Shown one piece after another: positions 1 to 64,000 of a stretch of DNA of 64,000 bases; the stretch's first letter is position 1, and each line of letters begins with the position of its first letter. Source of the DNA: Candidatus Gastranaerophilales bacterium (GTDB lineage Bacteria > Cyanobacteriota > Vampirovibrionia > Gastranaerophilales > Gastranaerophilaceae); NCBI GenBank assembly GCA_944324405.1, contig CALUWF010000001.1:337286-401285 (forward strand), given 5' to 3'. The notes beneath the pieces are model-generated. The model did not search any database. It worked only from the letters and a program-made list of their open reading frames with translations, and was not told the DNA's origin. A program made the position numbers and the translations under genes.

Positions 1-1
1 C

Positions 2-934
2 GGAGCTTTTCGTGACAGAATAATACACCACCTTATATACAATGCCATAAAAGACAGGTTTGACAAGGTTTTTATAGATGATGTATTTAGCTGCATTCCA
101 AAACGCGGAACGCTAAAAGGTGCGCAAAAAGCCGCTTTTTATGCTAAAAAGCTCACAAAAAATTACACTCAAAAAGCTTATTTTATGAAAGCCGACATCT
201 CAAACTTTTTCAACAGTATAGATAAAGAAATTCTCTTTGATGAAGTTCGCAAATATGTCTATGAGCCTTGGCTTGTGCGGCTCATTGAAAAAGTCCTCTT
301 TCACAACCCCAGAAACAACGTTTCTATGAAATCCCCAAAATGGCTCTTTGAGCAAGTTCCGGCCTACAAAAGTCTTTTTAACATTGATGCAAAAAAAGGT
401 TTGCCTATCGGCAATCTGACAAGCCAATTTTTTGCAAATGTTTATCTCAATCCGCTCGATCAATACGTAAAAAACGAACTAAAATGCAAATATTATTTAA
501 GATACGTTGATGACATACTTCTTTTACATCAAGACGCAGGCTGGCTCAATCAGGCGTATTCAAAGATAAACCGTTTTTTGCTTGATAATCTTGCTATGAG
601 CCTAAATCACAGAAAAAAGAATATGAACCTCATCTGCCGCGGATTTGACTTTGTAGGACACATGGTAAAACCAAACCGCATATTTTTAAGAACAACAATA
701 ATAAAAAAATCTTTTGAAACAATTAAAAAATGGGAAAAAAATCCAAACCGCTTTTGCCCGGAAGAATTGGAGATATTCAGAAACAAAATAAACAGCTACC
801 TTGGAATGTATAAGCATATAAACGGCTACAACCTGCGCAAAAAAATCTGCATGCGGGCAACCACCCTTTTTACTCATCCGGATGAAGACTTTTCAAAAAT
901 AATAATTACAAATTACAACGAAGAAAAAAAATAA
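2..934 (+). CDS. Reverse transcriptase, DGR type (5' end outside window)
   Basis: RNA-directed DNA polymerase. The frame is open from base 2, so the true start lies to the left. Visible in order: an N-terminal RDRIIHHLIYNAI block, motif A KADISNFF with the first catalytic Asp, motif B GLPIGNLTSQ, motif C YVDD, a GFDFVGH motif E, and a C-terminal SYLGMYKHINGYNLRK segment. The IGNxTSQ form of motif B, instead of the QGxxxSP of group II intron enzymes, and the C-terminal SYLG..KH..Y.LRK block are typical of DGR and related bacterial RTs. No maturase, HNH or X domain is seen. It converges on the variable prepilin gene and ends about 140 bp from it. An Avd partner or a classical template repeat could lie off the left edge. 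The RT assignment is secure. The DGR subclass is inferred from motifs only. Confidence 0.88.
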   Translation, partial: GAFRDRIIHHLIYNAIKDRFDKVFIDDVFSCIPKRGTLKGAQKAAFYAKKLTKNYTQKAYFMKADISNFFNSIDKEILFDEVRKYVYEPWLVRLIEKVLFHNPRNNVSMKSPKWLFEQVPAYKSLFNIDAKKGLPIGNLTSQFFANVYLNPLDQYVKNELKCKYYLRYVDDILLLHQDAGWLNQAYSKINRFLLDNLAMSLNHRKKNMNLICRGFDFVGHMVKPNRIFLRTTIIKKSFETIKKWEKNPNRFCPEELEIFRNKINSYLGMYKHINGYNLRKKICMRATTLFTHPDEDFSKIIITNYNEEKK

Positions 935-939
935 AAAAA

Positions 940-972
940 GAGGGCCAACATATTTATCCTGGAGTGACCCTC
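940..972 (-). terminator. Hairpin terminator-like element, minus direction
   Basis: GAGGG at 940-944 pairs with CCCTC at 968-972. Read on the minus strand, the stem is followed by a run of U. The loop contains CCTGGAGT (958-965). It probably backs up the stronger hairpin at 1002-1047. Confidence 0.45.
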
Positions 973-993
973 GAATTAAGATACGAAGTCTTT

Positions 994-1048
994 AAAAAAA
1001 AGGGTGCCTTCTGAAAACGTACCTGGAGTTGTATCTTCAAGGCACCCC
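994..1048 (-). terminator. Rho-independent terminator of the variable prepilin
   Basis: A 9-bp stem, GGGTGCCTT (1002-1010) with AAGGCACCC (1039-1047), is followed on the minus strand by eight U (1001-994). It lies 25 bp past the stop codon at 1074. Its loop contains CCTGGAGT (1022-1029), an octamer also found in the loop of the neighbouring hairpin and at the 3' edge of the array remnant. Confidence 0.7.
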
Positions 1049-1073
1049 AAAATGGTTAATTTACATGAAATCT

Positions 1074-2396
1074 TTAATCGTCATATTTTATCCAATTTAA
1101 ATACACATAGCCGTTTTGGCCGGCAGAACCGCCGCCGGGGTTCGGATAGTTTGTAGTATCCTCGCTCCAGCCGCCTCCGCCGCCGCCTGCGCCTGCGGCA
1201 CCGTATTGAGCCGAGTCATAAACATTATTTGGCGCAACAAATACAACGGTTGAGCCGTTTACGTTTGTATTTGTGCAAACGGTGCTGTCAATAAAAAGAC
1301 CGCCGCAGGAACCTTTTGTGCCAAGTCCGCTGTCACCTCCGACGCCGCCCGAGGAGCCGCCAAAGCCGTTTGTGCTTGTAAATGTCTTGCCGTCTTTTCC
1401 GGATGAACCGGCTTTTGAATCCAAATTGCTTGTATCCGTTGCGCTTGTGTAAACTCCGCCGCCTGCACCGCCTTTGCCTTGTACTGCATCAGAGCTTGAA
1501 GTTGCAGAAGTTCCCGCACTTCCTTTAGTTCCGCCCTTTAAGGTGTATGTGAGCGAATCAAAAGTTATTGAGGTTGCGCCGCCGTCAGCACCGTTTGAAC
1601 CGACTCCGCCCGCTGCGCCTCCGCCGCCCACTCTGATTGTATATTCTACACCGGCGCTTACGGGGATATCTTTTATTATTGCAAAGGCTCCGCCGCCTCC
1701 GCCTCCTCCGCCCGCTGCGGGATAAACTATATCATATTGGATTTCGGCAATGCCGTTTGCGCCTCTGCCGCCTTTACCTTTGTATACGTTTGAGGTTGAG
1801 CCGGAGATTTGAAATCTTACTGTTCCGCCTCCGCCACCTGCGCCATAGCGCGAACCGTCCATTCCGTTTTCACTGTTGCTGTCGCCGCCTGAGCCGCCGC
1901 CCGTGAATGAAGAGTAGTTATATGCGCTTCCGCCGCCTGCGCCGCCTGTGGCCGAGGTATTGCCTTCTTTTTCATAGTTGCCGTTCACACCGTTTGGGCC
2001 ATAGCTTGAACAATCTCTGTTTACCCATGATGTTCCGTTGTATTCTCTGCAAGTATTTTGAGCTTTTTTGCCTCCGCCGTCACCATAATCCGATGAAGTC
2101 GCTCCTTTTCCGCCCAAGCCGCCGGGTACTTCAATACCCCATTTTAATTTTCCGCTTGCATCATTCACTTTGATTGATGAAGCGGCGCCGTTTGAACCGT
2201 CACCTGCTGCCGCGCCCGAGCTGCCTCCGGCGCTTCCGCCCGCGCCTCCGGCAGCTCCATAGAGTATAATCTCTCCTCCGATGTTTGATTCAATTACATT
2301 TTTTGGTATTTCGAGATTTTTTATGTAAGGAGCGCCGCCGCCTCCGCCGCCGGCGAAAGTGTTAAAGCGTAGAGCCAATTTCTCCAGGACACAGCG
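1074..2396 (-). CDS. Glycine-rich tail of the variable prepilin, out of frame in this sequence
   Basis: This reading frame continues the prepilin if one base is added between 2397 and 2396, where most cassettes read CGGTTCGCTG but this locus reads CGGTCGCTG. It encodes RCVLEKLALRF followed by about 430 residues of glycine-rich, low-complexity sequence with blocks such as AGGGGGGGG, separated by short beta-prone stretches (for example IIKDIPVSAGVEYTIRV), ending GYVYLNWIKYDD. There is no start codon or ribosome site of its own near the junction. The complete in-frame protein would be 823 residues. A paralogue at 62421 has the same layout with the junction in frame, which suggests the long form is the ancestral functional product. 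An assembly or base-calling error is the main alternative. Confidence 0.7.
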   Translation of the reverse strand, partial: RCVLEKLALRFNTFAGGGGGGAPYIKNLEIPKNVIESNIGGEIILYGAAGGAGGSAGGSSGAAAGDGSNGAASSIKVNDASGKLKWGIEVPGGLGGKGATSSDYGDGGGKKAQNTCREYNGTSWVNRDCSSYGPNGVNGNYEKEGNTSATGGAGGGSAYNYSSFTGGGSGGDSNSENGMDGSRYGAGGGGGTVRFQISGSTSNVYKGKGGRGANGIAEIQYDIVYPAAGGGGGGGGAFAIIKDIPVSAGVEYTIRVGGGGAAGGVGSNGADGGATSITFDSLTYTLKGGTKGSAGTSATSSSDAVQGKGGAGGGVYTSATDTSNLDSKAGSSGKDGKTFTSTNGFGGSSGGVGGDSGLGTKGSCGGLFIDSTVCTNTNVNGSTVVFVAPNNVYDSAQYGAAGAGGGGGGWSEDTTNYPNPGGGSAGQNGYVYLNWIKYDD

Positions 2397-3544
2397 ACCG
2401 AAAAGGCACGAGTAAGCTCTGTAGCGCTGGCTAATATTAATTTGCTTCCTTCCATGGAATAAATTGCAACTCTGCCCTCGGTAGTGGTATTCGTGTAATA
2501 CGCATGAGCGCAACAACTTTTACCGGTAGCGTCACGACATAAGTTAACCCCGCAATGGCACCTTGGCGACCCCAAAGCGGAGGAGTTGCAGTCACAAAGT
2601 TGTAAACCGTCTGAGCCTAAATACTTCGATAATTTTGCATTATTAACACTGGACTCCGCGTTAATGACTGCTTGCCATCCTGTCATTTCCGCGTTAGTCG
2701 GTAATCTCCAGTCACCTGCGTTTGTACCTTCCGGGTTCCACTGTGCACATGAATCACGTGCGGCTGTCCATTGACATACCGTCCTTGTACATCCGCTGTA
2801 ATTACTGCTGTGCGTACCCCATGTTCCGCTGTTTGTACAATTTGAGGAAGTCGTGCCCGACCAACAGCAGTTTGTGGAACTTGAAGGACAAGTTCCCGAG
2901 CCTGCCGTGAGTTTTGTAACTGTTGATGCCATTGTAGGGCCGTTTGGATCACCTACGTTGTATTTTGTAACGCAAGTATTTTTTCCGCCCGAGCCGTTCA
3001 TTGATGCGGGGATAAACATCGCATTATATTTGTTGCAGTCAGCCTGAGATTGCGGGGCGCCCTGCTGTTGGGTGTAGGCACCGCCTCCGCCGCCTCCGCC
3101 GCCTCCGGCGAGATAGCTTATTGTAACATTTTTCATATTTTTGGTTATTTTAATTGTCTTTGTTTGCGAACTTCCTATTGATGAGTTTGCAGCATAGCTT
3201 TTTTGATCGAGCGATACGGTGGGAGTTGTCGCGCCCGCTCCTCCTCCGCCGCCTGATACCATTACAGCGCTTATTGAACTTACTCTGTTTGGAACAGTGA
3301 ATTTACAATCAACCGCATTGGGGTCATCTGCCGCAGCCGAGCAGTCTGTAGCGAATTTGTCATACAAGAAAAGCTGACCTTCTGTCTTGTAACTAATATT
3401 TGCACGTTCTTTTACTCTTTTTGTCAGAACAGGTGCAAAGAGTGTCAATATTATTGATATAATAAGAATTGCGACCAAAAGTTCAGCCAGAGTAAATGCG
3501 TTTTTCTTCAAACGCCAAAAGCCTGTTTTCATCATAAAATTCAC
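2321..3544 (-). CDS. Type IV prepilin with exchangeable C-type-lectin-like (FISUMP-like) domain
   Basis: Expression locus of the cassette system, 407 residues as it stands. It starts with GTG at 3544, with GAGG about 8 nt upstream; ATG codons at 3535 and 3532 are alternatives. Residues 1-16 are a prepilin leader cleaved before FTLAELLVA, followed by the hydrophobic N-terminal helix of type IV pilins. Next come two glycine-rich stretches, a Cys-rich segment (NCCWSG..), and a fixed half-domain with GDWRLPTNAEM, typical of Fib_succ_major/FISUMP domains. The variable half runs from LCDCNSSALGS to the 3' edge. Bases 2403-2589 are identical to array cassette 28. After the edge the frame shifts (FSVAVSW..) and stops at 2321, so the glycine-rich tail is lost. 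The product is probably a surface filament or minor pilin subunit presenting a ligand-binding domain. Pilin class is clear. The FISUMP call rests on motif resemblance. Confidence 0.82.
   Translation of the reverse strand: MNFMMKTGFWRLKKNAFTLAELLVAILIISIILTLFAPVLTKRVKERANISYKTEGQLFLYDKFATDCSAAADDPNAVDCKFTVPNRVSSISAVMVSGGGGGAGATTPTVSLDQKSYAANSSIGSSQTKTIKITKNMKNVTISYLAGGGGGGGGGAYTQQQGAPQSQADCNKYNAMFIPASMNGSGGKNTCVTKYNVGDPNGPTMASTVTKLTAGSGTCPSSSTNCCWSGTTSSNCTNSGTWGTHSSNYSGCTRTVCQWTAARDSCAQWNPEGTNAGDWRLPTNAEMTGWQAVINAESSVNNAKLSKYLGSDGLQLCDCNSSALGSPRCHCGVNLCRDATGKSCCAHAYYTNTTTEGRVAIYSMEGSKLILASATELTRAFSVAVSWRNWLYALTLSPAAEAAALLT
2403..2589 (-). repeat. Exchanged tract: 187 bp identical to cassette 28
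   Basis: The reverse complement of this stretch equals 11200-11386 base for base. Immediately outside it the two loci differ. On the 5' side the gene has GACTGCAAC where cassette 28 has GACAGCAAC. On the 3' side the gene has GCCTTTTCGG where the cassette has GCCTTATCGG. The boundaries mark the minimum extent of the last transfer. The direction, array to gene or gene to array, cannot be read from one sequence. Confidence 0.9.
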
Positions 3545-3793
3545 CGATTATTCCTCAAAAGCTACTCTTATAACATTAAAAAATTATTGATATATAACCT
3601 ACAATATAACATATTTGTTTTTAATTTCAACCATGAATTATAATTATAAAAATAATTGTAACATTTGATGGAAAAAGTACTTAAAATATGTTAAAATCGG
3701 TCATTGATAGTTAATTTTGCACGTTGACAATTGAATATTAAATTCACTGATTTATATTAAATATATCGGAATTTCCGATATTGATTAAACACT
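3545..3793. promoter_or_regulatory. Divergent control region between prepilin gene and cassette array
   Basis: About 250 bp of very AT-rich sequence without a gene. On the minus strand a TATAA-like box (GTTATAAGAG) lies about 30 bp before the prepilin start. On the plus strand TTGACA (3724-3729) is followed by TATATT (3753-3758), but the 23-bp spacing is poor, so a plus-strand promoter is only possible. A perfect inverted repeat lies at 3763-3781. Confidence 0.4.
3763..3781. promoter_or_regulatory. Perfect 9-bp palindrome, candidate operator
   Basis: ATATCGGAA (3763-3771), one central T, then TTCCGATAT (3773-3781). It sits directly upstream of structured element A and downstream of the plus-strand TTGACA. 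Shape and position suit a dimeric repressor site controlling array transcription. No cognate regulator is identified. Confidence 0.45.
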
Positions 3794-3878
3794 CCTTAGA
3801 GCGGTATGTTTCACGGAACATGCCGGAGAAGGTATTAAACTCGTTTTAAGGTAGCGGCAGAATGATACGCCGCTTAAG
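3794..3878 (+). ncRNA. Structured RNA element A at the array head
   Basis: First of three copies (with 10370 and 12591). P1: CCTTA (3794-3798) with TAAGG (3847-3851). P2: 9 bp, CGGTATGTT (3802-3810) with AACATGCCG (3817-3825), closed by the hexaloop TCACGG. P3: AGCGGC (3853-3858) with GCCGCT (3869-3874). The joiner reads GAG..AGG....TAAACTCGTT and TTAAG follows. Stem bases differ between copies while pairing is kept, so it is probably selected as RNA. I do not recognise it as a known riboswitch. Confidence 0.65.
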
Positions 3879-3916
3879 CTGTATACGGTTAACACATCGG
3901 ACGTGCTTTATGAAAA

Positions 3917-3944
3917 GCGGCTTCATTTTATATTATGAAGCCGC
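3917..3944 (+). other. Ten-bp hairpin upstream of cassette 1
   Basis: GCGGCTTCAT (3917-3926) pairs perfectly with ATGAAGCCGC (3935-3944) over an 8-nt AT loop. No U-run follows, so it is not a standard terminator. It lies between element A and the first cassette and has no equivalent before elements B or C. Confidence 0.5.
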
Positions 3945-3996
3945 AAAGTACGGCCGAGTGGCTTTTGGCTTTTAGCATACTGAAAACCTTAAATAA

Positions 3997-4208
3997 ACTT
4001 TGTGACTGGTGCGACTTCGCTTATGGGTCGGTTCTTTGTTTTTATTCGATGGACAGCTGCCCGGGCGCACGGTTTGATTCAAAGTCAGATAATGCTTGCT
4101 ATCCTTATGACTTATGGGCAGGCTCTGACACCATGTTTCAGCTTTGCAGCGGTAATGCTTTCACCAGAGTCGCTACACCTGATTATGCCATTTCGGCGCG
4201 CTGTGTCC
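3997..4208 (+). repeat. Cassette 1
   Basis: Open from LCDWCDFAYGS to ARCV. It is the only cassette with GAC TTC in place of the conserved TCC TCC. Three-base 3' edge allele (CGC between CGG and GCTG), followed in frame by RYLIK. Confidence 0.8.
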
Positions 4209-4254
4209 GGTATTTAATAAAAATGTGTTTATTGTATAGAGTAAACTTTAAAAA

Positions 4255-4472
4255 ACTTTGTGACAACAACTCCTCCGATTTGGGGTCGATAATGTGCTTA
4301 ATGGGTTATCCGTTATGCCTCGGTACACCCAATAATAACAAATGCGGACCGCAAGACTATTTGACAGGAAATTTACATGGCACTAATGTTTGGTATTATA
4401 CACTTTCCAGGGGTAAATTTGCTCAACATAATACTTTGTCAATGAAAGAAGCCTTTTCGGCGCGCTGTGTCC
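4255..4472 (+). repeat. Cassette 2
   Basis: Open from LCDNNSSDLGS to ARCV. Three-base edge allele CGC, shared only with cassette 1. The spacer after it is almost identical to the one after cassette 1. Confidence 0.8.
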
Positions 4473-4519
4473 GGTATTTAATAAAAATGTGTTTATTGTA
4501 TAGAGTAAACTTTAAAAAA

Positions 4520-4734
4520 ACTTTGTGACCACGGCTCCTCCTCTAAGGGGTCGCTAAAGTGTTTTTGCGGGTCTTCTTCTTCCTGCAAAGGCAGTTATGA
4601 CGACAAATGTCATACTCATAACTATTGGTCGGGCAGTGCTACAGGAGAGAAATATTACGCCGCCAATTTGGATTCGGGCTCTTGGGTACGCTCGCCAAAT
4701 CCCTCCGGATATCCCTTTTCGGCTCGCTGTGTCC
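4520..4734 (+). repeat. Cassette 3
   Basis: Open from LCDHGSSSKGS to ARCV; core CFCGSSSSCKGS, then CHTHNYWSGS. Edge allele CTC. Confidence 0.8.
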
Positions 4735-4782
4735 GGTATTTAATAAAAAATGTGTTTACTTATACAATAAAACCTTAAAAAA

Positions 4783-5006
4783 ACTTTGTGACTGGTACTC
4801 CTCCGCTTATGGGTCGGTATACTGTTCTTGGAATATAAGGTGTCCCGGGGCGCTAAGCGATTTAAGCACATCGGGAGATTGCAATATTCATGGGCATTGG
4901 TCACAGACGGCTTCAGGCGGCAGCTATTATGATTTAGGGCTTGGCGAGGGGCGTGCGCAATTGTATTTGAAAAAGCCGGGCTATGCCTTTTCGGTTCGCT
5001 GTGTCC
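4783..5006 (+). repeat. Cassette 4
   Basis: Open from LCDWYSSAYGS to VRCV; core IRCPGALSD then GHWSQTASGG. Close relative of cassette 13. Edge allele TTC. Confidence 0.8.
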
Positions 5007-5053
5007 GGTATTTAATGAATTTGTGTTTATTTATACAATAAAACCTTAAAATA

Positions 5054-5268
5054 ACTTTGTGAGCGCGGCTCCCCCGCTTGGGGGTCTGTGTATTGCGGAA
5101 GTACCCCTACCCCCGGGTGTTATGGCGCCCTTAATACGAACTGCGATCCCGCCTTTATATGGAGCTCGACTATGTCCGGCAACGGTTATCGCTATTTGTG
5201 GCTGCATAACAACGTTTGTTATATCGATACAGTTTCGGCCAATGACTCCTTTTCGGCCCGCTGTGTCC
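5054..5268 (+). repeat. Cassette 5
   Basis: Open from LCERGSPAWGS to ARCV. The 5' edge has GAG for GAC and TCCCCC for TCCTCC. Shares the ending SANDSFSARCV with cassette 6. Edge allele CCC. Confidence 0.8.
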
Positions 5269-5315
5269 GGTATTTAATGAATTTGTGTTTACTTATACAA
5301 TAAAACCTTAAAAGA

Positions 5316-5524
5316 ACTTTGTGACCGTTACTCCTCCTCTTTGGGGTCGCTGCATTGCCAACCGTCCGGCGGGTGCTTGGGCGCGGTTAATCCAAGCTGT
5401 GATGCGGCGTTTATTTGGAACTCGAGTATGGATGGCAGCAATTATCACTATATGAGACTGGATAACGGCGTTATTTATCACTCTGCACATTCGGCCAATG
5501 ACTCCTTTTCGGCTCGCTGTGTCC
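5316..5524 (+). repeat. Cassette 6
   Basis: Open from LCDRYSSSLGS to ARCV; core GGCLGAVNPSC then AAFIWNSS. Edge allele CTC. Confidence 0.8.
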
Positions 5525-5571
5525 GGTATTTAATTAATTTGTGTTTAGTTATGCAATAAAACCTTAAAAGA

Positions 5572-5776
5572 ACTTTGTGACTACTCCTCCGCTTATGGGT
5601 CGATTTGGTGTCAAAGTTCAGGACTTTGCAGGGGCGCATCAGATGGCTGCTGTTACAGTAACACCTATTGGACTCTGACAGTACAGGGCACAAACCACTG
5701 GGAGTTCCATCTTATTTTCGGTGAAATAGGAGACAATAAATGGGACGCTCGTTATGCCTTTTCGGTCGCTGTGTCC
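5572..5776 (+). repeat. Cassette 7 (two-base edge)
   Basis: Open from LCDYSSAYGS, with one variable codon fewer than other cassettes. The 3' edge is the two-base allele TC, as in the expressed gene, so it reads FSVAVSGA and stops. Confidence 0.8.
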
Positions 5777-5822
5777 GGGGCTTAAAAAAACGTGTTTATA
5801 GTATATGGTAAACTTTAAAATA

Positions 5823-6049
5823 ACTTTGTGACTGGTACTCCTCCGCTTATGGGTCGATTTGGTGCTATAGCAAAGAGTACACTTGTCTTGGCGCGCAGTC
5901 TGATACGGGTTATACCGGCTCTTGCCACCCGCTTGATGTATGGTCAGAGTGTACGGGCGCAAACACCTGTTTGTTTTTTCAGCTTGGTAGCGGCAAATTT
6001 GTAATCAACTCGCGTAATATGCGTTATGCCTTTTCGGTTCGCTGTGTCC
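5823..6049 (+). repeat. Cassette 8
   Basis: Open from LCDWYSSAYGS to VRCVL then TAG. Core resembles cassettes 18 and 23 (CLGAQ.D.GY, then CLFFQLG). Edge allele TTC. Confidence 0.8.
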
Positions 6050-6099
6050 TGTAGCTTAATAAAAAAAATGTGTTTATTGTGTATAAAAGCCTTAAAATA

Positions 6100-6329
6100 A
6101 CTTTGTGACCTCAACTCCTCCTCTTTGGGGTCGCTTATGTGCTTAAGTACAGCGAATTTGTGCTATGGAGCAGTTGCTGACCCGAGTTTTGCCCATGGCT
6201 GTTACTCTTTTGCCATTTGGTCAAGCACCCCTTCAAGCAGCGGCCGTTATTATGACCTGTGTGTTTGGAACGGCAGGGGGCAAATTTTAGAGCGTCCTGC
6301 GGGCTATGCCTATTCGGTTCGCTGTGTCC
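6100..6329 (+). repeat. Cassette 9
   Basis: Open from LCDLNSSSLGS to VRCV; core CYGAVADPSF. Edge allele TTC. Confidence 0.8.
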
Positions 6330-6377
6330 GGTATTTAATAAAAAATGTGTTTACTTATACAATAAAACCTTAAAAAG

Positions 6378-6604
6378 ACTTTGTAACGGCTACTCCTCCG
6401 CCTTGGGGTCGATATTTTGCTTTGACGGGGTGAGTCTTTGTCGCGGCAGCGGCTCGGACGGCGTTACTGTCGACAATTGTGCTGTTCATGATGTGTGGTC
6501 AGGCACCGCTGGTGGCGGCGGGTATTATTTTTTGTTTAACTATCATGTTCTAACCGCACAAAACTCATATCCCGCAAATTTTGCCTTTTCGGCCCGCTGT
6601 GTCC
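6378..6604 (+). repeat. Cassette 10
   Basis: Open from LCNGYSSALGS to ARCV; the 5' edge reads GTAAC for GTGAC. Edge allele CCC. Confidence 0.8.
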
Positions 6605-6652
6605 GGAGGTTAAGAGAAAATGTGTTTATAGTAGGCAGTAAGCTTTAAATTG

Positions 6653-6879
6653 ACTTTGTGACAGTCACTCCTCCGCTAATGGGTTGATATACTGTTGGGA
6701 TGGGCCGTACCGTTGTCTTGGCAGCTGGGGGAAAAATGGCGAGCAGCATCGCTGCTATGTTCATAATATTTGGTCAAGTACACCCGGGGGCTATGGCTAT
6801 TATGTTTTGTTCAATTACGCAGGTTCATCGGCGGATGTAACATCTGACCCTGTGTGTGCCTTGTCGGCTCGCTGTGTCC
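6653..6879 (+). repeat. Cassette 11
   Basis: Open from LCDSHSSANGL to ARCVL then TAG; core CLGSWGKNGEQ, then CYVHNIWSS. Edge allele CTC. Confidence 0.8.
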
Positions 6880-6926
6880 TGTAGCTTAATGAAATTGTGT
6901 TTATTATGTATAAAAACCTTAAAAAG

Positions 6927-7138
6927 ACTTTGTGACGGCGGCTCCTCCGCTATGGGGTTGTGCAGATGTTATATGGCTACTACTTGCCTTGGGGCGTATA
7001 GTTCAGCTTGCCAGACTGACAACCTTTGGGCGATAACCCAGGGCAGCACAGGATATTATTATCTTACGTTGAATTACGGCGAAGTAAACGTTAGATCAGT
7101 TAACCTGCCATATGCCGCCTTTTCGGCTCGCTGTGTCC
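6927..7138 (+). repeat. Cassette 12
   Basis: Open from LCDGGSSAMGL to ARCV; core TCLGAYSSACQTDNLW. Close relative of cassette 16. Edge allele CTC. Confidence 0.8.
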
Positions 7139-7183
7139 GGTATTTGATGAAATTGTGTTTATTGTGTATAAAAACCTTAAAAA

Positions 7184-7407
7184 ACTTTGTGACTGGATCT
7201 CCTCCTCTTTGGGGTCGATATACTGTCCTATTGATACAAGGTGTCCCGGGGCGCTGAGCGATTCAGGTACATCGGGAGATTGTTATAGGCATGCGCATTG
7301 GTCACAAACAGCTTCAGGTAATGGCTATTATGATTTAGGGCTTGGCGATGGGCATGCGCAATTGTATTTGAGAAAGCCGGGCTATGCCTTTTCGGTTCGC
7401 TGTGTCC
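7184..7407 (+). repeat. Cassette 13
   Basis: Open from LCDWISSSLGS to VRCV. Close relative of cassette 4, with scattered silent and replacement changes. Edge allele TTC. Confidence 0.8.
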
Positions 7408-7455
7408 GGAGGTTAAGAGAAATTGTGTTTATAGTAGGCAGTAAGCTTTAAAATA

Positions 7456-7688
7456 ACTTTGTGACACGCACTCCTCCTCTTTGGGGTCGCTACAGTGTTA
7501 CAACCACGGTACCAATTGCCCCGGGGCGCTTAGTGACGGTGGCGTTGTCGGACGCTGCCATCCTCACGATTTATGGTCAGGCTCAGTGTCAGGTGCTACT
7601 CACTACTTTTTTCTTATGGGCAATGGCAAACTGGTTGGGAAAAACCCTTATTGTACGCCTCGTTATGCCTTTTCGGTTCGCTGTGTCC
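7456..7688 (+). repeat. Cassette 14
   Basis: Open from LCDTHSSSLGS to VRCVP then TAG; core CPGALSDGGVVGRCHPHD. Edge allele TTC. Confidence 0.8.
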
Positions 7689-7736
7689 CGTAGCTTAATA
7701 AAATTGTGTTTATAGTATATGGTAAGCTTTAAATTA

Positions 7737-7954
7737 ACTTTGTGACCAAGACTCCTCGGCTTCGGGGTCGATAAGATGTTATTGCGGTTCTAAATACGGC
7801 TGTAACGGGAGTATTGACGGCGGGCGTGCCCATGCCCATCATTTCTGGTCGGGCACTCCTGTAGGAGGGCACTATTATGCAGGCCAGATGAGTTCCGCTT
7901 CTCTCACGGTGCCAAACCTAAATCCGAGATACGCCTTTTCGGCTCGCTGTGTCC
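7737..7954 (+). repeat. Cassette 15
   Basis: Open from LCDQDSSASGS to ARCV; core CNGSIDGGRAHAHHFWSGT. Edge allele CTC. Confidence 0.8.
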
Positions 7955-8001
7955 GGTATTTGATAAAATTGTGTTTATTTATACAATAAAACCTTAAAAT
8001 A

Positions 8002-8213
8002 ACTTTGTGACGGCAGCTCCTCCGCTTCGGGGCTGTGCAAATGTTACAATGCCACTACTTGCCTTGGGGCGTATAGTTCAGCTTGCCAGACTGACAACCT
8101 TTGGGCAATAACTCAGGGCAGCACAGGATATTATTATCTTACGCTGGTTTATGGCAAAGCATCCGTTAAATCGGTTAATCTGCCGCATGCGGCCTATTCG
8201 GTTCGCTGTGTCC
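8002..8213 (+). repeat. Cassette 16
   Basis: Open from LCDGSSSASGL to VRCVP then TAG. Near-duplicate of cassette 12 that diverges toward the 3' part. Edge allele TTC. Confidence 0.8.
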
Positions 8214-8259
8214 CGTAGCTTAATAAAATGTGTTTATAATATGCAGAAAACTTTAAAAA

Positions 8260-8471
8260 ACTTTGTGACTACAGCTCCTCCTCTAAGGGGTCGCTTTGCT
8301 GCAATGGCGGGTTGTATTGTCTTGGAGGGATTAATCTTCAATGCGACCCGAATGAAATTTGGTCAAGTGTACTCAAACAAAGTGACCGCTATTATGCCCT
8401 TAGGATAGCAGGCGGCAACGTAAGCTTTCCAGACCGAGGAATGAGGGACACCTTGTCGGTTCGCTGTGTCC
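8260..8471 (+). repeat. Cassette 17
   Basis: Open from LCDYSSSSKGS to VRCVL then TAG; core CLGGINLQCDPNEIWSS. Edge allele TTC. Confidence 0.8.
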
Positions 8472-8518
8472 TGTAGCTTAATAAAATGTGTTTATTGTAT
8501 AGAGTAAGCTTTAAAATA

Positions 8519-8745
8519 ACTTTGTGACCACAGCTCCTCCGCCTTGGGGTCGATAAGCTGCTATCATAAAACGCTTACCTGCCTTGGTGCACAATATGAC
8601 CCGGGGTATACTTATGCCTGCTATCCGCTTGACATATGGGCACAGTGCACAAGTTCAAACGCCTGTTTGTTTTTTCAATTGGGTTTTGGGAAGCTTTTAT
8701 TAAGTTCGCGGACGCCGGGATATGCCTTTTCGGTTCGCTGTGTCC
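8519..8745 (+). repeat. Cassette 18 (twin of 23)
   Basis: Open from LCDHSSSALGS to VRCV. Differs from cassette 23 at one base in 227 (CACAGC against CACGGC). The spacers downstream of the two differ. Edge allele TTC. Confidence 0.85.
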
Positions 8746-8793
8746 GGAGGTTAAGAGAAATTGTGTTTATCTTATAAAGCAAACCCTAAATAA

Positions 8794-9005
8794 ACTTTGT
8801 GACATCAACTCCTCCGCTGCGGGGTCGCTTAGGTGCGATATACGCGTTAGTTCCTGTATTGGCTCAATGGAAAATTCATGCCGAAGTTTTGATGTCTGGA
8901 CAGGAAATGCATACGGCAGCACATATTACTATTATCATTTACAATACGGCGGATTAACAAGAGGTGTGCGTGAGCCGATTGACGCCTTTTCGGCTCGCTG
9001 TGTCC
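8794..9005 (+). repeat. Cassette 19
   Basis: Open from LCDINSSAAGS to ARCVP then TAG; core CIGSMENSCRSFDVWTG. Edge allele CTC. Confidence 0.8.
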
Positions 9006-9053
9006 CGTAGCTTAATGAAATTTGTGTTTAAGTATATGGTAAGCTTTAAAATA

Positions 9054-9265
9054 ACTTTGTGACTGGGACTCCTCCGCTTCGGGGTCGGTTGTATGCTCCT
9101 TTCACCTTACGGCTTGCAAAGGCGCTTATGGCGGGTATTGCCATGCGCATGGCATATATTCCCTTAATGGTGATGGCAGCAGCGCGTATGTGTTTGCATT
9201 AGATAACGGCAAGTGCGGTGTAAACTTTCACACAGTTAAGCGCGCCTATTCGGCTCGCTGTGTCC
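9054..9265 (+). repeat. Cassette 20
   Basis: Open from LCDWDSSASGS to ARCV; core CKGAYGGYCHAHGIYS. Edge allele CTC. Confidence 0.8.
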
Positions 9266-9312
9266 GGTATTTAGTAAAAATGTGTTTATTGTGTATAAAA
9301 AACTTTAAAATA

Positions 9313-9524
9313 ACTTTGTGACCGCGACTCCTCCTCTAAGGGGTCAATTAGATGTTACAGCGGCCCGGATTGCCTTGGCGGCGAGAATGAGCACTGTGAC
9401 CCTTTCGGTTATTGGTCAGGCAGTGCCCAATCAAGCAACGTCTATTACTATCTTCGATTTATTGACGGAGAGGTCGGGTTTAGGTCTATAACCGCAAGGG
9501 AAACCTTTTCGGCTCGCTGTGTCC
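9313..9524 (+). repeat. Cassette 21
   Basis: Open from LCDRDSSSKGS to ARCV; core CLGGENEHCDPFGYWSGS. Edge allele CTC. Confidence 0.8.
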
Positions 9525-9571
9525 GGTATTTAGTAAAAATGTGTTTATAATATGCAGAAAACTTTAAAAGT

Positions 9572-9780
9572 ACTTTGTGACAGCGACACCTCCGTTATGG
9601 GGTCGATTATGTGCAATTGGGGCCCTTCGCGCTGTAATGGAGGCCATGGGAACGTTTGCTACCCGCAAAACTATTGGACAGGCACAAATTCAGGGAGTTA
9701 TGCCTGCCTGTTTGACGAAGGGGGGCTTCGCTGTGCAAATACATACTTGCTAACGCATTGCTTTTCGGTTCGCTGTGTCC
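9572..9780 (+). repeat. Cassette 22
   Basis: Open from LCDSDTSVMGS to VRCV; core CNGGHGNVCYPQNYWTGT. Edge allele TTC. Confidence 0.8.
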
Positions 9781-9828
9781 GGTATTTAATTAAAAATGTG
9801 TTTATAGTATATGGTAAGCCTTAAAATA

Positions 9829-10055
9829 ACTTTGTGACCACGGCTCCTCCGCCTTGGGGTCGATAAGCTGCTATCATAAAACGCTTACCTGCCTTGGTGC
9901 ACAATATGACCCGGGGTATACTTATGCCTGCTATCCGCTTGACATATGGGCACAGTGCACAAGTTCAAACGCCTGTTTGTTTTTTCAATTGGGTTTTGGG
10001 AAGCTTTTATTAAGTTCGCGGACGCCGGGATATGCCTTTTCGGTTCGCTGTGTCC
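9829..10055 (+). repeat. Cassette 23 (twin of 18)
   Basis: Open from LCDHGSSALGS to VRCVL then TAG. 226 of 227 bases match cassette 18, which shows recent intra-array duplication or conversion. Edge allele TTC. Confidence 0.85.
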
Positions 10056-10103
10056 TGTAGCTTAATGAAATTGTGTTTATAATATGCAGAAAACTTTAAA
10101 AGA

Positions 10104-10321
10104 ACTTTGTGACCACGGCTCCTCCGCTTTGGGGCAGCCAAGATGTTACAGGCACAGTTCCGCATGTCCGGGAGCTATGAGCGATTGGACTAATGCACCT
10201 GTTTGCAATCCGCATGACGTATGGACAGGCCCTGCCGCATATTATTTTAGTATGGTTAACGGAAAATACGGCGGCCCGGTGCAAGCGCATGGGAGATATG
10301 CCTTTTCGGCTCGCTGTGTCC
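10104..10321 (+). repeat. Cassette 24
   Basis: Open from LCDHGSSALGQ to ARCV; core CPGAMSDWTNAPVCNPHDVW. Edge allele CTC. Last cassette of the first module. Confidence 0.8.
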
Positions 10322-10369
10322 GGTATTTAATTAAAAATGTGTTTAGTTTACAATAATATTTAAAACACA

Positions 10370-10453
10370 CCTCAGAGCGGATTGTATCAAGGTATAATCC
10401 GGAGCAGGAAAATAAACTCGTTTAAGATAGCGGCAGAAGATATACCGCTTAAG
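10370..10453 (+). ncRNA. Structured RNA element B inside the array
   Basis: Second copy. P2: CGGATTGTA (10378-10386) with TATAATCCG (10393-10401), hexaloop TCAAGG. P3: AGCGG (10429-10433) with CCGCT (10445-10449). The joiner GAGCAGG....TAAACTCGTT and the trailing TTAAG match the other copies. The P1 5' side CCTCA is present but its partner has decayed here. Cassette 25, which carries expression-site edges, starts 30 bp downstream. Confidence 0.65.
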
Positions 10454-10482
10454 TTAATAAAATCTTAAAAAAACTTTGTGAC

Positions 10483-10589
10483 TGCAACTCCTCCGCTTAG
10501 GGGTCGCTTATACGTTATGTAGTAAGCGCCGCTATCCCCTGACGTTGGCAACCGCTGCCAGCCGGTGTGCCTTTTCGGTCGCTGTGTCC
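10483..10589 (+). repeat. Cassette 25, truncated, with expression-site edges
   Basis: Only 107 bp, with an early TAG (LCDCNSSA then stop). Its 5' edge, ACTTTGTGACTGCAACTCC and on through GCTT, and its 3' edge, CGGTCGCTGTGTCCTGG, match the prepilin gene exactly. No other cassette has TGC AAC at the variable codons. Most of the core is replaced by a short GC-rich stretch with a GGCA/TGCC hairpin. It may be a deletion product, or an acceptor-like guide sequence linked to element B. Confidence 0.75.
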
Positions 10590-10644
10590 TGGTGTTTATT
10601 TTATGTGTTTTTCTATACAGTAAAGCCCTAATAAAATTGTAAGG

Positions 10645-10862
10645 ACTTTGTGACGCATACTCCTCCGCTTTGGGGTCGCCAAGGTGCCTCTACATTCAAA
10701 GCTGCTCAGGCGCACCGAATGCCTATTGCTACCCTTACGCCCATTGGACTTCTGCCCCTTGGAATACGCCCACTACACATTATTGGGACAAGCTAATGTT
10801 AAACGGCGGACTTGCTAACGACTCACAGCCCCTTACGGTGCCCTTGTCGGTTCGCTGTGTCC
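10645..10862 (+). repeat. Cassette 26
   Basis: Open from LCDAYSSALGS to VRCVL then TAG; core CSGAPNAYCYPYAHWTSA. Edge allele TTC. Confidence 0.8.
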
Positions 10863-10910
10863 TGTAGCTTAATAAAAATGTGTTTAATTATACGGTAAAC
10901 TCTTAAATAA

Positions 10911-11142
10911 ACTTTGTGACCTCTACTCCTCCGCTTTGGGATCTGCGCAGTGTTTTCTTGGCGTAGATATGTGCAAAGGTGCCCTTAGCGACGGCGGACG
11001 GCCGTATGTGTGTTACCCTCATCACCTGTGGACATGCACTTCGGCAAACGGAGGGTTTGCATGGGGAGCCTTAGACACGGGGCTATTCTTGCCTACCGCT
11101 ACAGCCTATCAGACAGGCTTTGCCTTTTCGGTCGCTGTGTCC
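10911..11142 (+). repeat. Cassette 27 (two-base edge)
   Basis: Open from LCDLYSSALGS; the 5' edge has GGATCT for GGGTCG. Two-base 3' edge allele TC, so it reads FSVAVSGI and stops. Confidence 0.8.
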
Positions 11143-11187
11143 GGTATTTAATAAAAATTGTGTTTTTATACAGTGAAGCTTTAAATT

Positions 11188-11403
11188 GACTTTGTGACAG
11201 CAACTCCTCCGCTTTGGGGTCGCCAAGGTGCCATTGCGGGGTTAACTTATGTCGTGACGCTACCGGTAAAAGTTGTTGCGCTCATGCGTATTACACGAAT
11301 ACCACTACCGAGGGCAGAGTTGCAATTTATTCCATGGAAGGAAGCAAATTAATATTAGCCAGCGCTACAGAGCTTACTCGTGCCTTATCGGTTCGCTGTG
11401 TCC
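11188..11403 (+). repeat. Cassette 28: donor or copy of the expressed variant
   Basis: Open from LCDSNSSALGS to VRCV. Bases 11200-11386 are identical to the expressed prepilin gene (2589 to 2403). Core CHCGVNLCRDATGKSCCAHA. It is also a relative of the next cassette. Edge allele TTC. Confidence 0.92.
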
Positions 11404-11449
11404 GGTATTTAATAAAAATTGTGTTTTTATACAGTGAAGCTTTAAATTG

Positions 11450-11664
11450 ACTTTGTGACGCATACTCCTCCGCTTCGGGGTCATCAAGGTGCTATTGCGG
11501 ATTTAATTTATGCCACGGTGCTATCCCAAACAGTTGTTGCGCCCATGCGTATTACACAGGCACTTTGACAGGTAATAGTGTTAAGCTTTATACCTTACAG
11601 GAGAGCCGGTTGTTATTAGCCAACGCTACAGAGCTAACTCTTGCCATTTCGGTTCGCTGTGTCC
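11450..11664 (+). repeat. Cassette 29
   Basis: Open from LCDAYSSASGS to VRCV; core CYCGFNLCHGAIPNSCCAHA. Diverged relative of cassette 28; differences affect all four bases, not only A. Edge allele TTC. Confidence 0.8.
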
Positions 11665-11713
11665 GGTATTTAATAAAAATTGTGTTTATTTTATACGGTG
11701 AAGCTTTAAAATA

Positions 11714-11946
11714 ACTTTGTGACGCCTACTCCTCCGCTTTGGGGTCGGTTCAGTGCTGGCCTTATGAGGGCAATTGCCCGGGCGCTGTTGACACTGACGG
11801 TTATACCGGACGCTGTCACCCGCATGACACGTGGACAGGCACCTATGAGTCAAATAAACGCTATTTTGTCATATTGCAAGACGGTACTTTATCTCTTGTA
11901 GGGCCGCGCTATGATAGTCGTTACGCCTTTTCGGCCCGCTGTGTCC
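11714..11946 (+). repeat. Cassette 30
   Basis: Open from LCDAYSSALGS to ARCVL then TAG; core CPGAVDTDGYTGRCHPHDTW. Edge allele CCC. Confidence 0.8.
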
Positions 11947-11992
11947 TGTAGCTTAATGAAATGTGTTTATCTATACGGTGAAGCCATAAAAT

Positions 11993-12207
11993 ACTTTGTG
12001 ACTACGACTCCTCCGCCAAGGGGTCGATGATATGTTATTGCGGGAAGGCTTCTACATGCAGAGGCACCCCCGACGGGCTTTCTCATGCCCATCATATCTG
12101 GTCAAGCAGCTCCACGGGAGGAAACTATTATACGGGTAATTTAAATTATTCTTCCATGACGGTAAGGGGTTTTGGCCCCAAATACGCCTATTCGGTTCGC
12201 TGTGTCC
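11993..12207 (+). repeat. Cassette 31
   Basis: Open from LCDYDSSAKGS to VRCVL then TAG; core CRGTPDGLSHAHHIWSSS. Edge allele TTC. Confidence 0.8.
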
Positions 12208-12253
12208 TGTAGCTTAATAAAATGTGTTTATCTATACGGTGAAGCCATAAAAT

Positions 12254-12483
12254 ACTTTGTGACATGTCCTCCTCCGCCTTGGGGTCGCCAAGGTGTCTGA
12301 ATATTCGTGTCTGTTACGGCTCTGTCGGTGATTACGGTTCCGCTGACCCTTGCCACCCTCATGATGTATGGTCAGGCACTTATTCAGGTAATATGCGCAC
12401 ATTTTTTAACCTGGCAGGGGGCAGTTGGATTCGCGCCATCGACAGTGCTACAGTGCGTTATGCCTTTTCGGCCCGCTGTGTCC
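12254..12483 (+). repeat. Cassette 32
   Basis: Open from LCDMSSSALGS to ARCV; core CYGSVGDYGSADPCHPHDVW. Edge allele CCC. Last full cassette. Confidence 0.8.
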
Positions 12484-12590
12484 GGGATTTAATAAAATGT
12501 GTTTTTTCTGTGAGATTTTAACGGCTATACAAAGGCTAAAACAACATCTTGATAATTTAGAAAAAAAACGTTAAACTTAAGTTTGGATAT

Positions 12591-12674
12591 CCTCAGAGTG
12601 CGAGAATTTACGGATTTTTGCAGAGCAGGATAACTAAACTCGTTATGAGGTAGCCTGAATAATACGGCTTAAAA
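12591..12674 (+). ncRNA. Structured RNA element C at the array tail
   Basis: Third copy. P1: CCTCA (12591-12595) with TGAGG (12646-12650), which covaries with CCTTA/TAAGG in element A. P2: TGCGAGAAT (12599-12607) with ATTTTTGCA (12614-12622), hexaloop TTACGG. P3: AGCC (12652-12655) with GGCT (12666-12669). The joiner GAGCAGG....TAAACTCGTT is retained. It is followed by a 3' cassette edge and a terminator. Confidence 0.65.
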
Positions 12675-12698
12675 AATATTTGTTCAACCCTCATAGGT

Positions 12699-12732
12699 AT
12701 GCTGCCGCCTTTTCGGTCGCTGTGTCCTGGAG
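12699..12732 (+). repeat. 3' cassette remnant with expression-site edge
   Basis: Only the end of a cassette. From 12707 to 12732 its 26 bases equal the 3' edge of the prepilin gene, including the two-base allele and the following CCTGGAG. Full cassettes continue CCGG, CCTGTAG or CCCGTAG instead. Confidence 0.8.
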
Positions 12733-12743
12733 TTTGGAAGTTT

Positions 12744-12768
12744 AAGACCTCTTTTTGAGGTCTTTTTT
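12744..12768 (+). terminator. Rho-independent terminator closing the array
   Basis: AAGACCTC (12744-12751) and GAGGTCTT (12757-12764) over a five-T loop, with a run of six T from 12763. It would end a plus-strand array or element C transcript. Confidence 0.85.
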
Positions 12769-12837
12769 AATATCAAGGCAATTTTTTCTCACAGATATAC
12801 TTTATATATATAAACCCCATTATTTTTAAGAGAGAAA

Positions 12838-15264
12838 ATGAACATAGAGCCGCTTTATATAACAAATAATATTTACAGCACAAAAGAGTCCGCCGCAACA
12901 TCAAATGTCAGCGCACAAGACCCCATTTACGCACAAAATATCGTGCAAGAAGGCGACAGTGTAAACTTTAGCAAAAACTACAAAACACGGGAGAGCAATT
13001 CTTTAAGGGAAAGTTTTGAAGAAACAAAAGAAGAACAGGGACTAATCGGAAAAGCATGGGACGGTATTAAAAATCTCTTTAATTTTAAAACAGGCTCAGA
13101 TTATGTTGAAGAAACGCTTGAAAAATATGAAAACGGCGAAATAACACAGCAAGAAGCTCAGTCGGTACTTGAAAAGTATCAAAAAGGACAGGAAATGTCC
13201 TCGGATGTTGTTTCCGATGTCACTTCAGGCATAATAGCGGTTGGCGCCGCAGCACTTGCACCCGTAACAGGCGGGGCGTCTTTACTTGTAGCAGCCGGCG
13301 CGGGCGCACTTTCAAAAACTGCAATCAAAGCAGTTGACGCTCTTGCGGGCGGAAGGGAATATGATATAAAAGATTTAGGATACGACCTTATTACAGGCTC
13401 AATCAACGGCGCAATGGCTCCCGTTTCAAACGCCCTTGGCGGCGTTGCGGGCACTGCCGTTGCAAAGACTCTGGGACTTGAATCCGTAGAGGCTGCGGCA
13501 AAATCGGCAGGGGGAGGAATAATCGCCAATTTACTGGCAAAAGGAGGGGCAAGTTACGTCGCAAAACAGGGAGCCCAAACAAGCGCAAAGACTGTTTTGT
13601 CAAGGGCTCTTTCCTACGGTGCCGATATGGCGGTCGACGGAGCTTTATCAGGTGCCGCAGACGGTTTTTCACGTGCTTTGGGAGAGGGAAGAATTGAAGA
13701 TATTAAAGATGACACCCTAAACGGCGCCTTAGGCGGACTTGTAGCTTCACCGTTAATCGGCGGGGCAATGAGATTGAGCTTTGGCGGTGCAACATCGCTT
13801 AGCGCAAAATTATTCACCGAAGCCAAAGACACACTTTCAGACACCCTTGCAGACGGCGCGCAAAACACTGTTTCAAGGGAAATAAGCCAAGCTGATAAGA
13901 TAGTTTTCACTACATTTGATGAAGCAATTGACTATTTAAACAACTCTGCAAACAAAAACGCTAAAACGGTCTTGGATGCCTATAAAAAAGCGCTTGAAAA
14001 AGGTAAAAACATATCACTTGAACAGCTTGGGGATGCAATTAATTTAATTGATAACCCGAAATACGAAGAACAAATCAGAAAATATGCGGCAGATTTAGCA
14101 AAACAATACGAAGATGAAAGCTCTATATACAATACCATAGATGAAATGTTTGAAATTTTGGGCATAAATCCGCAAATAGTATATGACGCATCACATAACA
14201 GCTACATGGCGCAAAGCGGCTACGGCTCAATAAGCGTACGCGCCAAAGGCGAAGAGTCGGTGCTTTCAAAAATAAGAAATAAAGTTTTGGAATTTAAAGA
14301 CACCTTCCCGCAAAATGAATATCAGGCTTCTTCATTAATCGGAGATGCACACGGCGTAAGGATTATTGCCGGAGTGTCAACACTTAGCGAAGATGACATC
14401 GCACAAATTATAAAAAATTCGATAAAAAATCAAGATGACACGGATTTGTTTGTAAAACACATTTTAACGGGAGAAGGTGAAATTCCCGCGCAAAAACTTG
14501 CAGAGTTTGAAGCCGTTCAAAAAGAAGTCGTTGAAAGGGCAAGAGAACTGCAAAGCGGCAAACTTGTGGAAAATTTGACTCAGGCAATTGAAGATGACAG
14601 GATAAACGTAACAGAGCTGCACAACTACTCAAGCAAAGACGGCATAACATACTTTAGCGATGTACAGGTTGATAAACTTAAGGACTCATATAAAAAATGG
14701 TATGAAAAAATGCTTGAAATAGCGCAAAACAGCCCCGAAACGTCAAATTATACAATTGTTGAAAAGAATAACTTAATTTGTCTGAAAGATAAAAACGGCT
14801 ACATTTTTAAACCCAGTATGCTTATAGAAACCGTTTCCGAAGGCGAAAAAGCAATTAAAAAGTCCGGCTACACGGCAGCACAGATGAACATAATTACAAA
14901 AGACGGCGTACAGGAAGAATTCCAATATAGAGGTGTTCTGGCGGATGAATTTTCGGAACTTGAACATCTGCACTACGACATAAAATCAAAAAAAGACACC
15001 GTCTTGGGTGCGCAATATAACGATATAAGAAATGTTTACAATAAATACAATACAGAGAAATTTGAAAATGCATACAATGCTTATTTAAGCGACACATTTA
15101 AAGCGTACAGAAAACGCGAACTCGGGCTTGCCGCAGAATTGCCGGATATAGAAAATTATCTGGGCGATATGTTGAGCGAAGATGAAATGCGCATAATTTC
15201 ACGCGAAGGACTTAAAGAACTTTACGATTTAACTCATTCGTTAGACAAAAACGCCGCAGCCTGA
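12838..15264 (+). CDS. RelA/SpoT-domain protein with glycine-rich hydrophobic N-terminal half
   Basis: 808 residues. The N-terminal 120 residues are polar. Residues about 125-300 are Ala/Gly-rich with several hydrophobic helices (SGIIAVGAAALAPVTGGAS and similar), as in membrane-inserting or translocated proteins. The C-terminal part carries RelA/SpoT nucleotidyltransferase signatures: RAKGEESVLSK (RxKxxxSxxxK, near 470), LIGDAHGVRII (near 503), SGYTAAQMNI (near 677), EEFQYRG (near 695) and ELEHLHYD (near 707). Such domains make (p)ppGpp or, in some toxins, pyrophosphorylate adenosine nucleotides or tRNA CCA ends. No hydrolase (HD) domain is visible. A small gene follows 17 bp downstream and could be its antitoxin or chaperone. 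The start has AGAGAG upstream. The domain call is my reading of motifs. Toxin activity is inference. Confidence 0.68.
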   Translation: MNIEPLYITNNIYSTKESAATSNVSAQDPIYAQNIVQEGDSVNFSKNYKTRESNSLRESFEETKEEQGLIGKAWDGIKNLFNFKTGSDYVEETLEKYENGEITQQEAQSVLEKYQKGQEMSSDVVSDVTSGIIAVGAAALAPVTGGASLLVAAGAGALSKTAIKAVDALAGGREYDIKDLGYDLITGSINGAMAPVSNALGGVAGTAVAKTLGLESVEAAAKSAGGGIIANLLAKGGASYVAKQGAQTSAKTVLSRALSYGADMAVDGALSGAADGFSRALGEGRIEDIKDDTLNGALGGLVASPLIGGAMRLSFGGATSLSAKLFTEAKDTLSDTLADGAQNTVSREISQADKIVFTTFDEAIDYLNNSANKNAKTVLDAYKKALEKGKNISLEQLGDAINLIDNPKYEEQIRKYAADLAKQYEDESSIYNTIDEMFEILGINPQIVYDASHNSYMAQSGYGSISVRAKGEESVLSKIRNKVLEFKDTFPQNEYQASSLIGDAHGVRIIAGVSTLSEDDIAQIIKNSIKNQDDTDLFVKHILTGEGEIPAQKLAEFEAVQKEVVERARELQSGKLVENLTQAIEDDRINVTELHNYSSKDGITYFSDVQVDKLKDSYKKWYEKMLEIAQNSPETSNYTIVEKNNLICLKDKNGYIFKPSMLIETVSEGEKAIKKSGYTAAQMNIITKDGVQEEFQYRGVLADEFSELEHLHYDIKSKKDTVLGAQYNDIRNVYNKYNTEKFENAYNAYLSDTFKAYRKRELGLAAELPDIENYLGDMLSEDEMRIISREGLKELYDLTHSLDKNAAA

Positions 15265-15281
15265 TAAAATAAGAAAAAGGA

Positions 15282-15698
15282 ATGATTATGAACATACAAA
15301 CATCATACAAATGTAAAAACGAAACAAATTTTTCAAAAAAAACGGCTGAAGATATGAATTTTGAACAAATACAAAAAAATGCTGTAGAAAAGCTCTACGA
15401 AAGGGCGCAGAGGGAAGTCTGCGAGTGGGGGAATTTTTCTAAAGTGAGCGAAGATTTCAGCGAAAACAACGGCGCAAAGTCTTTTAAACTCTACATTACA
15501 CCATCCCCCGACAGAAAAAAACCGACAACAAGAATTTTACAAATGAGCGTGGAAACACCGCATGGTGCAACATTTTTCAGCGCCGATATTTTAAGGGGCA
15601 CAAAAGACGACATTTTAAAATTTTTAGCGGATGAGAAAAATTTAAAACAAATTTCGGGCTATGCGGCTATGCTCTCCGAAAGATTGGACAAGGAATAA
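15282..15698 (+). CDS. Small hypothetical protein, possible partner of the RelA/SpoT-domain protein
   Basis: 138 residues from ATG 15282, or 136 from ATG 15288, which sits better behind AAAAAGGA. Soluble, with charged N- and C-terminal helices and a central strand-rich part (SFKLYITP, RILQMSVET). No signal peptide and no family recognised. It follows the upstream gene by 17 bp and precedes the hydrolase by 6 bp, so the three probably share a transcript. An antitoxin, immunity or chaperone role is only suggested by position. Confidence 0.65.
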   Translation: MIMNIQTSYKCKNETNFSKKTAEDMNFEQIQKNAVEKLYERAQREVCEWGNFSKVSEDFSENNGAKSFKLYITPSPDRKKPTTRILQMSVETPHGATFFSADILRGTKDDILKFLADEKNLKQISGYAAMLSERLDKE

Positions 15699-15704
15699 GC
15701 AGAA

Positions 15705-16439
15705 ATGCCGCGGGAGATTATTTTAAAAACAAAAGACAGAGTAAAAATCGCCGCGGATTATTATACAAAAAACTGTGACAGTGTCGTAATTATCGCCCCC
15801 GGATGGTGCATGACAAAAAATTCAAAAGCTTTCAGGGAAATTTCACGGGAATTTTTTAAAAAATATGATGTTTTAACCTTTGATTTCAGAGGACACGGCA
15901 AAAGCGGCGGCTTTTATACTTTTAGCGCAAAAGAAGAAAATGACCTTTCGGCGGTTGTTGATTTTGCAAAACGAAAAAACTATAAAAAAATATTCCTCGC
16001 GGGTTTTTCACTCGGGGCGGCGGTTTGCGCGATTTATGCAGCAAAGCACAAAACGGATAAAATAATTCTTGTCAGCGCGCCATATGACTTTTCAAAAATC
16101 GAAAATCAAATGTACAAAAAAGAGGCATGGTTTGAAACGTTTAAAAAATTTGAACTGAAAAGATTTTTGTCAATCCGCCCGAGCGTTGTTATGCACAGAA
16201 AAACAAAACCCTGCGATGTTATAGACAAAATAGGTACACCCCTGCTTTTTATCGCGGGCAAAAAAGACCCTACGGTTCACTTTTGGCACTGCGAAGAGCT
16301 TTTTAAGAAAGCAAGGTGCAAAAAGAGATTTGTGCTTTATGAAAACGGACTCCATGCCGAGGATATTTTTTTACATGCCGGGAATGATTTTATGAGGACT
16401 TGTTTTTGCTGGCTTGAAGAAGAAAAAACAGACACTTGA
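15705..16439 (+). CDS. Alpha/beta-hydrolase
   Basis: 244 residues, the usual size for a single-domain serine hydrolase without a cap. Seen: oxyanion-hole region IIAPGWCMT, DFRGHGKS, nucleophile elbow GFSLGAA, acid region IAGKKDP and catalytic His in ENGLHAED. It is likely a cytoplasmic esterase or lipase-like enzyme; the substrate cannot be told. No signal peptide. It closes the short plus-strand run that starts at 12838. Confidence 0.85.
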   Translation: MPREIILKTKDRVKIAADYYTKNCDSVVIIAPGWCMTKNSKAFREISREFFKKYDVLTFDFRGHGKSGGFYTFSAKEENDLSAVVDFAKRKNYKKIFLAGFSLGAAVCAIYAAKHKTDKIILVSAPYDFSKIENQMYKKEAWFETFKKFELKRFLSIRPSVVMHRKTKPCDVIDKIGTPLLFIAGKKDPTVHFWHCEELFKKARCKKRFVLYENGLHAEDIFLHAGNDFMRTCFCWLEEEKTDT

Positions 16440-16527
16440 AATAAAGTTAATTTTAGTGTATAAAAAGCATAAATACAACTTGGCTGCATGACAAAATTGC
16501 TGTAGAATAAGTGGTGATTGAAGTATT

Positions 16528-16737
16528 GATAATTGAATAATTGTATTTAATGCGGAAGTAACTCCTTTGCAAAGCAAACGCGGCTTGTCCGCAATGGCCA
16601 ATTGAGTTACGATAAAGATTGATAATTGAATAATTGTATTTAATGCACAAGTAACTCCTTTGCAAAGCAAACGCGGCTTGTCCGCAATGACCAATTGAGT
16701 TACGATAAAGATTGATAATTGAATAATTGTATTTAAT
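16528..16737 (+). repeat. 93-bp tandem repeats carrying pieces of the downstream tRNA
   Basis: Units start at 16528, 16621 and 16714 with GATAATTGAATAATTG. The first two continue into the first 13 bases of tRNA-Gly (GCGGAAGTAACTC, or a variant with ACA), then a GC-rich segment with a GCGG..CCGC hairpin, then AATTGAGTTAC, the inverse of the tRNA's GTAACTCAATT. The third unit runs straight into the intact tRNA gene. The 88 bp before 16528 hold nothing I recognise. Confidence 0.85.
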
Positions 16738-16810
16738 GCGGAAGTAACTCAATTGGTAGAGTCCCTGCCTTCCAAGCAGGTTGTTGCGAGTTCGAGCCTC
16801 GTCTTCCGCT
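16738..16810 (+). tRNA. tRNA-Gly (anticodon TCC)
   Basis: Acceptor GCGGAAG (16738-16744) pairs with CTTCCGC (16803-16809), discriminator T. The anticodon arm CCTGC-CTTCCAA-GCAGG gives anticodon TCC. The T arm contains GTTCGAGCC. CCA is not encoded. The D arm ACTC..GAGT is intact. Confidence 0.92.
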
Positions 16811-16860
16811 TTTTCCCGTAAAATTAACTCAAATCACTATGAAACAAATTTTAAACAAAA

Positions 16861-16891
16861 ATCTCCCATGCCTTGCAATGGGAGATTTTTT
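16861..16891 (+). terminator. Terminator downstream of tRNA-Gly
   Basis: ATCTCCCAT (16861-16869) pairs with ATGGGAGAT (16878-16886), followed by six T. Confidence 0.8.
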
Positions 16892-16931
16892 ATGATTTAT
16901 TACAGCATAAGAAACAAATGGAGGATTGAAA

Positions 16932-17735
16932 TTGAAAAGAATACTTACGGGTTTTGTGATTGCTTTTGCATTTTTAACATTTTCCCAAACGGTTTTTGCC
17001 GCGCAGTATGATGCAGCGCAAAGAGTAAGCGCCGTGGGCGAAAATCTGCTCTTAAAAAACTCTATCCCTTCGTCGGATATTAAATTTGAAGTAACTTCAA
17101 AAGCTGTTGATAATTCCACCTTTGCGCAGGACAGAATAATAAGCATTTATGCAAATAACCTTAAATACGCGGGAAATGACAATGAAACAGCGGCAGTTGT
17201 TGCAAATGAACTCGGACACATAATTGCGGGACATGGCTCCAGAAGCAAACTTGTATCATCAATTACGGGAACCGATGTTTCAGGCGGAAGTGATTTGGCG
17301 GGCAGCCTCGTTGAAAATTACAAAAATACAAAAGAAGAAAAAGAAGCAGATGTAATAGCGGTAAACCTTATGGCAAATGCCGGCTATAACCCTCTTGCCG
17401 CAATTGTCGTACTTACAAAGCAAACCTCGACATATTGGGATGCAATTGCCGCTCAGCCTGCCAATGCACAAAGAGCTATGAACATTTACGATTACGCACA
17501 CTACGCCTACCCTAATTCCGTAAAATCAGGCTATAATTGCGTTGAATACAAAAATTTTCTAACCTATGCAAACGGCATACTTGAAGAAAGAAAAGAAAGC
17601 CCAAAAGCACAGAAAAAACTGGATAAAGAACTTAAAAAATACAGAAAAGACAGCGTTTCACAGATAACAAAATTTAAAACAAGGGGTGCTATGTCCGGCT
17701 GGGATGCGCTCTGGGGTATCTTAAAAGAACAATAG
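16932..17735 (+). CDS. Secreted M48-like metallopeptidase with altered HExxH
   Basis: 267 residues from TTG 16932, chosen because GGAGG (16920-16924) lies 7 nt upstream; TTG 16926 would be only 1 nt away. A signal peptide (KRILTGFVIAFAFLTF..AFA) is followed by an M48-type core. The zinc-binding helix reads VVANELGHIIAGH, so the first His of HExxH is Asn, while the third-ligand region EEKEADVIAVNLMANAGY is normal. The C-terminal 60 residues are Lys-rich and helical. It resembles periplasmic BepA/LoiP-like proteases. With N for the first zinc ligand it may be inactive, or a binding or chaperone variant. A monocistronic layout is likely. Confidence 0.75.
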   Translation: MKRILTGFVIAFAFLTFSQTVFAAQYDAAQRVSAVGENLLLKNSIPSSDIKFEVTSKAVDNSTFAQDRIISIYANNLKYAGNDNETAAVVANELGHIIAGHGSRSKLVSSITGTDVSGGSDLAGSLVENYKNTKEEKEADVIAVNLMANAGYNPLAAIVVLTKQTSTYWDAIAAQPANAQRAMNIYDYAHYAYPNSVKSGYNCVEYKNFLTYANGILEERKESPKAQKKLDKELKKYRKDSVSQITKFKTRGAMSGWDALWGILKEQ

Positions 17736-17757
17736 CTCTCCAATAAAACGTATAAAC

Positions 17758-17798
17758 AATAATAACCGCCCCTGTATATTACCGGAGCGGTTATTATT
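17758..17798. terminator. Convergent terminator hairpin
   Basis: AATAATAACCGC (17758-17769) pairs with GCGGTTATTATT (17787-17798) over 12 bp. It sits between the M48-like gene and the minus-strand gene ending at 17810, and can serve both. Confidence 0.7.
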
Positions 17799-17809
17799 TG
17801 AAAATACAA

Positions 17810-18121
17810 TTAATCTTCAATAATTTCTATACCTTCTTTTTGCACATCTGCACTCGGGGCAAGTTTTCTGTATTTATACAAAGGAACAGGCTCGCTTTGC
17901 GCCTTTTTTTGCGAAATTTTCTTGTCAAAGTCCCTTTTTTCTTCAACGTAAAGCTGTTTTACAAAAGTATCGCTCTGAATTTCCGAGGGCATCTCATCAA
18001 ATTGCGCGCTTATTACAAGCCTTTCACCCGCATATGCCGCAGACACGCCAAAATAAATGCTCAAAACCATAGCAAGCACAAATGTGCATTTTTTTCCCAT
18101 AACAAATCTTTCTTCTTTCAC
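17810..18121 (-). CDS. Small exported protein, unknown
   Basis: 103 residues from ATG 18121, which has AGAAGG 6 nt upstream; ATG 18100 is an alternative. A signal peptide (GKKCTFVLAMVLSIYFGVSAAYA) is followed by about 70 mature residues rich in Lys, Glu and Asp, with no Cys or transmembrane segment. No family recognised. It lies beside another small exported protein on the same strand, 75 bp away, so both may be envelope components. Confidence 0.65.
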   Translation of the reverse strand: MKEERFVMGKKCTFVLAMVLSIYFGVSAAYAGERLVISAQFDEMPSEIQSDTFVKQLYVEEKRDFDKKISQKKAQSEPVPLYKYRKLAPSADVQKEGIEIIED

Positions 18122-18196
18122 TGCCTTCTAATAATATAAATCCCCGTAATTAAAAATAATCACGGAGATTTATAAATTATTTACTTAAGTTAACAA

Positions 18197-18616
18197 TTAG
18201 AAGCCGAGAAGTTTTAATTGTGCGTCGTATTTTTTATTGACGTTGTCTTTTCTTGTGTTAAGAGTTTGCAATTTTCTTTCGTAAGTTCTTACTTTTAATG
18301 TTTTTTGTGTTTGAAGCAGAGTTTTATCATTATTTGTTGTTTTAATATCTTTTTCTACTTGTTTAATTTCTTCTTCAATCGGTTTCAATTCTTCTTGTCT
18401 TGCTTTTTCGATTTGTTTTTTCTTAGCTTCGTTTTGTTGCTGTTTTTGTTTTTGTGCTGCCGCTTTTTGTGTTTGTACATCTTGTTTTGCGGCTTCTTTG
18501 ACTGCGTTCAAATCGCTCTTTACGGCATTTTTAAAAGCAGTACCGAAATCACTTGCTGCAAAAACGCAAGATACACTCATACAAAGCGCAAGAGCTAATC
18601 CAAGATATTTTTTCAT
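18197..18616 (-). CDS. Exported coiled-coil protein
   Basis: 139 residues. Start ATG 18616 has AAGGAG 10 nt upstream; a longer frame to 18820 lacks a ribosome site. A signal peptide (KKYLGLALALCMSVSCVFA) is followed by an almost wholly helical, Lys/Gln/Glu-rich mature part with heptad patterning (KQKQQQNEAKKKQIEKARQE..), as in periplasmic scaffold or OmpH-like proteins. No specific family. The 300 bp upstream to pyrF hold a GCCGC..GCGGC hairpin (about 18681-18711) and no gene. Confidence 0.72.
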   Translation of the reverse strand: MKKYLGLALALCMSVSCVFAASDFGTAFKNAVKSDLNAVKEAAKQDVQTQKAAAQKQKQQQNEAKKKQIEKARQEELKPIEEEIKQVEKDIKTTNNDKTLLQTQKTLKVRTYERKLQTLNTRKDNVNKKYDAQLKLLGF

Positions 18617-18917
18617 AAAACAACACTCCTTTTTAACTACAAAAACCATAATAGCACAAAAAACGTAATTGTAAACCAAAAGCCGCACAAATTTTACTCT
18701 GAGCGGCTTTATATCGGTTTTTATCCCCCGCATATGTCCATATAAGGCAAAAGCCTCATTTAAACAAATTCTCTTTACATTAAAATAAAAACTTTTCTTA
18801 AGTACATATTGCAAAAGCAAGAAAAATATTTACATTTCTTAACGCATAAAGCACGGTTGCATTTATCCGCTCAAAGTGTTAAAATTCTTGTGCTATAACT
18901 TTTTAAGGTTTATTTTA

Positions 18918-19679
18918 ATGGTAGTAAAAAGACCCCAAAGTGCAGTCGAAAGAATAATCCTTGCACTTGATGTAGATACACTTGAAGAAGCACACTCGCT
19001 TGTAAGCACTCTGAAAGATTATGTCGGGTATTTTAAAGTAGGCTTACAGCTCTACACTGCCTGCGGATACGATTCGGTTAAAATGATACATGATATGGGT
19101 GCAAAAGTCTTTTTCGACGCAAAATTTCACGATATTCCAAACACGGTTGCACGCGCAAGCGCCAACCTTGTTAAAAACGATGTCGATTTTTTTGATTTAC
19201 ATATAAAAGGCGGCTCCAAAATGCTCTCCGCAACAAGCAGGCTCTGCCGCGAAGTGGCTAAAAAATACGATAAACCCGCTCCGACTATCTTAGGCGTCAC
19301 CCTATTATCAAGTTTCGGACAAAAAACTCTTAATCAGGAATTAAACGTCAATATGAACATTGATGAATATGTATCACGCCTTGCAAAAGTGGCGCTTGAG
19401 GCAAAACTCGACGGCGTTGTGGCGTCAGCTTCCGAAGTTGGCGCAATAAGAAGGGTTTGCGGAGATGAATTTATTATAGTATGCCCCGCAATACGTCCCA
19501 CCTGGTCTTATGTTGATGATCAGGTTCGCGTTGTAACACCCACGGACGCTATTGAAGCAGGTGTTGATTATATGGTCGTGGGTCGTCCGGTTATCAAAGC
19601 AAAAGACAAAATTGAAGCAATAACGCTTATTATTGACGAAATAGAAGACGCAAAAGAAACAATAAAGGAAAGACTTTAA
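18918..19679 (+). CDS. pyrF: Orotidine 5'-phosphate decarboxylase
   Basis: 253 residues from ATG 18918. Last step of UMP synthesis: OMP to UMP plus CO2. TIM barrel with LALDVDTLEEA at strand 1, the catalytic DAKFHDIPNT (DxKxxDIP), and the phosphate-binding end VVGRPVIKAKD. It heads the run pyrF-ald-proB-proA with gaps of 3, -1 and 9 bp, so it shares an operon with amino-acid genes and not with other pyr genes. Confidence 0.95.
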   Translation: MVVKRPQSAVERIILALDVDTLEEAHSLVSTLKDYVGYFKVGLQLYTACGYDSVKMIHDMGAKVFFDAKFHDIPNTVARASANLVKNDVDFFDLHIKGGSKMLSATSRLCREVAKKYDKPAPTILGVTLLSSFGQKTLNQELNVNMNIDEYVSRLAKVALEAKLDGVVASASEVGAIRRVCGDEFIIVCPAIRPTWSYVDDQVRVVTPTDAIEAGVDYMVVGRPVIKAKDKIEAITLIIDEIEDAKETIKERL

Positions 19680-19682
19680 CAT

Positions 19683-20819
19683 ATGAAAACAAATTTTGGC
19701 ATACCTAAAGAACTAAAAGAAGGCGAAACGCGCGTTGCGCTTACTCCCGATTCCGTCGGAATGCTTACGGATGAAGGTTTATCCGTTGCAATAGAAGCAG
19801 GGGCCGGTGATTTAGCAGGCTTTGACGATGAACAATACGAAAAAGCCGGCGCAAAAATCGTAAGCACTCCGGATGAACTTTGGGCAAATTCAAATGTTAT
19901 TGTTAAAGTAAAAGAGCCGCAAAAATGCGAATTTAAGCATTTTCGCGAAGATTTGGTTATATTTTCTTACCTTCACCTTGCCGTTGAAGAAGAACTTACC
20001 CGCGAACTTTTAAAGAAAAAAATCTGTGCCGTTGCAACGGAAGCGGTTCAAACTCCGGGAGGAGAACTCCCGCTTTTAAGGCCGATGAGCGAAGTGGCAG
20101 GCAGGATGAGTGTACAGCTGGGCGCAAGATTTCTGGAAAAACAAAACGGCGGCAGAGGACTGCTCTTAGGAGGTGTCCCCGGTGTTGCCCCCGCTAAAGT
20201 CGTAATCTTAGGCGGCGGAGTTGCAGGTTCAAACGCCGCACAGGCAGCACTTGGCATGGGCGCGGACGTTTCGGTTTTAGATATAAATTCAAAAAGACTC
20301 TCGAGCCTTGATATGTTCTTTGGCGGACAGATAAAAACTTATTATTCAAACCCCTCCACAATAGCATCCCGTGTAAGCGAAGCGGATTTGCTAATTACGG
20401 CGGTGCTTATACCGTCAACAAGAGCGCCTAAACTTGTAAGTGCGGATATGGTAAAAACAATGAAAAAAGGTTCGGTTATTATTGATATTGCAATAGATCA
20501 GGGCGGAAACGTCGAAACAATTGACAGAGTCACAAGTCTTGATAATCCGGTCTTTGAAAAATACGGTGTGCTGCACTGCGCAGTGCCGAATATTCCCTCT
20601 TTTGTGCCAAAAACCGCATCATATGCTTATTCTTACGCGATTTTACCTTATTTAAGAGAAATAGGCGAAAAAGGTACATTTGTCGCACTTAAGGAAGATG
20701 ACTCTCTAAGCTGCGGCGTGTCTACATTCAGAGGCGCAATTACAAATGAAGCGCTTGCACTGTCACTGGGCGAAGAACACACTGAAATATCGCTTTTAAT
20801 AGGTTTTAAGGTTAAATAA
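19683..20819 (+). CDS. ald: Alanine dehydrogenase
   Basis: 378 residues, family length. NAD-dependent interconversion of L-alanine and pyruvate plus ammonia. N-terminal signature GIPKELKEGETRVALTP, substrate Lys in VKVKEPQ and His in SYLHLA, NAD-binding VVILGGGVAGSNAAQ, and the C-terminal CAVPNIPSFVPKTAS. The stop overlaps the proB start by one base. The pairing with proline synthesis is a local arrangement; both pathways draw on glutamate and pyruvate nitrogen flow. Confidence 0.95.
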   Translation: MKTNFGIPKELKEGETRVALTPDSVGMLTDEGLSVAIEAGAGDLAGFDDEQYEKAGAKIVSTPDELWANSNVIVKVKEPQKCEFKHFREDLVIFSYLHLAVEEELTRELLKKKICAVATEAVQTPGGELPLLRPMSEVAGRMSVQLGARFLEKQNGGRGLLLGGVPGVAPAKVVILGGGVAGSNAAQAALGMGADVSVLDINSKRLSSLDMFFGGQIKTYYSNPSTIASRVSEADLLITAVLIPSTRAPKLVSADMVKTMKKGSVIIDIAIDQGGNVETIDRVTSLDNPVFEKYGVLHCAVPNIPSFVPKTASYAYSYAILPYLREIGEKGTFVALKEDDSLSCGVSTFRGAITNEALALSLGEEHTEISLLIGFKVK

Positions 20820-21934
20820 TGGATAAAATAAGTGCCGCAAAAAGAATTGTCTTTAAATTCGGGACAAATATTTTAAGAAACGACGAGGGCGAAATTTCGC
20901 TCACCCGTTTATATTCTTTTATTGAAGATATCGCCTCCTTAAAGAAAAAAGGTAAGGAAGTACTCATTGTAACCTCAGGTGCCGTGGGCCTCGGGGCTAA
21001 AAAATTAAATGTCGACACAAGCGCAAGCACCGTCTTAAAACAGGCGGCGGCATCTGTCGGACAGCAGATATTAATGGGCATTTGGCAGGACGGCTTTGAA
21101 AAATACGGCCTTTGCGTGGCACAAATCCTTTTAACCGAAGAAGATTTTTCGAACAGAAAAAAATATTTAAGCTTAAGAAATACTCTCTCAAAACTTTTAG
21201 AGCTCGGGATAGTACCCATAATTAACCAAAATGACGCAGTTTCACCCTCCGAACTTGAACATGCGTCTTTTACGGATAATGACAAGCTTTCTGCCATTGT
21301 TGCCTCAAAGCTTGATGCAGAGCTTCTTGTAATGGTCTCCGATATTGACGGGCTTTTTGATAAAAACCCCAAAGAATATCCCGATGCCAAAAAGATTGAT
21401 GTGGTTGAAAAAGTCACCTCTAAAATAGAAAAACTTGCCTCGGGCGCTTCTCTCGGGGGCAGGGGAGGAATGATAACAAAACTTCTGGCGGCAAAAGTTG
21501 TCACCTCATCAGGGCTTTATGCAATGATTGTTAACGGCAAAAAACCGCAGATAATAAAGAAAATCTTTGAAGAGGACAACATCGGCACAATATTTTTGCC
21601 GACAAAAAATCTTTCGCACAAAAAACGCTGGATTGCTTATGCTACAAATATTATGGGCGCAATAACGGTAAATTCGGGGGCCAAATCCGCCCTTATTGAG
21701 AGGCAAAAAAGTCTGCTTGCGGTTGGAATTGTGCGCGTTGAAGGCAATTTCAGAGCAGGCGAGATAGTGAGCATTTTTGACGAAGACGGGGCCGAATTCG
21801 CCCGCGCAATGGTAAATTACAACGCGCAGGACTGCAAAAAAATTATAGGTGCCCACAGCGACGAAATAGAAGGCATCTTGGGCTATAAAATTGATGACGA
21901 TGTAATAACAAAAGACAATCTGGTATTGTTATAG
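20819..21934 (+). CDS. proB: Glutamate 5-kinase
   Basis: 371 residues. First committed step of proline synthesis: glutamate plus ATP to glutamyl 5-phosphate. Amino-acid-kinase fold with VFKFGTNIL, TSGAVGLG, NQNDAVSP, FTDNDKLSAIVASKL and GGRGGMITKLLAA. A C-terminal PUA domain (about 280-365) is present, as in E. coli ProB. It is translationally coupled to ald (TAATG) and lies 9 bp before proA. Confidence 0.96.
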   Translation: MDKISAAKRIVFKFGTNILRNDEGEISLTRLYSFIEDIASLKKKGKEVLIVTSGAVGLGAKKLNVDTSASTVLKQAAASVGQQILMGIWQDGFEKYGLCVAQILLTEEDFSNRKKYLSLRNTLSKLLELGIVPIINQNDAVSPSELEHASFTDNDKLSAIVASKLDAELLVMVSDIDGLFDKNPKEYPDAKKIDVVEKVTSKIEKLASGASLGGRGGMITKLLAAKVVTSSGLYAMIVNGKKPQIIKKIFEEDNIGTIFLPTKNLSHKKRWIAYATNIMGAITVNSGAKSALIERQKSLLAVGIVRVEGNFRAGEIVSIFDEDGAEFARAMVNYNAQDCKKIIGAHSDEIEGILGYKIDDDVITKDNLVLL

Positions 21935-21943
21935 GGATAAAAA

Positions 21944-23191
21944 ATGGATATACAAAAAATTGCAAAAGCCGCAAAAGAAGCATCTCTTGGACTTTTAGGC
22001 GCAGGAGAAGAAATAAAAAACAAAGCTTTAAAAAATGTTCATGACGAAATTGAAGCAAAAAAAGAAGAAATTTTTGAAGCAAACAAAAAAGATTTAAAAG
22101 AGGCAAAAGAGCTTTTAGACAAAGGCGAAATAAACTCTTCAACATATTCACGCCTAAAATTGGATGAAAATAAAATGCGTGATATGCTAAAGGGCATTTT
22201 AGACGTTATATCACTTGAAGATCCCGTAAACAAAGTCTTTTGGACAAAAGAACTCGACGAAGGGTTGATTTTAAAAAAAATCTCATGCCCCATAGGGGTT
22301 ATAGGTGTAATTTTTGAGGCACGTCCGGATGTAATATCCCAGATTGCCTCTCTTGCGATAAAATCCGGAAATGCCGTGATATTAAAGGGTGGAAAAGAAT
22401 CGCAAAATACTAACAAAGCAATTTTTGACGCAATTAAAAAGGCTCTTGAAAATACGCCTCAATTCCCTCAAAATGCCGTAAATCTTGTTTTTTCGCGAGA
22501 TGATATCAAAACGCTTTTAGAACTTGACGAATATGTGGATTTAATTATTCCGCGCGGCTCAAATAAACTTGTCAAATATATCCAAAATAATACAAAAATT
22601 CCGGTCTTGGGGCATGCCTCCGGCATTTGCCACATTTTTGCGGACGAAAGTGCAAAAACAGAGCTTGTAAATAAAGTCTGCGTTGATGCAAAAGTACAGT
22701 ATCCCTCTGCCTGCAATGCGGTTGAAACAATACTTGTACATAAAAATTACCCGGCAATTGACGAGCTTAAAAAAGCGCTTTGCGATGCGGGAGTAAAAAT
22801 TGTTGAAAACCCTGAAAATTTTTCACACGAATGGGGTGAAAAAATAGTTTCTTTTAAAATCGTGGATAACGTTGATGAAGCAATAGCGCACATAAACAAA
22901 TACGGCTCGGGGCATACCGACTCGATTTTAAGCGAAAACGCCCAAAATGTTAAAAAATTTATGGACTACGTTGACTCTGCCGGAGTCTATCATAATGCCT
23001 CCACACGCTTTTCGGACGGTTTTCGATATGGCTTTGGCGCGGAAGTCGGAATTTCAACAAATAAAACCCACGCACGCGGCCCTGTGGGTTTAGACGGACT
23101 TACAATCTATAAATACAAGCTTTTTGGCAGTTATAATACCGTAGAACCTTATGCAAAAGGCGAAAAAACTTTTACCCATAAGTTTATTTAA
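21944..23191 (+). CDS. proA: Gamma-glutamyl phosphate reductase
   Basis: 415 residues. NADPH-dependent reduction of glutamyl 5-phosphate to the semialdehyde, acting on the ProB product. Aldehyde-dehydrogenase fold: FEARPDVISQ, NAVILKGGKES, LIIPRGSNKLV, the catalytic Cys region YPSACNAVET, and a C-terminal HARGPVGLDGLTIYKY. No proC is visible, so the last step is encoded elsewhere. Confidence 0.96.
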   Translation: MDIQKIAKAAKEASLGLLGAGEEIKNKALKNVHDEIEAKKEEIFEANKKDLKEAKELLDKGEINSSTYSRLKLDENKMRDMLKGILDVISLEDPVNKVFWTKELDEGLILKKISCPIGVIGVIFEARPDVISQIASLAIKSGNAVILKGGKESQNTNKAIFDAIKKALENTPQFPQNAVNLVFSRDDIKTLLELDEYVDLIIPRGSNKLVKYIQNNTKIPVLGHASGICHIFADESAKTELVNKVCVDAKVQYPSACNAVETILVHKNYPAIDELKKALCDAGVKIVENPENFSHEWGEKIVSFKIVDNVDEAIAHINKYGSGHTDSILSENAQNVKKFMDYVDSAGVYHNASTRFSDGFRYGFGAEVGISTNKTHARGPVGLDGLTIYKYKLFGSYNTVEPYAKGEKTFTHKFI

Positions 23192-23258
23192 TTTTTTTCT
23201 GCTATAATAAAATAATCTAAATAAAAAATTTAAATAAACGGACGGCCAAATTACCGAT

Positions 23259-24167
23259 ATGCAAGAGATTATAGAGAAAATAAATAAACTTAAAAAAGAA
23301 AAAAAGGCCATTATTCTTGCGCATTGTTATCAAAATGTCGAGATTGACCTTGTTGCGGATTATGTCGGAGATTCGCTCGGATTATCAAAAATTGCCGCAA
23401 AAACCGACGCTAAAATTATTGTCTTTGCGGGAGTTTATTTTATGGCGGAAACCGCAAAAATTCTCTCGCCCGATAAAAAAGTGCTCCTGCCAAACTTAAA
23501 CTCCGGCTGCCAAATGGCAAATATGATAGATTCCAAGCGCATGAAAGAATTTAAAGACAAGTATCCCGGCGTTCCGGTTGTGTGTTATGTGAATTCAACC
23601 GCAGAAGTCAAGGCATTGGCGGATATTTGCTGTACAAGTTCAAATGCCGTTGATATAGTAAGGTCATTAGGGGTTAAAAAAGTTCTCTTTGCACCGGATT
23701 GTTATCTGGGCTCATGGGTTGCAAAAAAACTTCCAGAGGTAGAAATAATCTCATACAACGGTTTTTGCCCCACTCATTTAAGGCTTATGCCCGATGAGAT
23801 TAAAAAAATGCGAATTTTATACCCTGATGCTGCCGTTTTGCTGCACCCGGAATGTCATCGCGAAGCCGTTAAGCTTGCTGATTTTGTCGGTTCCACAACC
23901 CAAATTATGCAATATTGCGAAAAAAGCAAAAAGAAAACTTTTCTTATAGGAACTGAAAAAGGTGTGGTAGACAGATTATCGCGCGATTTGCCGGAAAAAG
24001 AATTTATACTTATAACAGACAGGCTCATTTGCCACAATATGAAATACAATACTCTTGAAGATATTTTGCATGTGCTTGAAACCGGCGAAAATGAGGTTTT
24101 TGTGGAAGAAAATCTAAGAAAAGCCGCCCTTTGCGCAATTGAGCGTATGGTAGAGTGCAGAGTATAA
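23259..24167 (+). CDS. nadA: Quinolinate synthase
   Basis: 302 residues. Condenses iminoaspartate with dihydroxyacetone phosphate in NAD synthesis, using a [4Fe-4S] cluster. The three cluster Cys are recognisable in NLNSGCQMA, ADICCTSSNAV and HPECHREA. ILAHCYQNVEIDLVADYVGDSL and DCYLGSWV are also typical. The 67-bp gap after proA makes cotranscription possible. nadB and nadC are not adjacent. Confidence 0.95.
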   Translation: MQEIIEKINKLKKEKKAIILAHCYQNVEIDLVADYVGDSLGLSKIAAKTDAKIIVFAGVYFMAETAKILSPDKKVLLPNLNSGCQMANMIDSKRMKEFKDKYPGVPVVCYVNSTAEVKALADICCTSSNAVDIVRSLGVKKVLFAPDCYLGSWVAKKLPEVEIISYNGFCPTHLRLMPDEIKKMRILYPDAAVLLHPECHREAVKLADFVGSTTQIMQYCEKSKKKTFLIGTEKGVVDRLSRDLPEKEFILITDRLICHNMKYNTLEDILHVLETGENEVFVEENLRKAALCAIERMVECRV

Positions 24168-24168
24168 T

Positions 24169-25020
24169 TTAAAGCTGCACACCTTTTTTAACCCCCGCGC
24201 AAACTACGCGTTTAATGCCCGCCATATCACAAATAACATCGCAAACTTCAAAGCCTCTTTGCTCAAAAAGCCCGCAAATATCGTCCGCTTGGCCTTGTGC
24301 GCACTCAAAGGCAATAAAACCGGAGGGTTTTAGATATTTTTTTGCTTCATTTATTATTTTTATATAAAATTCAAGTCCGTCCTCACCTGCTAAAAGCGCG
24401 CTTTTGGGCTCAAAATTCAAAACGGTTTTATCAAGCTTTAAGTAGTCGTCTTTCTTGATGTATGGCGGATTTGACACGATTAAGTCAAATTTTTCGCCAT
24501 CCCTGATTGAAGAAAACACGTCCGATTTTCTAAAAATTACCTTTCTTATCAAATCGAGCTTTTGGGCATTTTCAAGCGCAACCTGGAGCGCATTTGTACT
24601 GATATCGACCCCCAAAACCTCAATATCCGGCAGGTTTTTTGCAATCATGCAAGCTATACACCCGCTTCCCGTGCCGATTTCAAGTACATTTGGCGCTGTT
24701 TTTAAATTTCTAATCTTATCAATTGCACATCTTACAAGAAATTCTGTTTCTTCCCGCGGGATAAGTGTATCGGGAGTTACAATAAACTTTTCGCCCATAA
24801 AATAAGAGTATCCGAGCATATATTGCAGCGGTTCGCCGCTTAATGCAAGTTTTTTAGCGAAATTTAAAACTTCTTCTTTGTTTTCAACGTCTTTATCCAA
24901 TAGCATATCTTCAAATTTTAAATGCCCGACTTCGCGCACTATAATTCGCGCTTTTGCCTCCGCTTCATCAATCTGAGCGTCTTTAAGAATTTTTTTCACT
25001 TCAAGAAAAGTCTTGTTCAT
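24169..25020 (-). CDS. prmC: Release factor glutamine N5-methyltransferase
   Basis: 283 residues. Methylates the GGQ glutamine of peptide-chain release factors using SAM. N-terminal helical domain; SAM motif VLEIGTGSGCIACMIA; catalytic SNPPYIKKDD. It overlaps the upstream gene (ending 25001) by 20 bp and closes a minus-strand run from era. The convergent nadA stop is 1 bp away. Confidence 0.94.
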   Translation of the reverse strand: MNKTFLEVKKILKDAQIDEAEAKARIIVREVGHLKFEDMLLDKDVENKEEVLNFAKKLALSGEPLQYMLGYSYFMGEKFIVTPDTLIPREETEFLVRCAIDKIRNLKTAPNVLEIGTGSGCIACMIAKNLPDIEVLGVDISTNALQVALENAQKLDLIRKVIFRKSDVFSSIRDGEKFDLIVSNPPYIKKDDYLKLDKTVLNFEPKSALLAGEDGLEFYIKIINEAKKYLKPSGFIAFECAQGQADDICGLFEQRGFEVCDVICDMAGIKRVVCAGVKKGVQL

Positions 25021-25516
25021 CTTCTCCTTTTTTGCCGCTATCGTCGATAATTTCCATTATCCAATTCCTTAAGTCCAATCTTGTTGCACCCTCCAGCGGT
25101 TTTTTGGGCACATTATGCGCACGTGCGACTTTATCATAATACCACAGCTGTTTTTTTGTAGGCTTTAATTTCGACATTTTGTAATCATTTGCGCGTTTTC
25201 TTGCCTCTTTTTGAGAGGCTTTTTGTCTTTCCAAAAGGGGCTTTAGCGCTTCTTTTTGTTTGTTTTCCCAAAAAATATATTTAAAAAATTTTATAATATC
25301 TCCCAAAAACTCATCGTTTGAAAAATTATCCAGAGCAAATTCAAAATGAGGAGAACCGACGTCCATGTAATAATTTTCCTCTTCGATAAATTTATCCAAA
25401 AGTTCATTTTCATCGCAGTTTTGATGTTTTTTTGCAAAAGACCTTAAAAAACTCACCAGCTGCGAACGCTGGCGTGGTGTAAGATACAAAAAAACGCTGT
25501 TTTTAATATATTGCAT
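25001..25516 (-). CDS. Hypothetical protein between era and prmC
   Basis: 171 residues, soluble, strongly charged. An N-terminal helical region (YLTPRQRSQLVSFLRSFAKK) is followed by an acidic middle and a basic helix (RKRANDYKMSKLKPTKKQ). It ends with WYYDKVARAHNVP and LEGATRLDLRNWIMEIID, which resembles a small helical nucleic-acid-binding module. No family recognised. It starts 1 bp after the small gene at 25518 and overlaps prmC, so expression is coupled. Confidence 0.75.
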   Translation of the reverse strand: MQYIKNSVFLYLTPRQRSQLVSFLRSFAKKHQNCDENELLDKFIEEENYYMDVGSPHFEFALDNFSNDEFLGDIIKFFKYIFWENKQKEALKPLLERQKASQKEARKRANDYKMSKLKPTKKQLWYYDKVARAHNVPKKPLEGATRLDLRNWIMEIIDDSGKKGEDEQDFS

Positions 25517-25517
25517 A

Positions 25518-25685
25518 TTAAATTAAATCATCGGGTTTAATTTGTTTTTTGTCAAGACAAAATTTGGCAAAGCGCGCGCGGATAGGGTCGCTTGCAGCAT
25601 CAGACACAATAAAATCGCTTGTTTTTTTCTTTTGGTCTTTTTCGATTTTTTTCTCGTCAATAAAAGTAATTTTGTCTTTTTCCAT
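25518..25685 (-). CDS. Small 55-residue protein, unknown
   Basis: MEKDKITFIDEKKIEKD at the start and KFCLDKKQIKPDDLI at the end. Very Lys/Asp-rich and soluble, with a single Cys. The frame is open and uses the same A/T-rich codons as its neighbours. It stops 1 bp before the next gene and begins 67 bp after era. Ribosome site weak (AAGG, about 13 nt upstream). Position and tight packing support a real gene; function unknown. Confidence 0.6.
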   Translation of the reverse strand: MEKDKITFIDEKKIEKDQKKKTSDFIVSDAASDPIRARFAKFCLDKKQIKPDDLI

Positions 25686-25752
25686 AGCGTTTATATACCT
25701 TTTATATATTAATAAAGTATTTTAATTTCAAAAAATTGCACATTTTGTAAAA

Positions 25753-26667
25753 TTACTTAACATCCAAACCCAAAGATTTAATAAAATTATCATCCTTTTG
25801 CCAATTTTTTACAACTTTTACAAAGAGTTCCAAGAAAACTTTCTTTTCAAGGATTTTTTCAAGCTCAAGGCGCGCTCTTGTGCCTATTTCTTTAATCATT
25901 GCACCGCCTTTGCCGATTATTATCTTTTTTTGCGAGTCCGAAGCCACAATAATCTGTGCGCTTATTCTGTCCATATTTTCTTCTTCGCTGTAGTTTTCAA
26001 TTATTACGGCGCAATTGTGCGGGATTTCATCTTTTGTAAGGAAAATAATTTTCTCCCTTATAATTTCGGATGCGATTTCTCGCATGTTTGAATCGGTCAC
26101 TTCATCGTCGTCATAAAGCTTTTGGCCCTCGGGGATATATTTTTTTATTTTTTCAATTAAATCGTTTATGTTTCTGCCTGTTTTTGCGCTTATTTTAACG
26201 CTTTCAACAGGTTTTTCAAAAAGCTTTTTATAGCTGTATGTGTTTACTTCGCGTTTTGCTAAATCCGCTATTGTATCAACCTTATTTAAAACAAGCAGTA
26301 CCGGTGATTTTGCTTCTTTTATATAATTTTCAAAAATCCATTTATCTCCTCTGCCCGCTTCAAAATTAGCATCAACAAGGAATAAAATTAAATCAACATC
26401 ATCCGCAATACTCTTTGATTGCACCAAAAGTGCCTCACCGAGCTTATTTTTTGGCTTATGAATACCCGGGGTATCAATAAAAACTATCTGAGAATTTTCA
26501 TCGCAATAAATTCCCTTTATATTTTTTCTTGTGGTCTGGGCAAGAGGAGTTGTTATTGCAATTTTTTGCCCGACAAGCCTGTTCAGAAGGGTAGATTTGC
26601 CGACATTGGGGCGTGCTATAATCGCAACAAAACCGGATTTGAAATCAGACACTTGATTTTGAGCCAT
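25753..26667 (-). CDS. era: GTPase Era
   Basis: 304 residues, family length. 16S rRNA 3'-end-binding GTPase needed for 30S maturation. G1 ARPNVGKST, G2 TTPLAQTTRKN, G3 DTPGIH, G4 NKVD and G5 SAKTG are followed by a KH domain with GKGGAMIKEIGTRARLELE. First gene of a minus-strand group with two small genes and prmC. Confidence 0.97.
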   Translation of the reverse strand: MAQNQVSDFKSGFVAIIARPNVGKSTLLNRLVGQKIAITTPLAQTTRKNIKGIYCDENSQIVFIDTPGIHKPKNKLGEALLVQSKSIADDVDLILFLVDANFEAGRGDKWIFENYIKEAKSPVLLVLNKVDTIADLAKREVNTYSYKKLFEKPVESVKISAKTGRNINDLIEKIKKYIPEGQKLYDDDEVTDSNMREIASEIIREKIIFLTKDEIPHNCAVIIENYSEEENMDRISAQIIVASDSQKKIIIGKGGAMIKEIGTRARLELEKILEKKVFLELFVKVVKNWQKDDNFIKSLGLDVK

Positions 26668-26786
26668 TTAACTCCTTTCTTTGCCACAAAAAATTATTCA
26701 TTGTATAATGACGAATATAAAAATATTATAATATAAAATTTAATTTTATTAAGACCTCTAAAATAAGCATAAAAAGGTTAATCAGG

Positions 26787-28589
26787 ATGAAAAAAATTTT
26801 TCTAATATTATTGGGGATAGTAACTTTTGGCGGTTTTGCAAATGCAATTGAAAGCGATTTTAAAAACAGCCTTTTAAAAGTCGATTATGTAAAAACTTCA
26901 AATGACAGCTATAATATCCGTCTATTCACCCAAAAGCCATACAGTGAACCGATTAAGGTAATTAAAAAAACAAATACAAATTACTATATCCTTCTTCCTG
27001 AAACATTTCACTCGGTAAGCTCCGTTGCACCCACAGGCGACATTAAAAGCACCGAGGTAAAACTTTTCCCATACGCGGGACAAGATTTAAACAACGGTTA
27101 TACAAAAATAAGCATATATACTACAAAACCGCTTAACATAAAAGCTCAACTTAACAGCTCAACAGGTGCCGTTGCTCCTTCAATTAACGCAAAAGAGCTT
27201 GCAAAACTGGATAGTGCTTTTAATCAAAATAATGCTCAAGAAGCCGCAAAAATTCAAGCGCAACGCGAAGCGCAATTAAAAGCCCAACGTGAAGCACAGG
27301 CGCGTCAGGAAGCACAAAGGCAGGCACAGCTTAAGGCTCAAAAGGAAGCTCAATTAAAAGCACAAAAAGAAGCTGCCCAAAAAGCCGCAGCAGCGCAAGC
27401 GGAACAACTAAGACAGCAACAGGAAGCCAAAAGACAGGCGCAATTAAAAGCCCAGCGTGAAGCACAGGCGCGTCAGGAAGCAGAGTTAAAAGCCCGCCAA
27501 GAAGCACAAAGGCAGGCACAGCTAAAGGCTCAAAAAGAGGCTGCTGCGCGAGCACAAAGGGAAGCTGCACAAAAAGCAGCACAACAGGCACAACAACCAA
27601 AACAACAGCAGAACCGACAGACAAATGCGGTTCAACAAGCACCTTTAAAGCAAAATGCACAAACGCAAAATTCAAATAAACTGCAAGTTTCAGATGAAGC
27701 GGGACAAGCATACAACAAAATACACGGAGCGGACTTTAACAAAGAAAAAAAGTCCGAAGCGGAGTCTTTTACTGAGGCTCCCGGAAACAACGAAGGACTT
27801 GCAGACCTTGAAAAAAACAATATCATAACCGAAGATATTGAAAACACTCCTGGCAAAGGACAAATTTCTGACAATCCGGACAAAGATGAAAACAAGGCAT
27901 CATTTAAAGAAATTTTAAAAGATAAATTAAAACCCCTTATCTCGCATCTTCGTCCGTATTATTATATAATAGCTGATAATATTATACTCTTTGGCGCACT
28001 TATTATTGCCCTTGGCGGAATATTACTGCTCAGTATTAATTTTATTACCACTAAAAATAAGAAAAAAGGAACGGCTAAAAGCATGGAAAATGAACAAACA
28101 TTAGAAGATACTACCGAAAATTCAGACCTTGAAGCATTAAAAAATGATATTAATTCAAGCTTTAAACAGGAAGAAAATACAGCAGCTACAGATGACATTC
28201 AATCGTTTAAAGACGAATTTAAAGAGCTTGCCTATGATATCGAACAGCAAGACTCCGCTGTCGGAACATTGGAAGCTTCGGAAGAAATACAGGAAGAAGA
28301 ACCGCCAGAGGAAGAATACATTGAACCTGAGATTTTATCATCCGTTGAAATTGCGCCAAATCGCGGCTTTATGGTAATTGATAGACAGGGCGTAAAAGCG
28401 CTTTTTGGCTACATAAAAGATGAAGTCTTTCTGCTTTATCAATTTAAAGAGTTTCTTTCAAATTATGAAATAAAATTCAGAATGTCTGAAAAACAAGACA
28501 ATAAAGCGTTTTTCATTGTAAAAATAGATAAATTTAAACTGCTGGTAAGGGTTACAAACTCCGCAATGCGCCTGGAACTTGAAATGTAA
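26787..28589 (+). CDS. Exported single-pass protein with AMIN-like and Ala/Gln-rich repeat regions
   Basis: 600 residues. Signal peptide (KKIFLILLGIVTFGGFANA); a strand-rich domain at about 22-130 (NIRLFTQKPYSEPIKV.., YTKISIYTTKPL) like AMIN domains that bind peptidoglycan or polymers; residues about 150-290 a long helix of AQREAQARQEAQ-type repeats; then a polar linker, a transmembrane segment near 400 (IILFGALIIALGGILLLSI), and an acidic C-terminal part with a folded end (GFMVIDRQGVKALFGYIKDEV). The layout resembles TolA- or PilW/FimV-like envelope-spanning proteins. FimV-like pilus assembly is a possibility, not shown. The next gene overlaps it by one base. Confidence 0.7.
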   Translation: MKKIFLILLGIVTFGGFANAIESDFKNSLLKVDYVKTSNDSYNIRLFTQKPYSEPIKVIKKTNTNYYILLPETFHSVSSVAPTGDIKSTEVKLFPYAGQDLNNGYTKISIYTTKPLNIKAQLNSSTGAVAPSINAKELAKLDSAFNQNNAQEAAKIQAQREAQLKAQREAQARQEAQRQAQLKAQKEAQLKAQKEAAQKAAAAQAEQLRQQQEAKRQAQLKAQREAQARQEAELKARQEAQRQAQLKAQKEAAARAQREAAQKAAQQAQQPKQQQNRQTNAVQQAPLKQNAQTQNSNKLQVSDEAGQAYNKIHGADFNKEKKSEAESFTEAPGNNEGLADLEKNNIITEDIENTPGKGQISDNPDKDENKASFKEILKDKLKPLISHLRPYYYIIADNIILFGALIIALGGILLLSINFITTKNKKKGTAKSMENEQTLEDTTENSDLEALKNDINSSFKQEENTAATDDIQSFKDEFKELAYDIEQQDSAVGTLEASEEIQEEEPPEEEYIEPEILSSVEIAPNRGFMVIDRQGVKALFGYIKDEVFLLYQFKEFLSNYEIKFRMSEKQDNKAFFIVKIDKFKLLVRVTNSAMRLELEM

Positions 28590-28732
28590 TGAACAAAACA
28601 AAAAAAGATAAAAAAATAAAACTTGATACAAAAAAATGGGGAATTAACTACAACAAAAACGAATACTATGAAGTTGTAGAATCAAATCAGGCGCGCCCGC
28701 TGGAGTCTTTCAAAAAAAATGCTAAATTTTGA
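28589..28732 (+). CDS. Small basic 47-residue protein, translationally coupled
   Basis: Starts in a TAATG overlap with the preceding stop. MNKTKKDKKIKLDTKKWGIN is followed by YNKNEYYEVVES and ends FKKNAKF. Eleven of the first 20 residues are Lys or Arg-like, and there is no hydrophobic segment. Coupling to the envelope protein and conserved codon use suggest a real gene. Function unknown. Confidence 0.55.
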   Translation: MNKTKKDKKIKLDTKKWGINYNKNEYYEVVESNQARPLESFKKNAKF

Positions 28733-28776
28733 CCAAAATATAAAAATCATATATACTTAAAATAAAAGGAACAGCC

Positions 28777-29382
28777 TTGGTGGATAATAAAAACATAAAA
28801 AACGGTTTTACTCTTGCAGAAATATTAGTCACGCTCGGAGTCATAGGCGTGGTTGCCGCTATGACAATCCCGATTGTTATGGCAAACGCAAAACAGTACG
28901 AATTTAAAACCGGCGGTAAAAAGGCTTTTTCTGTCATGAGCAGTGCAATTCAAAACATGACAAGGTCAGGACTGTATCCGGAAAACTTTATCAATGCCAC
29001 TGATACAGAAAAAGAAGAATTTTACAAAGAGCTTGAAAAACACCTTGTAATTGTTAAAAAAGATACCGATGCGGAAGGAAACGACGTCATTTACACAGGC
29101 GACGGCATTGCATATCATTTTGTAAACACAAATGAATACTATGCCGATGTTAACGGTGATAAAGGCCCTACAAAAACAAGCTCCGCAAAAAATACCTGGT
29201 CTTACGCAAAATATGACAATGAGGACGATCTTTTTGAGTCTTCTTCTTGGGATAATGTAAGGGTATCGGATGTGTTTTACATAGGCTTTAATCCGGACAC
29301 CGGCGCGGGCGTGGTTCTGCCCTATGTTCAAAATGCTCCGCAAATAGCATTCCCAAATGCACAGACAAATAATAAACCTTAA
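28777..29382 (+). CDS. Type IV pilin-like / pseudopilin protein
   Basis: 201 residues; TTG 28777 or GTG 28780 start behind AAAAGGA. Short basic leader with prepilin-peptidase site NGFTLAEILVTLGVIGV, then the hydrophobic N-helix (AAMTIPIVMANA) of class III-signal proteins. The mature domain (TGGKKAFSVMSSAIQNMTRSGL.., DVFYIGFNPDTGAGVV) lacks a clear Cys pair. It is probably a minor pilin or type II secretion pseudopilin using the same machinery as the large prepilins at 3544 and 62421. No assembly genes are nearby. Confidence 0.85.
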   Translation: MVDNKNIKNGFTLAEILVTLGVIGVVAAMTIPIVMANAKQYEFKTGGKKAFSVMSSAIQNMTRSGLYPENFINATDTEKEEFYKELEKHLVIVKKDTDAEGNDVIYTGDGIAYHFVNTNEYYADVNGDKGPTKTSSAKNTWSYAKYDNEDDLFESSSWDNVRVSDVFYIGFNPDTGAGVVLPYVQNAPQIAFPNAQTNNKP

Positions 29383-29825
29383 TGTTTAAGATTTTTGGCA
29401 ATATTTTTTTCAATGTCTTTTTTCTTTAAGGCTTCTCTTTTGTCGTAGAGTTTTTTACCTTTTGCAAGAGCAATTTCAAGCTTTGCCCACTTGCCGCACA
29501 AAAAAAGCTCAAGCGGCACGATTGTATAGTTTTCCTGTTTAATTTTGCCCGACATTTTTAAAATTTCTTTTTTATTTAAAAGCAGCTTTCTTGTGCGCTT
29601 TTCTTCATGGTTAAATCTGTTCCCCTGCTCATAGAGGCTTATGTGTGCATTATATAAAAATGCCTCTCCGTCCTCGATTTTTACAAAACTGTCTTTTAAA
29701 TTCAGCGCTCCTTTTCTGATTGATTTTATCTCGGTTCCCGTCAAAACAAGCCCTGCGGTGTATTTATCAAAAATCAAAAAATCATGAAACGCTTTTTTAT
29801 TTGTTGAAATAATTTTTTTCTGCAT
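29379..29825 (-). CDS. smpB: SsrA-binding protein
   Basis: 148 residues from ATG 29825 (MQKKIIST). Delivers tmRNA to stalled ribosomes. Family blocks: FLIFDKYTAGLVLTGTEIKSI, LNLKDSFVKI.G.AFLYNAHIS and the basic C-terminal KGKKLYDKREALKKKD. It overlaps the convergent pilin-like gene by 4 bp and diverges from the sensor kinase. Confidence 0.96.
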   Translation of the reverse strand: MQKKIISTNKKAFHDFLIFDKYTAGLVLTGTEIKSIRKGALNLKDSFVKIEDGEAFLYNAHISLYEQGNRFNHEEKRTRKLLLNKKEILKMSGKIKQENYTIVPLELFLCGKWAKLEIALAKGKKLYDKREALKKKDIEKNIAKNLKH

Positions 29826-29870
29826 AAAAGGATTATAACACAATATTGTTATGCTATAATGTTGGCTGAG

Positions 29871-31934
29871 ATGAACAAAGTTAAATTTGATTTAACAGCA
29901 CAAAAAAAACTAATCATTACGGGGCTTTTGATTTCAACCGTACTTATCGTAGGGGTTGCCTTTTTTGCCATAAGCAAAATTCAGCAAAAATTATACGATT
30001 CATACGGAAGTTTCGGACAGCTTTTGACAAAAACCCTTGCCATACAAAGCTATGAACTTACAAAAGACACTCCTGCGGAATATAAATATAATCTTTTAAG
30101 AACGCATGCAAATTCAATTTTAACAAGCAACAAAGACATCTCTTTTATAACTTTTAAAGACGAAAAAGGCAAAATAATCTACACAACCGCAGACGCCTAC
30201 AATCGCCGTGCACAGGATACAAGAATAAATATAAGCTCTCCTATGACAGATTCTTTCGGAAGAATTGTAGGAGTGGTAGAAATCGGCCTTAGCGCGGATA
30301 TGGCAAGCGTTGTTGCGCATACGACAAAAAATTCCATGCTTATTGTCTTTACTCTTGTATGGATAATTTTTACTGCCGTAATTTTAATAAATACATTTTT
30401 AATAACCCGCGAATTAAGGCTTTTGCATCACGGTGTAAAAGAAATCTCCGGCGGGAAATTCGGCACCGTGCTTGATTATAAACAAGCATCCGGGGAGATA
30501 AAAGAACTGTTTTCGGCATTTAATGACATGTCAAAAAGGCTTCATACTTACGAAGAACAAAATGTCGACCAGCTAACTCTTGAGCGCAACAAACTTGAAG
30601 CGGTGCTGATGAGCATTGTAAACGGGGTTGTGGTTTGCGACAATTATGACAAAGTTTCAATGCTAAACCCTGCCGCGCAAAAAATTCTCTCTGTCACCCC
30701 GATGGATTTAATCGGCACATCAATCCAAAACTATTGCGACACAAACGGAGAACTGTGTTTTAGAGAAAAAATAAGCATTTTTAAAGACACTCCGCTTGAC
30801 GTGATGGAAAATAAGCCCCTTGAATTTAACATTGATGTAGACAAAAGGGTTATAAAAACGCTCATTTCTCCGATGTATTCCAAAGTACACGATTATATGG
30901 GCTATATTATAATTCTTATCGACATTACAAAAGAAGCCGAGGTGGACAAACTTAAAAACGATTTTATCTCAAATGTATCCCATGAATTAAGGACTCCTGT
31001 TACAATTCTTACAAGCTATGCCGAAACACTTTATCAATACGGAAAAGATTTTAATTATGATGAGCAAAAAGAATTTATCGGCACGATTAATCAGGAAGTT
31101 ATCCGTTTGAATAAAATGGTAAACGACATTTTAGACTTTTCAAAACTTCAAAACGACATTGAGCTTGAAAAAACAAAACAAAACATCATGCCGGTAATTG
31201 AACGCTCTATTGAAGAGCATAAAATCCTCGCCGATGAAAAAAATATTACTTTCTCGGTTATAAAAGAGCCTAATTTACCCGAGGTTGCATTTAATGAGCA
31301 AAGCATAGAGCGTGTTTTGTCCAACCTTATAACAAATGCCATTAAATATTCGCCTGATAATTCAAGAGTGAAAATCCGTGCCGAAATTGCAAAAGACCCT
31401 AAATACCTTGAAGTAAGCATAGAAGATATGGGCATGGGAATAGCTCCTGAGTATCAGGAGAAAATTTTTGACAGATTTTTCAGAATTGAAAATGCAACTC
31501 ATACAATTAAAGGCACGGGGCTTGGGCTTCACCTTGTAAAAATTGCCATTGAAAAACACCATGGCGGCAAAGTTTTTGTACACTCAAAAGTAGGAGAAGG
31601 TTCAACATTCGGCTTTTGGCTGCCGCTTGATAGTGCAGATAACACAAACAAAAACGCAAAAGAACCTGTTGCAATCGCTGCTTTGGAAGCACAAAACAAA
31701 AAGGATGAAAAACAGCCTCAAGCGCAAGAAAAAATCTATGTAGAGCCTAAAATTTCTACCATAAACGATTATGATAATAAGGCAAAAAAAGACGCGGAAT
31801 TTGTGGATGCGCCGGCAAAAGAAGAAAACCAAAACGCACAAAATATAGCTGCAGAAAATGAAAATGTACGCTCTAAACCGCTCGAAGACGGCGGCTGGGA
31901 AATAACTTTTGAAGTCCGCGATAAAAACGAATAA
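29871..31934 (+). CDS. Membrane sensor histidine kinase (PhoR/WalK-like)
   Basis: 687 residues from ATG 29871 (ATG 29859 lies within a TATAAT box at 29855-29860, so the later start is preferred). Two transmembrane segments (about 15-37 and 155-180) flank a periplasmic sensor domain. Next come HAMP (about 182-230), PAS (about 245-350), HisKA with the phospho-His in NVSHELRTPV, and HATPase with NLITNAIKYSP, EDMGMGIAPE and GTGLGLHLVK. About 110 polar Lys/Glu/Ala-rich residues follow the kinase core, an unusual C-terminal extension. No response regulator is adjacent, so its partner is elsewhere. Confidence 0.92.
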   Translation: MNKVKFDLTAQKKLIITGLLISTVLIVGVAFFAISKIQQKLYDSYGSFGQLLTKTLAIQSYELTKDTPAEYKYNLLRTHANSILTSNKDISFITFKDEKGKIIYTTADAYNRRAQDTRINISSPMTDSFGRIVGVVEIGLSADMASVVAHTTKNSMLIVFTLVWIIFTAVILINTFLITRELRLLHHGVKEISGGKFGTVLDYKQASGEIKELFSAFNDMSKRLHTYEEQNVDQLTLERNKLEAVLMSIVNGVVVCDNYDKVSMLNPAAQKILSVTPMDLIGTSIQNYCDTNGELCFREKISIFKDTPLDVMENKPLEFNIDVDKRVIKTLISPMYSKVHDYMGYIIILIDITKEAEVDKLKNDFISNVSHELRTPVTILTSYAETLYQYGKDFNYDEQKEFIGTINQEVIRLNKMVNDILDFSKLQNDIELEKTKQNIMPVIERSIEEHKILADEKNITFSVIKEPNLPEVAFNEQSIERVLSNLITNAIKYSPDNSRVKIRAEIAKDPKYLEVSIEDMGMGIAPEYQEKIFDRFFRIENATHTIKGTGLGLHLVKIAIEKHHGGKVFVHSKVGEGSTFGFWLPLDSADNTNKNAKEPVAIAALEAQNKKDEKQPQAQEKIYVEPKISTINDYDNKAKKDAEFVDAPAKEENQNAQNIAAENENVRSKPLEDGGWEITFEVRDKNE

Positions 31935-31965
31935 GCAGAATAAAATTCTGTGCTATAATACAAAT

Positions 31966-32229
31966 ATGAACAAAGCACAAATTTATACAATGGCATCATG
32001 CCCCTACTGCCAGAAGGCAAAAAAGCTGCTAAAAGCATTAAATATTGAATTTAGTGAAATTGATGTGACAAATTCTTTTGTTGAAATGCAAAAGACCCTC
32101 GGAGAAAAATTTTCGCTTAAAGATATTTCAACCGTTCCGCAAATTATCCTAAATGATAAATATGTAGGCGGATATGACGATTTAGAGGGTTATTATAAGA
32201 AAAATAATTTAGCCGACTATCTGCAATAG
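31966..32229 (+). CDS. grxC: Glutaredoxin
   Basis: 87 residues from ATG 31966. Dithiol glutaredoxin reducing disulfides with glutathione or an equivalent thiol. Active site ASCPYCQKAK (CPYC), cis-Pro STVPQIIL and GGYDDLEGYY, the GSH-binding end. It lies 31 bp after the kinase and is the usual length. Confidence 0.93.
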   Translation: MNKAQIYTMASCPYCQKAKKLLKALNIEFSEIDVTNSFVEMQKTLGEKFSLKDISTVPQIILNDKYVGGYDDLEGYYKKNNLADYLQ

Positions 32230-32271
32230 AAGGACAATATAAACTCTGATTTCAGGGTGCATAATTAATGC

Positions 32272-32643
32272 ATGAAAAAATTATTTTTAATTCTTTTTTT
32301 GTGCTGCCTTCCTGTTTCGGCGCAACAGCCATATAGGGTTGTAAATCCTGATGAGAATACAAAGGTGGAAATAATTCTGGATAAAGATGCGCGCGAATTT
32401 AAAGGCAATATTGAAATTATCAACGGAGCGCCTTGTTTTGATTTAATTTTGTGCAACGAAAAGGGACTTGAACTAAAACGCACAAAGACAGACCCTTTAG
32501 GACAGTATAATTTTGGCGCACTCAATAAAGGACGATATTTTTTAAAATTTGATAATATCATAAAACAAACAGAGCCCAAAAAAGATAAAGCCGCACCTTA
32601 TATTATGGATTTGCCCTATGTAAAAAAGAAAGCTCGGGGCTAA
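32272..32643 (+). CDS. Small exported protein with beta-sandwich-like core
   Basis: 123 residues. Signal peptide KKLFLILFLCCLPVSA. The mature part reads like a carboxypeptidase-regulatory or SdrD-B-type fold (KGNIEIINGAPCFDLILCNEKGLELKRTKTD then PLGQYNFGALNKGRYFLKF), followed by a basic tail. Two Cys could pair. Probably an envelope protein; function unknown. It follows the glutaredoxin by 42 bp. Confidence 0.68.
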   Translation: MKKLFLILFLCCLPVSAQQPYRVVNPDENTKVEIILDKDAREFKGNIEIINGAPCFDLILCNEKGLELKRTKTDPLGQYNFGALNKGRYFLKFDNIIKQTEPKKDKAAPYIMDLPYVKKKARG

Positions 32644-32676
32644 TTTTGAGCGGGAATTTTATGCCGTTAAATAACA

Positions 32677-33306
32677 TCATTTAATCAGCTTATTTAGTTC
32701 ATCCTCATTATCAACAACCCTGAAAAGTTCTTCCGGAGGGCATTTTATCAGTTTTGTTTCATATAATTTTTGATACTGTTCGACAAGACCTTTGAAAAAA
32801 TCCCTTCCGACAAGGATAATTTGTTTTTTATCCTGCGGATTTCCATAGTAATTTTTTGTAATCAAAGTTGTTGCTTCCTGCAAAGTTGTTGAGCTTCCGG
32901 GGAAAATAACAAAAGTGTTTGCAACTTGGGCAAATTTTTCAATTCTTTCCGCTTCGCTGTTTGAATATGTCAGGGGAATGCAGTTTTCAAGGTCTTCATC
33001 TCCCCAAAGGGGCTTCGCTATTATTGCAAGATTTTGAGCCGGTCTGCCGTCAATATCCTTTTGTGAATACGTTTTTGCGCTCTTATATGCCGCGCCCATA
33101 ATGCCTGAATTGCCGCAGCCATGGACAATATTTTTCCCACCAAGTACAAGCGCCTTTGTAATTTGCGAGCATTTATCCATATAATCAAGTATTTCATCCG
33201 TACTTTTTGAGCTTCCCAAAATGCCTACAGTGTTATCTTTAGATTGCCGTGTTAAATATCTCTTATCAATTGTTTGCGGAATTGAGGCAATTGAAGCTGT
33301 ATTCAT
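32677..33306 (-). CDS. LOG-family (lysine-decarboxylase-like) protein with degenerate motif
   Basis: 209 residues. Rossmann-like LOG fold: VGILGSSKS, GGKNIVHGCGNSGIMGAAYKSA and VFPGSSTTLQEATTLI. LOG phosphoribohydrolases release bases from nucleoside 5'-monophosphates and use PGGxGTxxE; here two glycines are replaced (PGSSTTLQE), though the Glu is kept. It may bind a nucleotide with altered activity. Same strand as nanK-nanE, 71 bp after nanK. Confidence 0.75.
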   Translation of the reverse strand: MNTASIASIPQTIDKRYLTRQSKDNTVGILGSSKSTDEILDYMDKCSQITKALVLGGKNIVHGCGNSGIMGAAYKSAKTYSQKDIDGRPAQNLAIIAKPLWGDEDLENCIPLTYSNSEAERIEKFAQVANTFVIFPGSSTTLQEATTLITKNYYGNPQDKKQIILVGRDFFKGLVEQYQKLYETKLIKCPPEELFRVVDNEDELNKLIK

Positions 33307-33377
33307 TTTTAAAACTCTCCTTTGTGCGGTTTTTCAATTTACTCTCTATAAAGTATGAAGAAAAAAATTTTTGCCCT

Positions 33378-34259
33378 TTAATCAAGCTTCAATTTATCAA
33401 ACCCCAGAAGTACTGCGCCAATCATGCCTGCGTAATTACCTGATGATGCGTGTAAAATTTTTGTGGGCATGGTCACAATTTCCTCATTTACAAGCTTTTC
33501 CATATATTCTATATCGCAGAATTTACCCATTGAGCCTGATAAAACAATACAATCGGGATCAAAAATATCCGCGAGGCCACAAAGACCCGCTATGATGTGA
33601 TTTTGCCAGATATTATAAGCACGAAGCATTTTTTCATCACCCTTATCAACCCCTTCAATTATATCGTAAGTTGTGATGTCTTTATTGCCCGTCACATCTA
33701 TTCCCGAAAGCCTCAGCCCGTTTCCCGAAGCGTAAATTTCAAAACAGTCATAAGCGCCGCAGGTACAGCGTCTTTTTTTATCCAATGACATTTTAAAATG
33801 CATTTCGCCCGCGGTGCCTGATTTACCCTTTAAAAGTCTGCCGTCGACAATTATCCCGCCGCCTACTCCCGTGCCTAAAGTAAGAGTAATGCTGTTTTCC
33901 ATGCCTTTTGCGCTTCCCGTTTTGTACTCTGCCCAGGCGGCACAGTTTGCGTCATTTTCAACAAATACGGGCTTATTTGAAAGACTGCTAAAGTCCGTAT
34001 TCGGGTAACCCTCGGGCAGATTGGCGGTTGAGCATATAACTTTTGTATTTTCCCGATTAACCCCGCCCGCGGTTGAAATTGCGCTGAATTCGACTTCGCC
34101 TTCGTATTTTGAAATTATCTCTTTTAATTTTTCAACAATTTCTTTGGCTGTTTTTGGCGTCGAATACTTTTCGACCTCAGAGCATATTTCTCCCGAGCCG
34201 TTTATAAGTGCGGCGTAGATTTTTGTACCGCCGATATCAATTCCTAATGCCGTTTTCAT
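33378..34259 (-). CDS. nanK: ROK-family sugar kinase, probably N-acetylmannosamine kinase
   Basis: 293 residues from ATG 34259. ATP site GIDIGGTKIYAAL, substrate region FVENDANCAAWAEY, GTGVGGGII, GEMHF, and the ROK zinc motif RRCTCGAYDCFE. It overlaps nanE by 4 bp (ATGA), which favours ManNAc as substrate, making ManNAc-6-P for the epimerase. Glucokinase is the alternative for an isolated ROK enzyme. No nanA or transporter is seen here. Confidence 0.85.
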   Translation of the reverse strand: MKTALGIDIGGTKIYAALINGSGEICSEVEKYSTPKTAKEIVEKLKEIISKYEGEVEFSAISTAGGVNRENTKVICSTANLPEGYPNTDFSSLSNKPVFVENDANCAAWAEYKTGSAKGMENSITLTLGTGVGGGIIVDGRLLKGKSGTAGEMHFKMSLDKKRRCTCGAYDCFEIYASGNGLRLSGIDVTGNKDITTYDIIEGVDKGDEKMLRAYNIWQNHIIAGLCGLADIFDPDCIVLSGSMGKFCDIEYMEKLVNEEIVTMPTKILHASSGNYAGMIGAVLLGFDKLKLD

Positions 34260-34939
34260 TTTAAAATCTCCGTAAATCTTTTTGTTATTAACTGCGGACG
34301 GGTAATCGCCGAACCTATTACAACACAAAATGCGCCAAGGTCAAATGCTTTTTTGGCTTGCTCGGGTGTCCAAATTTTTCCCTCCACAATGACAGGCACC
34401 GAAAAATCTCTGCACAGGGCGCTGCACAGTTCAAAATCAGGTTCATCGGGTTTATTTTGCGTTTCTCTCGTATAGCCGCTTAAGGTGGTTGAAACAATAT
34501 CCGCACCAAGCTCTATTGCGTTTTTTGCCTCGTCATAGGTTGCAATGTCCGCCATGGCAAGTTTATTTTGTGATTTTATAAAATTTATAATATCGCAGAG
34601 TTTTTCATTGTTTGGTCGTTTTCTCATTGTGGCGTCAAATGCGGCAATGTCCGCCCCCGCCTCGATTACATCCCTTGCGTCATTTAGTGTCGGGGTGATA
34701 TAGACAGTATCCAAGTAATTATCAGGGATTTTTTCAGGCTTTGTTATTCCTATAACGGGAATTTTCGGGAACATTTTTTTTGCATTTTTAATATCCCTTA
34801 CACCTGCGAGTCTTAATCCGCCCGCACCGCCGCAAACGACACTTTCCATCATGGCATTTAGCGCAATCTCTTGGTACAAAGGCTCATTGGGCATTGCCTG
34901 CACCGAGACAACAATTTTTCTTTTCAAGTTTTGTAACAT
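34256..34939 (-). CDS. nanE: N-acetylmannosamine-6-phosphate 2-epimerase
   Basis: 227 residues from ATG 34939. TIM barrel converting ManNAc-6-P to GlcNAc-6-P. Family blocks: IVVSVQAMPNEPL, GGAGGLRLAGV, PVIGITKP, AAFDATMRKRP, ADIVSTTLSGYT, VPVIVEGKIWTPEQA and CVVIGSAITRPQ. It forms a two-gene unit with nanK and possibly the LOG gene. Its role may be amino-sugar salvage or recycling of cell-wall ManNAc. Confidence 0.93.
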   Translation of the reverse strand: MLQNLKRKIVVSVQAMPNEPLYQEIALNAMMESVVCGGAGGLRLAGVRDIKNAKKMFPKIPVIGITKPEKIPDNYLDTVYITPTLNDARDVIEAGADIAAFDATMRKRPNNEKLCDIINFIKSQNKLAMADIATYDEAKNAIELGADIVSTTLSGYTRETQNKPDEPDFELCSALCRDFSVPVIVEGKIWTPEQAKKAFDLGAFCVVIGSAITRPQLITKRFTEILK

Positions 34940-35042
34940 ATATGAACTACCTTTTAGAGAAATTATACACCAAATTGACCATGATTTTTGTTTTTGATTT
35001 ATACTATTATACAGACACACTTAAATTAAAATAAGAGGAACT

Positions 35043-36338
35043 ATGACTAAACACAGTATTGAAAAACAAGACAACAATCTTGTAAAAATCACCATCACAG
35101 TTGATGCAAAACAGGCAGACGAAACTTACAACAGAACTTTAAAGAAAATCGGTTCAAATATCAACATTGCAGGCTTTAGAAAAGGCAAAGCCCCCAATAA
35201 TGTTATTGAAAAATATGTCGGCACCGACAGAATTAAAATAGAAGCTATTGAAACCCTGTTCCCGCAGGAATTTGCAAAAATAGCTCAGGAAGAAAAACTT
35301 GACCTTGCAACACAACCGCAGATTGAACATTTTGAGTACGAAAAGGGGAAAGATTTAACAATTGATGTTAAAGCGGAATTAAAACCCGAAGTCAATCTGG
35401 CGCCGTATAAAGATGTTGAGGTTGAATATGAAGAGTTTAAGGGCGAAGACGACGCTATGGACAAGGAGCTTGAAGCCCTTCAAAACAGATTTTCGACTTT
35501 GGAAAAAGTTGACAGAGCTTCAAATGAAACAGACGTTGTTGTTTTTGACTTTGAAGGAAGCGCAAACGGCGAACTCATTGAGCATGGCAGCGCTAAAAAC
35601 TACACTCTCGATTTAGCTCATTCAAATTTCATCCCCGGATTTGCACAGGGTCTTGTAGGGCACAGCGCAGGGGAAGAATTTGTTATTGACGTTACATTCC
35701 CCGAAAACTACCACGAACCGAAGCTAAAAGGGGCACCCGCGCAGTTTAAAATCAATCTGCATGAGGTAAAAGAGCGCAAATTGCCCGAATTAAACGATGA
35801 ACTGGCTAAAAAAGCGGGGAAATTTGAAACTCTTGACGCGCTTAAAGAAGACATTAAAAAATACCTTGAAGATGCCAAAAACTTTGAAAACGAAAGAAGA
35901 AAATCCGACGCGATTTTTAACAAAGTTTATGATGAAACAAATATTGATATACAAGAATCAATGATAGCGCGCGAAATGGAAGCAGTAAGAGAAGAAACAA
36001 AACAAAACGCCCTGCGTCAGGGTCAAGACTGGCAAAAACTCGTTGATGCGGAAGGTTTGGAATCGGTTAATCAAAAGCTCAGAGATGAAGCAATTAAAAG
36101 AATTAAAAATTCTTTGATAATTGAAAAAATCGCAAAAAATGAGAATATAAAAGTAGAACAGAGCGATTTATTGACTCAAATTCAAGAACTTGCAAGAATG
36201 TACGGCTCAAACGCTACTTCGGTTTTTGAAGAAATGAAAAAAAATCCCTCTTCCTTTGCTTTTCTTTCGCAGCAAATAGCAACCAGAAAAGTAAATGAGC
36301 TTTTATTAAACTCAAACAAATTCAAAACAAAAGCATAA
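35043..36338 (+). CDS. tig: Trigger factor
   Basis: 431 residues. Ribosome-associated chaperone and prolyl isomerase. Ribosome-docking signature GFRKGKAP near residue 42; FKBP-type PPIase domain at about 155-240 (DVVVFDFEGSANGELI, FIPGFAQGLVGHSAGE); then the helical C-terminal chaperone domain. It heads tig-clpP-clpX (gaps 26 and 14 bp), the usual arrangement. Confidence 0.96.
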   Translation: MTKHSIEKQDNNLVKITITVDAKQADETYNRTLKKIGSNINIAGFRKGKAPNNVIEKYVGTDRIKIEAIETLFPQEFAKIAQEEKLDLATQPQIEHFEYEKGKDLTIDVKAELKPEVNLAPYKDVEVEYEEFKGEDDAMDKELEALQNRFSTLEKVDRASNETDVVVFDFEGSANGELIEHGSAKNYTLDLAHSNFIPGFAQGLVGHSAGEEFVIDVTFPENYHEPKLKGAPAQFKINLHEVKERKLPELNDELAKKAGKFETLDALKEDIKKYLEDAKNFENERRKSDAIFNKVYDETNIDIQESMIAREMEAVREETKQNALRQGQDWQKLVDAEGLESVNQKLRDEAIKRIKNSLIIEKIAKNENIKVEQSDLLTQIQELARMYGSNATSVFEEMKKNPSSFAFLSQQIATRKVNELLLNSNKFKTKA

Positions 36339-36364
36339 ATACTCTTAATTGAAAGGAAATAATA

Positions 36365-36967
36365 ATGAGTTTTGTACCTGTAGTAATAGAACAATCATCA
36401 CGCGGTGAAAGGTCTTTTGACATTTTCTCGAGATTATTGAGAGAAAGAATTATATTTTTAGGCACACCGATAGATGATATGGTTGCAAATCTTGTAGTAG
36501 CGCAAATGCTTCTTTTGGACAGCGAAAATCCCGAAAAAGACATTATGCTATACATAAACTCCCCAGGCGGTTCGGTTACGGCAGGCTTTGCAATTTATGA
36601 CACAATGCAGCACATAAGGTCCGATGTATCGACTATTTGCCTTGGCCAAGCAGCCTCTATGGGCGCATTTTTGCTCTCATCAGGTACAAAAGGCAAGCGC
36701 CTCGCCCTTCCGCACTCAAGAATACTTATCCACCAGCCTCTTGGCGGTGCTCAGGGCCAGGCAACCGATATTGAAATTCAGGCAAATGAAATTTTAAGAA
36801 TTAAAAAATCTTTAAACAATATCCTTGCCAACAACACAGGCCAGCCTTTGAAAAAAATCGAAAAAGACACCGACCGCGATTATATTATGACACCCGAAGA
36901 AGCGGTTGAATACGGCATGATAGACAGAGTAATCACCCTTGACAATGCCGAAAATAAAGAAAATTAA
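36365..36967 (+). CDS. clpP: ATP-dependent Clp protease proteolytic subunit
   Basis: 200 residues. Serine protease subunit forming the double heptamer. Active-site Ser in [11 protein letters not shown], His in [14 protein letters not shown], and Asp in the [11 protein letters not shown] region. N-terminal [21 protein letters not shown] is standard. It works with ClpX encoded next. Confidence 0.97.
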
Positions 36968-36981
36968 TTTGGAGAAATTAA

Positions 36982-38289
36982 ATGTCAAAAATCGACGAAC
37001 CGAATTTAAAATGTTCATTTTGCGGCAAAACGCAGGATCAGGTCAAAAAGCTGATTGCAGGCCCTGATGTATGCATTTGCGATGAGTGCATTGAGCTTTG
37101 CAATGAAATTTTAGATGAGGAATTATTTAACCTTAAAGGCGAAGAAAAAGCTCAGGAAGCAGAATTGCTCTATGAAGGCATTCCAAAACCGCATGAGATT
37201 AAAGCGTATCTTGATGAGCACATTGTAGGGCAGGATGACGCCAAAAAGGTTCTCTCCGTCGCTGTTTACAACCACTACAAAAGAATTGCCCACAACATGG
37301 AAAATCAAAAGTCCGACGTTGAAATTCAAAAGAGCAACATTCTTCTTGTGGGCCCAACAGGTTCGGGTAAAACGCTGCTTGCGCAAACGCTTGCAAAGCT
37401 TTTAAACGTTCCTTTTGCCGTAGCCGATGCCACTACCCTTACGGAAGCGGGCTATGTGGGTGATGATGTTGAAAACATCCTTTTAAGGCTCTATCAAAGC
37501 GCCGACTACAACGCGCAGAAGGCTGAGCGCGGCATAATTTACATCGATGAAATAGATAAAATTGCAAGAAAATCGGAAAACCCCTCCATCACACGTGATG
37601 TATCGGGCGAAGGCGTACAGCAGGCACTTTTAAAAATGATAGAAGGAACCGTGGCAAACGTTCCTCCGCAAGGCGGAAGAAAGCACCCTCATCAGGAATT
37701 TATACAAATTGATACTTCAAATATATTGTTCATTGTGGGCGGAGCTTTTGTAGGACTGGATAAAATTGTTGAAAGGCGCGCAGGTGACTCCTCTACCGTC
37801 GGTTTTGGCTCAAATCCCGTGTCCGCAGCACAAAAAGAACTTCAAGCGGCGAAAATGCTCAAAAAATTACAGCCCGATGACCTCTTAAAATTCGGCCTAA
37901 TCCCTGAATTCATCGGCAGAATTCCCGTGTATACCGTTTTAGATCCGCTTGATGAAGAAACTCTTAAAATGATTTTGACACAGCCTAAAAATGCCATTGT
38001 CAAGCAGTATCAATGCTTAATGCAAATGGATGGCGTTGAGCTTAAATTCGACGATGAAGCAATTGATTTAATCGCAAAAGAAGCAATCAAAAGGAAAACG
38101 GGCGCCCGTGCGCTTCGCTCAATTGTAGAAGAAATTATGCTTGATGTTATGTATGAAGTTCCGACCAATCCCGAAATAAAGACTTTTACGGTCACTGCTG
38201 ATATGGTAGGAAAAAAAAAGAACGTAGCGGAGCTAATCAAGCTGCCGACGAAAAATGAAATCCAAAATGTGCACGAAGACATCGCATAA
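36982..38289 (+). CDS. clpX: ATP-dependent Clp protease ATPase subunit
   Basis: 435 residues. Zinc-binding N domain ([15 protein letters not shown]), Walker [14 protein letters not shown], Walker [12 protein letters not shown], pore region [11 protein letters not shown], sensor 2 TGARALRSI. Unfolds substrates, including ssrA-tagged chains made with SmpB (29379), for ClpP. Confidence 0.97.
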
Positions 38290-38359
38290 GTGATGTAAAT
38301 TTCTTGCACAGCAGGAATAATAAAGATAAAATATTGCTATAACCGGTTTGGAGAAAAAA

Positions 38360-39532
38360 ATGAAAAAGATTTTGAAATTTTTCGCGATTTTAATTTGTAC
38401 CTTTGCTTTGAGTATATCAAACGCTTTTGCGCAGACTTTTAACGACCTGCCAAGTTCACACTGGGCTTATGAAGCCGTTGAATATCTATACGAAAACGGC
38501 GTTGTAGTAGGCTATCCCGACGGCAGCTACAAAGCTGATAATAACGTTACAAGGGCCGAATTTTGTTCCATGGTTGTAAGCGCGCTCAGGCTCCGCGAAA
38601 AATCAATTAACACAACAAGAGATTTTAAAGACGTTGAGGACTGGTACTGGGCTTATAACGACATCCAGCTTGCTTCATTTTTTGATCTTGTCGTAGGTAC
38701 GCCCGATGGTTATTTTTACCCCACAAATACCGTAACCCGTGCAGAAGTACTTTCGGTCGTGCTAAATTCCCTTTCAACAAGCGATATGACGCAGGAAGAG
38801 GCACTTAATATATTATCAAAATACCCCGATGCCAATGAAGTCCCCCTTTGGGCATTGGTTAAAACGGCAAAAGCTGTTCTAAACGGCTTGATGTACAATA
38901 CCCCCGGACACGAGCACACGCTTGAACCCAACCGCGAAGCGACCCGCGGCGAAGTTGCAATGTTTTTATACAATATGATGGCACAAGTTTCAATCCGCCC
39001 GAGCGAAAAACTTGCGGATAAACAGCGCCCCATAATAAAAGACGGCTATGTCGTTGAAAATGCTTACTTTGACGGCGATGAAATCGTTATCCCCGCGGGA
39101 ACCATTCTGCCGCTTGGTGTTATGGAATGTATTAACGTACAAAAGGCAAAACCGGGCGATCCTTTCATCGCGCGTGCTCTGGTTAACTTTGTAAACAAAG
39201 ACAGAGTGCTTTTAATCCCAATCGGAACACAATTCAGCGGAAAAATAATAAAAACCAAAAAACCTTTGAGATTTTTCAGAAACGCATATATCGCACTTCA
39301 AACAGAGGCCGTGCTTGACAGAGACGGCAATGTACTTGCCCCCGCGTTTGCAACACTGGGTCAAAAAGAGCCTGATATGCGCTTAATCAGAGGCTGTCCG
39401 CACTTGACAAAAGTGCGCTACTACGGCACAAGAACACAAAAAATGTGGATACACAAATCTCAAAGAGTCGAATTTGTGCTTCAAGAGCCGCTTAGAATAA
39501 AGGTTCTGGACAATCAATTTATTCCGGAATAA
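38360..39532 (+). CDS. S-layer-homology (SLH) domain envelope protein
   Basis: 390 residues from ATG 38360 (GGAG 6 nt upstream; the TTG at 38348 is rejected). Signal peptide ending SNAFA, then three SLH units: SHWAYEAVEYLYENGVVVGY, WYWAYNDIQLASFFDLVVG and a third ending REATRGEVAMFLYNMM. The C-terminal 180 residues are strand-rich (GTILPLGVMECINV, IGTQFSGKIIKTKKP), like TrbI/VirB10-type or outer-membrane-associated modules. SLH domains bind pyruvylated cell-wall polymers. In the cyanobacterial lineage they tether the outer membrane. Confidence 0.9.
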   Translation: MKKILKFFAILICTFALSISNAFAQTFNDLPSSHWAYEAVEYLYENGVVVGYPDGSYKADNNVTRAEFCSMVVSALRLREKSINTTRDFKDVEDWYWAYNDIQLASFFDLVVGTPDGYFYPTNTVTRAEVLSVVLNSLSTSDMTQEEALNILSKYPDANEVPLWALVKTAKAVLNGLMYNTPGHEHTLEPNREATRGEVAMFLYNMMAQVSIRPSEKLADKQRPIIKDGYVVENAYFDGDEIVIPAGTILPLGVMECINVQKAKPGDPFIARALVNFVNKDRVLLIPIGTQFSGKIIKTKKPLRFFRNAYIALQTEAVLDRDGNVLAPAFATLGQKEPDMRLIRGCPHLTKVRYYGTRTQKMWIHKSQRVEFVLQEPLRIKVLDNQFIPE

Positions 39533-39572
39533 ATAAAAAATTAAATAAAGATTAATTTTTGTAAATTTAAAT

Positions 39573-39614
39573 AAAATCCTTATTATTATAAATAATATAA
39601 TAGTAAGGATTTTT
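39573..39614 (+). promoter_or_regulatory. Candidate RNA thermometer over the clpB ribosome site
   Basis: An 18-bp stem, 39573-39590 with 39597-39614, one G-U wobble and a 6-nt loop. It contains the Shine-Dalgarno TAAGGAT (39604-39610) in its 3' arm, with ATG at 39617. Only two G-C pairs are present, so it should melt easily. The seven T after the stem mean it could instead act as a weak terminator of the SLH transcript. Confidence 0.6.
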
Positions 39615-39616
39615 TT

Positions 39617-42232
39617 ATGCTTGATAATTTAACCCAATCATCACAAAGTATCGTAATTAACGCTCAGGAAATAGCCAAACAATACTCAAACTCTTTTATA
39701 GAGCCTATGCATATCCTCTATGCGCTCTCATTAAGCCCGCAAAGCTCCGCATCTGACCTTATGGCGGATTTAAAGCTTAATACAAATCTTTTCAAAGAGG
39801 ATTTAAGGGCATGTGTCAACAATCTTCCGAAAGTAAGCGCACAGAGCGAAATTTATTTTTCAAAAGACACGGCAAAGATTTTTGAGCTGGCAGATGGCGA
39901 GGCAAAAAATTTAAAAGATAAATTTATCTCGCCCGAACATCTGCTCCTTGCGCTGTGCGATTTTGCTCAAAGCGCCAACTCAAACAGCAGTACAAACTCT
40001 GATATAGTAAGGATTTTCAACAAATTTTCAATAACAAAAGATAAAATTTTAAATTCTATGAAAAAAATAAGAGGTGATAAAAAAGTGGATACAAATAATG
40101 CTGATGAAGATTATAAAATAATGGAAAAATTCTCAATCGACCTTACCGAACGCGCACGCGAAGGCAAGCTTGACCCTGTAATAGGCAGGGATGAGGAGGT
40201 CAGAAGAATTATCCAGGTATTAAACAGAAGAACAAAAAACAACCCCGTGCTAATCGGTGAAGCGGGCGTTGGTAAAACGGCAATTGTCGAAGGTCTTGCC
40301 CAAAGGATTATAAGGGGCGATGTGCCCGAGAGCCTTAAGGATACAAAGCTTGTTTCTCTTGATATCGGCGCGCTTGTTGCGGGCGCAAAATTCAGGGGAG
40401 AATTTGAAGAAAGGCTTAAAAAGGTTATCTCGGAAGTCGAAAAGTCACAGGGACATATAATTATGTTCATTGATGAACTGCACACAGTTGTAGGCGCGGG
40501 CGCGTCAGAAGGCTCAACGGATGCCGGAAACCTCCTAAAACCTATGCTTGCGCGCGGTCAGATAAGGACAATCGGCGCAACTACCGTTAATGAATACAGA
40601 AAATATATTGAAAAAGACCCCGCACTGGAGCGCCGTTTCCAGCCTGTTTTAGTGGATGAGCCGAGTGTAGAAGATACTATTTCAATCTTAAGAGGTTTAA
40701 AAGACAAATACGAAGTTCACCACGGGGTAAGGATTAAAGACTCTGCGCTTGTTGCGGCGGCGGAACTTTCAAACCGCTATATAACGGACAGATTTTTGCC
40801 CGACAAAGCAATTGACCTTGTCGATGAAGCAGCCTCGAGTGTCAGAATTGAAATCGATTCAATGCCCGAGGAACTTGATAAACTGGAGCGGCAAAAACTC
40901 CAGCTTCAAATTGAGCTGCAATCGCTAAAATCCGACAATGATAATCAGGATGAGGACAAAATAAATGCCGTAAACAAAACCCTTGAAGAAATAAGCGCCA
41001 AAGCTGACGTATTAAAAAAACAGTGGGAAGCCGAAAAAAGCAGTATCAAGGGCGAAGCCGGCATAAAGGCGGAAATTGAAAAAGTCCGCCACGACATTGA
41101 AAACGCCGAAAGAGATGCCGACCTTGAAACGGCGGCAAAACTTAAATACGGCACCCTTCCCGAACTTGAGCGGAAATTAAAAGAAGCAAAAAGCAATCAG
41201 GGCAAGAAAAACACCCTCTTAAAAGAAGAAATTGACGACGAGGACATTGCACAGGTTGTTTCAAAGTGGACAGGCGTGCCCGTTTCAAAACTTGTCGAAT
41301 CCGAAAGCAAAAAACTAATCGAAATGGAAAATTTAATACACAAACGTGTTGTCGGTCAAAATGAAGCGGTAGAAGTTGTTTCCGACTCCATCCGCCGTGC
41401 CCGCTCCGGTTTAAAAGACCCGAAACGCCCTATCGGCACATTTTTATTCCTCGGCCCTACGGGTGTGGGCAAAACTGAACTTGCCAAAGCACTTGCTGAG
41501 TTTATGTTTATGGATGAAGATGCGCTCATTCGTATTGATATGACAGAATATATGGAAAAACATTCCGTTTCAAGGTTGATAGGCGCGCCTCCCGGATATG
41601 TCGGATATGACGAGGGCGGACAGCTTACCGAAAGAGTAAGGAGAAAACCCTACTCCGTTATACTTTTTGATGAAGTTGAAAAAGCGCACCCCGATGTGTT
41701 TAACATCATGCTGCAAATTTTTGATGACGGACGTTTGACAGATTCAAAAGGCAGAACGGTTGATTTTAAAAATACAATCATCATTATGACCTCAAACATA
41801 GGTTCGGATATAATTTTGGACAATGCAGTCAAAGGCTTGCTCTCCCAAAGTGAAAAAGAACACACCAAAGAAGAGGTCAGCGCAAGACTGCGCGATTATT
41901 TTAAACCTGAATTTTTGAACAGAATTGATGAAACGGTTTATTTTGACGCGCTTACGCTTGACGATTTGAAGCATATTGTGGATATTCAGGTTCAATATCT
42001 TAAAAAACTGCTTGAAGCAAGGAAAATTGAAATTGAAATCACGGAAGATGCCAAAGAACGCCTTGCTCTCAATGGTTTTAACCCGATATACGGCGCCCGT
42101 CCGCTGAAACGCGAAATCCGCCAAAGTATCGAAAACCCGCTCTCAAAAGCACTTTTAAAAGGTGAATTTAAAGACGGGGATAAAATAAAAATCGATGAAA
42201 AAGACGAAAAGATAACCTTTTCACTGCAATAA
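39617..42232 (+). CDS. clpB: Disaggregase chaperone ClpB
   Basis: 871 residues. Hsp100 that resolubilises aggregates with DnaK. N domain (1-145), NBD1 with [16 protein letters not shown] and IMFIDELHT, a coiled-coil M domain (about 405-530; distinguishes ClpB from ClpA/ClpC), and NBD2 with [16 protein letters not shown] and ending [17 protein letters not shown]. The start codon lies directly behind a hairpin that hides its ribosome site (39573-39614), consistent with heat-controlled translation. No CIRCE-like inverted repeat is seen upstream. Confidence 0.96.
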
Positions 42233-42266
42233 AAAATAAGTTAATATTTTGCAGCGTACCTCTGCA

Positions 42267-43082
42267 TTATGCGCTACGCCCGTATTGCAGCTTTTCGCAC
42301 ACTTCATCAAAATATTTAACGCTTTCAAAAAGTGCGTCTTTTTGAAATATCTCAAAAGTAATCTGCGGATAAAGTTCAATTGATTTAAGCGTTTGAATAA
42401 TCGGCTCTATGTCAATTGAACCGGATAATAGCGAATCATGTGCATCTTCATCTTTAAAATTATTGTGAAAATGCATATGATGAAGCATTATCCCGTAATT
42501 TTTAATCCACTCGGACACGGGATAATCAGAATGCAAATTACAATGCCCGATATCAATTGTAGCTTTAAAAAACGGCGAATTAATCGCCCCTACAATACTT
42601 CTTATAAGTTCCCAATCCGGCTCGTGCACATTTTCCAAAGTAACGGTTATCCCTTCCTTTTCAAAATAGGGAATAAACTCATGAAAAAATTCAATATTTC
42701 TTTGAAAATACATCTGCCGGTATTCATGATGTTTTAAAAGGTTATTAAAACAGGTATGAAAAACAACTGTCTTTGCACCAAATTCACACGCAAGCTCAAG
42801 GCTTTGATAATACCTTTTTTCAGACACCTCACGAATAAGCGGATCTTTAGCGGCGACGTTAAGATTTGAAAAAAACCCATGCAAAGTAACATCTCCGTCA
42901 AAATCCTTTAATGCGCAGAGGTATTCCTTTTTTGTAAAATCAAACAGATTTTCTATATCTTTTAATTTGCCAAAACGGCTTATTTCAATCCCGCAATTAA
43001 GCTCGGAGGCGATTTGAAGCGCCCCTTTAAAATTATGATAATCAACGGTTGAAGATATAAATTTTTGAATTTGCTTTTTCAT
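42267..43082 (-). CDS. Sugar phosphate isomerase/epimerase-like TIM-barrel protein
   Basis: 271 residues. Xylose-isomerase-like fold: CGIEISRFGKL, VTLENVHEPDW (metal-binding Glu), FKATIDIGHCNLHSDYP (Asp and His), HHMHFHNNF and TFEIFQKDA. Metal-dependent enzymes of this superfamily act on sugars or as AP endonucleases; the substrate is unknown. Single gene, convergent with clpB. Confidence 0.8.
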   Translation of the reverse strand: MKKQIQKFISSTVDYHNFKGALQIASELNCGIEISRFGKLKDIENLFDFTKKEYLCALKDFDGDVTLHGFFSNLNVAAKDPLIREVSEKRYYQSLELACEFGAKTVVFHTCFNNLLKHHEYRQMYFQRNIEFFHEFIPYFEKEGITVTLENVHEPDWELIRSIVGAINSPFFKATIDIGHCNLHSDYPVSEWIKNYGIMLHHMHFHNNFKDEDAHDSLLSGSIDIEPIIQTLKSIELYPQITFEIFQKDALFESVKYFDEVCEKLQYGRSA

Positions 43083-43112
43083 CTGATAAAATTATAATTT
43101 AAAAATAGGATT

Positions 43113-43355
43113 ATGTATATATTTGAACTGATTGCAAAAATAAATACCTGCCTTAAAAGCGGAAACTTCAAATTCTTCTTTAAACCTCCGGCGCAGCAAG
43201 AAAAAGAGGAAGAGGAAGAATGCGAGCATGTTTTTGTGCCCGTTGATTCGACAAAAAGAGTACTTGCCTGCTCCAAATGCGGCTTTATGGTAAGGGTTAA
43301 TCCCGAAAAAATCAAAAAACAAAACCCTTTTAAAGACAGTGAAGCACAGGATTAG
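43113..43355 (+). CDS. Small zinc-ribbon-like protein
   Basis: 80 residues. A hydrophobic and basic N-terminus (YIFELIAKINTCLKSGNFKFFF) is followed by an acidic stretch and a CEH..CSKCGF pair typical of a small zinc ribbon, then a Lys-rich end. Family unknown. It lies 30 bp from the divergent TIM-barrel gene and 3 bp from the convergent kdsA end. Confidence 0.65.
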   Translation: MYIFELIAKINTCLKSGNFKFFFKPPAQQEKEEEEECEHVFVPVDSTKRVLACSKCGFMVRVNPEKIKKQNPFKDSEAQD

Positions 43356-43358
43356 CCT

Positions 43359-44180
43359 TTATGAAAACTTTTTAATCGTTTCAAACAGCACTTTTAATTC
43401 ACTAAAGAGCTTTTTGGCATCATCAAGCGCAATCATATTATCCCCGTCACACTTAGCGCAGTTCGGGCAGGGGTGAATTTCAAAAAATAAAGCTTTAGCA
43501 CCTGCCGCAATCGCACTTTTTGCAAGGAGCGGCACAAATTTTCGCTCGCCGCCCGAGCTTTCCCCGCGTCCGCCCGGAAGCTGAACGCTGTGCGTAGCGT
43601 CAAATACAACGGGATAGCCCATCTCCTGAATAATTTGAATTGAGCGCATATCAACAACTAAATTATTATAGCCGAAACTCGTTCCGCGCTCCGTTATTAA
43701 AATTTTGTCATTGCCGCTGTCTAAAACTTTCTTTGCAAGCGAGTCCATCTGATAAGGGGATAAAAACTGCCCTTTTTTGATATTTACAACTTTTCCCGTT
43801 TCGGCCGCAGCAACAAGCATATCGGTCTGTCTGCACAAAAAAGCGGGGATTTGCAAAACATCAGCCACTTTTGCGGCAACGCTTGCCTGATTAGGTTCAT
43901 GAAAATCGGTAATAATCGGCACGTTGAACTTTTGTTTTACTTCATTTAACATATCTAAGCCCGCTTTAAGCCCCGGGCCTCTGTAAGAGTTAATTGACGA
44001 GCGGTTTGCCTTATCAAAAGAAGCTTTAAAAATGTAGTTTATATCAAGCTCCGCGCAGATTTCTTTTAATTTTTGCGCACACAAAAAAAGCATGTCCCTA
44101 TCTTCTATAACACACGGGCCTGCAAAAATAGTAAGCTTATCGCCGCCGATTTCAAAATTGTTAAGTTGTACTGTTTTCAT
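43359..44180 (-). CDS. kdsA: 3-deoxy-8-phosphooctulonate synthase (metal-dependent type)
   Basis: 273 residues. Condenses arabinose 5-phosphate with PEP to give KDO-8-P for the LPS inner core. Blocks: KASFDKANRSSINSYRGPG, PIITDFHEP, FLCRQTDML and FDATHSVQLPGG. AGPCVIEDRD carries Cys where E. coli KdsA has Asn26, which marks the metal-dependent class. Its presence shows an LPS-bearing outer membrane. Other kds genes are not nearby. Confidence 0.95.
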   Translation of the reverse strand: MKTVQLNNFEIGGDKLTIFAGPCVIEDRDMLFLCAQKLKEICAELDINYIFKASFDKANRSSINSYRGPGLKAGLDMLNEVKQKFNVPIITDFHEPNQASVAAKVADVLQIPAFLCRQTDMLVAAAETGKVVNIKKGQFLSPYQMDSLAKKVLDSGNDKILITERGTSFGYNNLVVDMRSIQIIQEMGYPVVFDATHSVQLPGGRGESSGGERKFVPLLAKSAIAAGAKALFFEIHPCPNCAKCDGDNMIALDDAKKLFSELKVLFETIKKFS

Positions 44181-44230
44181 AAATTTTATTATATAATATT
44201 CATAAAGATTAGGGAATAGAGGAATTTTAA

Positions 44231-45298
44231 ATGGCTGAAACTAAAGAAAAAGAACTCGACGAGATAAAAGCAGGCAAAGATAAAGCCTTAAAACTCGCTT
44301 TAGATAAAATTGAAAAGGATTTTGGCAAAGGCTCGATTATGCGCCTCGGGGATAAATCCACCCTTAATGTCGAATACATCCCGACAGGTGCGCTTGCGCT
44401 TGATATCGCGCTTGGTATCGGCGGGGTTCCGAAAGGAAGAGTTATTGAAATTTACGGGCCCGAGTCCAGCGGTAAAACAACTTTAGCTCAGCACATTGTC
44501 GCAGAATCCCAAAAAAGAGGCGGTATTGCAGCATTTATCGATGCCGAACACGCGCTTGACCCTGAATATGCAAGAAATTTAGGGGTAAATGTGGATGAAC
44601 TTTTGATTTCACAACCCGACACAGGCGAACAGGCTCTTGAAATTACGGAAGAACTCGTACGCTCGGGCGCAATTGATGTTATTGTCATTGACTCCGTTGC
44701 GGCTCTTGTTCCCAAAGCGGAAATTGAAAAAGCAATGGACGAGCAGCAAATGGGTCTGCAAGCACGCCTTATGTCAAAGGCTTTGAGGAAATTAACGGGT
44801 ATTGTGGGCAAAACAAATACCACGGTTATTTTCATAAACCAATTAAGGCAAAAAATCGGCATTATGTTCGGTAACCCCGAAACCACAACAGGCGGAAACG
44901 CCCTTAAATACTATGCTTCGGTAAGACTTGACATAAGAAGAATAGACAGCGTTAAAAACAAAGACGGAGAGGACATCGGCAACAGAGTAAAAGTAAAAGT
45001 AGTTAAAAACAAAGTCGCTCCGCCGTTTAGAATTGCAGAATTTGACATTATCTACGGCAAGGGAATTTGCGCAATAGGCAACATCCTTGACGTTGCCGTT
45101 AATATGGATATAGTTAAAAAAGCCGGCGCCTGGTTTAGCTATAACGATGAAAAACTCGGTCAGGGCAGAGATAAATCAAAAGAATTTCTTGAAGCAAACC
45201 CCGATATCCTAAATGAAATTGAAACAAAAGTAAGGGAAAAACTTGCCGCGGCTAAAAAGGCAAACCAAAAGACAGAAGAAGAAAACAAGGAAGAATAA
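44231..45298 (+). CDS. recA: Recombinase RecA
   Basis: 355 residues. DNA strand-exchange ATPase. Walker [17 protein letters not shown]-type [17 protein letters not shown], loop 2 [22 protein letters not shown], and an acidic C-terminus. Strand exchange of this kind is the standard route for gene conversion between silent cassettes and an expressed gene. The 33 kb distance to the array means the link is functional speculation only. The stop overlaps the rmlA start (TAATG). Confidence 0.97.
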
Positions 45299-46194
45299 TG
45301 AAGGGCATAATTCTTGCAGGCGGAGCAGGCTCCAGGCTCTATCCCGCGTCGTTACCTATATCAAAAATCCTGCTTCCGGTTTATGACAAACCGATGATAT
45401 ACTATCCCATAACCACCCTGCTTCTGGCGGGTATCAGGGATATTTTAATCATCACAAACGCCCTTGATATCCAAAATTTTGAAAAAGTTCTGGGCACGGG
45501 CGAGCAAATCGGCGTTAAATTTTCCTATATGGTGCAAGATGTGCCAAGAGGCATTGCGGACAGCTTTTTAATTGCCGAAAAGTTTATAAATAAAGAACCT
45601 TGCGCGCTTATTTTGGGCGACAACATTTTCCACGGATTCGGGTTTTCTTCCATGTTAAAAAGAGTCGGTCAAAAAACGCAAGGCGCAACGGTTTTTGGCT
45701 ATGCGGTAAATGACCCGCACCGCTTTGGCGTGGTTGAGTTTGATGAAAACAACAGAGCAATCTCAATTGAAGAAAAACCGCAAAACCCGCGCTCTAACTA
45801 TGCCGTAACCGGTTTGTATTTTTATGACAAAAATGTCGTTGACTATGCAAAAACCCTGAAGCCCTCCGCCAGAGGCGAACTTGAGATAACAGACCTTAAT
45901 AATATTTACCTTAAAAACAAACAGCTTGATGTTGAAATTTTGGGCAGGGGCTTTGCATGGCTTGATACGGGTACTTTTGAGAGCCTTTTGCAAGCGGGCA
46001 ACTTCATTAAATCAATGGAGGTTAATACGGGCATGAAAATTGCCTGCATTGAAGAAGTCGCCTGGCGGATGGGGTACATTAGCACGCAGGATTTATCGAG
46101 CCTTGCAAAAAAATACAATAACGGCTACGGCGAGTACATAGAAAAAATTATTAAAACAAACACAAATAAATTAAATCGCAATGCAGTTGTTTAA
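45298..46194 (+). CDS. rmlA: Glucose-1-phosphate thymidylyltransferase
   Basis: 298 residues. Makes dTDP-glucose for rhamnose and related sugars. Signature GGAGSRLYPASLPISKILLP then VYDKPMIYYP, ILGDNIFHG, GFAWLDTGT and the C-terminal WRMGYIS. Ser replaces the usual Thr in GGxGTRL. It is translationally coupled to recA, an unusual pair. rmlB, rmlC and rmlD are not in the window. Confidence 0.93.
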   Translation: MKGIILAGGAGSRLYPASLPISKILLPVYDKPMIYYPITTLLLAGIRDILIITNALDIQNFEKVLGTGEQIGVKFSYMVQDVPRGIADSFLIAEKFINKEPCALILGDNIFHGFGFSSMLKRVGQKTQGATVFGYAVNDPHRFGVVEFDENNRAISIEEKPQNPRSNYAVTGLYFYDKNVVDYAKTLKPSARGELEITDLNNIYLKNKQLDVEILGRGFAWLDTGTFESLLQAGNFIKSMEVNTGMKIACIEEVAWRMGYISTQDLSSLAKKYNNGYGEYIEKIIKTNTNKLNRNAVV

Positions 46195-46479
46195 ATAATT
46201 TATGGTTTGTACTTTCATTTCATATAAATATCTTACGAAATTCAAAAAACATGCGCTTTTTGACGAGAGTGTAAGACTTATCTCAAAACCGTCGGAGCAA
46301 AAAGGCTCATAATCGTACACAACATAGTTATTGTATTTCGAGCGCCATTCTTTTTTTTCTATCCGGCAGCGGTATTCCAAAGCTAAATCTTCCAGCCACT
46401 CAAGATACTCTTTGTTAACATCCCTAAATTCCATAAATACACATTCTTCATTTTGTAAACATCTTTTCTCTATTAGCAT
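46171..46479 (-). CDS. Small hypothetical protein
   Basis: 102 residues from ATG 46479, or about 87 from MEFRDVNKEY. Soluble and rich in aromatic residues: YLEWLEDLALEYRCRIEKKE, then NNYVVYDYEPF and FLNFVRYLYEM. No family recognised. Its 3' end overlaps the convergent rmlA end by 24 bp. The 190 bp upstream show no other gene. Confidence 0.5.
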   Translation of the reverse strand: MLIEKRCLQNEECVFMEFRDVNKEYLEWLEDLALEYRCRIEKKEWRSKYNNYVVYDYEPFCSDGFEISLTLSSKSACFLNFVRYLYEMKVQTINYLNNCIAI

Positions 46480-46667
46480 TGAACACTCCCTTTATACAAA
46501 TAAATGTCCTTTCTTTTTTATAAGTCTATCGGTTTTAAGATGTAAAAAAAATGACCAAAGGGGTAATTTAAGGGCTAGACTTTTCGGAGAATAAAATATA
46601 AAATTTAGCTTGCAGACTTTTCTTTATCATGTAAAATCATTCTATGGTCAGGAATTAACAACAGGGA

Positions 46668-47594
46668 ATGGAAATGAAAATCAACGCCTTGCCGTCACAC
46701 TCATTAAATAAAACCCCAAACAATATTAATTTTAAAAAATTAAGGGCAGTTCAAACGCCGGATTTATACAAATATAAACCGGATTATGAACTTATTTATT
46801 CTCAAAGAGCAGCGGCATTATCAGGCTCAAATCTTGTACAAAATATGAGTTGGGCGACGATAAAACAAAACTGCGTATATAATAACTATAAAGCACTTGA
46901 GAGCTACAAACGCGCCTTGGATGTCAAAAAAACGGTGTGCGATGTAATTAAAGCAGGAGAAGCAAATTTATTTTCATCCGTTGCAACGCAAGATTTAAGC
47001 GCAAAATTTGACTATGACAGACAAAGCGAAAATATGTTTGTTTCAATTGCAAAAAATTCCAAACCCTATCTTGGCGCAATGTTTAACAAAAACGGTGTTA
47101 TAGTAATTGATGTATATGATACAAAAGAAAGCATTTCAATTTCTGATGACCAAATAGTAAAAATCCAAAAAAACAGCAATACAACGGAAAAAGGCAGCAG
47201 GGCAGATGCCATTTACGAATACAAAAACGGCAGAGTGAGAAAAATAAGCCTCGGCTATGAAGAAATAAACGCAGGCGAAATTGAAAATATAAAAGAAATA
47301 TATGAATTTGATTTATATAACAATGGCAGATGGGATTATTCAAACGGTGTCAAAAAAATCTACAGCGAACTTCACGACGATGAGTATACCAAGGCCAAAT
47401 TGCTTTACGCTTTTGACAGAAACGGTATTATCGCCAGAGCGGAAGATTATTATGAAGGATTTTTCGACGCATATTATAAAAAAGGCGCTTCGAGCCTGAT
47501 AAGCTTTAATGAAGGCAATGCAAACGGAGTGCGCCACATTAATCCCTCACTTGATAAAAACGACTGGACTAAACTTCAGCCTAAAAAAGACTAA
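46668..47594 (+). CDS. Hypothetical protein, 308 residues
   Basis: ATG 46668 follows AGGGA; ATG 46674 is an alternative. No signal peptide. The N-terminus (MKINALPSHSLNKTPNNINF) is of the low-complexity type also seen at 58139 (MKITPINLKYLKFKSN). The rest is mixed alpha/beta with repeated strand-turn units: NGRVRKISLGYEEIN, ENIKEIYEFDLYNNGRWDYS and YAFDRNGIIARAEDYYEGF, like a beta-propeller-like or RHS-like YD scaffold. Function unknown. Single gene, convergent with 47591. Confidence 0.65.
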   Translation: MEMKINALPSHSLNKTPNNINFKKLRAVQTPDLYKYKPDYELIYSQRAAALSGSNLVQNMSWATIKQNCVYNNYKALESYKRALDVKKTVCDVIKAGEANLFSSVATQDLSAKFDYDRQSENMFVSIAKNSKPYLGAMFNKNGVIVIDVYDTKESISISDDQIVKIQKNSNTTEKGSRADAIYEYKNGRVRKISLGYEEINAGEIENIKEIYEFDLYNNGRWDYSNGVKKIYSELHDDEYTKAKLLYAFDRNGIIARAEDYYEGFFDAYYKKGASSLISFNEGNANGVRHINPSLDKNDWTKLQPKKD

Positions 47595-47971
47595 AAAGCG
47601 TTTTTAAACTTTGATATAAGTCCTCTAATAAGCGAATATGAAAACATTTTCTTTAAAAACTGCAATTTATTAAGCCCTCTGTATGCCCTAAAAGATTTAA
47701 AGAGCATTATAAGATTTATAATATCCGCGCCGATAAGCAAAAGGCGCTTAATGTTAAATCTTTTAATTTTTATTATGATTGAGGCAACTTTGTTAAATTT
47801 AACAATCAGTCTTCTAAAATTTATCATGGCAATTCTTACTTCGTCTTTAAGTAAAAATACCTCTTTGTTTATCTGCACCACCTTTTTATCAAGCTTTATA
47901 ATCGCAGATGCAAGCTGATATGCGACAATTATTTCAAGTAAAATTGTAAAGATGTATATATATTGCTCCAT
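47591..47971 (-). CDS. Small membrane-anchored coiled-coil protein
   Basis: 126 residues. N-terminal membrane helix (YIYIFTILLEIIVAYQLAS), then an amphipathic coiled coil (IIKLDKKVVQINKEVFLLKDEV..), then hydrophobic and basic helices (LLLIGADIINLIMLF, RAYRGLNKLQFLKKMF). No family recognised. It ends 4 bp inside the convergent gene at 46668 and diverges from murT. Confidence 0.6.
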   Translation of the reverse strand: MEQYIYIFTILLEIIVAYQLASAIIKLDKKVVQINKEVFLLKDEVRIAMINFRRLIVKFNKVASIIIKIKRFNIKRLLLIGADIINLIMLFKSFRAYRGLNKLQFLKKMFSYSLIRGLISKFKNAF

Positions 47972-48028
47972 TTGTGTATTATAATTGAATTATCGTAATT
48001 ATGCCATACTCAAAGCGGGCTATTTTAT

Positions 48029-49417
48029 ATGAATTTCAAACAGGCACTTAACTATACAAATAAATTTTATAAATTCTTAAGAAAATTGCACTCCTCGGGC
48101 ACATCTTTACCCGGCAAATACTTAAGAAAATTTTATCCCGATTTTTTAATTGAAGCACAAAATTACATCACATCTTATAAATTTGCAATTACCGGCACAA
48201 ACGGAAAAACAACTACCGCAGGACTTTTGGCACAAATTTTAAAAGAGGCGCAAAAAAGCGTTATCCACAACGAACTTGGTGCAAATATGCCAAACGGTAT
48301 CGCAACGGCGGTTGCCCTCGGGCTTTATAACAACTTTAAAGAATACGGTGAAGACACGCCGGTTGATAATCTTGTAATTGAATCGGATGAAGCATATCTG
48401 AGAGAAACCTTTGAAAATATCACTTTTGATTATCTGCTTGTAACAAATCTTTTTCGCGACCAACTTGACAGATACGGCGAACTTGACATTACAAAAAGAA
48501 AAATACAGGAAGGCATAAGAATTAATCCGAATTTAAAAATAATCTTAAATGCGGATGACCCGGGGCTTTATGATATTGATAAAAATATTAAAAATGATAT
48601 GCTCCTGCCCAGAAAAAAAAGAAAAGTGATATATTTCGGCTTTGAAAATGTTGAATTTTGCGACTTTGAAGCAAAATCAAACAGCCCGAGCGAAGTTATA
48701 TATTGTCCGGTGTGTAAAAAACCGCTCAAATACTCAAAAAGATTTTACTCGCAGCTGGGCCTTTGGAGCTGTATCTGCCGCACAAAAAGGCCGCGACCCG
48801 ACGTCAGTGCGGATGTTAAAGTTTTCAGAAACTATTCAATATTAAACGTAAAATTTGAAGGCAAAAGTATTATGTATAAACTAAACCTCTCCGGTTTATA
48901 CAACGCTTATAATGCTCTTGGCGCCATAACCTGCGCCTATGCCGCACAAATCGACAGAAAAATAATAGCTCGCGCTCTTGATAATTACAAGCCTGTTTTC
49001 GGCAGGGCGCAAAAAGAAATAATAAAAAATAAAAACGTCGCCCTCTATCTTATAAAAAACCCCACGGGCGCAAGCGAAGTTTTAAGGGGTATGAAAAATA
49101 TTAAAAATACAAAACTCATGATTGCAATAAATGACAAATATGCAGACGGACGGGATGTTTCCTGGCTTTGGGATGCGGATTTTGAAGTGCTTGAAGATTT
49201 TGACAATAAAATATACCTCTCCGGAACACGGGCGGACGATATGGCATTAAGGCTTAAATACGCAGGGGTCAACACGGGCCTTATGGTAATCGACAACAAT
49301 ATCAAAAAAGCCTTTGAATATGCGCTTAAATCAGTCGAGCCAAATGAAAAACTCATTGTGCTGCCTACTTATACAGCGCTTTTAACGCTGGATAAAATAA
49401 TTAAAAACAAAGCTTGA
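48029..49417 (+). CDS. murT: Lipid II isoglutaminyl synthase, MurT subunit
   Basis: 462 residues. Mur-ligase-type subunit that, with the GatD glutaminase, amidates the D-Glu of lipid II. ATP motif FAITGTNGKTTTAGLL; Mur-ligase ESDEAYLRE; inserted Cys4 zinc ribbon (YCPVCKKPL..WSCICRTKRP); C-terminal DUF1727 with AINDKYADGRDVSWLWD. gatD normally follows murT; here the next gene is on the other strand and unrelated, so GatD must be elsewhere or absent. Confidence 0.9.
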   Translation: MNFKQALNYTNKFYKFLRKLHSSGTSLPGKYLRKFYPDFLIEAQNYITSYKFAITGTNGKTTTAGLLAQILKEAQKSVIHNELGANMPNGIATAVALGLYNNFKEYGEDTPVDNLVIESDEAYLRETFENITFDYLLVTNLFRDQLDRYGELDITKRKIQEGIRINPNLKIILNADDPGLYDIDKNIKNDMLLPRKKRKVIYFGFENVEFCDFEAKSNSPSEVIYCPVCKKPLKYSKRFYSQLGLWSCICRTKRPRPDVSADVKVFRNYSILNVKFEGKSIMYKLNLSGLYNAYNALGAITCAYAAQIDRKIIARALDNYKPVFGRAQKEIIKNKNVALYLIKNPTGASEVLRGMKNIKNTKLMIAINDKYADGRDVSWLWDADFEVLEDFDNKIYLSGTRADDMALRLKYAGVNTGLMVIDNNIKKAFEYALKSVEPNEKLIVLPTYTALLTLDKIIKNKA

Positions 49418-49419
49418 TG

Positions 49420-50871
49420 TTATATTTTTCCCAAAATTTTAAGCTCAAAATCAGCCGAGATTTCTTCGGGACATAAAACCGAAACATCGCCGTAAATCTG
49501 CGAAATAAGGACAAACAAAAGCTGCCTTAAATGCTGCGGAGCGATTAAAACCGCTCTTTGTCCCTGCGAAAATGACTCTTTCAATTCTTTTTTAAATTTT
49601 GAAAATTTTGTTCCGTCAATTTTTACAACACCGTCAGGCTCGCTGTAACTTTGGGTTTCAAGCATTTTTATAACATCTCCCGACACTTCATAGGCAAAAA
49701 TTACTTTGTCTTCGTTTGCGACACTGTAGCATATTTGCCTTGAAAGTGCACATCTGAGTTTGTCCAGAAGATCTGCTTTTGTTGAATCATCTGAAAAATC
49801 ATTTATTTTTTCAAAAATGAAAACAACGTCTTTAACGCTTACTCTTTCCCGTATTAAACTGCAAAAAATGTATTTTAGTTCGGACACCGAAATAAAATCA
49901 CCCAAAATCGAATCTATTAAAAAGGAATTATGCTCGCTCACAAGCTCAATGTAGCGGTTAATGTCCGCATAGCTGAAAATTTCATTGACGTGGGTAATTG
50001 CATAATGCTTAAGATACTCCACAATATACTCGCAAGGCGTTATCCCCTTTGCCCAAAAATCTTTACAGGAAGCCTCTTCTATCCATACAACCTTTTTTGA
50101 GGTGAGCGGGTCTTTTGTCTTGATTGAATTTTTAGGATATTTTTCAAGATTTAACTCATCCTCAAAAAACATAATGCGTCCCGCATATGCCTTAGCTTTC
50201 ACTACAGGAACGGCATGGATTGAAATTGTAAAAGTATTTTCGTCAAGCTCCGGATTTTCAACAAATTGAACTTTCGGAATAATATAGCCAAGCTCCTGCA
50301 AAAGTTCCTGACGGGCTTTAATTGTTTGTGCAAGAAGGTTTTGCTCGCTCTGACCGTTATTTAAAATATACAACTCCTCGCTTAAATTAATGCTAAGGCG
50401 CTCCTCTCCGAGGTTTTGAGCCATCTTGGAAGGAGAAAGCAGGCTTTTGAGTTGTTTTTTTAAATTATTTAATTTATCGAGTTCTTTCGAAATTTCTTCG
50501 TTTAAAAATTCGCGCTCGTCATCTTTTGCATTTTCCAAAAATTTCTTTATTTCTTCTATTTTTGCGCGTCTTTCTCTTATTTTTTTCTGAATGTTTAAAC
50601 AAAGCTCATAGGGCTGTTCTTTTGAATAGAGCATTTTTTCCATTTGAGATTTAAAGCCCAAAATATCTTCAAATTCGGCTTCGTCATAAAAATTTTCAAC
50701 TTCGCGTACAAAAATACAATTATAAACAAGGCCGGAAGTGCCGTCCGCCTCATAAATCGAGTACAAATCCCAGCCTTCTTTTGTCATTGAATTAAGAGTA
50801 TTTTCAAGCAATGTCACCTCATTGCTCGGGCATACTTTTATGGAAAACTCCTGACGGGTAGGTTTAAACAT
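49420..50871 (-). CDS. Orphan FlhA/SctV cytoplasmic-domain protein with DUF4177-like N-terminus
   Basis: 483 residues, no membrane segment. Residues about 8-60 resemble a DUF4177-type module (LLENTLNSMTKEGWDLYSIY, GLVYNCIFV). Residues 95-150 are a coiled coil. About 155-460 match the FHIPEP cytoplasmic domain of FlhA-family export gates: EERLSINLSEELYILNN, ARQELLQELGYIIPKVQF, AYAGRIMFF, KVVWIEEASCKDFWAKG, EYLKHYAITHVNEIF, FCSLIRERVSVKDVVFIFEK and LRCALSRQICYS. FlhA normally has eight membrane helices before this domain; none is present. No flagellar or type III genes are near. It may be a soluble relative used as a chaperone or docking platform. Family call from motif order; function unknown. 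Confidence 0.7.
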   Translation of the reverse strand: MFKPTRQEFSIKVCPSNEVTLLENTLNSMTKEGWDLYSIYEADGTSGLVYNCIFVREVENFYDEAEFEDILGFKSQMEKMLYSKEQPYELCLNIQKKIRERRAKIEEIKKFLENAKDDEREFLNEEISKELDKLNNLKKQLKSLLSPSKMAQNLGEERLSINLSEELYILNNGQSEQNLLAQTIKARQELLQELGYIIPKVQFVENPELDENTFTISIHAVPVVKAKAYAGRIMFFEDELNLEKYPKNSIKTKDPLTSKKVVWIEEASCKDFWAKGITPCEYIVEYLKHYAITHVNEIFSYADINRYIELVSEHNSFLIDSILGDFISVSELKYIFCSLIRERVSVKDVVFIFEKINDFSDDSTKADLLDKLRCALSRQICYSVANEDKVIFAYEVSGDVIKMLETQSYSEPDGVVKIDGTKFSKFKKELKESFSQGQRAVLIAPQHLRQLLFVLISQIYGDVSVLCPEEISADFELKILGKI

Positions 50872-50891
50872 AAATTTATTCTAACACAAAA

Positions 50892-51227
50892 TTAGGCCTT
50901 TTGTCCTTTGTCGGCATTATTTTTTGAAAATCTGTTAATAACAAAATCGGTAATTCCGCCCGCGATAAACCCGACAAGTCCGGAAATAGCTGCGACACCG
51001 AGCAAATATCCTGCTTTATTAGCACCTTTAAAGAAAAAGGCACCTTTTTTTGCGGCTTCTTTTGCGCATTGTTCAATATTATTCACAAATTCATCCGATT
51101 TCATATTTTTACTCGCGGCATAAAGACCGCCGAGTGCAAACGCGCTTGTACCCGCTATTCTGCCGTATCGTGATATGTTGTACTTATTTCCGTTCGGTGT
51201 CGTTGCTTGCGTGCTAAAAACTCTCAT
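50892..51227 (-). CDS. Small membrane protein with two hydrophobic segments
   Basis: 111 residues. Hydrophobic stretches at about 26-40 (IAGTSAFALGGLYAAS) and 72-95 (YLLGVAAISGLVGFIAGGIT) flank a charged helix. Basic C-terminus. No family recognised. It precedes the FlhA-like gene by 20 bp on the same strand, so the two are probably cotranscribed and this could be its membrane anchor. Confidence 0.62.
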   Translation of the reverse strand: MRVFSTQATTPNGNKYNISRYGRIAGTSAFALGGLYAASKNMKSDEFVNNIEQCAKEAAKKGAFFFKGANKAGYLLGVAAISGLVGFIAGGITDFVINRFSKNNADKGQKA

Positions 51228-51360
51228 AGCTTTCCTTTATTCTCTGTAATTATTATAAACCGAATTTGTTCTAAAAAACGGCATGTATATTATTCTTATA
51301 TAAATATTGTAATAATATTTAATAGTAGAAAATCTGCGTTTATTTATGTTATTATTTTAT

Positions 51361-51618
51361 AGCCACGCTTCACGGGGTGTTGCAAGCCCTCGACCGAAAG
51401 CTTATGTCGGGTGCAGAGCCTGCTATGAGGCGCGATGGAGGTAAATTGAAAATCAGAATATTGTTGATAATTTAAATGTTTGCGGCGATTATGCAGCGAA
51501 CCGTGTCAGGATGGAAACATAGCAGCACTAAGTTGAAGTTAACGGGTGTGAGCATTTAAGAAGGAGATGTTTTGTATCGTAGATTTATTTCTAAAGCGAC
51601 GATAGGCAGGGCGTGGCT
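51361..51618 (+). ncRNA. ffs: Signal recognition particle RNA, large (Alu-containing) type
   Basis: The ends pair: AGCCACGC (51361-51368) with GCGTGGCT (51611-51618). Near the 5' end GGGTGTTGCAAGCCC gives the UGUNR Alu-domain motif. The domain IV tip appears as GTGTCAGGATGGAAACATAG then CAGCACTAAG. A U-rich run follows 51618. About 258 nt is the size of the Bacillus-type SRP RNA, and not the 110-nt 4.5S form. The terminator region overlaps the end of the minus-strand gene at 51620. The 130 bp upstream are AT-rich promoter-like sequence. Confidence 0.9.
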
Positions 51619-51619
51619 T

Positions 51620-53452
51620 TTATTTTTTCTCAATATTTTCACACTGCTTTGCAAAAACACATGTTCTTAATACATCGGTGTATTTTTTATCCATATGTGC
51701 CCAATCAAAAAGCACAATACCGTCAAGGTTTTGATTTCTTATTATATGAATTTGCTTCAATAAATCTTCGCTTTCACCTTCCATAAAACTTACAAAAAGT
51801 CCGGGATAGATTTTTGTTTTTGATGAGGTTTTACGCTTAAATTCATTCAACATTGAATCCGCAAGATTGTAATCCGCGGTTAAAATCAAAGGTGTAAGCG
51901 CATCGACGTAATTATAAGCGCTCCATCTCTGCCAATTTTGCTGTTTTGTTTCAAGGCTTGATTTATAATCCGGGAAGGCAACCGCAGAAAGCACGATACC
52001 GCGGTCTTTTAGCGCGTCTTTAATGTTTGCCACATATTTTGTAATGCGCTCCTGCCTGTAATTATCCCATTTATTCCACATGGAAGTATTTGCCTTTATA
52101 TCCACAGGATCAACCCCGTATATTTTTTTAAACTCTTCGCGCGCATATGGAGTATAACCCCAGTTTGAAGCTTCATAATTTGACGAAGAAGCTTTTGCAC
52201 TTAAAGGATATCTTACATAATCAAGATTAACTCCGTCTATGTCATATTTTGCACAGATTTCAAGGATTAATTTTGTCAAAAAGTCAATAACTTCGGGATT
52301 GGCCGGATCAATAAAATATCCGCGATGTTCGCTTATATGCGCGACAGGTTCGCTTTGTTCGCTTTTTGCCTTTGTGCGATTACCCCACATCGGCCTTACG
52401 GCAAGAATATTATAGGCATCTTCCTGCGGAAGTTTGTTTCCTATGTAAAAAGACTGAAACCAAATATGCAGCTTCATATTTCTTTTATGTGCGCCTCTTA
52501 CCCAGCATGAAAGCGGGTCATAGCCTCTAAAAATACGATTTTGCGATTCAAATCCATAACTTTTCATTATTTCTGAAGGGAAAATTGTTTTGCCATGGAA
52601 AAATGTTTCAAGGAATATGGTATTTACCCCAAGCTCCTTCATTTCATCAAGCGTTCTTTCAACTTCCGCTTCGCTCTTTTGCACGGGGCGCACCCAAACA
52701 CCCTTAAGCTCGTTTTCAAGATAAGGAAGCGTATAGCTGAGCGCAATTTGAGAAGATACAATGGAATCTTTTGCGCTTTGAAGGGCGGAGTTTGAATTTG
52801 AAGAACAAGAACGTTTAAGCTCTTTTTTAGCTTTTTTAAGATATTCTTTTACTTTTTTCTCATCGCGGTTTTTGTATTGTTTCCTTGTTTTATCAAGTAT
52901 TTGCTCAACTTCGTTGATTTTTATTTTTGCACAGTATCTGAAACTTCCTATTGTCGTAAATGCATGCAGGACGTTATTTTTCTCGTCTATTCTTATTTTT
53001 GTACCGACTTTTAAATTTGCGCTTATCCATTTTGCCGCACTTCCATGCCCGCTTATTACAAAACCGTCATGCGGAATAATAGAATCGGCTCCCGTCAGCC
53101 TTACTACGGTATCTCCTACAACGACCGCTTCTTTGCCAAATTCATTTGTGAGGGTTCTTCTTCCGTATTCTCTTTTGTAAACTACAAGTTGATTAGGGCC
53201 TCTGTTTCCCGGATACGATATACCAAGCTTATTGTAACGGCAGCCGGGATAGATAGCATCTATTTTTCTTGAAGATTTTGAAATAATTCTGTCTTTTTTG
53301 GATAATTTTCCATATTCTATGCCCGATTCGGAATCACTTTGAAGCTTTGAAGCGGAAGTGTCCGAAATTTCAAGAAGGGAATCTTTAGCGGCAGCGTAAG
53401 ATGGTGCGTGCAAAAGTAATACTAATAAAACTATCGCAAAAATCTTTTTCAT
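51620..53452 (-). CDS. Exported glycosyl-hydrolase-like protein (GHL10/DUF187 type)
   Basis: 610 residues. Signal peptide (KKIFAIVLLVLLLHAPSYAAA). The N-terminal 270 residues hold a phosphodiester-glycosidase-like or SH3-like segment (GYLVVYKREYGRRTLTN-like strand pattern, VVGDTVVRLTGAD) and a Lys-rich coiled coil. A TIM barrel follows: GVWVRPVQKSEAEVERTLDE, GVNTIFLETFFHG, LHIWFQSF, YDIDGVNLDYVRYP with the likely acid pair, VLSAVAFPDYK, DALTPLILTADY and GIVLFDWAHMD. Family members act on surface polysaccharides or peptidoglycan; the substrate is unknown. Secreted to the envelope. Confidence 0.85.
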   Translation of the reverse strand: MKKIFAIVLLVLLLHAPSYAAAKDSLLEISDTSASKLQSDSESGIEYGKLSKKDRIISKSSRKIDAIYPGCRYNKLGISYPGNRGPNQLVVYKREYGRRTLTNEFGKEAVVVGDTVVRLTGADSIIPHDGFVISGHGSAAKWISANLKVGTKIRIDEKNNVLHAFTTIGSFRYCAKIKINEVEQILDKTRKQYKNRDEKKVKEYLKKAKKELKRSCSSNSNSALQSAKDSIVSSQIALSYTLPYLENELKGVWVRPVQKSEAEVERTLDEMKELGVNTIFLETFFHGKTIFPSEIMKSYGFESQNRIFRGYDPLSCWVRGAHKRNMKLHIWFQSFYIGNKLPQEDAYNILAVRPMWGNRTKAKSEQSEPVAHISEHRGYFIDPANPEVIDFLTKLILEICAKYDIDGVNLDYVRYPLSAKASSSNYEASNWGYTPYAREEFKKIYGVDPVDIKANTSMWNKWDNYRQERITKYVANIKDALKDRGIVLSAVAFPDYKSSLETKQQNWQRWSAYNYVDALTPLILTADYNLADSMLNEFKRKTSSKTKIYPGLFVSFMEGESEDLLKQIHIIRNQNLDGIVLFDWAHMDKKYTDVLRTCVFAKQCENIEKK

Positions 53453-53533
53453 TTCTCTCTAATTTTACACAAAAATTTTACATAGTGCAAAAAATAATAT
53501 ATAATGATTTACAAAAGGAGTTAAAAGGAAAAA

Positions 53534-53887
53534 ATGGCAACAAACGACAGCACCCAAACAATGCCCATTGAGGTTTGTATTTTAACAAAAGATCACGATA
53601 TTAAAGGAACAGTGCATGTTTCAAAACTTACAAAAGCAAACCGTGAACTGACCGAACTTTTAAATGACAGGGAAAGACGTTTTCTTGCCGTTACAAATGC
53701 GGAAATTATGGGCAAAAATTCTTCAAATGCCCCAAGAAGATATGATTTCCTTGAAATTCACATGGATGCTATCGTTATTATTCACCCTGCCACTCAGGTA
53801 CTCTTCAAAGAAACTTCAAAAGCCCAGGAAGATATCGCAAGGTTTAGAGAATTGAGAAACAAACTTTCCCAAACAAAACCTTTTTAA
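53534..53887 (+). CDS. Conserved small hypothetical protein
   Basis: 117 residues, start ATG 53534 behind AAAAGG. Cytoplasmic and mostly beta: PIEVCILTKDHDIKGTVHVS, ERRFLAVTNAEIM, YDFLEIHMDAIVIIHPATQ, then a helical basic tail. The strand pattern resembles small PilZ- or CsrA-like barrels, but no diagnostic motif (RxxxR or DxSxxG) is present. Function unknown. Confidence 0.68.
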   Translation: MATNDSTQTMPIEVCILTKDHDIKGTVHVSKLTKANRELTELLNDRERRFLAVTNAEIMGKNSSNAPRRYDFLEIHMDAIVIIHPATQVLFKETSKAQEDIARFRELRNKLSQTKPF

Positions 53888-53893
53888 TGAATT

Positions 53894-54952
53894 TTAAGAT
53901 ACCACTTTATTAAGCCCATGCGGCTTATCCACATTGCGCTTAAGCCGAAGTGCAATTTTAAGTGCAAGCATTTGAACTATAAATACCACGCTTAAAACCC
54001 TTGTCAGCATATCTTCACAATAGGGAAAAACAACGGGAATTTTTGCTTCAAAATCTTCATCGCAATCTGTTATTACAACGCTTTTAGGGTTGTAGTCCTG
54101 CTTAATTTTGGACAACGTTTTCATTTCAAAATCACAAAAATCACTTGTAATAATTTCTATAAGAGTATTTATTTTATTTAAAACTGCCACATGCCCGTGT
54201 ACAAATTCGCCAAGAGAATAAGCATTTACATCGATATATGAAGTTTCTTTTATTTTAAGCGCACACTCGCGGGCAAGAGCATGGTTTATTCCCTGCCCGA
54301 CAACGGGAAAAGCTTCATATTTTGAAAGAAAATCTGCGGCTTTATCGAGATTAAGAGTCAAATCCAGCACATTTTCGATATTTTTTTGTACGTCATTTAT
54401 GTTTTTTAAATATTCCGTCATATCCGCAAGCTTGTTTTGCGCTATTTTTACCGCACAGAGATAAAGAGCCGCAATGCTTGCACTAAAGGATTTTGTCGCG
54501 GCAATTGAATTTTCCTCGCCGGCTTCAATGTTTATTTTGTAATCGCATAAATCCCAAAGGGTGGAATTGTCGTTATTCACAATTGCATAACATTTTGCGC
54601 CGGCTTCTTTTGCTTTTCTTGCCGCAAGTGTCGTATCATAAGTTTCGCCCGACTGGCTTATAAAAAAATAAAGTGCGTTTTTTTCCGCATTTTTAGGCGA
54701 ACATATAAACTCGCCGGAAAAAATTACTTCCGTGTCAATTTGTGCAATTTTTTCAAAAAATACCTTTGCCGCAAGAGCACAATTATAAGACGAACCGCTT
54801 GCAATTATTTTTACTTCGCGCACAATAAGCGGCATATCAAGCGTCAGCACATAATTTTTTATATGCCTTTCAATAAATTTTCCGATAATACCCGGCTGTT
54901 CGAGTATTTCCATTTCCATGCGCGTTTGTAATTGTTTTTTAGAAAAGAACAT
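53894..54952 (-). CDS. SIS-domain sugar isomerase/deaminase, GlmS-like without glutaminase
   Basis: 352 residues with two SIS domains. MEMEILEQPGIIGKFIERH matches the linker before the isomerase half of GlmS. Phosphosugar sites IASGSSYNCALAAK and ISQSGETYDTTLAARKAK, EENSIAATKSFSA, and a second domain with VVGQGINHALARECALKIKE then TSYIDVNAYSLGEFVHGHV. The N-terminal Ntn glutaminase of GlmS is missing, so it is likely a fructosamine deglycase, NagB-II/AgaS-like deaminase or similar. The start region overlaps the upstream part of hemW's frame on the other strand, before hemW's real start. Confidence 0.85.
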   Translation of the reverse strand: MFFSKKQLQTRMEMEILEQPGIIGKFIERHIKNYVLTLDMPLIVREVKIIASGSSYNCALAAKVFFEKIAQIDTEVIFSGEFICSPKNAEKNALYFFISQSGETYDTTLAARKAKEAGAKCYAIVNNDNSTLWDLCDYKINIEAGEENSIAATKSFSASIAALYLCAVKIAQNKLADMTEYLKNINDVQKNIENVLDLTLNLDKAADFLSKYEAFPVVGQGINHALARECALKIKETSYIDVNAYSLGEFVHGHVAVLNKINTLIEIITSDFCDFEMKTLSKIKQDYNPKSVVITDCDEDFEAKIPVVFPYCEDMLTRVLSVVFIVQMLALKIALRLKRNVDKPHGLNKVVS

Positions 54953-54997
54953 AAGCTGCCTGTAAGTTATTTTTACTATTCATATTATAATATTAAT

Positions 54998-56077
54998 ATG
55001 CCCAAAAGTGTCTATATTCATATCCCTTTTTGTATTCAAAAATGTGCCTATTGTTCATTTTTATCAGGCCTAAACCCGCGCAGCACAGGCATTTACACAG
55101 ACGGGCTAATACAGGAGATTAAAAAATTTTACACAGGCAATCTTTTAAATACAATTTACATAGGCGGCGGAACGCCTTCGCTTCTTAGTGTATTTGAACT
55201 GGAAAAAATCCTGCAATGCTTTAACTTTGATGATAAAACAGAAATAACCCTTGAAGCAAATCCAAAAACTTGTGATTTAAAAAAACTTAAAGATTTTTAC
55301 AGGCTCGGCATAAATCGTATAAGCCTTGGGGTACAGTCTTTTGATGATAAAATCTTAAAGGCCGTAAAAAGAATACACAGCGCAAAAGACGCACTTATGA
55401 CAATAGATAACATTAAACTTGCAGGCTTTGAGAATTTCAGTATTGATTTAATGTATGCCCTGCCCTTTCAAAATTTAAAAATCTGGCAAGATACTCTTGA
55501 TAAAGCAAAAAAAATTAATCCGCCGCATATCTCACTCTACGGTTTAAAAATCGAACAAGGATGCGATTTTTATTTAAATCCGCCTAAGCACTTGCCTGAT
55601 GATGATATGGGGGCGGATATGTATGAAGCGGCTCTTGAAACGTTTAAAAATTACAAACACTATGAGTTTTCAAACTTTGCAAAAAGCAAAAAATTCTTTT
55701 CGCGCCACAATCTTACATACTGGAAACTATTGCCCTATTGGGGTTTTGGGCTTGGGGCTTGCGGATTTGTAAACAATTTAAGGTATCAAAATGAATGCGA
55801 TTTTGAGAAATATCTTAAAAATCCCTGTGCGGAAAAAAATTTTTACAAGACAAACCTCCTTGAAGAGTACATTTTTCTCGGTTTTAGAAAAAGCGACGGT
55901 ATAGACAAAGAAAAAATTAACAAAATTTTCTCAATTGATTTTGACAAAAAATATGCAGGCGTTCTTGAAAAATTTATATCGAGCGGACATATTCAAAAAA
56001 CTTTACACGGCTACAAACTTACAAAAGAAGGGGTAATGCTTTCCAATTCGGTGCTTTGCGAATTTCTGGACGATTGA
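54998..56077 (+). CDS. hemW: Heme chaperone HemW (radical SAM)
   Basis: 359 residues from ATG 54998 (MPKSVYIHIPFC); the longer frame upstream runs into the divergent gene. Radical SAM cluster motif CIQKCAYC, YIGGGTPSLL, LEANPKT, RISLGVQSFDDKILKAVKR and DLMYALPFQ. Formerly misnamed coproporphyrinogen oxidase; it lacks the extra HemN motifs and probably inserts heme into membrane proteins. Confidence 0.92.
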   Translation: MPKSVYIHIPFCIQKCAYCSFLSGLNPRSTGIYTDGLIQEIKKFYTGNLLNTIYIGGGTPSLLSVFELEKILQCFNFDDKTEITLEANPKTCDLKKLKDFYRLGINRISLGVQSFDDKILKAVKRIHSAKDALMTIDNIKLAGFENFSIDLMYALPFQNLKIWQDTLDKAKKINPPHISLYGLKIEQGCDFYLNPPKHLPDDDMGADMYEAALETFKNYKHYEFSNFAKSKKFFSRHNLTYWKLLPYWGFGLGACGFVNNLRYQNECDFEKYLKNPCAEKNFYKTNLLEEYIFLGFRKSDGIDKEKINKIFSIDFDKKYAGVLEKFISSGHIQKTLHGYKLTKEGVMLSNSVLCEFLDD

Positions 56078-56129
56078 CTCTGCCCGGGGAAAAGTTGCCA
56101 AAGATAAAAAATAAGTCTAAGATTGTTTT

Positions 56130-56480
56130 ATGATGAGAAATTACACAAAAAAACGCTGGTACGACAGCGAGCCCTGGACGGATGAAGTTTTAAACGTGCT
56201 TCAAACTCTTTCCATACGCTCGCATTACGAAATTGCGCGTGAAGTAATAAAAGTCATAGACGTTATAAAAACAAATAACCGCGAAAGAGATGAAATACCT
56301 TTAAGCCTTGGCTTAGACAGGGTTTTGGGACTTTATAAAGAAGAAAACAAAAGAAGATGGTATGATAATTCCATGCCTTTATCAAGAGTATTTAAAACAG
56401 CTTCCTGTCTGCCGGATGAAGATTTTCAAAATGTCATGCAGGGAATTTCATTAAGCTTAAGGAATGAAAAAAATGGATGA
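56130..56480 (+). CDS. Small conserved hypothetical protein
   Basis: 116 residues, soluble and helical. Two similar motifs, KKRWYDSEPWTDEVLNVLQT and NKRRWYDNSMPLSRVFKTA, suggest an internal duplication of an RWYD.. unit. No family recognised. It overlaps the next gene by 8 bp (start 56473), so the two are translationally coupled. Confidence 0.68.
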   Translation: MMRNYTKKRWYDSEPWTDEVLNVLQTLSIRSHYEIAREVIKVIDVIKTNNRERDEIPLSLGLDRVLGLYKEENKRRWYDNSMPLSRVFKTASCLPDEDFQNVMQGISLSLRNEKNG

Positions 56481-56787
56481 AAAAGAACGTATTATAGCCG
56501 ATATGCAGCAGGTTGTAGAGCAAATGTATAAAGATGACATTGAAGAAAACCCAGACTCGCAGTATGAATACTTTGATTGCAGTGCCTGCGGCAAAAATGC
56601 GCCTCTTGCAGGCTCCGTGCAATACGGCAAATACAGACTATGCAACTCTTGCGTACTGTTGGCGGAAGCAGGCTTTGCGCTTAAAAAATTTGATAACATT
56701 CAAACTCTTATCGATGCAATGGAAGACAAAAGGCTTGAAGAACTCTGCGATTTTATTAAAAAAGACGAAGCTTCGAAAAATAATTAA
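56473..56787 (+). CDS. Small zinc-ribbon protein
   Basis: 104 residues from ATG 56473, preferred over ATG 56464 because AAGG then sits about 10 nt upstream. N-terminal helix, then a four-Cys ribbon FDCSACGKNAPLAGSVQYGK and LCNSCV, then a helical acidic C-terminus. Probably protein or nucleic acid binding. It forms a pair with the RWYD-repeat gene. Convergent with purB, overlapping it by 4 bp. Confidence 0.68.
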   Translation: MDEKERIIADMQQVVEQMYKDDIEENPDSQYEYFDCSACGKNAPLAGSVQYGKYRLCNSCVLLAEAGFALKKFDNIQTLIDAMEDKRLEELCDFIKKDEASKNN

Positions 56788-58067
56788 ATTCCAAAGCGCG
56801 CAAAAATAACCTCAATATTTTTAAGATATTTTTTCTCATCAAAGCATTCTGAAATTTCTTCATCGCTTAAATATGCGCGCATATTTTCCCTAAAATTTCC
56901 TTCTTCGCCTGCTTCAAATGCGCTTAGTGCTGCACTTTGAACGATTTTATACGCTTCTTCGCGGCTTTTACCCTTTTGGGTGAGCATTAAAAGGCAGGCT
57001 TGCGAATAAATTATACCGCCGTATTTCCCTGCGTTTTTAATCATATTTTTTTCTTTTACGACAAGGTTATTAACCACATTATTAAATCGATTTAACATAT
57101 AGTCGATTAATATCGTCGAATCCGGGAAAATAATCCGCTCTACGCTGCTGTGCGAAATATCTCTTTCATGCCAGAGTGTAATATCTTCCATTGCTGCAAG
57201 AGAATTTGCCCTCACGACACGCGCAAGCCCGGATAAATTTTCAGATGCTATCGGATTTTTTTTATGCGGCATGGCAGAAGACCCCTTTTGCCCTTTGCTA
57301 AAGCCTTCTTCGACTTCGCAAACTTCCCATCTTTGAAGATGGCGTATTTCAACTGCAAAATTTTCTATGGCACATGCTATATGAGAAAGCGCGCAGATGT
57401 AGGCGCTGTGCCTGTCGCGTGCTATTATCTGGGTTGAAATTTTAGCAGGTTTAAGACCTAAAATCTCACATGTCATTTTTTCAATCTCCGGCTCAACATT
57501 TGAATAAGTACCCACAGGACCGGATATCTGCCCGACAAGCACGTCATTAAGCGCGTAATTAAAGCGCTCTTTTGCGCGATAGAGCATATCATACCAATTT
57601 AAAAGCTTAAAGCCAAAAGTTATAACCTCGGCTCCTATACCGTGCGAACGCCCGAGGCAGACTGTGTGTTTGTGCTTTTGGGCAAGATTTAAAATAGAAT
57701 TTAAAAGAATGTCCAAATCTTCATTTATTATTTTTGAGGCGTCTTTTATTTGAAGCGCAAAAGCAGTATCTATAACATCTGAGCTTGTTAAGCCCATATG
57801 AATATATTTTGAATACTCCCCGCCCACATTTTCATTAACATTTGTTAAAAAGGCGATAACATCGTGTTTAACCTGTGCTTCAAGTTCGTCAATTCGCTCA
57901 AGTGAAAAAGAGGCTGTTTTTTTAATATGCTCAAGGGCGCATTGGGGAATTTTCCCCATTTTACTATATGCACTGCATACTGCAAGCTCGACTTGCAAAT
58001 AATAAGAGAACTTTTTTTCAAGTTCCCAGATGGAAGAAATTTTTTCTCTTGAATATCTTTTTATCAC
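56784..58067 (-). CDS. purB: Adenylosuccinate lyase
   Basis: 427 residues. Acts twice in purine synthesis (SAICAR to AICAR; adenylosuccinate to AMP). Signature SSAMPHKKNPIASENL, substrate loop LTSSDVIDTA, GRSHGIGAE and QRWEVCEVEEGF. Single gene; no other pur genes nearby. Confidence 0.96.
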   Translation of the reverse strand: MIKRYSREKISSIWELEKKFSYYLQVELAVCSAYSKMGKIPQCALEHIKKTASFSLERIDELEAQVKHDVIAFLTNVNENVGGEYSKYIHMGLTSSDVIDTAFALQIKDASKIINEDLDILLNSILNLAQKHKHTVCLGRSHGIGAEVITFGFKLLNWYDMLYRAKERFNYALNDVLVGQISGPVGTYSNVEPEIEKMTCEILGLKPAKISTQIIARDRHSAYICALSHIACAIENFAVEIRHLQRWEVCEVEEGFSKGQKGSSAMPHKKNPIASENLSGLARVVRANSLAAMEDITLWHERDISHSSVERIIFPDSTILIDYMLNRFNNVVNNLVVKEKNMIKNAGKYGGIIYSQACLLMLTQKGKSREEAYKIVQSAALSAFEAGEEGNFRENMRAYLSDEEISECFDEKKYLKNIEVIFARFGI

Positions 58068-58138
58068 AAAATGTATTATACTATGAAAAATTTTTTTTGA
58101 GAGGTTTTATATTTTATACAAAAGCACAAGGATATTTT

Positions 58139-58858
58139 ATGAAAATTACGCCGATTAATTTAAAATATCTTAAATTCAAATCTAATGCCGCTGACGGAGC
58201 GCCCGGGGCAAATCCTGTTTATGCCACTGTTAATGTGCCTGATGAAGTGCAAATATCAACAATAAAGAAAGCTCTTGAAGAACTAAAAAGCGTAGAATTT
58301 CTGCCGAATGATTTCCTTTATATGGAAACAACGGGTATTAATCCGCCTTTTAAAAACGGCCGGGAAGCGATTGATTGGATTAATCAAAGCGGGGCAAAAA
58401 TTTTATACGCCGATTTTTCAAGCCCAAATGTCCATGCCTGCCTAAACTACAATAAAGAAGACGGAAGCATAATTTTTATAAATTCAAACTATAAAGACAA
58501 CTGCACGCATGCCGATATTCTTGCAATCTCCGAAGCAATACTCCATGAATGCGGGCATGGAAAAGATTTTGACTGTGAAAATTCCATTCAGGAAGAGCTC
58601 AACTGCCTTAGTTTAAATGTCATGTGCCACAGATTTTATGAAAAAAAATACCCGGGAATATTTAAAAACAGTGACTCTTTCCTGTTTTCGCAAGGGGTAA
58701 GCCTTTACCCGAAATTGTTTTTTGATTTTTATAAAACCGCACTCATACAAAGGGTCGCACAAAAATACGGATATCTGCAAAGCGGCGATAATAAACACAA
58801 AGCGGGCAAATTAGCGCATAGTATAAAACAAGAATATGAAAATGCAACCTATGTTTAA
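58139..58858 (+). CDS. HExxH zincin-type metallopeptidase, unknown family
   Basis: 239 residues from ATG 58139; the longer frame upstream overlaps purB. No signal peptide. Active-site helix SEAILHECGHGKDF with an intact HExxH, then CENSIQEELNCLSLNVMCHRF, whose Glu may be the third ligand. N-terminus MKITPINLKYLKFKSNAADG is low-complexity and resembles that of the gene at 46668, possibly a shared targeting region. Cytoplasmic or delivered by another route; substrate unknown. Confidence 0.75.
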   Translation: MKITPINLKYLKFKSNAADGAPGANPVYATVNVPDEVQISTIKKALEELKSVEFLPNDFLYMETTGINPPFKNGREAIDWINQSGAKILYADFSSPNVHACLNYNKEDGSIIFINSNYKDNCTHADILAISEAILHECGHGKDFDCENSIQEELNCLSLNVMCHRFYEKKYPGIFKNSDSFLFSQGVSLYPKLFFDFYKTALIQRVAQKYGYLQSGDNKHKAGKLAHSIKQEYENATYV

Positions 58859-58922
58859 CAAAAATTTACAAAAAAATTTCAAAAATAGCCTGAAATACAG
58901 ACACATGGACAGTTATATGGGC

Positions 58923-58950
58923 TTACAAATTTAAAATTTTATGTTATAAT
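58923..58950 (+). promoter_or_regulatory. Sigma-70-type promoter
   Basis: TTACAA (58923-58928), 16-bp spacer, TATAAT (58945-58950). It would drive the small gene at 59005, with about 48 nt of leader. Confidence 0.6.
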
Positions 58951-59004
58951 AGGTTCAAGGTTGTTAGATTATGTGTGTGCTTTAAAAAATGGGAGGCAAA
59001 AATT

Positions 59005-59166
59005 ATGTCAACTCTTGTAGAAAAACTCAAAGTTAAACCGGCAATCAAATCCAAATTCAATGATGAATTTCAACATTACCTCAAAAAACAATGCCTGAAA
59101 ACAACATTCAACGGTCTTGAACTCGAAACGTTCAGCTGGTACAAAAAAATGTTGGGCTTGATGTAA
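59005..59166 (+). CDS. Small 53-residue protein, own promoter
   Basis: ATG 59005 with GGGAGG 8 nt upstream, the strongest ribosome site in the area. MSTLVEKLKVKPAIKSKFND begins a basic, helical protein that ends WYKKMLGLM. No membrane segment, one Cys. A good promoter plus a strong ribosome site suggests high expression. Family unknown. Confidence 0.72.
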   Translation: MSTLVEKLKVKPAIKSKFNDEFQHYLKKQCLKTTFNGLELETFSWYKKMLGLM

Positions 59167-59299
59167 TTTTTAAAACTGTTAGGTGTTATTTAGAATTTTA
59201 AGCAAGATGTTTAACAAGTCTGTCGGCATATCCGGCAGGCTTGTTAAAAGTCCTTTCGGGAAGGTATTTATTATTTAAAAAACTGTCTTTAAGATGATA

Positions 59300-59446
59300 T
59301 ATAATTATACAAAGCCGTAATTTCAGCGGATTTTGTTTATTGAAGCTTTTTTGTTTAAAAGGGGCAGATATAAATTAATATCCCTTACTTGGCACACTCA
59401 ATTCGGAGTAAAAACCCCTTTCTTCATGCAAGAAGGGGCTTTTTAT
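59300..59446 (+). ncRNA. Possible small RNA ending in a strong terminator
   Basis: No gene occupies 59167-59478. An imperfect hairpin, AACAAG..CTTGTT, lies at about 59211-59245 without a U-run. ATATATAATTATAC near 59300 is a plausible -10 region. CCCCTTTCTT (59415-59424) pairs with AAGAAGGGG (59430-59438), followed by CTTTTT. A transcript of about 135 nt between these signals is possible. The terminator is clear; the RNA is inferred. Confidence 0.4.
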
Positions 59447-59493
59447 ATACAAAAGGACAATAAAAATACTTTATTTTAATGTATAATTATTTT

Positions 59494-60240
59494 ATGAAAA
59501 AATTTTTTACGGTAGTTTTTTTATTTTTATTCACGCTGCTTTGTGCCCGCTGCGAAGAAAATATCCGATATAACCTTCAAACAATAAGCCCCTATCGCAG
59601 TGCAAACATTAATACAGATGAATTTATTCCCGGCTCGGCCGTACTTTTTATTGTGGATTTTTCAAACAGCATGAATGAAAAAATGGGAAATAAGACAAAA
59701 CTCTCGGTCGCGCTTGATACTCTAAGTTCCATTTTGCCCCAAATGCCCCAAAATGTACGAACCGGACTTCGTGTCTACGGGCACCGCGGAGGCTTTACTT
59801 ATGTTGACGGCTGTATGGCATCCAAACTTTCCGTGCCTATGAAAACAAACAACTCGGGCGCAATATTAAATTCGCTTTATCAAACCTCTGCCGTGGGCTG
59901 GACGCCTATTACTTATTCGCTAAAACAGGCAATAAACTCTGATTTTGCCGGCATAAGCGGAAAAAAACACATTATTCTTTTAACGGACGGCGGTGAAAAT
60001 TGTGACGAAAGCCCCTGTACTTATGCCATTGAACTTATGAAAACAAGAAACGATATCTCAATTGATGTTATAGCATTTGATATTTTTGATGAAGAAGCAA
60101 GAAATCAGCTTCGCTGTACGGCACTTACGACTTCCGGCAAATTCTACAGCGCAAATTCTCCGGAAGAATTGAGAAACAGCCTCTTTGAAAGCTTAAATAT
60201 TGACAAAGACGTAAGCGGAACAATAAAAATAAATCCTTGA
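59494..60240 (+). CDS. Exported von Willebrand factor A-domain protein
   Basis: 248 residues from ATG 59494. Signal peptide (KKFFTVVFLFLFTLLCARC), possibly a lipoprotein-like Cys at its end. A single VWA domain: AVLFIVDFSNSMNEKMG with the MIDAS DxSxS, GLRVYGHRGG, GWTPITYSLKQA supplying the MIDAS Thr, and HIILLTDGGENCDESPC. Ends DVSGTIKINP. Resembles secreted VWA proteins that bind surface ligands or assist assembly. Function unknown. Confidence 0.85.
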   Translation: MKKFFTVVFLFLFTLLCARCEENIRYNLQTISPYRSANINTDEFIPGSAVLFIVDFSNSMNEKMGNKTKLSVALDTLSSILPQMPQNVRTGLRVYGHRGGFTYVDGCMASKLSVPMKTNNSGAILNSLYQTSAVGWTPITYSLKQAINSDFAGISGKKHIILLTDGGENCDESPCTYAIELMKTRNDISIDVIAFDIFDEEARNQLRCTALTTSGKFYSANSPEELRNSLFESLNIDKDVSGTIKINP

Positions 60241-60280
60241 AAAACTTGACTAATATGCCTCAAAAGCCTATTATTAATTC

Positions 60281-61945
60281 ATGAAGGATATTTTTATAGT
60301 ATCTCCTGTTAAAACACCTGATAATATCAGGGAATTTTGCAAAAAGACAAATTGCAGGGAATTTTACGTCTATCATCACCGCTTTATAAACGACAATTTT
60401 GAATACATAGAAGAATACATAAAAGCGGCGCATGAGTGTGCTGCAAAAATTTATGTTAATTTTAAACACTCAATTGATGAAGAAGAAGTTTCAAAGACCA
60501 AAAAATTTATAGAATTCCTTCACAATACCAAAATCGACGGCATTTTTGTAAATTCTTACGGCATTTTAGAAATAATAAAAACAATGGATTTACCCTTTAA
60601 GGTCATAATCGACTCTTATTTTGATATTCACAACCTCTGTGCAATAGAATTTATGGAAATGTTTCATAAAATCGACCGTCTTATCATTACCGAAGAACTG
60701 TACATAAAAAACATTGAAAAAATAAAGAAATACGCAAAAATCCCCCTTGCAATCGATACTGATAATCTGCCTTATTTTGCCGATGATATAATAAAATCCC
60801 GCGCTATTTCAGCCGTTGTTATAAAGGGCAAATTCCAAAATTCGGATGAAATTTTAAACGGCATAAAATTAATTGAGAAAATCCTTGCAAAACCAAAAAT
60901 GTTTAAAGAACAAAAGCTCCCCTTCAGGCATGTCAGAAAAAGCTTTTATCGCACGAACCATTTCTGCGGCGAAATTCAAAGCGCGCAAGGGGGCGATTTT
61001 AAATTTGCAAACAACATCCATAAATACGACTGGAAATTAAAAGGCTCAAAACTCCTCTCCGATTACGATTACAAAAATCTTAAACTTCCTAAAATGAACC
61101 TTAGAGTTGCAAGCCTCGAGCAGTTGAAGGAACTTGAAAAATTTATAGGTAAATTAGGCTTTAACCCCATAAGTTCAATTGAATACGGAGAAGTCGCCTC
61201 AACAGTCGACCTTTATTCAAAAAGCTTTGACGACCTTGTGAGAGTTGTAAGAGATTTTTGCAAGAAACACAAAATAAAGCTCAACCTTTCAACCCCGAGA
61301 ATTCTTATTGAGCGCGATTTTGACAGAGTTTACGAACTAATTGCCACACTTGCGCTGGAAACGCCCAAGCCCTCCACAATTGTTGTGAATAATATTGGTA
61401 TGTGGTGGGCAATTATTAACGATTCAAAACTCGCCGATATAAACCTTGAAATAGGCGGCGGAATAAATCTGCTAAACAGTTATTCGATAAAATGCCTCTC
61501 TAATTTGCATCCCATCCGTGCAATCGATTTTTCAACCCTCGGCGATGAAGAAAATGTCATCTCCTGCATTAAAAAAACAAAACGTTTAATCCCGAATAAA
61601 AAAATGTTCATAGGCGGCGCAAAAAGGGTGGAAAGCATCGGGCTGTGCCCTCTAAACTGTGATAGCGCAGTTGTTTCAAGGCTCTCTTGCTCTGCTCCTT
61701 GCCACAAGGGCCACTGGTGCATTACAGATCCGCTTATTGAAAAAACTTTCCCTATTATGGTCGACGGTTTTTGCAAAATGCATATGTTTGAAGAAAAAAT
61801 CGTTCAAAATTTCGATAAAATTCCATATTATCTCTCGCTTGGCATAAATGAATTTATCATTGATTTTTCTTCAATTCACTCCCCTCTTGTGCCAAAAATT
61901 CTAAGCAATTACCTTAATACCATGCGAAAAATTTCTCTACCTTAA
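60281..61945 (+). CDS. U32-peptidase-like protein
   Basis: 554 residues, cytoplasmic. Two barrel-like halves: residues 1-200 (IFIVSPVKTPDNIREFCKKT.., YIKAAHECAAKIYVNFKHS) and 260-540 (MNLRVASLEQLKELEKFIGK.., RAIDFSTLGDEENV). The Cys-rich stretch GLCPLNCDSAVV..SCSAPCHKGHWC, then DGFCKMHMF, recalls the iron-sulfur site of U32 proteins (UbiU/UbiV, TrhP). It could act in prenyl-quinone or tRNA hydroxylation, or be a lineage-specific relative. Assignment is tentative. The convergent XRE gene overlaps its end by 9 bp. Confidence 0.5.
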   Translation: MKDIFIVSPVKTPDNIREFCKKTNCREFYVYHHRFINDNFEYIEEYIKAAHECAAKIYVNFKHSIDEEEVSKTKKFIEFLHNTKIDGIFVNSYGILEIIKTMDLPFKVIIDSYFDIHNLCAIEFMEMFHKIDRLIITEELYIKNIEKIKKYAKIPLAIDTDNLPYFADDIIKSRAISAVVIKGKFQNSDEILNGIKLIEKILAKPKMFKEQKLPFRHVRKSFYRTNHFCGEIQSAQGGDFKFANNIHKYDWKLKGSKLLSDYDYKNLKLPKMNLRVASLEQLKELEKFIGKLGFNPISSIEYGEVASTVDLYSKSFDDLVRVVRDFCKKHKIKLNLSTPRILIERDFDRVYELIATLALETPKPSTIVVNNIGMWWAIINDSKLADINLEIGGGINLLNSYSIKCLSNLHPIRAIDFSTLGDEENVISCIKKTKRLIPNKKMFIGGAKRVESIGLCPLNCDSAVVSRLSCSAPCHKGHWCITDPLIEKTFPIMVDGFCKMHMFEEKIVQNFDKIPYYLSLGINEFIIDFSSIHSPLVPKILSNYLNTMRKISLP

Positions 61946-62263
61946 ATATGCAAGATACTGATACAGCGGGAAAATTTTCTCTTTATCTTCAAGCGCATTA
62001 ATGACTTCGCGCTTCATCATTTCAAGGTCTTTTTGGCCCTCTTCAAAATAAAGCTGCCAGGGCGCGACTTTGAGCGCACGTGCAATCGCAACAAGATTTT
62101 CACACTGCGGATAATTATGTCCGGATTCAATCCTTGAAAGGCTTTTCATCTCAATATTTACAATCTCCGCAAGCTGCGTTTGCGACAAACCCTGCTTTTT
62201 TCTAAAATATTTAATTCTCTCGCCGAGAATTTTTTTAAGCCTTGTAACTTCCGGTTCCTGCAT
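61937..62263 (-). CDS. XRE-family transcriptional regulator
   Basis: 108 residues. A helix-turn-helix at about 13-67: LGERIKYFRKKQGLSQTQLA, then EIVNIEMKSLSRIESGHNYP and LVAIARALKVAPWQLYFEEG. The C-terminal 35 residues are an acidic helix, probably for dimerisation. It diverges from the large prepilin gene at 62421, so that gene is a possible target; the 157 bp between them are AT-rich. Confidence 0.88.
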   Translation of the reverse strand: MQEPEVTRLKKILGERIKYFRKKQGLSQTQLAEIVNIEMKSLSRIESGHNYPQCENLVAIARALKVAPWQLYFEEGQKDLEMMKREVINALEDKEKIFPLYQYLAYLR

Positions 62264-62420
62264 AAAATTTTCCTTGTTTTCCCTAATTTTAGTTTTAAAA
62301 AACAGGGATAAAAACTTATTTTTAATAAGATATTTGATTTATTTTCTAATTTATAGTTGTAATTTATAGAATTATAATGTAAAATTTCTAATAAAATTAT
62401 TATTCAAATGGGGAATTTTC

Positions 62421-64000
62421 ATGAAAAATTTATTTAATTACGGGAATTGTTGTGCATATTTATTGCTGTGCCTAATAAACAACAGGCATGCCAAGCTTCA
62501 ATCAAACAAATTGCGAAAACTTATACACAACTCTCACCCTGCTCAGGCCGGAAATTCCGCTTTTATTTTCTCAAACAACAACCACCAAATGCGCAGCTGT
62601 CACCCTGAACCGGCCGGAAAATCCGCATTTACCATTTCGGATGAAAACAATTTAGTGTGCAGCTGTCACCCTGAACTCGTTTCAGGGTCTTATAAACAGG
62701 CACTGAAAGATAATAATAGACAACTTAAAAAATCCGCTTTTACTCTCGCGCATAAAAACCACCCAACGCGCAGTTGTCACCCTGAACTCGTTTCAGGGTC
62801 TTATAAACAGGCACTGAAAGATAATAATAGACAACTTAAAAAGCCTGCCTTTACCCTCGCGGAATTATTAACGGCAATATTAATAATCTCAGTCATTATG
62901 GTAGCCTTAGCCCCTGTTATTACAAAAAGAATGAAAGACTCTATTGCAGTAACAACAGACAATAAAAAAGGTTTAGAAATATTTACAAACCCCGGTACTT
63001 ATACTTTTGATGTCCCAATCGGAATAAACACATTATTTATTCAAGGCTCCGGCGGAGGCGGTGGAGGAGCGGGAGCAAACGAAGCAGCGAGTGAAACTCT
63101 CTCCTATACATCAAATACTACCTGGACGGTTCCAAACGGAGTGAATAAAATAAGCCTTGCAATTACCGGCGCCGGAGGCGGGGGCGGCGCAAGCAGCGGC
63201 TATAAAGTTAATGATAACTGCAAGCTTGCAAAAGACGGAAAAACAACGCTTAATTTTTCCTATCCCGTAAAAATAGTCATACGGGGTAACGCAGATGAAA
63301 AAGACATTTGTTTTACTACGGAAAATTTAAAAGTTAACTACAAGGGCTCAACAAACATTTCCCCCGGAAATCTTGAACCTGGAGTAGAATGTACTCGCCA
63401 AGGCAGTTGTTGTTGGAATAGTGATGGAGCCTGGAAAGAATGTACAGCAGCGAACGAAAGGGGCTGTTACAGAGATGTAGTAATAGATGGCGTATTGCAA
63501 TCAACAAAAAATGCACCTATTTGTCAATTTAATGTAGCTGAGCATCTCTGTTCCTGGCTTGGAACAAATGATAATGCATTGCTCGCTAACACCTACAGGC
63601 TCCCTACTGAAGAAATTTATAAAAAAATTGACAAAAATTTTGAATATCTATCTAAATATCTAAATTTATATGCATACTGTTCTTCAGGTGCGGCTGCAAC
63701 TAACACTTGCATTACTTTCCTGGCTCAATCTTCAACAAGGGCAGTATGTCAAGGGGCAGCAACAAATACATGTAATCATGGGGCTTTTTGGACAAATGAA
63801 ACATACAGAACTTACAACATATTTGGCTTAAATTCACGCGGGGTTTATAGCCAAAATGGCGACGTAGCAGCATCTGTACGTTGTTACAAAGTACTTGATA
63901 GGGTAAGCTATGCAAATGGTGCAGGAGGCGCATCAGGCGCGGTATTAGAGAAAGAAATTAACGTACTTCCTAATGATAAATTTGAAATAACAATAGGCTC
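62421..64000 (+). CDS. Second large prepilin with lectin-like domain and expanded leader (3' end outside window)
   Basis: Open from ATG 62421 (GGGGA upstream) to the window edge, at least 526 residues. The pilin motif KKPAFTLAELLTAILIISVI comes only after about 135 residues; leaders are normally under 25. That extension consists of repeats of SCHPELVSGSYKQALKDNN-type sequence, each ending in an AFTL- or AFTI-like decoy. After the pilin helix come glycine-rich stretches, a Cys-rich segment (GSCCWNSDGAW), a FISUMP-like half with NTYRLPTEEIYKK, a Cys-rich middle and ASVRCYKVLD, then a glycine-rich tail in frame. Same order as the array-fed prepilin at 3544, but its lectin region is not similar to any cassette at the base level. 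The real start may be an internal codon; a CTG before KDNNRQLKKPAFTL would give a normal leader. Confidence 0.8.
   Translation, partial: MKNLFNYGNCCAYLLLCLINNRHAKLQSNKLRKLIHNSHPAQAGNSAFIFSNNNHQMRSCHPEPAGKSAFTISDENNLVCSCHPELVSGSYKQALKDNNRQLKKSAFTLAHKNHPTRSCHPELVSGSYKQALKDNNRQLKKPAFTLAELLTAILIISVIMVALAPVITKRMKDSIAVTTDNKKGLEIFTNPGTYTFDVPIGINTLFIQGSGGGGGGAGANEAASETLSYTSNTTWTVPNGVNKISLAITGAGGGGGASSGYKVNDNCKLAKDGKTTLNFSYPVKIVIRGNADEKDICFTTENLKVNYKGSTNISPGNLEPGVECTRQGSCCWNSDGAWKECTAANERGCYRDVVIDGVLQSTKNAPICQFNVAEHLCSWLGTNDNALLANTYRLPTEEIYKKIDKNFEYLSKYLNLYAYCSSGAAATNTCITFLAQSSTRAVCQGAATNTCNHGAFWTNETYRTYNIFGLNSRGVYSQNGDVAASVRCYKVLDRVSYANGAGGASGAVLEKEINVLPNDKFEITIG
62659..62861 (+). repeat. In-frame palindromic repeat pair in the prepilin leader
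   Basis: Two 92-bp copies (62659-62750 and 62770-62861) at a 111-bp period, nearly identical. Each has the palindrome CCCTGAA-CTCGT-TTCAGGG (first at 62669-62687), read as HPELVSGS. Two weaker relatives precede them near 62535 and 62602 (CACCCTG..CCGG). They resemble protein-coding palindromic elements such as the Rickettsia RPEs, combined with duplication of the pilin leader itself. Confidence 0.8.

What the first reader, a model, noticed from the sequence alone, without database searches (positions are those of the whole stretch)
3997..12732. Silent archive of 32 lectin-domain cassettes feeding a prepilin gene
Seen: 31 intact and one truncated cassette, all in the plus direction. Each encodes only LCD...RCV and sits between two conserved edges with no start signals of its own, beside a gene that contains one such segment in the matching position. 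Established: Neisseria pilS/pilE, Borrelia vls and Anaplasma msp2 vary surface proteins from silent cassettes by gene conversion. Inference: this is a cassette-variation system, but for the C-type-lectin-like half of a pilin, a fold otherwise known as a DGR target. I know of no described silent-cassette bank for FISUMP-type pilins, so it may be a new class.
Basis: partly seen in the sequence, partly recalled or inferred. Interest (0 to 1): 0.96.

Follow-up and report, generated by a model that had tools for sequence, protein, structure and literature searches.

The report
Retroelement's template bank for pilin cores
Beside a pilin gene of a bacterium that is likely a gut Gastranaerophilales, 31 full-length spare copies of the pilin's predicted lectin-like core sit in the place where three related genomes keep one template of a gene-mutating retroelement, and one spare matches the core now in the gene, so the cell likely swaps stored cores instead of only making random mutations.

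Summary
In detail: 31 full-length cassettes and one truncated, all on the plus strand. In three same-genus genomes the matching slot holds one ordinary template between two copies of a structured RNA element. Here it holds the 32 cassettes and three copies of that element. The pilin core equals cassette 28 over 187 nt.

The element also heads cassette arrays in a second genus, where two genomes carry 115 and 31 cassettes in 11 fetched loci each. Cassettes evolve like coding sequence. Relatives write this core by ordinary adenine mutagenesis (14 of 14, 20 of 21 changes at template A). The cassette-28 copy shows none: 0 of 46 adenines changed.

I read it as a DGR whose template became a bank of ready-made cores. 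Copying by the reverse transcriptase is my choice (0.55) over RecA-type gene conversion (0.3). Eight paper searches listed no such system. No expression data and no second strain were available.

The parts
1..934 (+). DGR-type reverse transcriptase, 390 aa; begins 239 nt left of the window (L001:15762-16934), directly after an Avd gene (L001:15385-15765, 126 aa)
   Evidence: RVT_1 4.7e-17; keeps YVDD and GLPIGNLTSQ; bAvd 45.8 bits, cut-off 40; only RT match to it in the genome
1074..3544 (-). Pilin gene, read in two frames: prepilin start plus predicted lectin-like domain (ORF 2321-3544, 407 aa) and glycine-rich part (ORF 1074-2516, 480 aa)
   Evidence: N_methyl over cut-off, Gly_rich_2 over cut-off, Lcl_C below cut-off
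2387..2599 (-). Variable core of the pilin; 2403-2589 identical to cassette 28
2382..2407 (-). 26-nt 3' edge of the pilin core, equal to the array's terminal edge; one base shorter than most cassette edges
3793..3871 (+). RNA element E1 (upstream type)
   Evidence: R1 66.2 bits; part of A3
3998..10321 (+). Cassettes 1-24, with spacers of 46-51 nt
10369..10446 (+). RNA element E2 (upstream type by sequence)
   Evidence: R1 68.5 bits; part of A3
10474..10589 (+). Truncated cassette 25; keeps the TR-like 3' flank CCTGGTGTTTAT, possibly a decayed original template (inference)
10646..12483 (+). Cassettes 26-32; cassette 28 is 11190-11403
12590..12669 (+). RNA element E3 (downstream type by sequence)
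   Evidence: R1 80.9 bits; part of A3
12707..12732 (+). Terminal edge, equal to the pilin's 3' core edge
12744..12764 (+). Terminator-like hairpin closing the array
   Evidence: 16 such sites against 11.3 +/- 3.6 in shuffles, so by itself weak; a like hairpin follows the slot in G014 and G005

Best explanation
The array fills the template slot of a pilin-targeting diversity-generating retroelement with 31 full-length ready-made cores, and the cell likely copies one whole core at a time into the pilin gene, predicted to go by way of the array's RNA and the neighbouring reverse transcriptase. Shown: RT and Avd beside the pilin; slot layout, RNA elements and terminal edge shared with relatives whose slot holds one ordinary template; pilin core equal to cassette 28; coding constraint on cassettes; element-headed arrays in a second genus. 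Inferred: that cassettes are transcribed and used as templates, that transfer runs from array to pilin, and that it runs by cDNA rather than by recombination. On this reading the element has moved from making random variants to drawing mostly on stored, proven ones.
For: Slot: element-TR-element-edge-terminator in G014, G004, G005 against element-cassettes-element-edge-terminator here. RNA fold: 11 of 21 pairs with changes on both sides in at least one of 9 sequences; the only three R1 hits in this genome lie in the array. RT intact. Copy: 187 nt identical to c28. Direction: c28 has a relative, c29, beside it with the same upstream spacer (core 71% alike), so c28 is probably an old resident and the pilin the recipient. 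3' junction: the pilin core ends in the terminal edge, as in G004, where 20 of 21 changes lie at template A. Several templates per element: G014's RT-adjacent pilin fits a template about 193 kb away, 14 of 14 changes at A. Flanks shared by pilin and c28 outside the block are short (10 nt; longest run 11 nt), which fits homing better than RecA (my inference). Selection: pN/pS 0.75 in frame, 1.02 and 1.07 in shifted frames (378 pairs). Second genus: G050 and G079.
Against: 0 of 46 adenines in the copied block changed; at the relatives' per-adenine rates (14/52, 20/60) the chance is 5e-7 to 8e-9. So either this RT copies faithfully, which its sequence does not announce (it keeps GLPIGNLTSQ), or the event was recombination. 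Differences between cassettes show no adenine bias in G000 or in G050/G079, so the cassettes are not recent DGR products. No transcript, no second strain, no installed core other than c28 was seen. The pilin is split at present.
Confidence: 0.55

Rival explanations
1. The array is a bank, but cores move by RecA-type gene conversion, as in Neisseria pilS/pilE; the DGR supplied the place and the first copies.
For: Faithful copy, 0 of 46 adenines changed; cassettes 18 and 23 share a core in different spacers (core 100%, spacers 82% and 72% alike), as conversion inside the array would give; no adenine bias among cassettes.
Against: Short shared flanks; RNA elements kept with compensatory changes and RT intact, which recombination does not need; the same 3' junction as the adenine-marked event in G004.
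Confidence: 0.3
2. The traffic runs the other way: cores once used by the pilin are stored in the array, which is then a record of past variants.
For: Identity of pilin and c28 has no direction by itself; cassettes resemble pilin cores, not templates, in asparagine content (4.6% in cassettes, 8-9% in relatives' pilins, 24% in templates).
Against: c28 has a diverged neighbour c29 in the same kind of unit; cassettes differ by silent changes too (codon-position counts), so they are old.
Confidence: 0.07
3. The array is a decaying relic without function.
For: c25 is broken, c7 and c27 lack a base, the pilin is split.
Against: 31 of 31 full-length cassettes stop-free; pN/pS below 1 only in the coding frame; elements conserved.
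Confidence: 0.05
4. Assembly artefact.
For: Draft genome in 48 contigs; several relatives' contigs break at the core or close to the RT.
Against: Half of all cassette pairs are 55-59% alike, too different for repeat confusion, though c18/c23 could be; separate genomes of a second genus carry such arrays.
Confidence: 0.01

Closest known systems
Diversity-generating retroelements (type element: Bordetella phage BPP-1)
   Same: RT, Avd, lectin-like target, template slot beside them, shared 3' edge; relatives of the same genus show adenine-only changes.
   Different: 31 full-length diversified cassettes in place of one adenine-rich template; the installed core is an unmutated copy. BPP-1 details are recalled, apart from passages of PMC12875486.
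DGRs with more than one template
   Same: More than one TR is in print: PMC6642488 names cases with 6 and 2 TRs, PMC4891356 reports individuals with multiple TRs in T. denticola metagenomes (passages).
   Different: Those passages do not describe a tandem bank of coding variants headed by an RNA element.
Silent-cassette systems: Neisseria pilS/pilE, Borrelia vls, Anaplasma msp2
   Same: Partial, promoterless copies of the variable part of one surface gene; one expressed site; one copy installed.
   Different: Here inside a DGR template slot with RNA elements; no mosaic of several cassettes in the installed core; short flanks. Features of those systems recalled or from abstracts in a listing.
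Legionella Lcl C-terminal domain (C-type-lectin-like)

Membership tests
Diversity-generating retroelement | Reverse transcriptase of DGR type with Avd | tested here: met
   RVT_1 over cut-off, motif GLPIGNLTSQ, YVDD; bAvd PF22296 over cut-off. NCBIfam DivGenRetAVD 44.1 bits is below its cut-off of 80, and no NCBIfam RT model reaches its cut-off. That the motif marks DGR RTs is recalled.
Diversity-generating retroelement | Target gene with variable region in a C-type-lectin-like domain | tested here: met
Diversity-generating retroelement | Variable region differs from its template at template adenines | tested here: not met
   Pilin against cassette 28: 0 of 46 adenines changed in the 187-nt block; two substitutions outside it, both A to T, and one missing base. 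Met in relatives: G004 20 of 21, G014 14 of 14, G311 19 of 20, G318 11 of 11, G387 24 of 24, G241 6 of 6; not in the G336 pair, 19 of 43
Diversity-generating retroelement | Template and target share a 3' edge | tested here: met
   26 nt identical between pilin and terminal edge
Silent-cassette gene conversion (pilS/vls/msp2 type) | Bank of partial gene copies matching the inside of one expressed gene | tested here: met
Silent-cassette gene conversion (pilS/vls/msp2 type) | Expressed gene carries a copy of a cassette | tested here: met
   187 nt identical to c28; in G050 56 nt shared up to a contig end
Silent-cassette gene conversion (pilS/vls/msp2 type) | Installed sequence is a mosaic of several cassettes | tested here: inconclusive
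   One block from one cassette; a single installed core was seen
Silent-cassette gene conversion (pilS/vls/msp2 type) | Variation between cells or strains | tested here: inconclusive
   Protein searches (candidates capped at about 7990) showed no same-species pilin with another core
Silent-cassette gene conversion (pilS/vls/msp2 type) | Needs RecA and recombination enzymes | not testable with these tools
   needs an experiment
FISUMP (PF09603) | Match to the Pfam model | tested here: not met
   0 matches in the genome; not among the pilin's Pfam hits

The most novel reading that the evidence does not exclude
A retroelement that has turned from mutator into cassette switcher: its template RNA became a library of dozens of proven surface-protein cores, read out faithfully by its reverse transcriptase, with the terminal edge as a built-in on/off switch, because copies that end in it lose one base and split the pilin. 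It would be a third route of programmed variation, RNA-templated drawing from an inherited memory, between random DGR mutagenesis and RecA-driven silent cassettes.
Probability: 0.4. Interest if true: 0.95.

Novelty: new variant of a known kind. Interest (0 to 1): 0.87.

Why it matters
DGRs are known for blind mutation, silent-cassette systems for recombination. A DGR template slot that holds a bank of constrained variants joins the two and lets one ask how a cell trades exploration against memory. Within one bacterial family, genomes with one template, with two and with banks lie side by side, so the steps from one to the other can be compared directly. The RNA model, the edges and the cassette profile make the system searchable in long-read gut metagenomes.

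Tried and rejected
Rfam: 0 matches at E<=1 over window 1-13000. FISUMP label: not supported. Integron cassettes: not tested; set aside because the units sit in a DGR slot. Recent DGR origin of the cassettes: no adenine bias among similar cassettes, rejected. Second pilin core of the same genome (C8:48163): best cassette 57% alike, so not from this bank. Same-species variants: none visible. First structure model (mean pLDDT 45) was discarded for the domain-only model. Foldseek alone: nothing at E<=0.001. The first RT alignment took minus-strand loci in the wrong orientation and was redone.

Dropped rows: alignment A1 holds 28 cassettes and the pilin (c7, c23, c25, c27 left out); one search leaves out the same four; one search leaves out c25 and trims c7 and c27; for G079 and G050 searches use 20 and 75 hits over 20 bits from the 5 and 6 loci then held. 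pN/pS caveat: pairs were aligned as proteins in the tested frame, which favours a low value there; the all-pairs value is the fairer one. tables 23 of the 34 element hits (left out: 3 in the window, 8 in L027, L029, L077, L079, L082): 20 of 23 have a cassette or template 69-319 nt downstream on the same strand; the others are L132 and L133 (G003, no cassette found on the stretch) and L136 (28 nt from a contig start). Four of the 20 have E between 0.03 and 0.44. Many of these loci were fetched because of an element hit; the independent part is the 11 G050/G079 loci.
Full report
WHAT IS THERE. The window is G000:C1:337286-401285 of a 1.80-Mb, 48-contig genome. Between 3998 and 12483 lie 32 units in one direction, with edges CTTTGTGA(C) and CGCTGTGTCC; 31 are 204-232 nt long, c25 is truncated (116 nt); spacers are mostly 46-51 nt. 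31 of 31 full-length units are stop-free, 29 of 31 share one length phase; c7 and c27 lack one base in the 3' edge. Elsewhere in the genome neither the 3' edge pattern nor another match to the RT was found.

THE COPY. The pilin core equals cassette 28 over 187 nt (11200-11386 and 2589-2403). Outside the block are three differences: two A-to-T changes and one missing base. The last 26 nt (2382-2407) equal the array's terminal edge (12707-12732). This edge is one base shorter than 29 of the 33 array edges, and the pilin is split into two frames.

THE SLOT. In G014, G004 and G005 of the same genus the slot beside the pilin start is element - TR - element - terminal edge, with tRNA-Gly(TCC) close by; in this window tRNA-Gly(TCC) is at 16738-16810. 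These three templates are 24% asparagine, the cassettes 4.6%. Here the slot holds E1, cassettes 1-24, E2, c25, cassettes 26-32, E3, terminal edge and a terminator-like hairpin. Nine element sequences share a fold, 11 of 21 pairs having changes on both sides in at least one sequence. A covariance model (R1) hits 7 of 145 relatives and 9 of 383 genomes of the family. Its three hits in this genome are E1-E3.

RELATIVES SHOW THE ORDINARY PROCESS. Changes lie at template adenines in G004 (20 of 21), G014 (14 of 14), G311 (19 of 20), G318 (11 of 11), G387 (24 of 24) and G241 (6 of 6 over 87 nt); in G387 and G241 the written copy lies at a contig end and was not shown to be in a pilin gene. The pair tested in G336 does not fit (19 of 43), nor do dispersed pilins of G004 and G014 against the templates tested. 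G014's RT-adjacent pilin fits a second, element-headed template about 193 kb away (14 of 14) and not the local one (20 of 48 at A). So such a retroelement can draw on more than one template.

BANKS ELSEWHERE. The RT matches in 22 of 145 relatives, the cassette profile in 21 of 145 and 30 of 383, own genome included. Two genomes of a second genus carry banks: G050, 115 cassettes in 11 fetched loci, and G079, 31 in 11 loci, three of which hold one copy (hits over 14 bits). No fetched locus of these mixes strands; 2 of 146 hits contain a stop. Of the 11 such loci fetched before the RNA model existed, 6 have an element upstream on the same strand; in the 5 others the first cassette lies within about 280 nt of a contig end. 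The part of G050's RT-adjacent pilin core on its contig shares 56 nt exactly with a cassette on another contig. G004 and G014, with one template in the slot and a second elsewhere, have 13 and 12 profile matches, mostly in long open frames.

SELECTION. Between G000 cassettes pN/pS is 0.75 in frame, 1.02 and 1.07 in the shifted frames (378 pairs); for pairs with at least half of the residues alike 0.59 against 1.08 and 1.17 (36 pairs). G079 gives 0.61 against 0.92 and 1.14, G050 0.59 against 1.04 and 1.15. Silent cassettes need transfer into a gene to feel such constraint. Cassettes 18 and 23 share a core in different spacers; 28 and 29 share the upstream spacer but not the core.

HOW IT LIKELY WORKS. 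Inference: the array is transcribed as template RNA; Avd and RT, recognising the elements, copy one cassette; the cDNA replaces the pilin core between the edges, and the terminal edge supplies the 3' end. For it speak the slot, the kept RNA fold, the intact RT, the short flanks shared by pilin and cassette (10 nt and a longest run of 11 nt) and the same 3' junction in G004. Against it speaks fidelity: 0 of 46 adenines in the block changed, chance 5e-7 to 8e-9 at the relatives' rates. RecA-type conversion explains that without further assumption. In a BPP-1 DGR rebuilt in E. coli, RecA did not contribute (PMC12875486, passages). I put RT copying at 0.55 and recombination at 0.3.

THE SPLIT PILIN. 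A one-base deficit at the core's 3' edge is also present in the RT-adjacent pilins of G004, G009 and, at a slightly different place, G012; G014 is in frame, and G050 and G079 are in frame as far as their contigs go. In G000, G004, G009 and G012 the downstream glycine-rich frame is still open. A lasting loss should have decayed, so I suspect a reversible off state or a short form; untested.

LINEAGE. A contig of G012 corresponds by length and match position to CALUXZ010000045.1, titled Candidatus Gastranaerophilales bacterium. The tool places the window's genome in the same genus. Gut habitat is inferred from what is recalled of that order.

LITERATURE. Eight searches listed no paper on a DGR template bank: 'diversity-generating retroelement' with 'silent cassette' gave one review, with template repeat, array and pilin none, with Gastranaerophilales none. 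I saw listings, and passages of PMC8144416, PMC10907252, PMC6642488, PMC12875486 and PMC4891356. Most subscription papers are outside this library.

Noticed in passing
window 2382-2407 with ORFs 2321-3544 and 1074-2516; L029 (G004), L031 (G009), L028 (G012): RT-adjacent pilins of four of five same-genus genomes seen carry a one-base deficit at the core's 3' edge while the downstream glycine-rich frame stays open; the terminal edge has the shorter form in G000, G004, G005 and G014.
   Followed up: partly
L077:6972-7327 (G014:C1) and L079:925-1278 (G004:C19): Solo element-headed second templates far from the RT; the G014 one is the source of the RT-adjacent pilin core (14 of 14 changes at A).
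   Followed up: yes
L132:5997-6076 and L133:3575-3653 (G003): Two R1 element hits in a genome without an RT hit or a cassette-profile hit.
   Followed up: no
window 16525-16750 and 16738-16810: 2.4 tandem copies of a 93-nt unit that runs up to a tRNA-Gly(TCC); a like stretch follows the tRNA-Gly beside the slot in G014.
   Followed up: no
window 12838-15264: 808-aa protein right after the array without a Pfam match at E<=0.01.
   Followed up: no
L001:14229-15092: Flagellin gene (Flagellin_N and _C) directly upstream of the Avd gene.
   Followed up: no
G035 and G294: G035 shows 41 listed matches of the core, many in long frames; in G294 several matches fall in one frame of about 900-1100 aa, pointing to pilins with more than one core.
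   Followed up: no
window 62659-62861: 1.8 tandem copies of a 111-nt unit.
   Followed up: no
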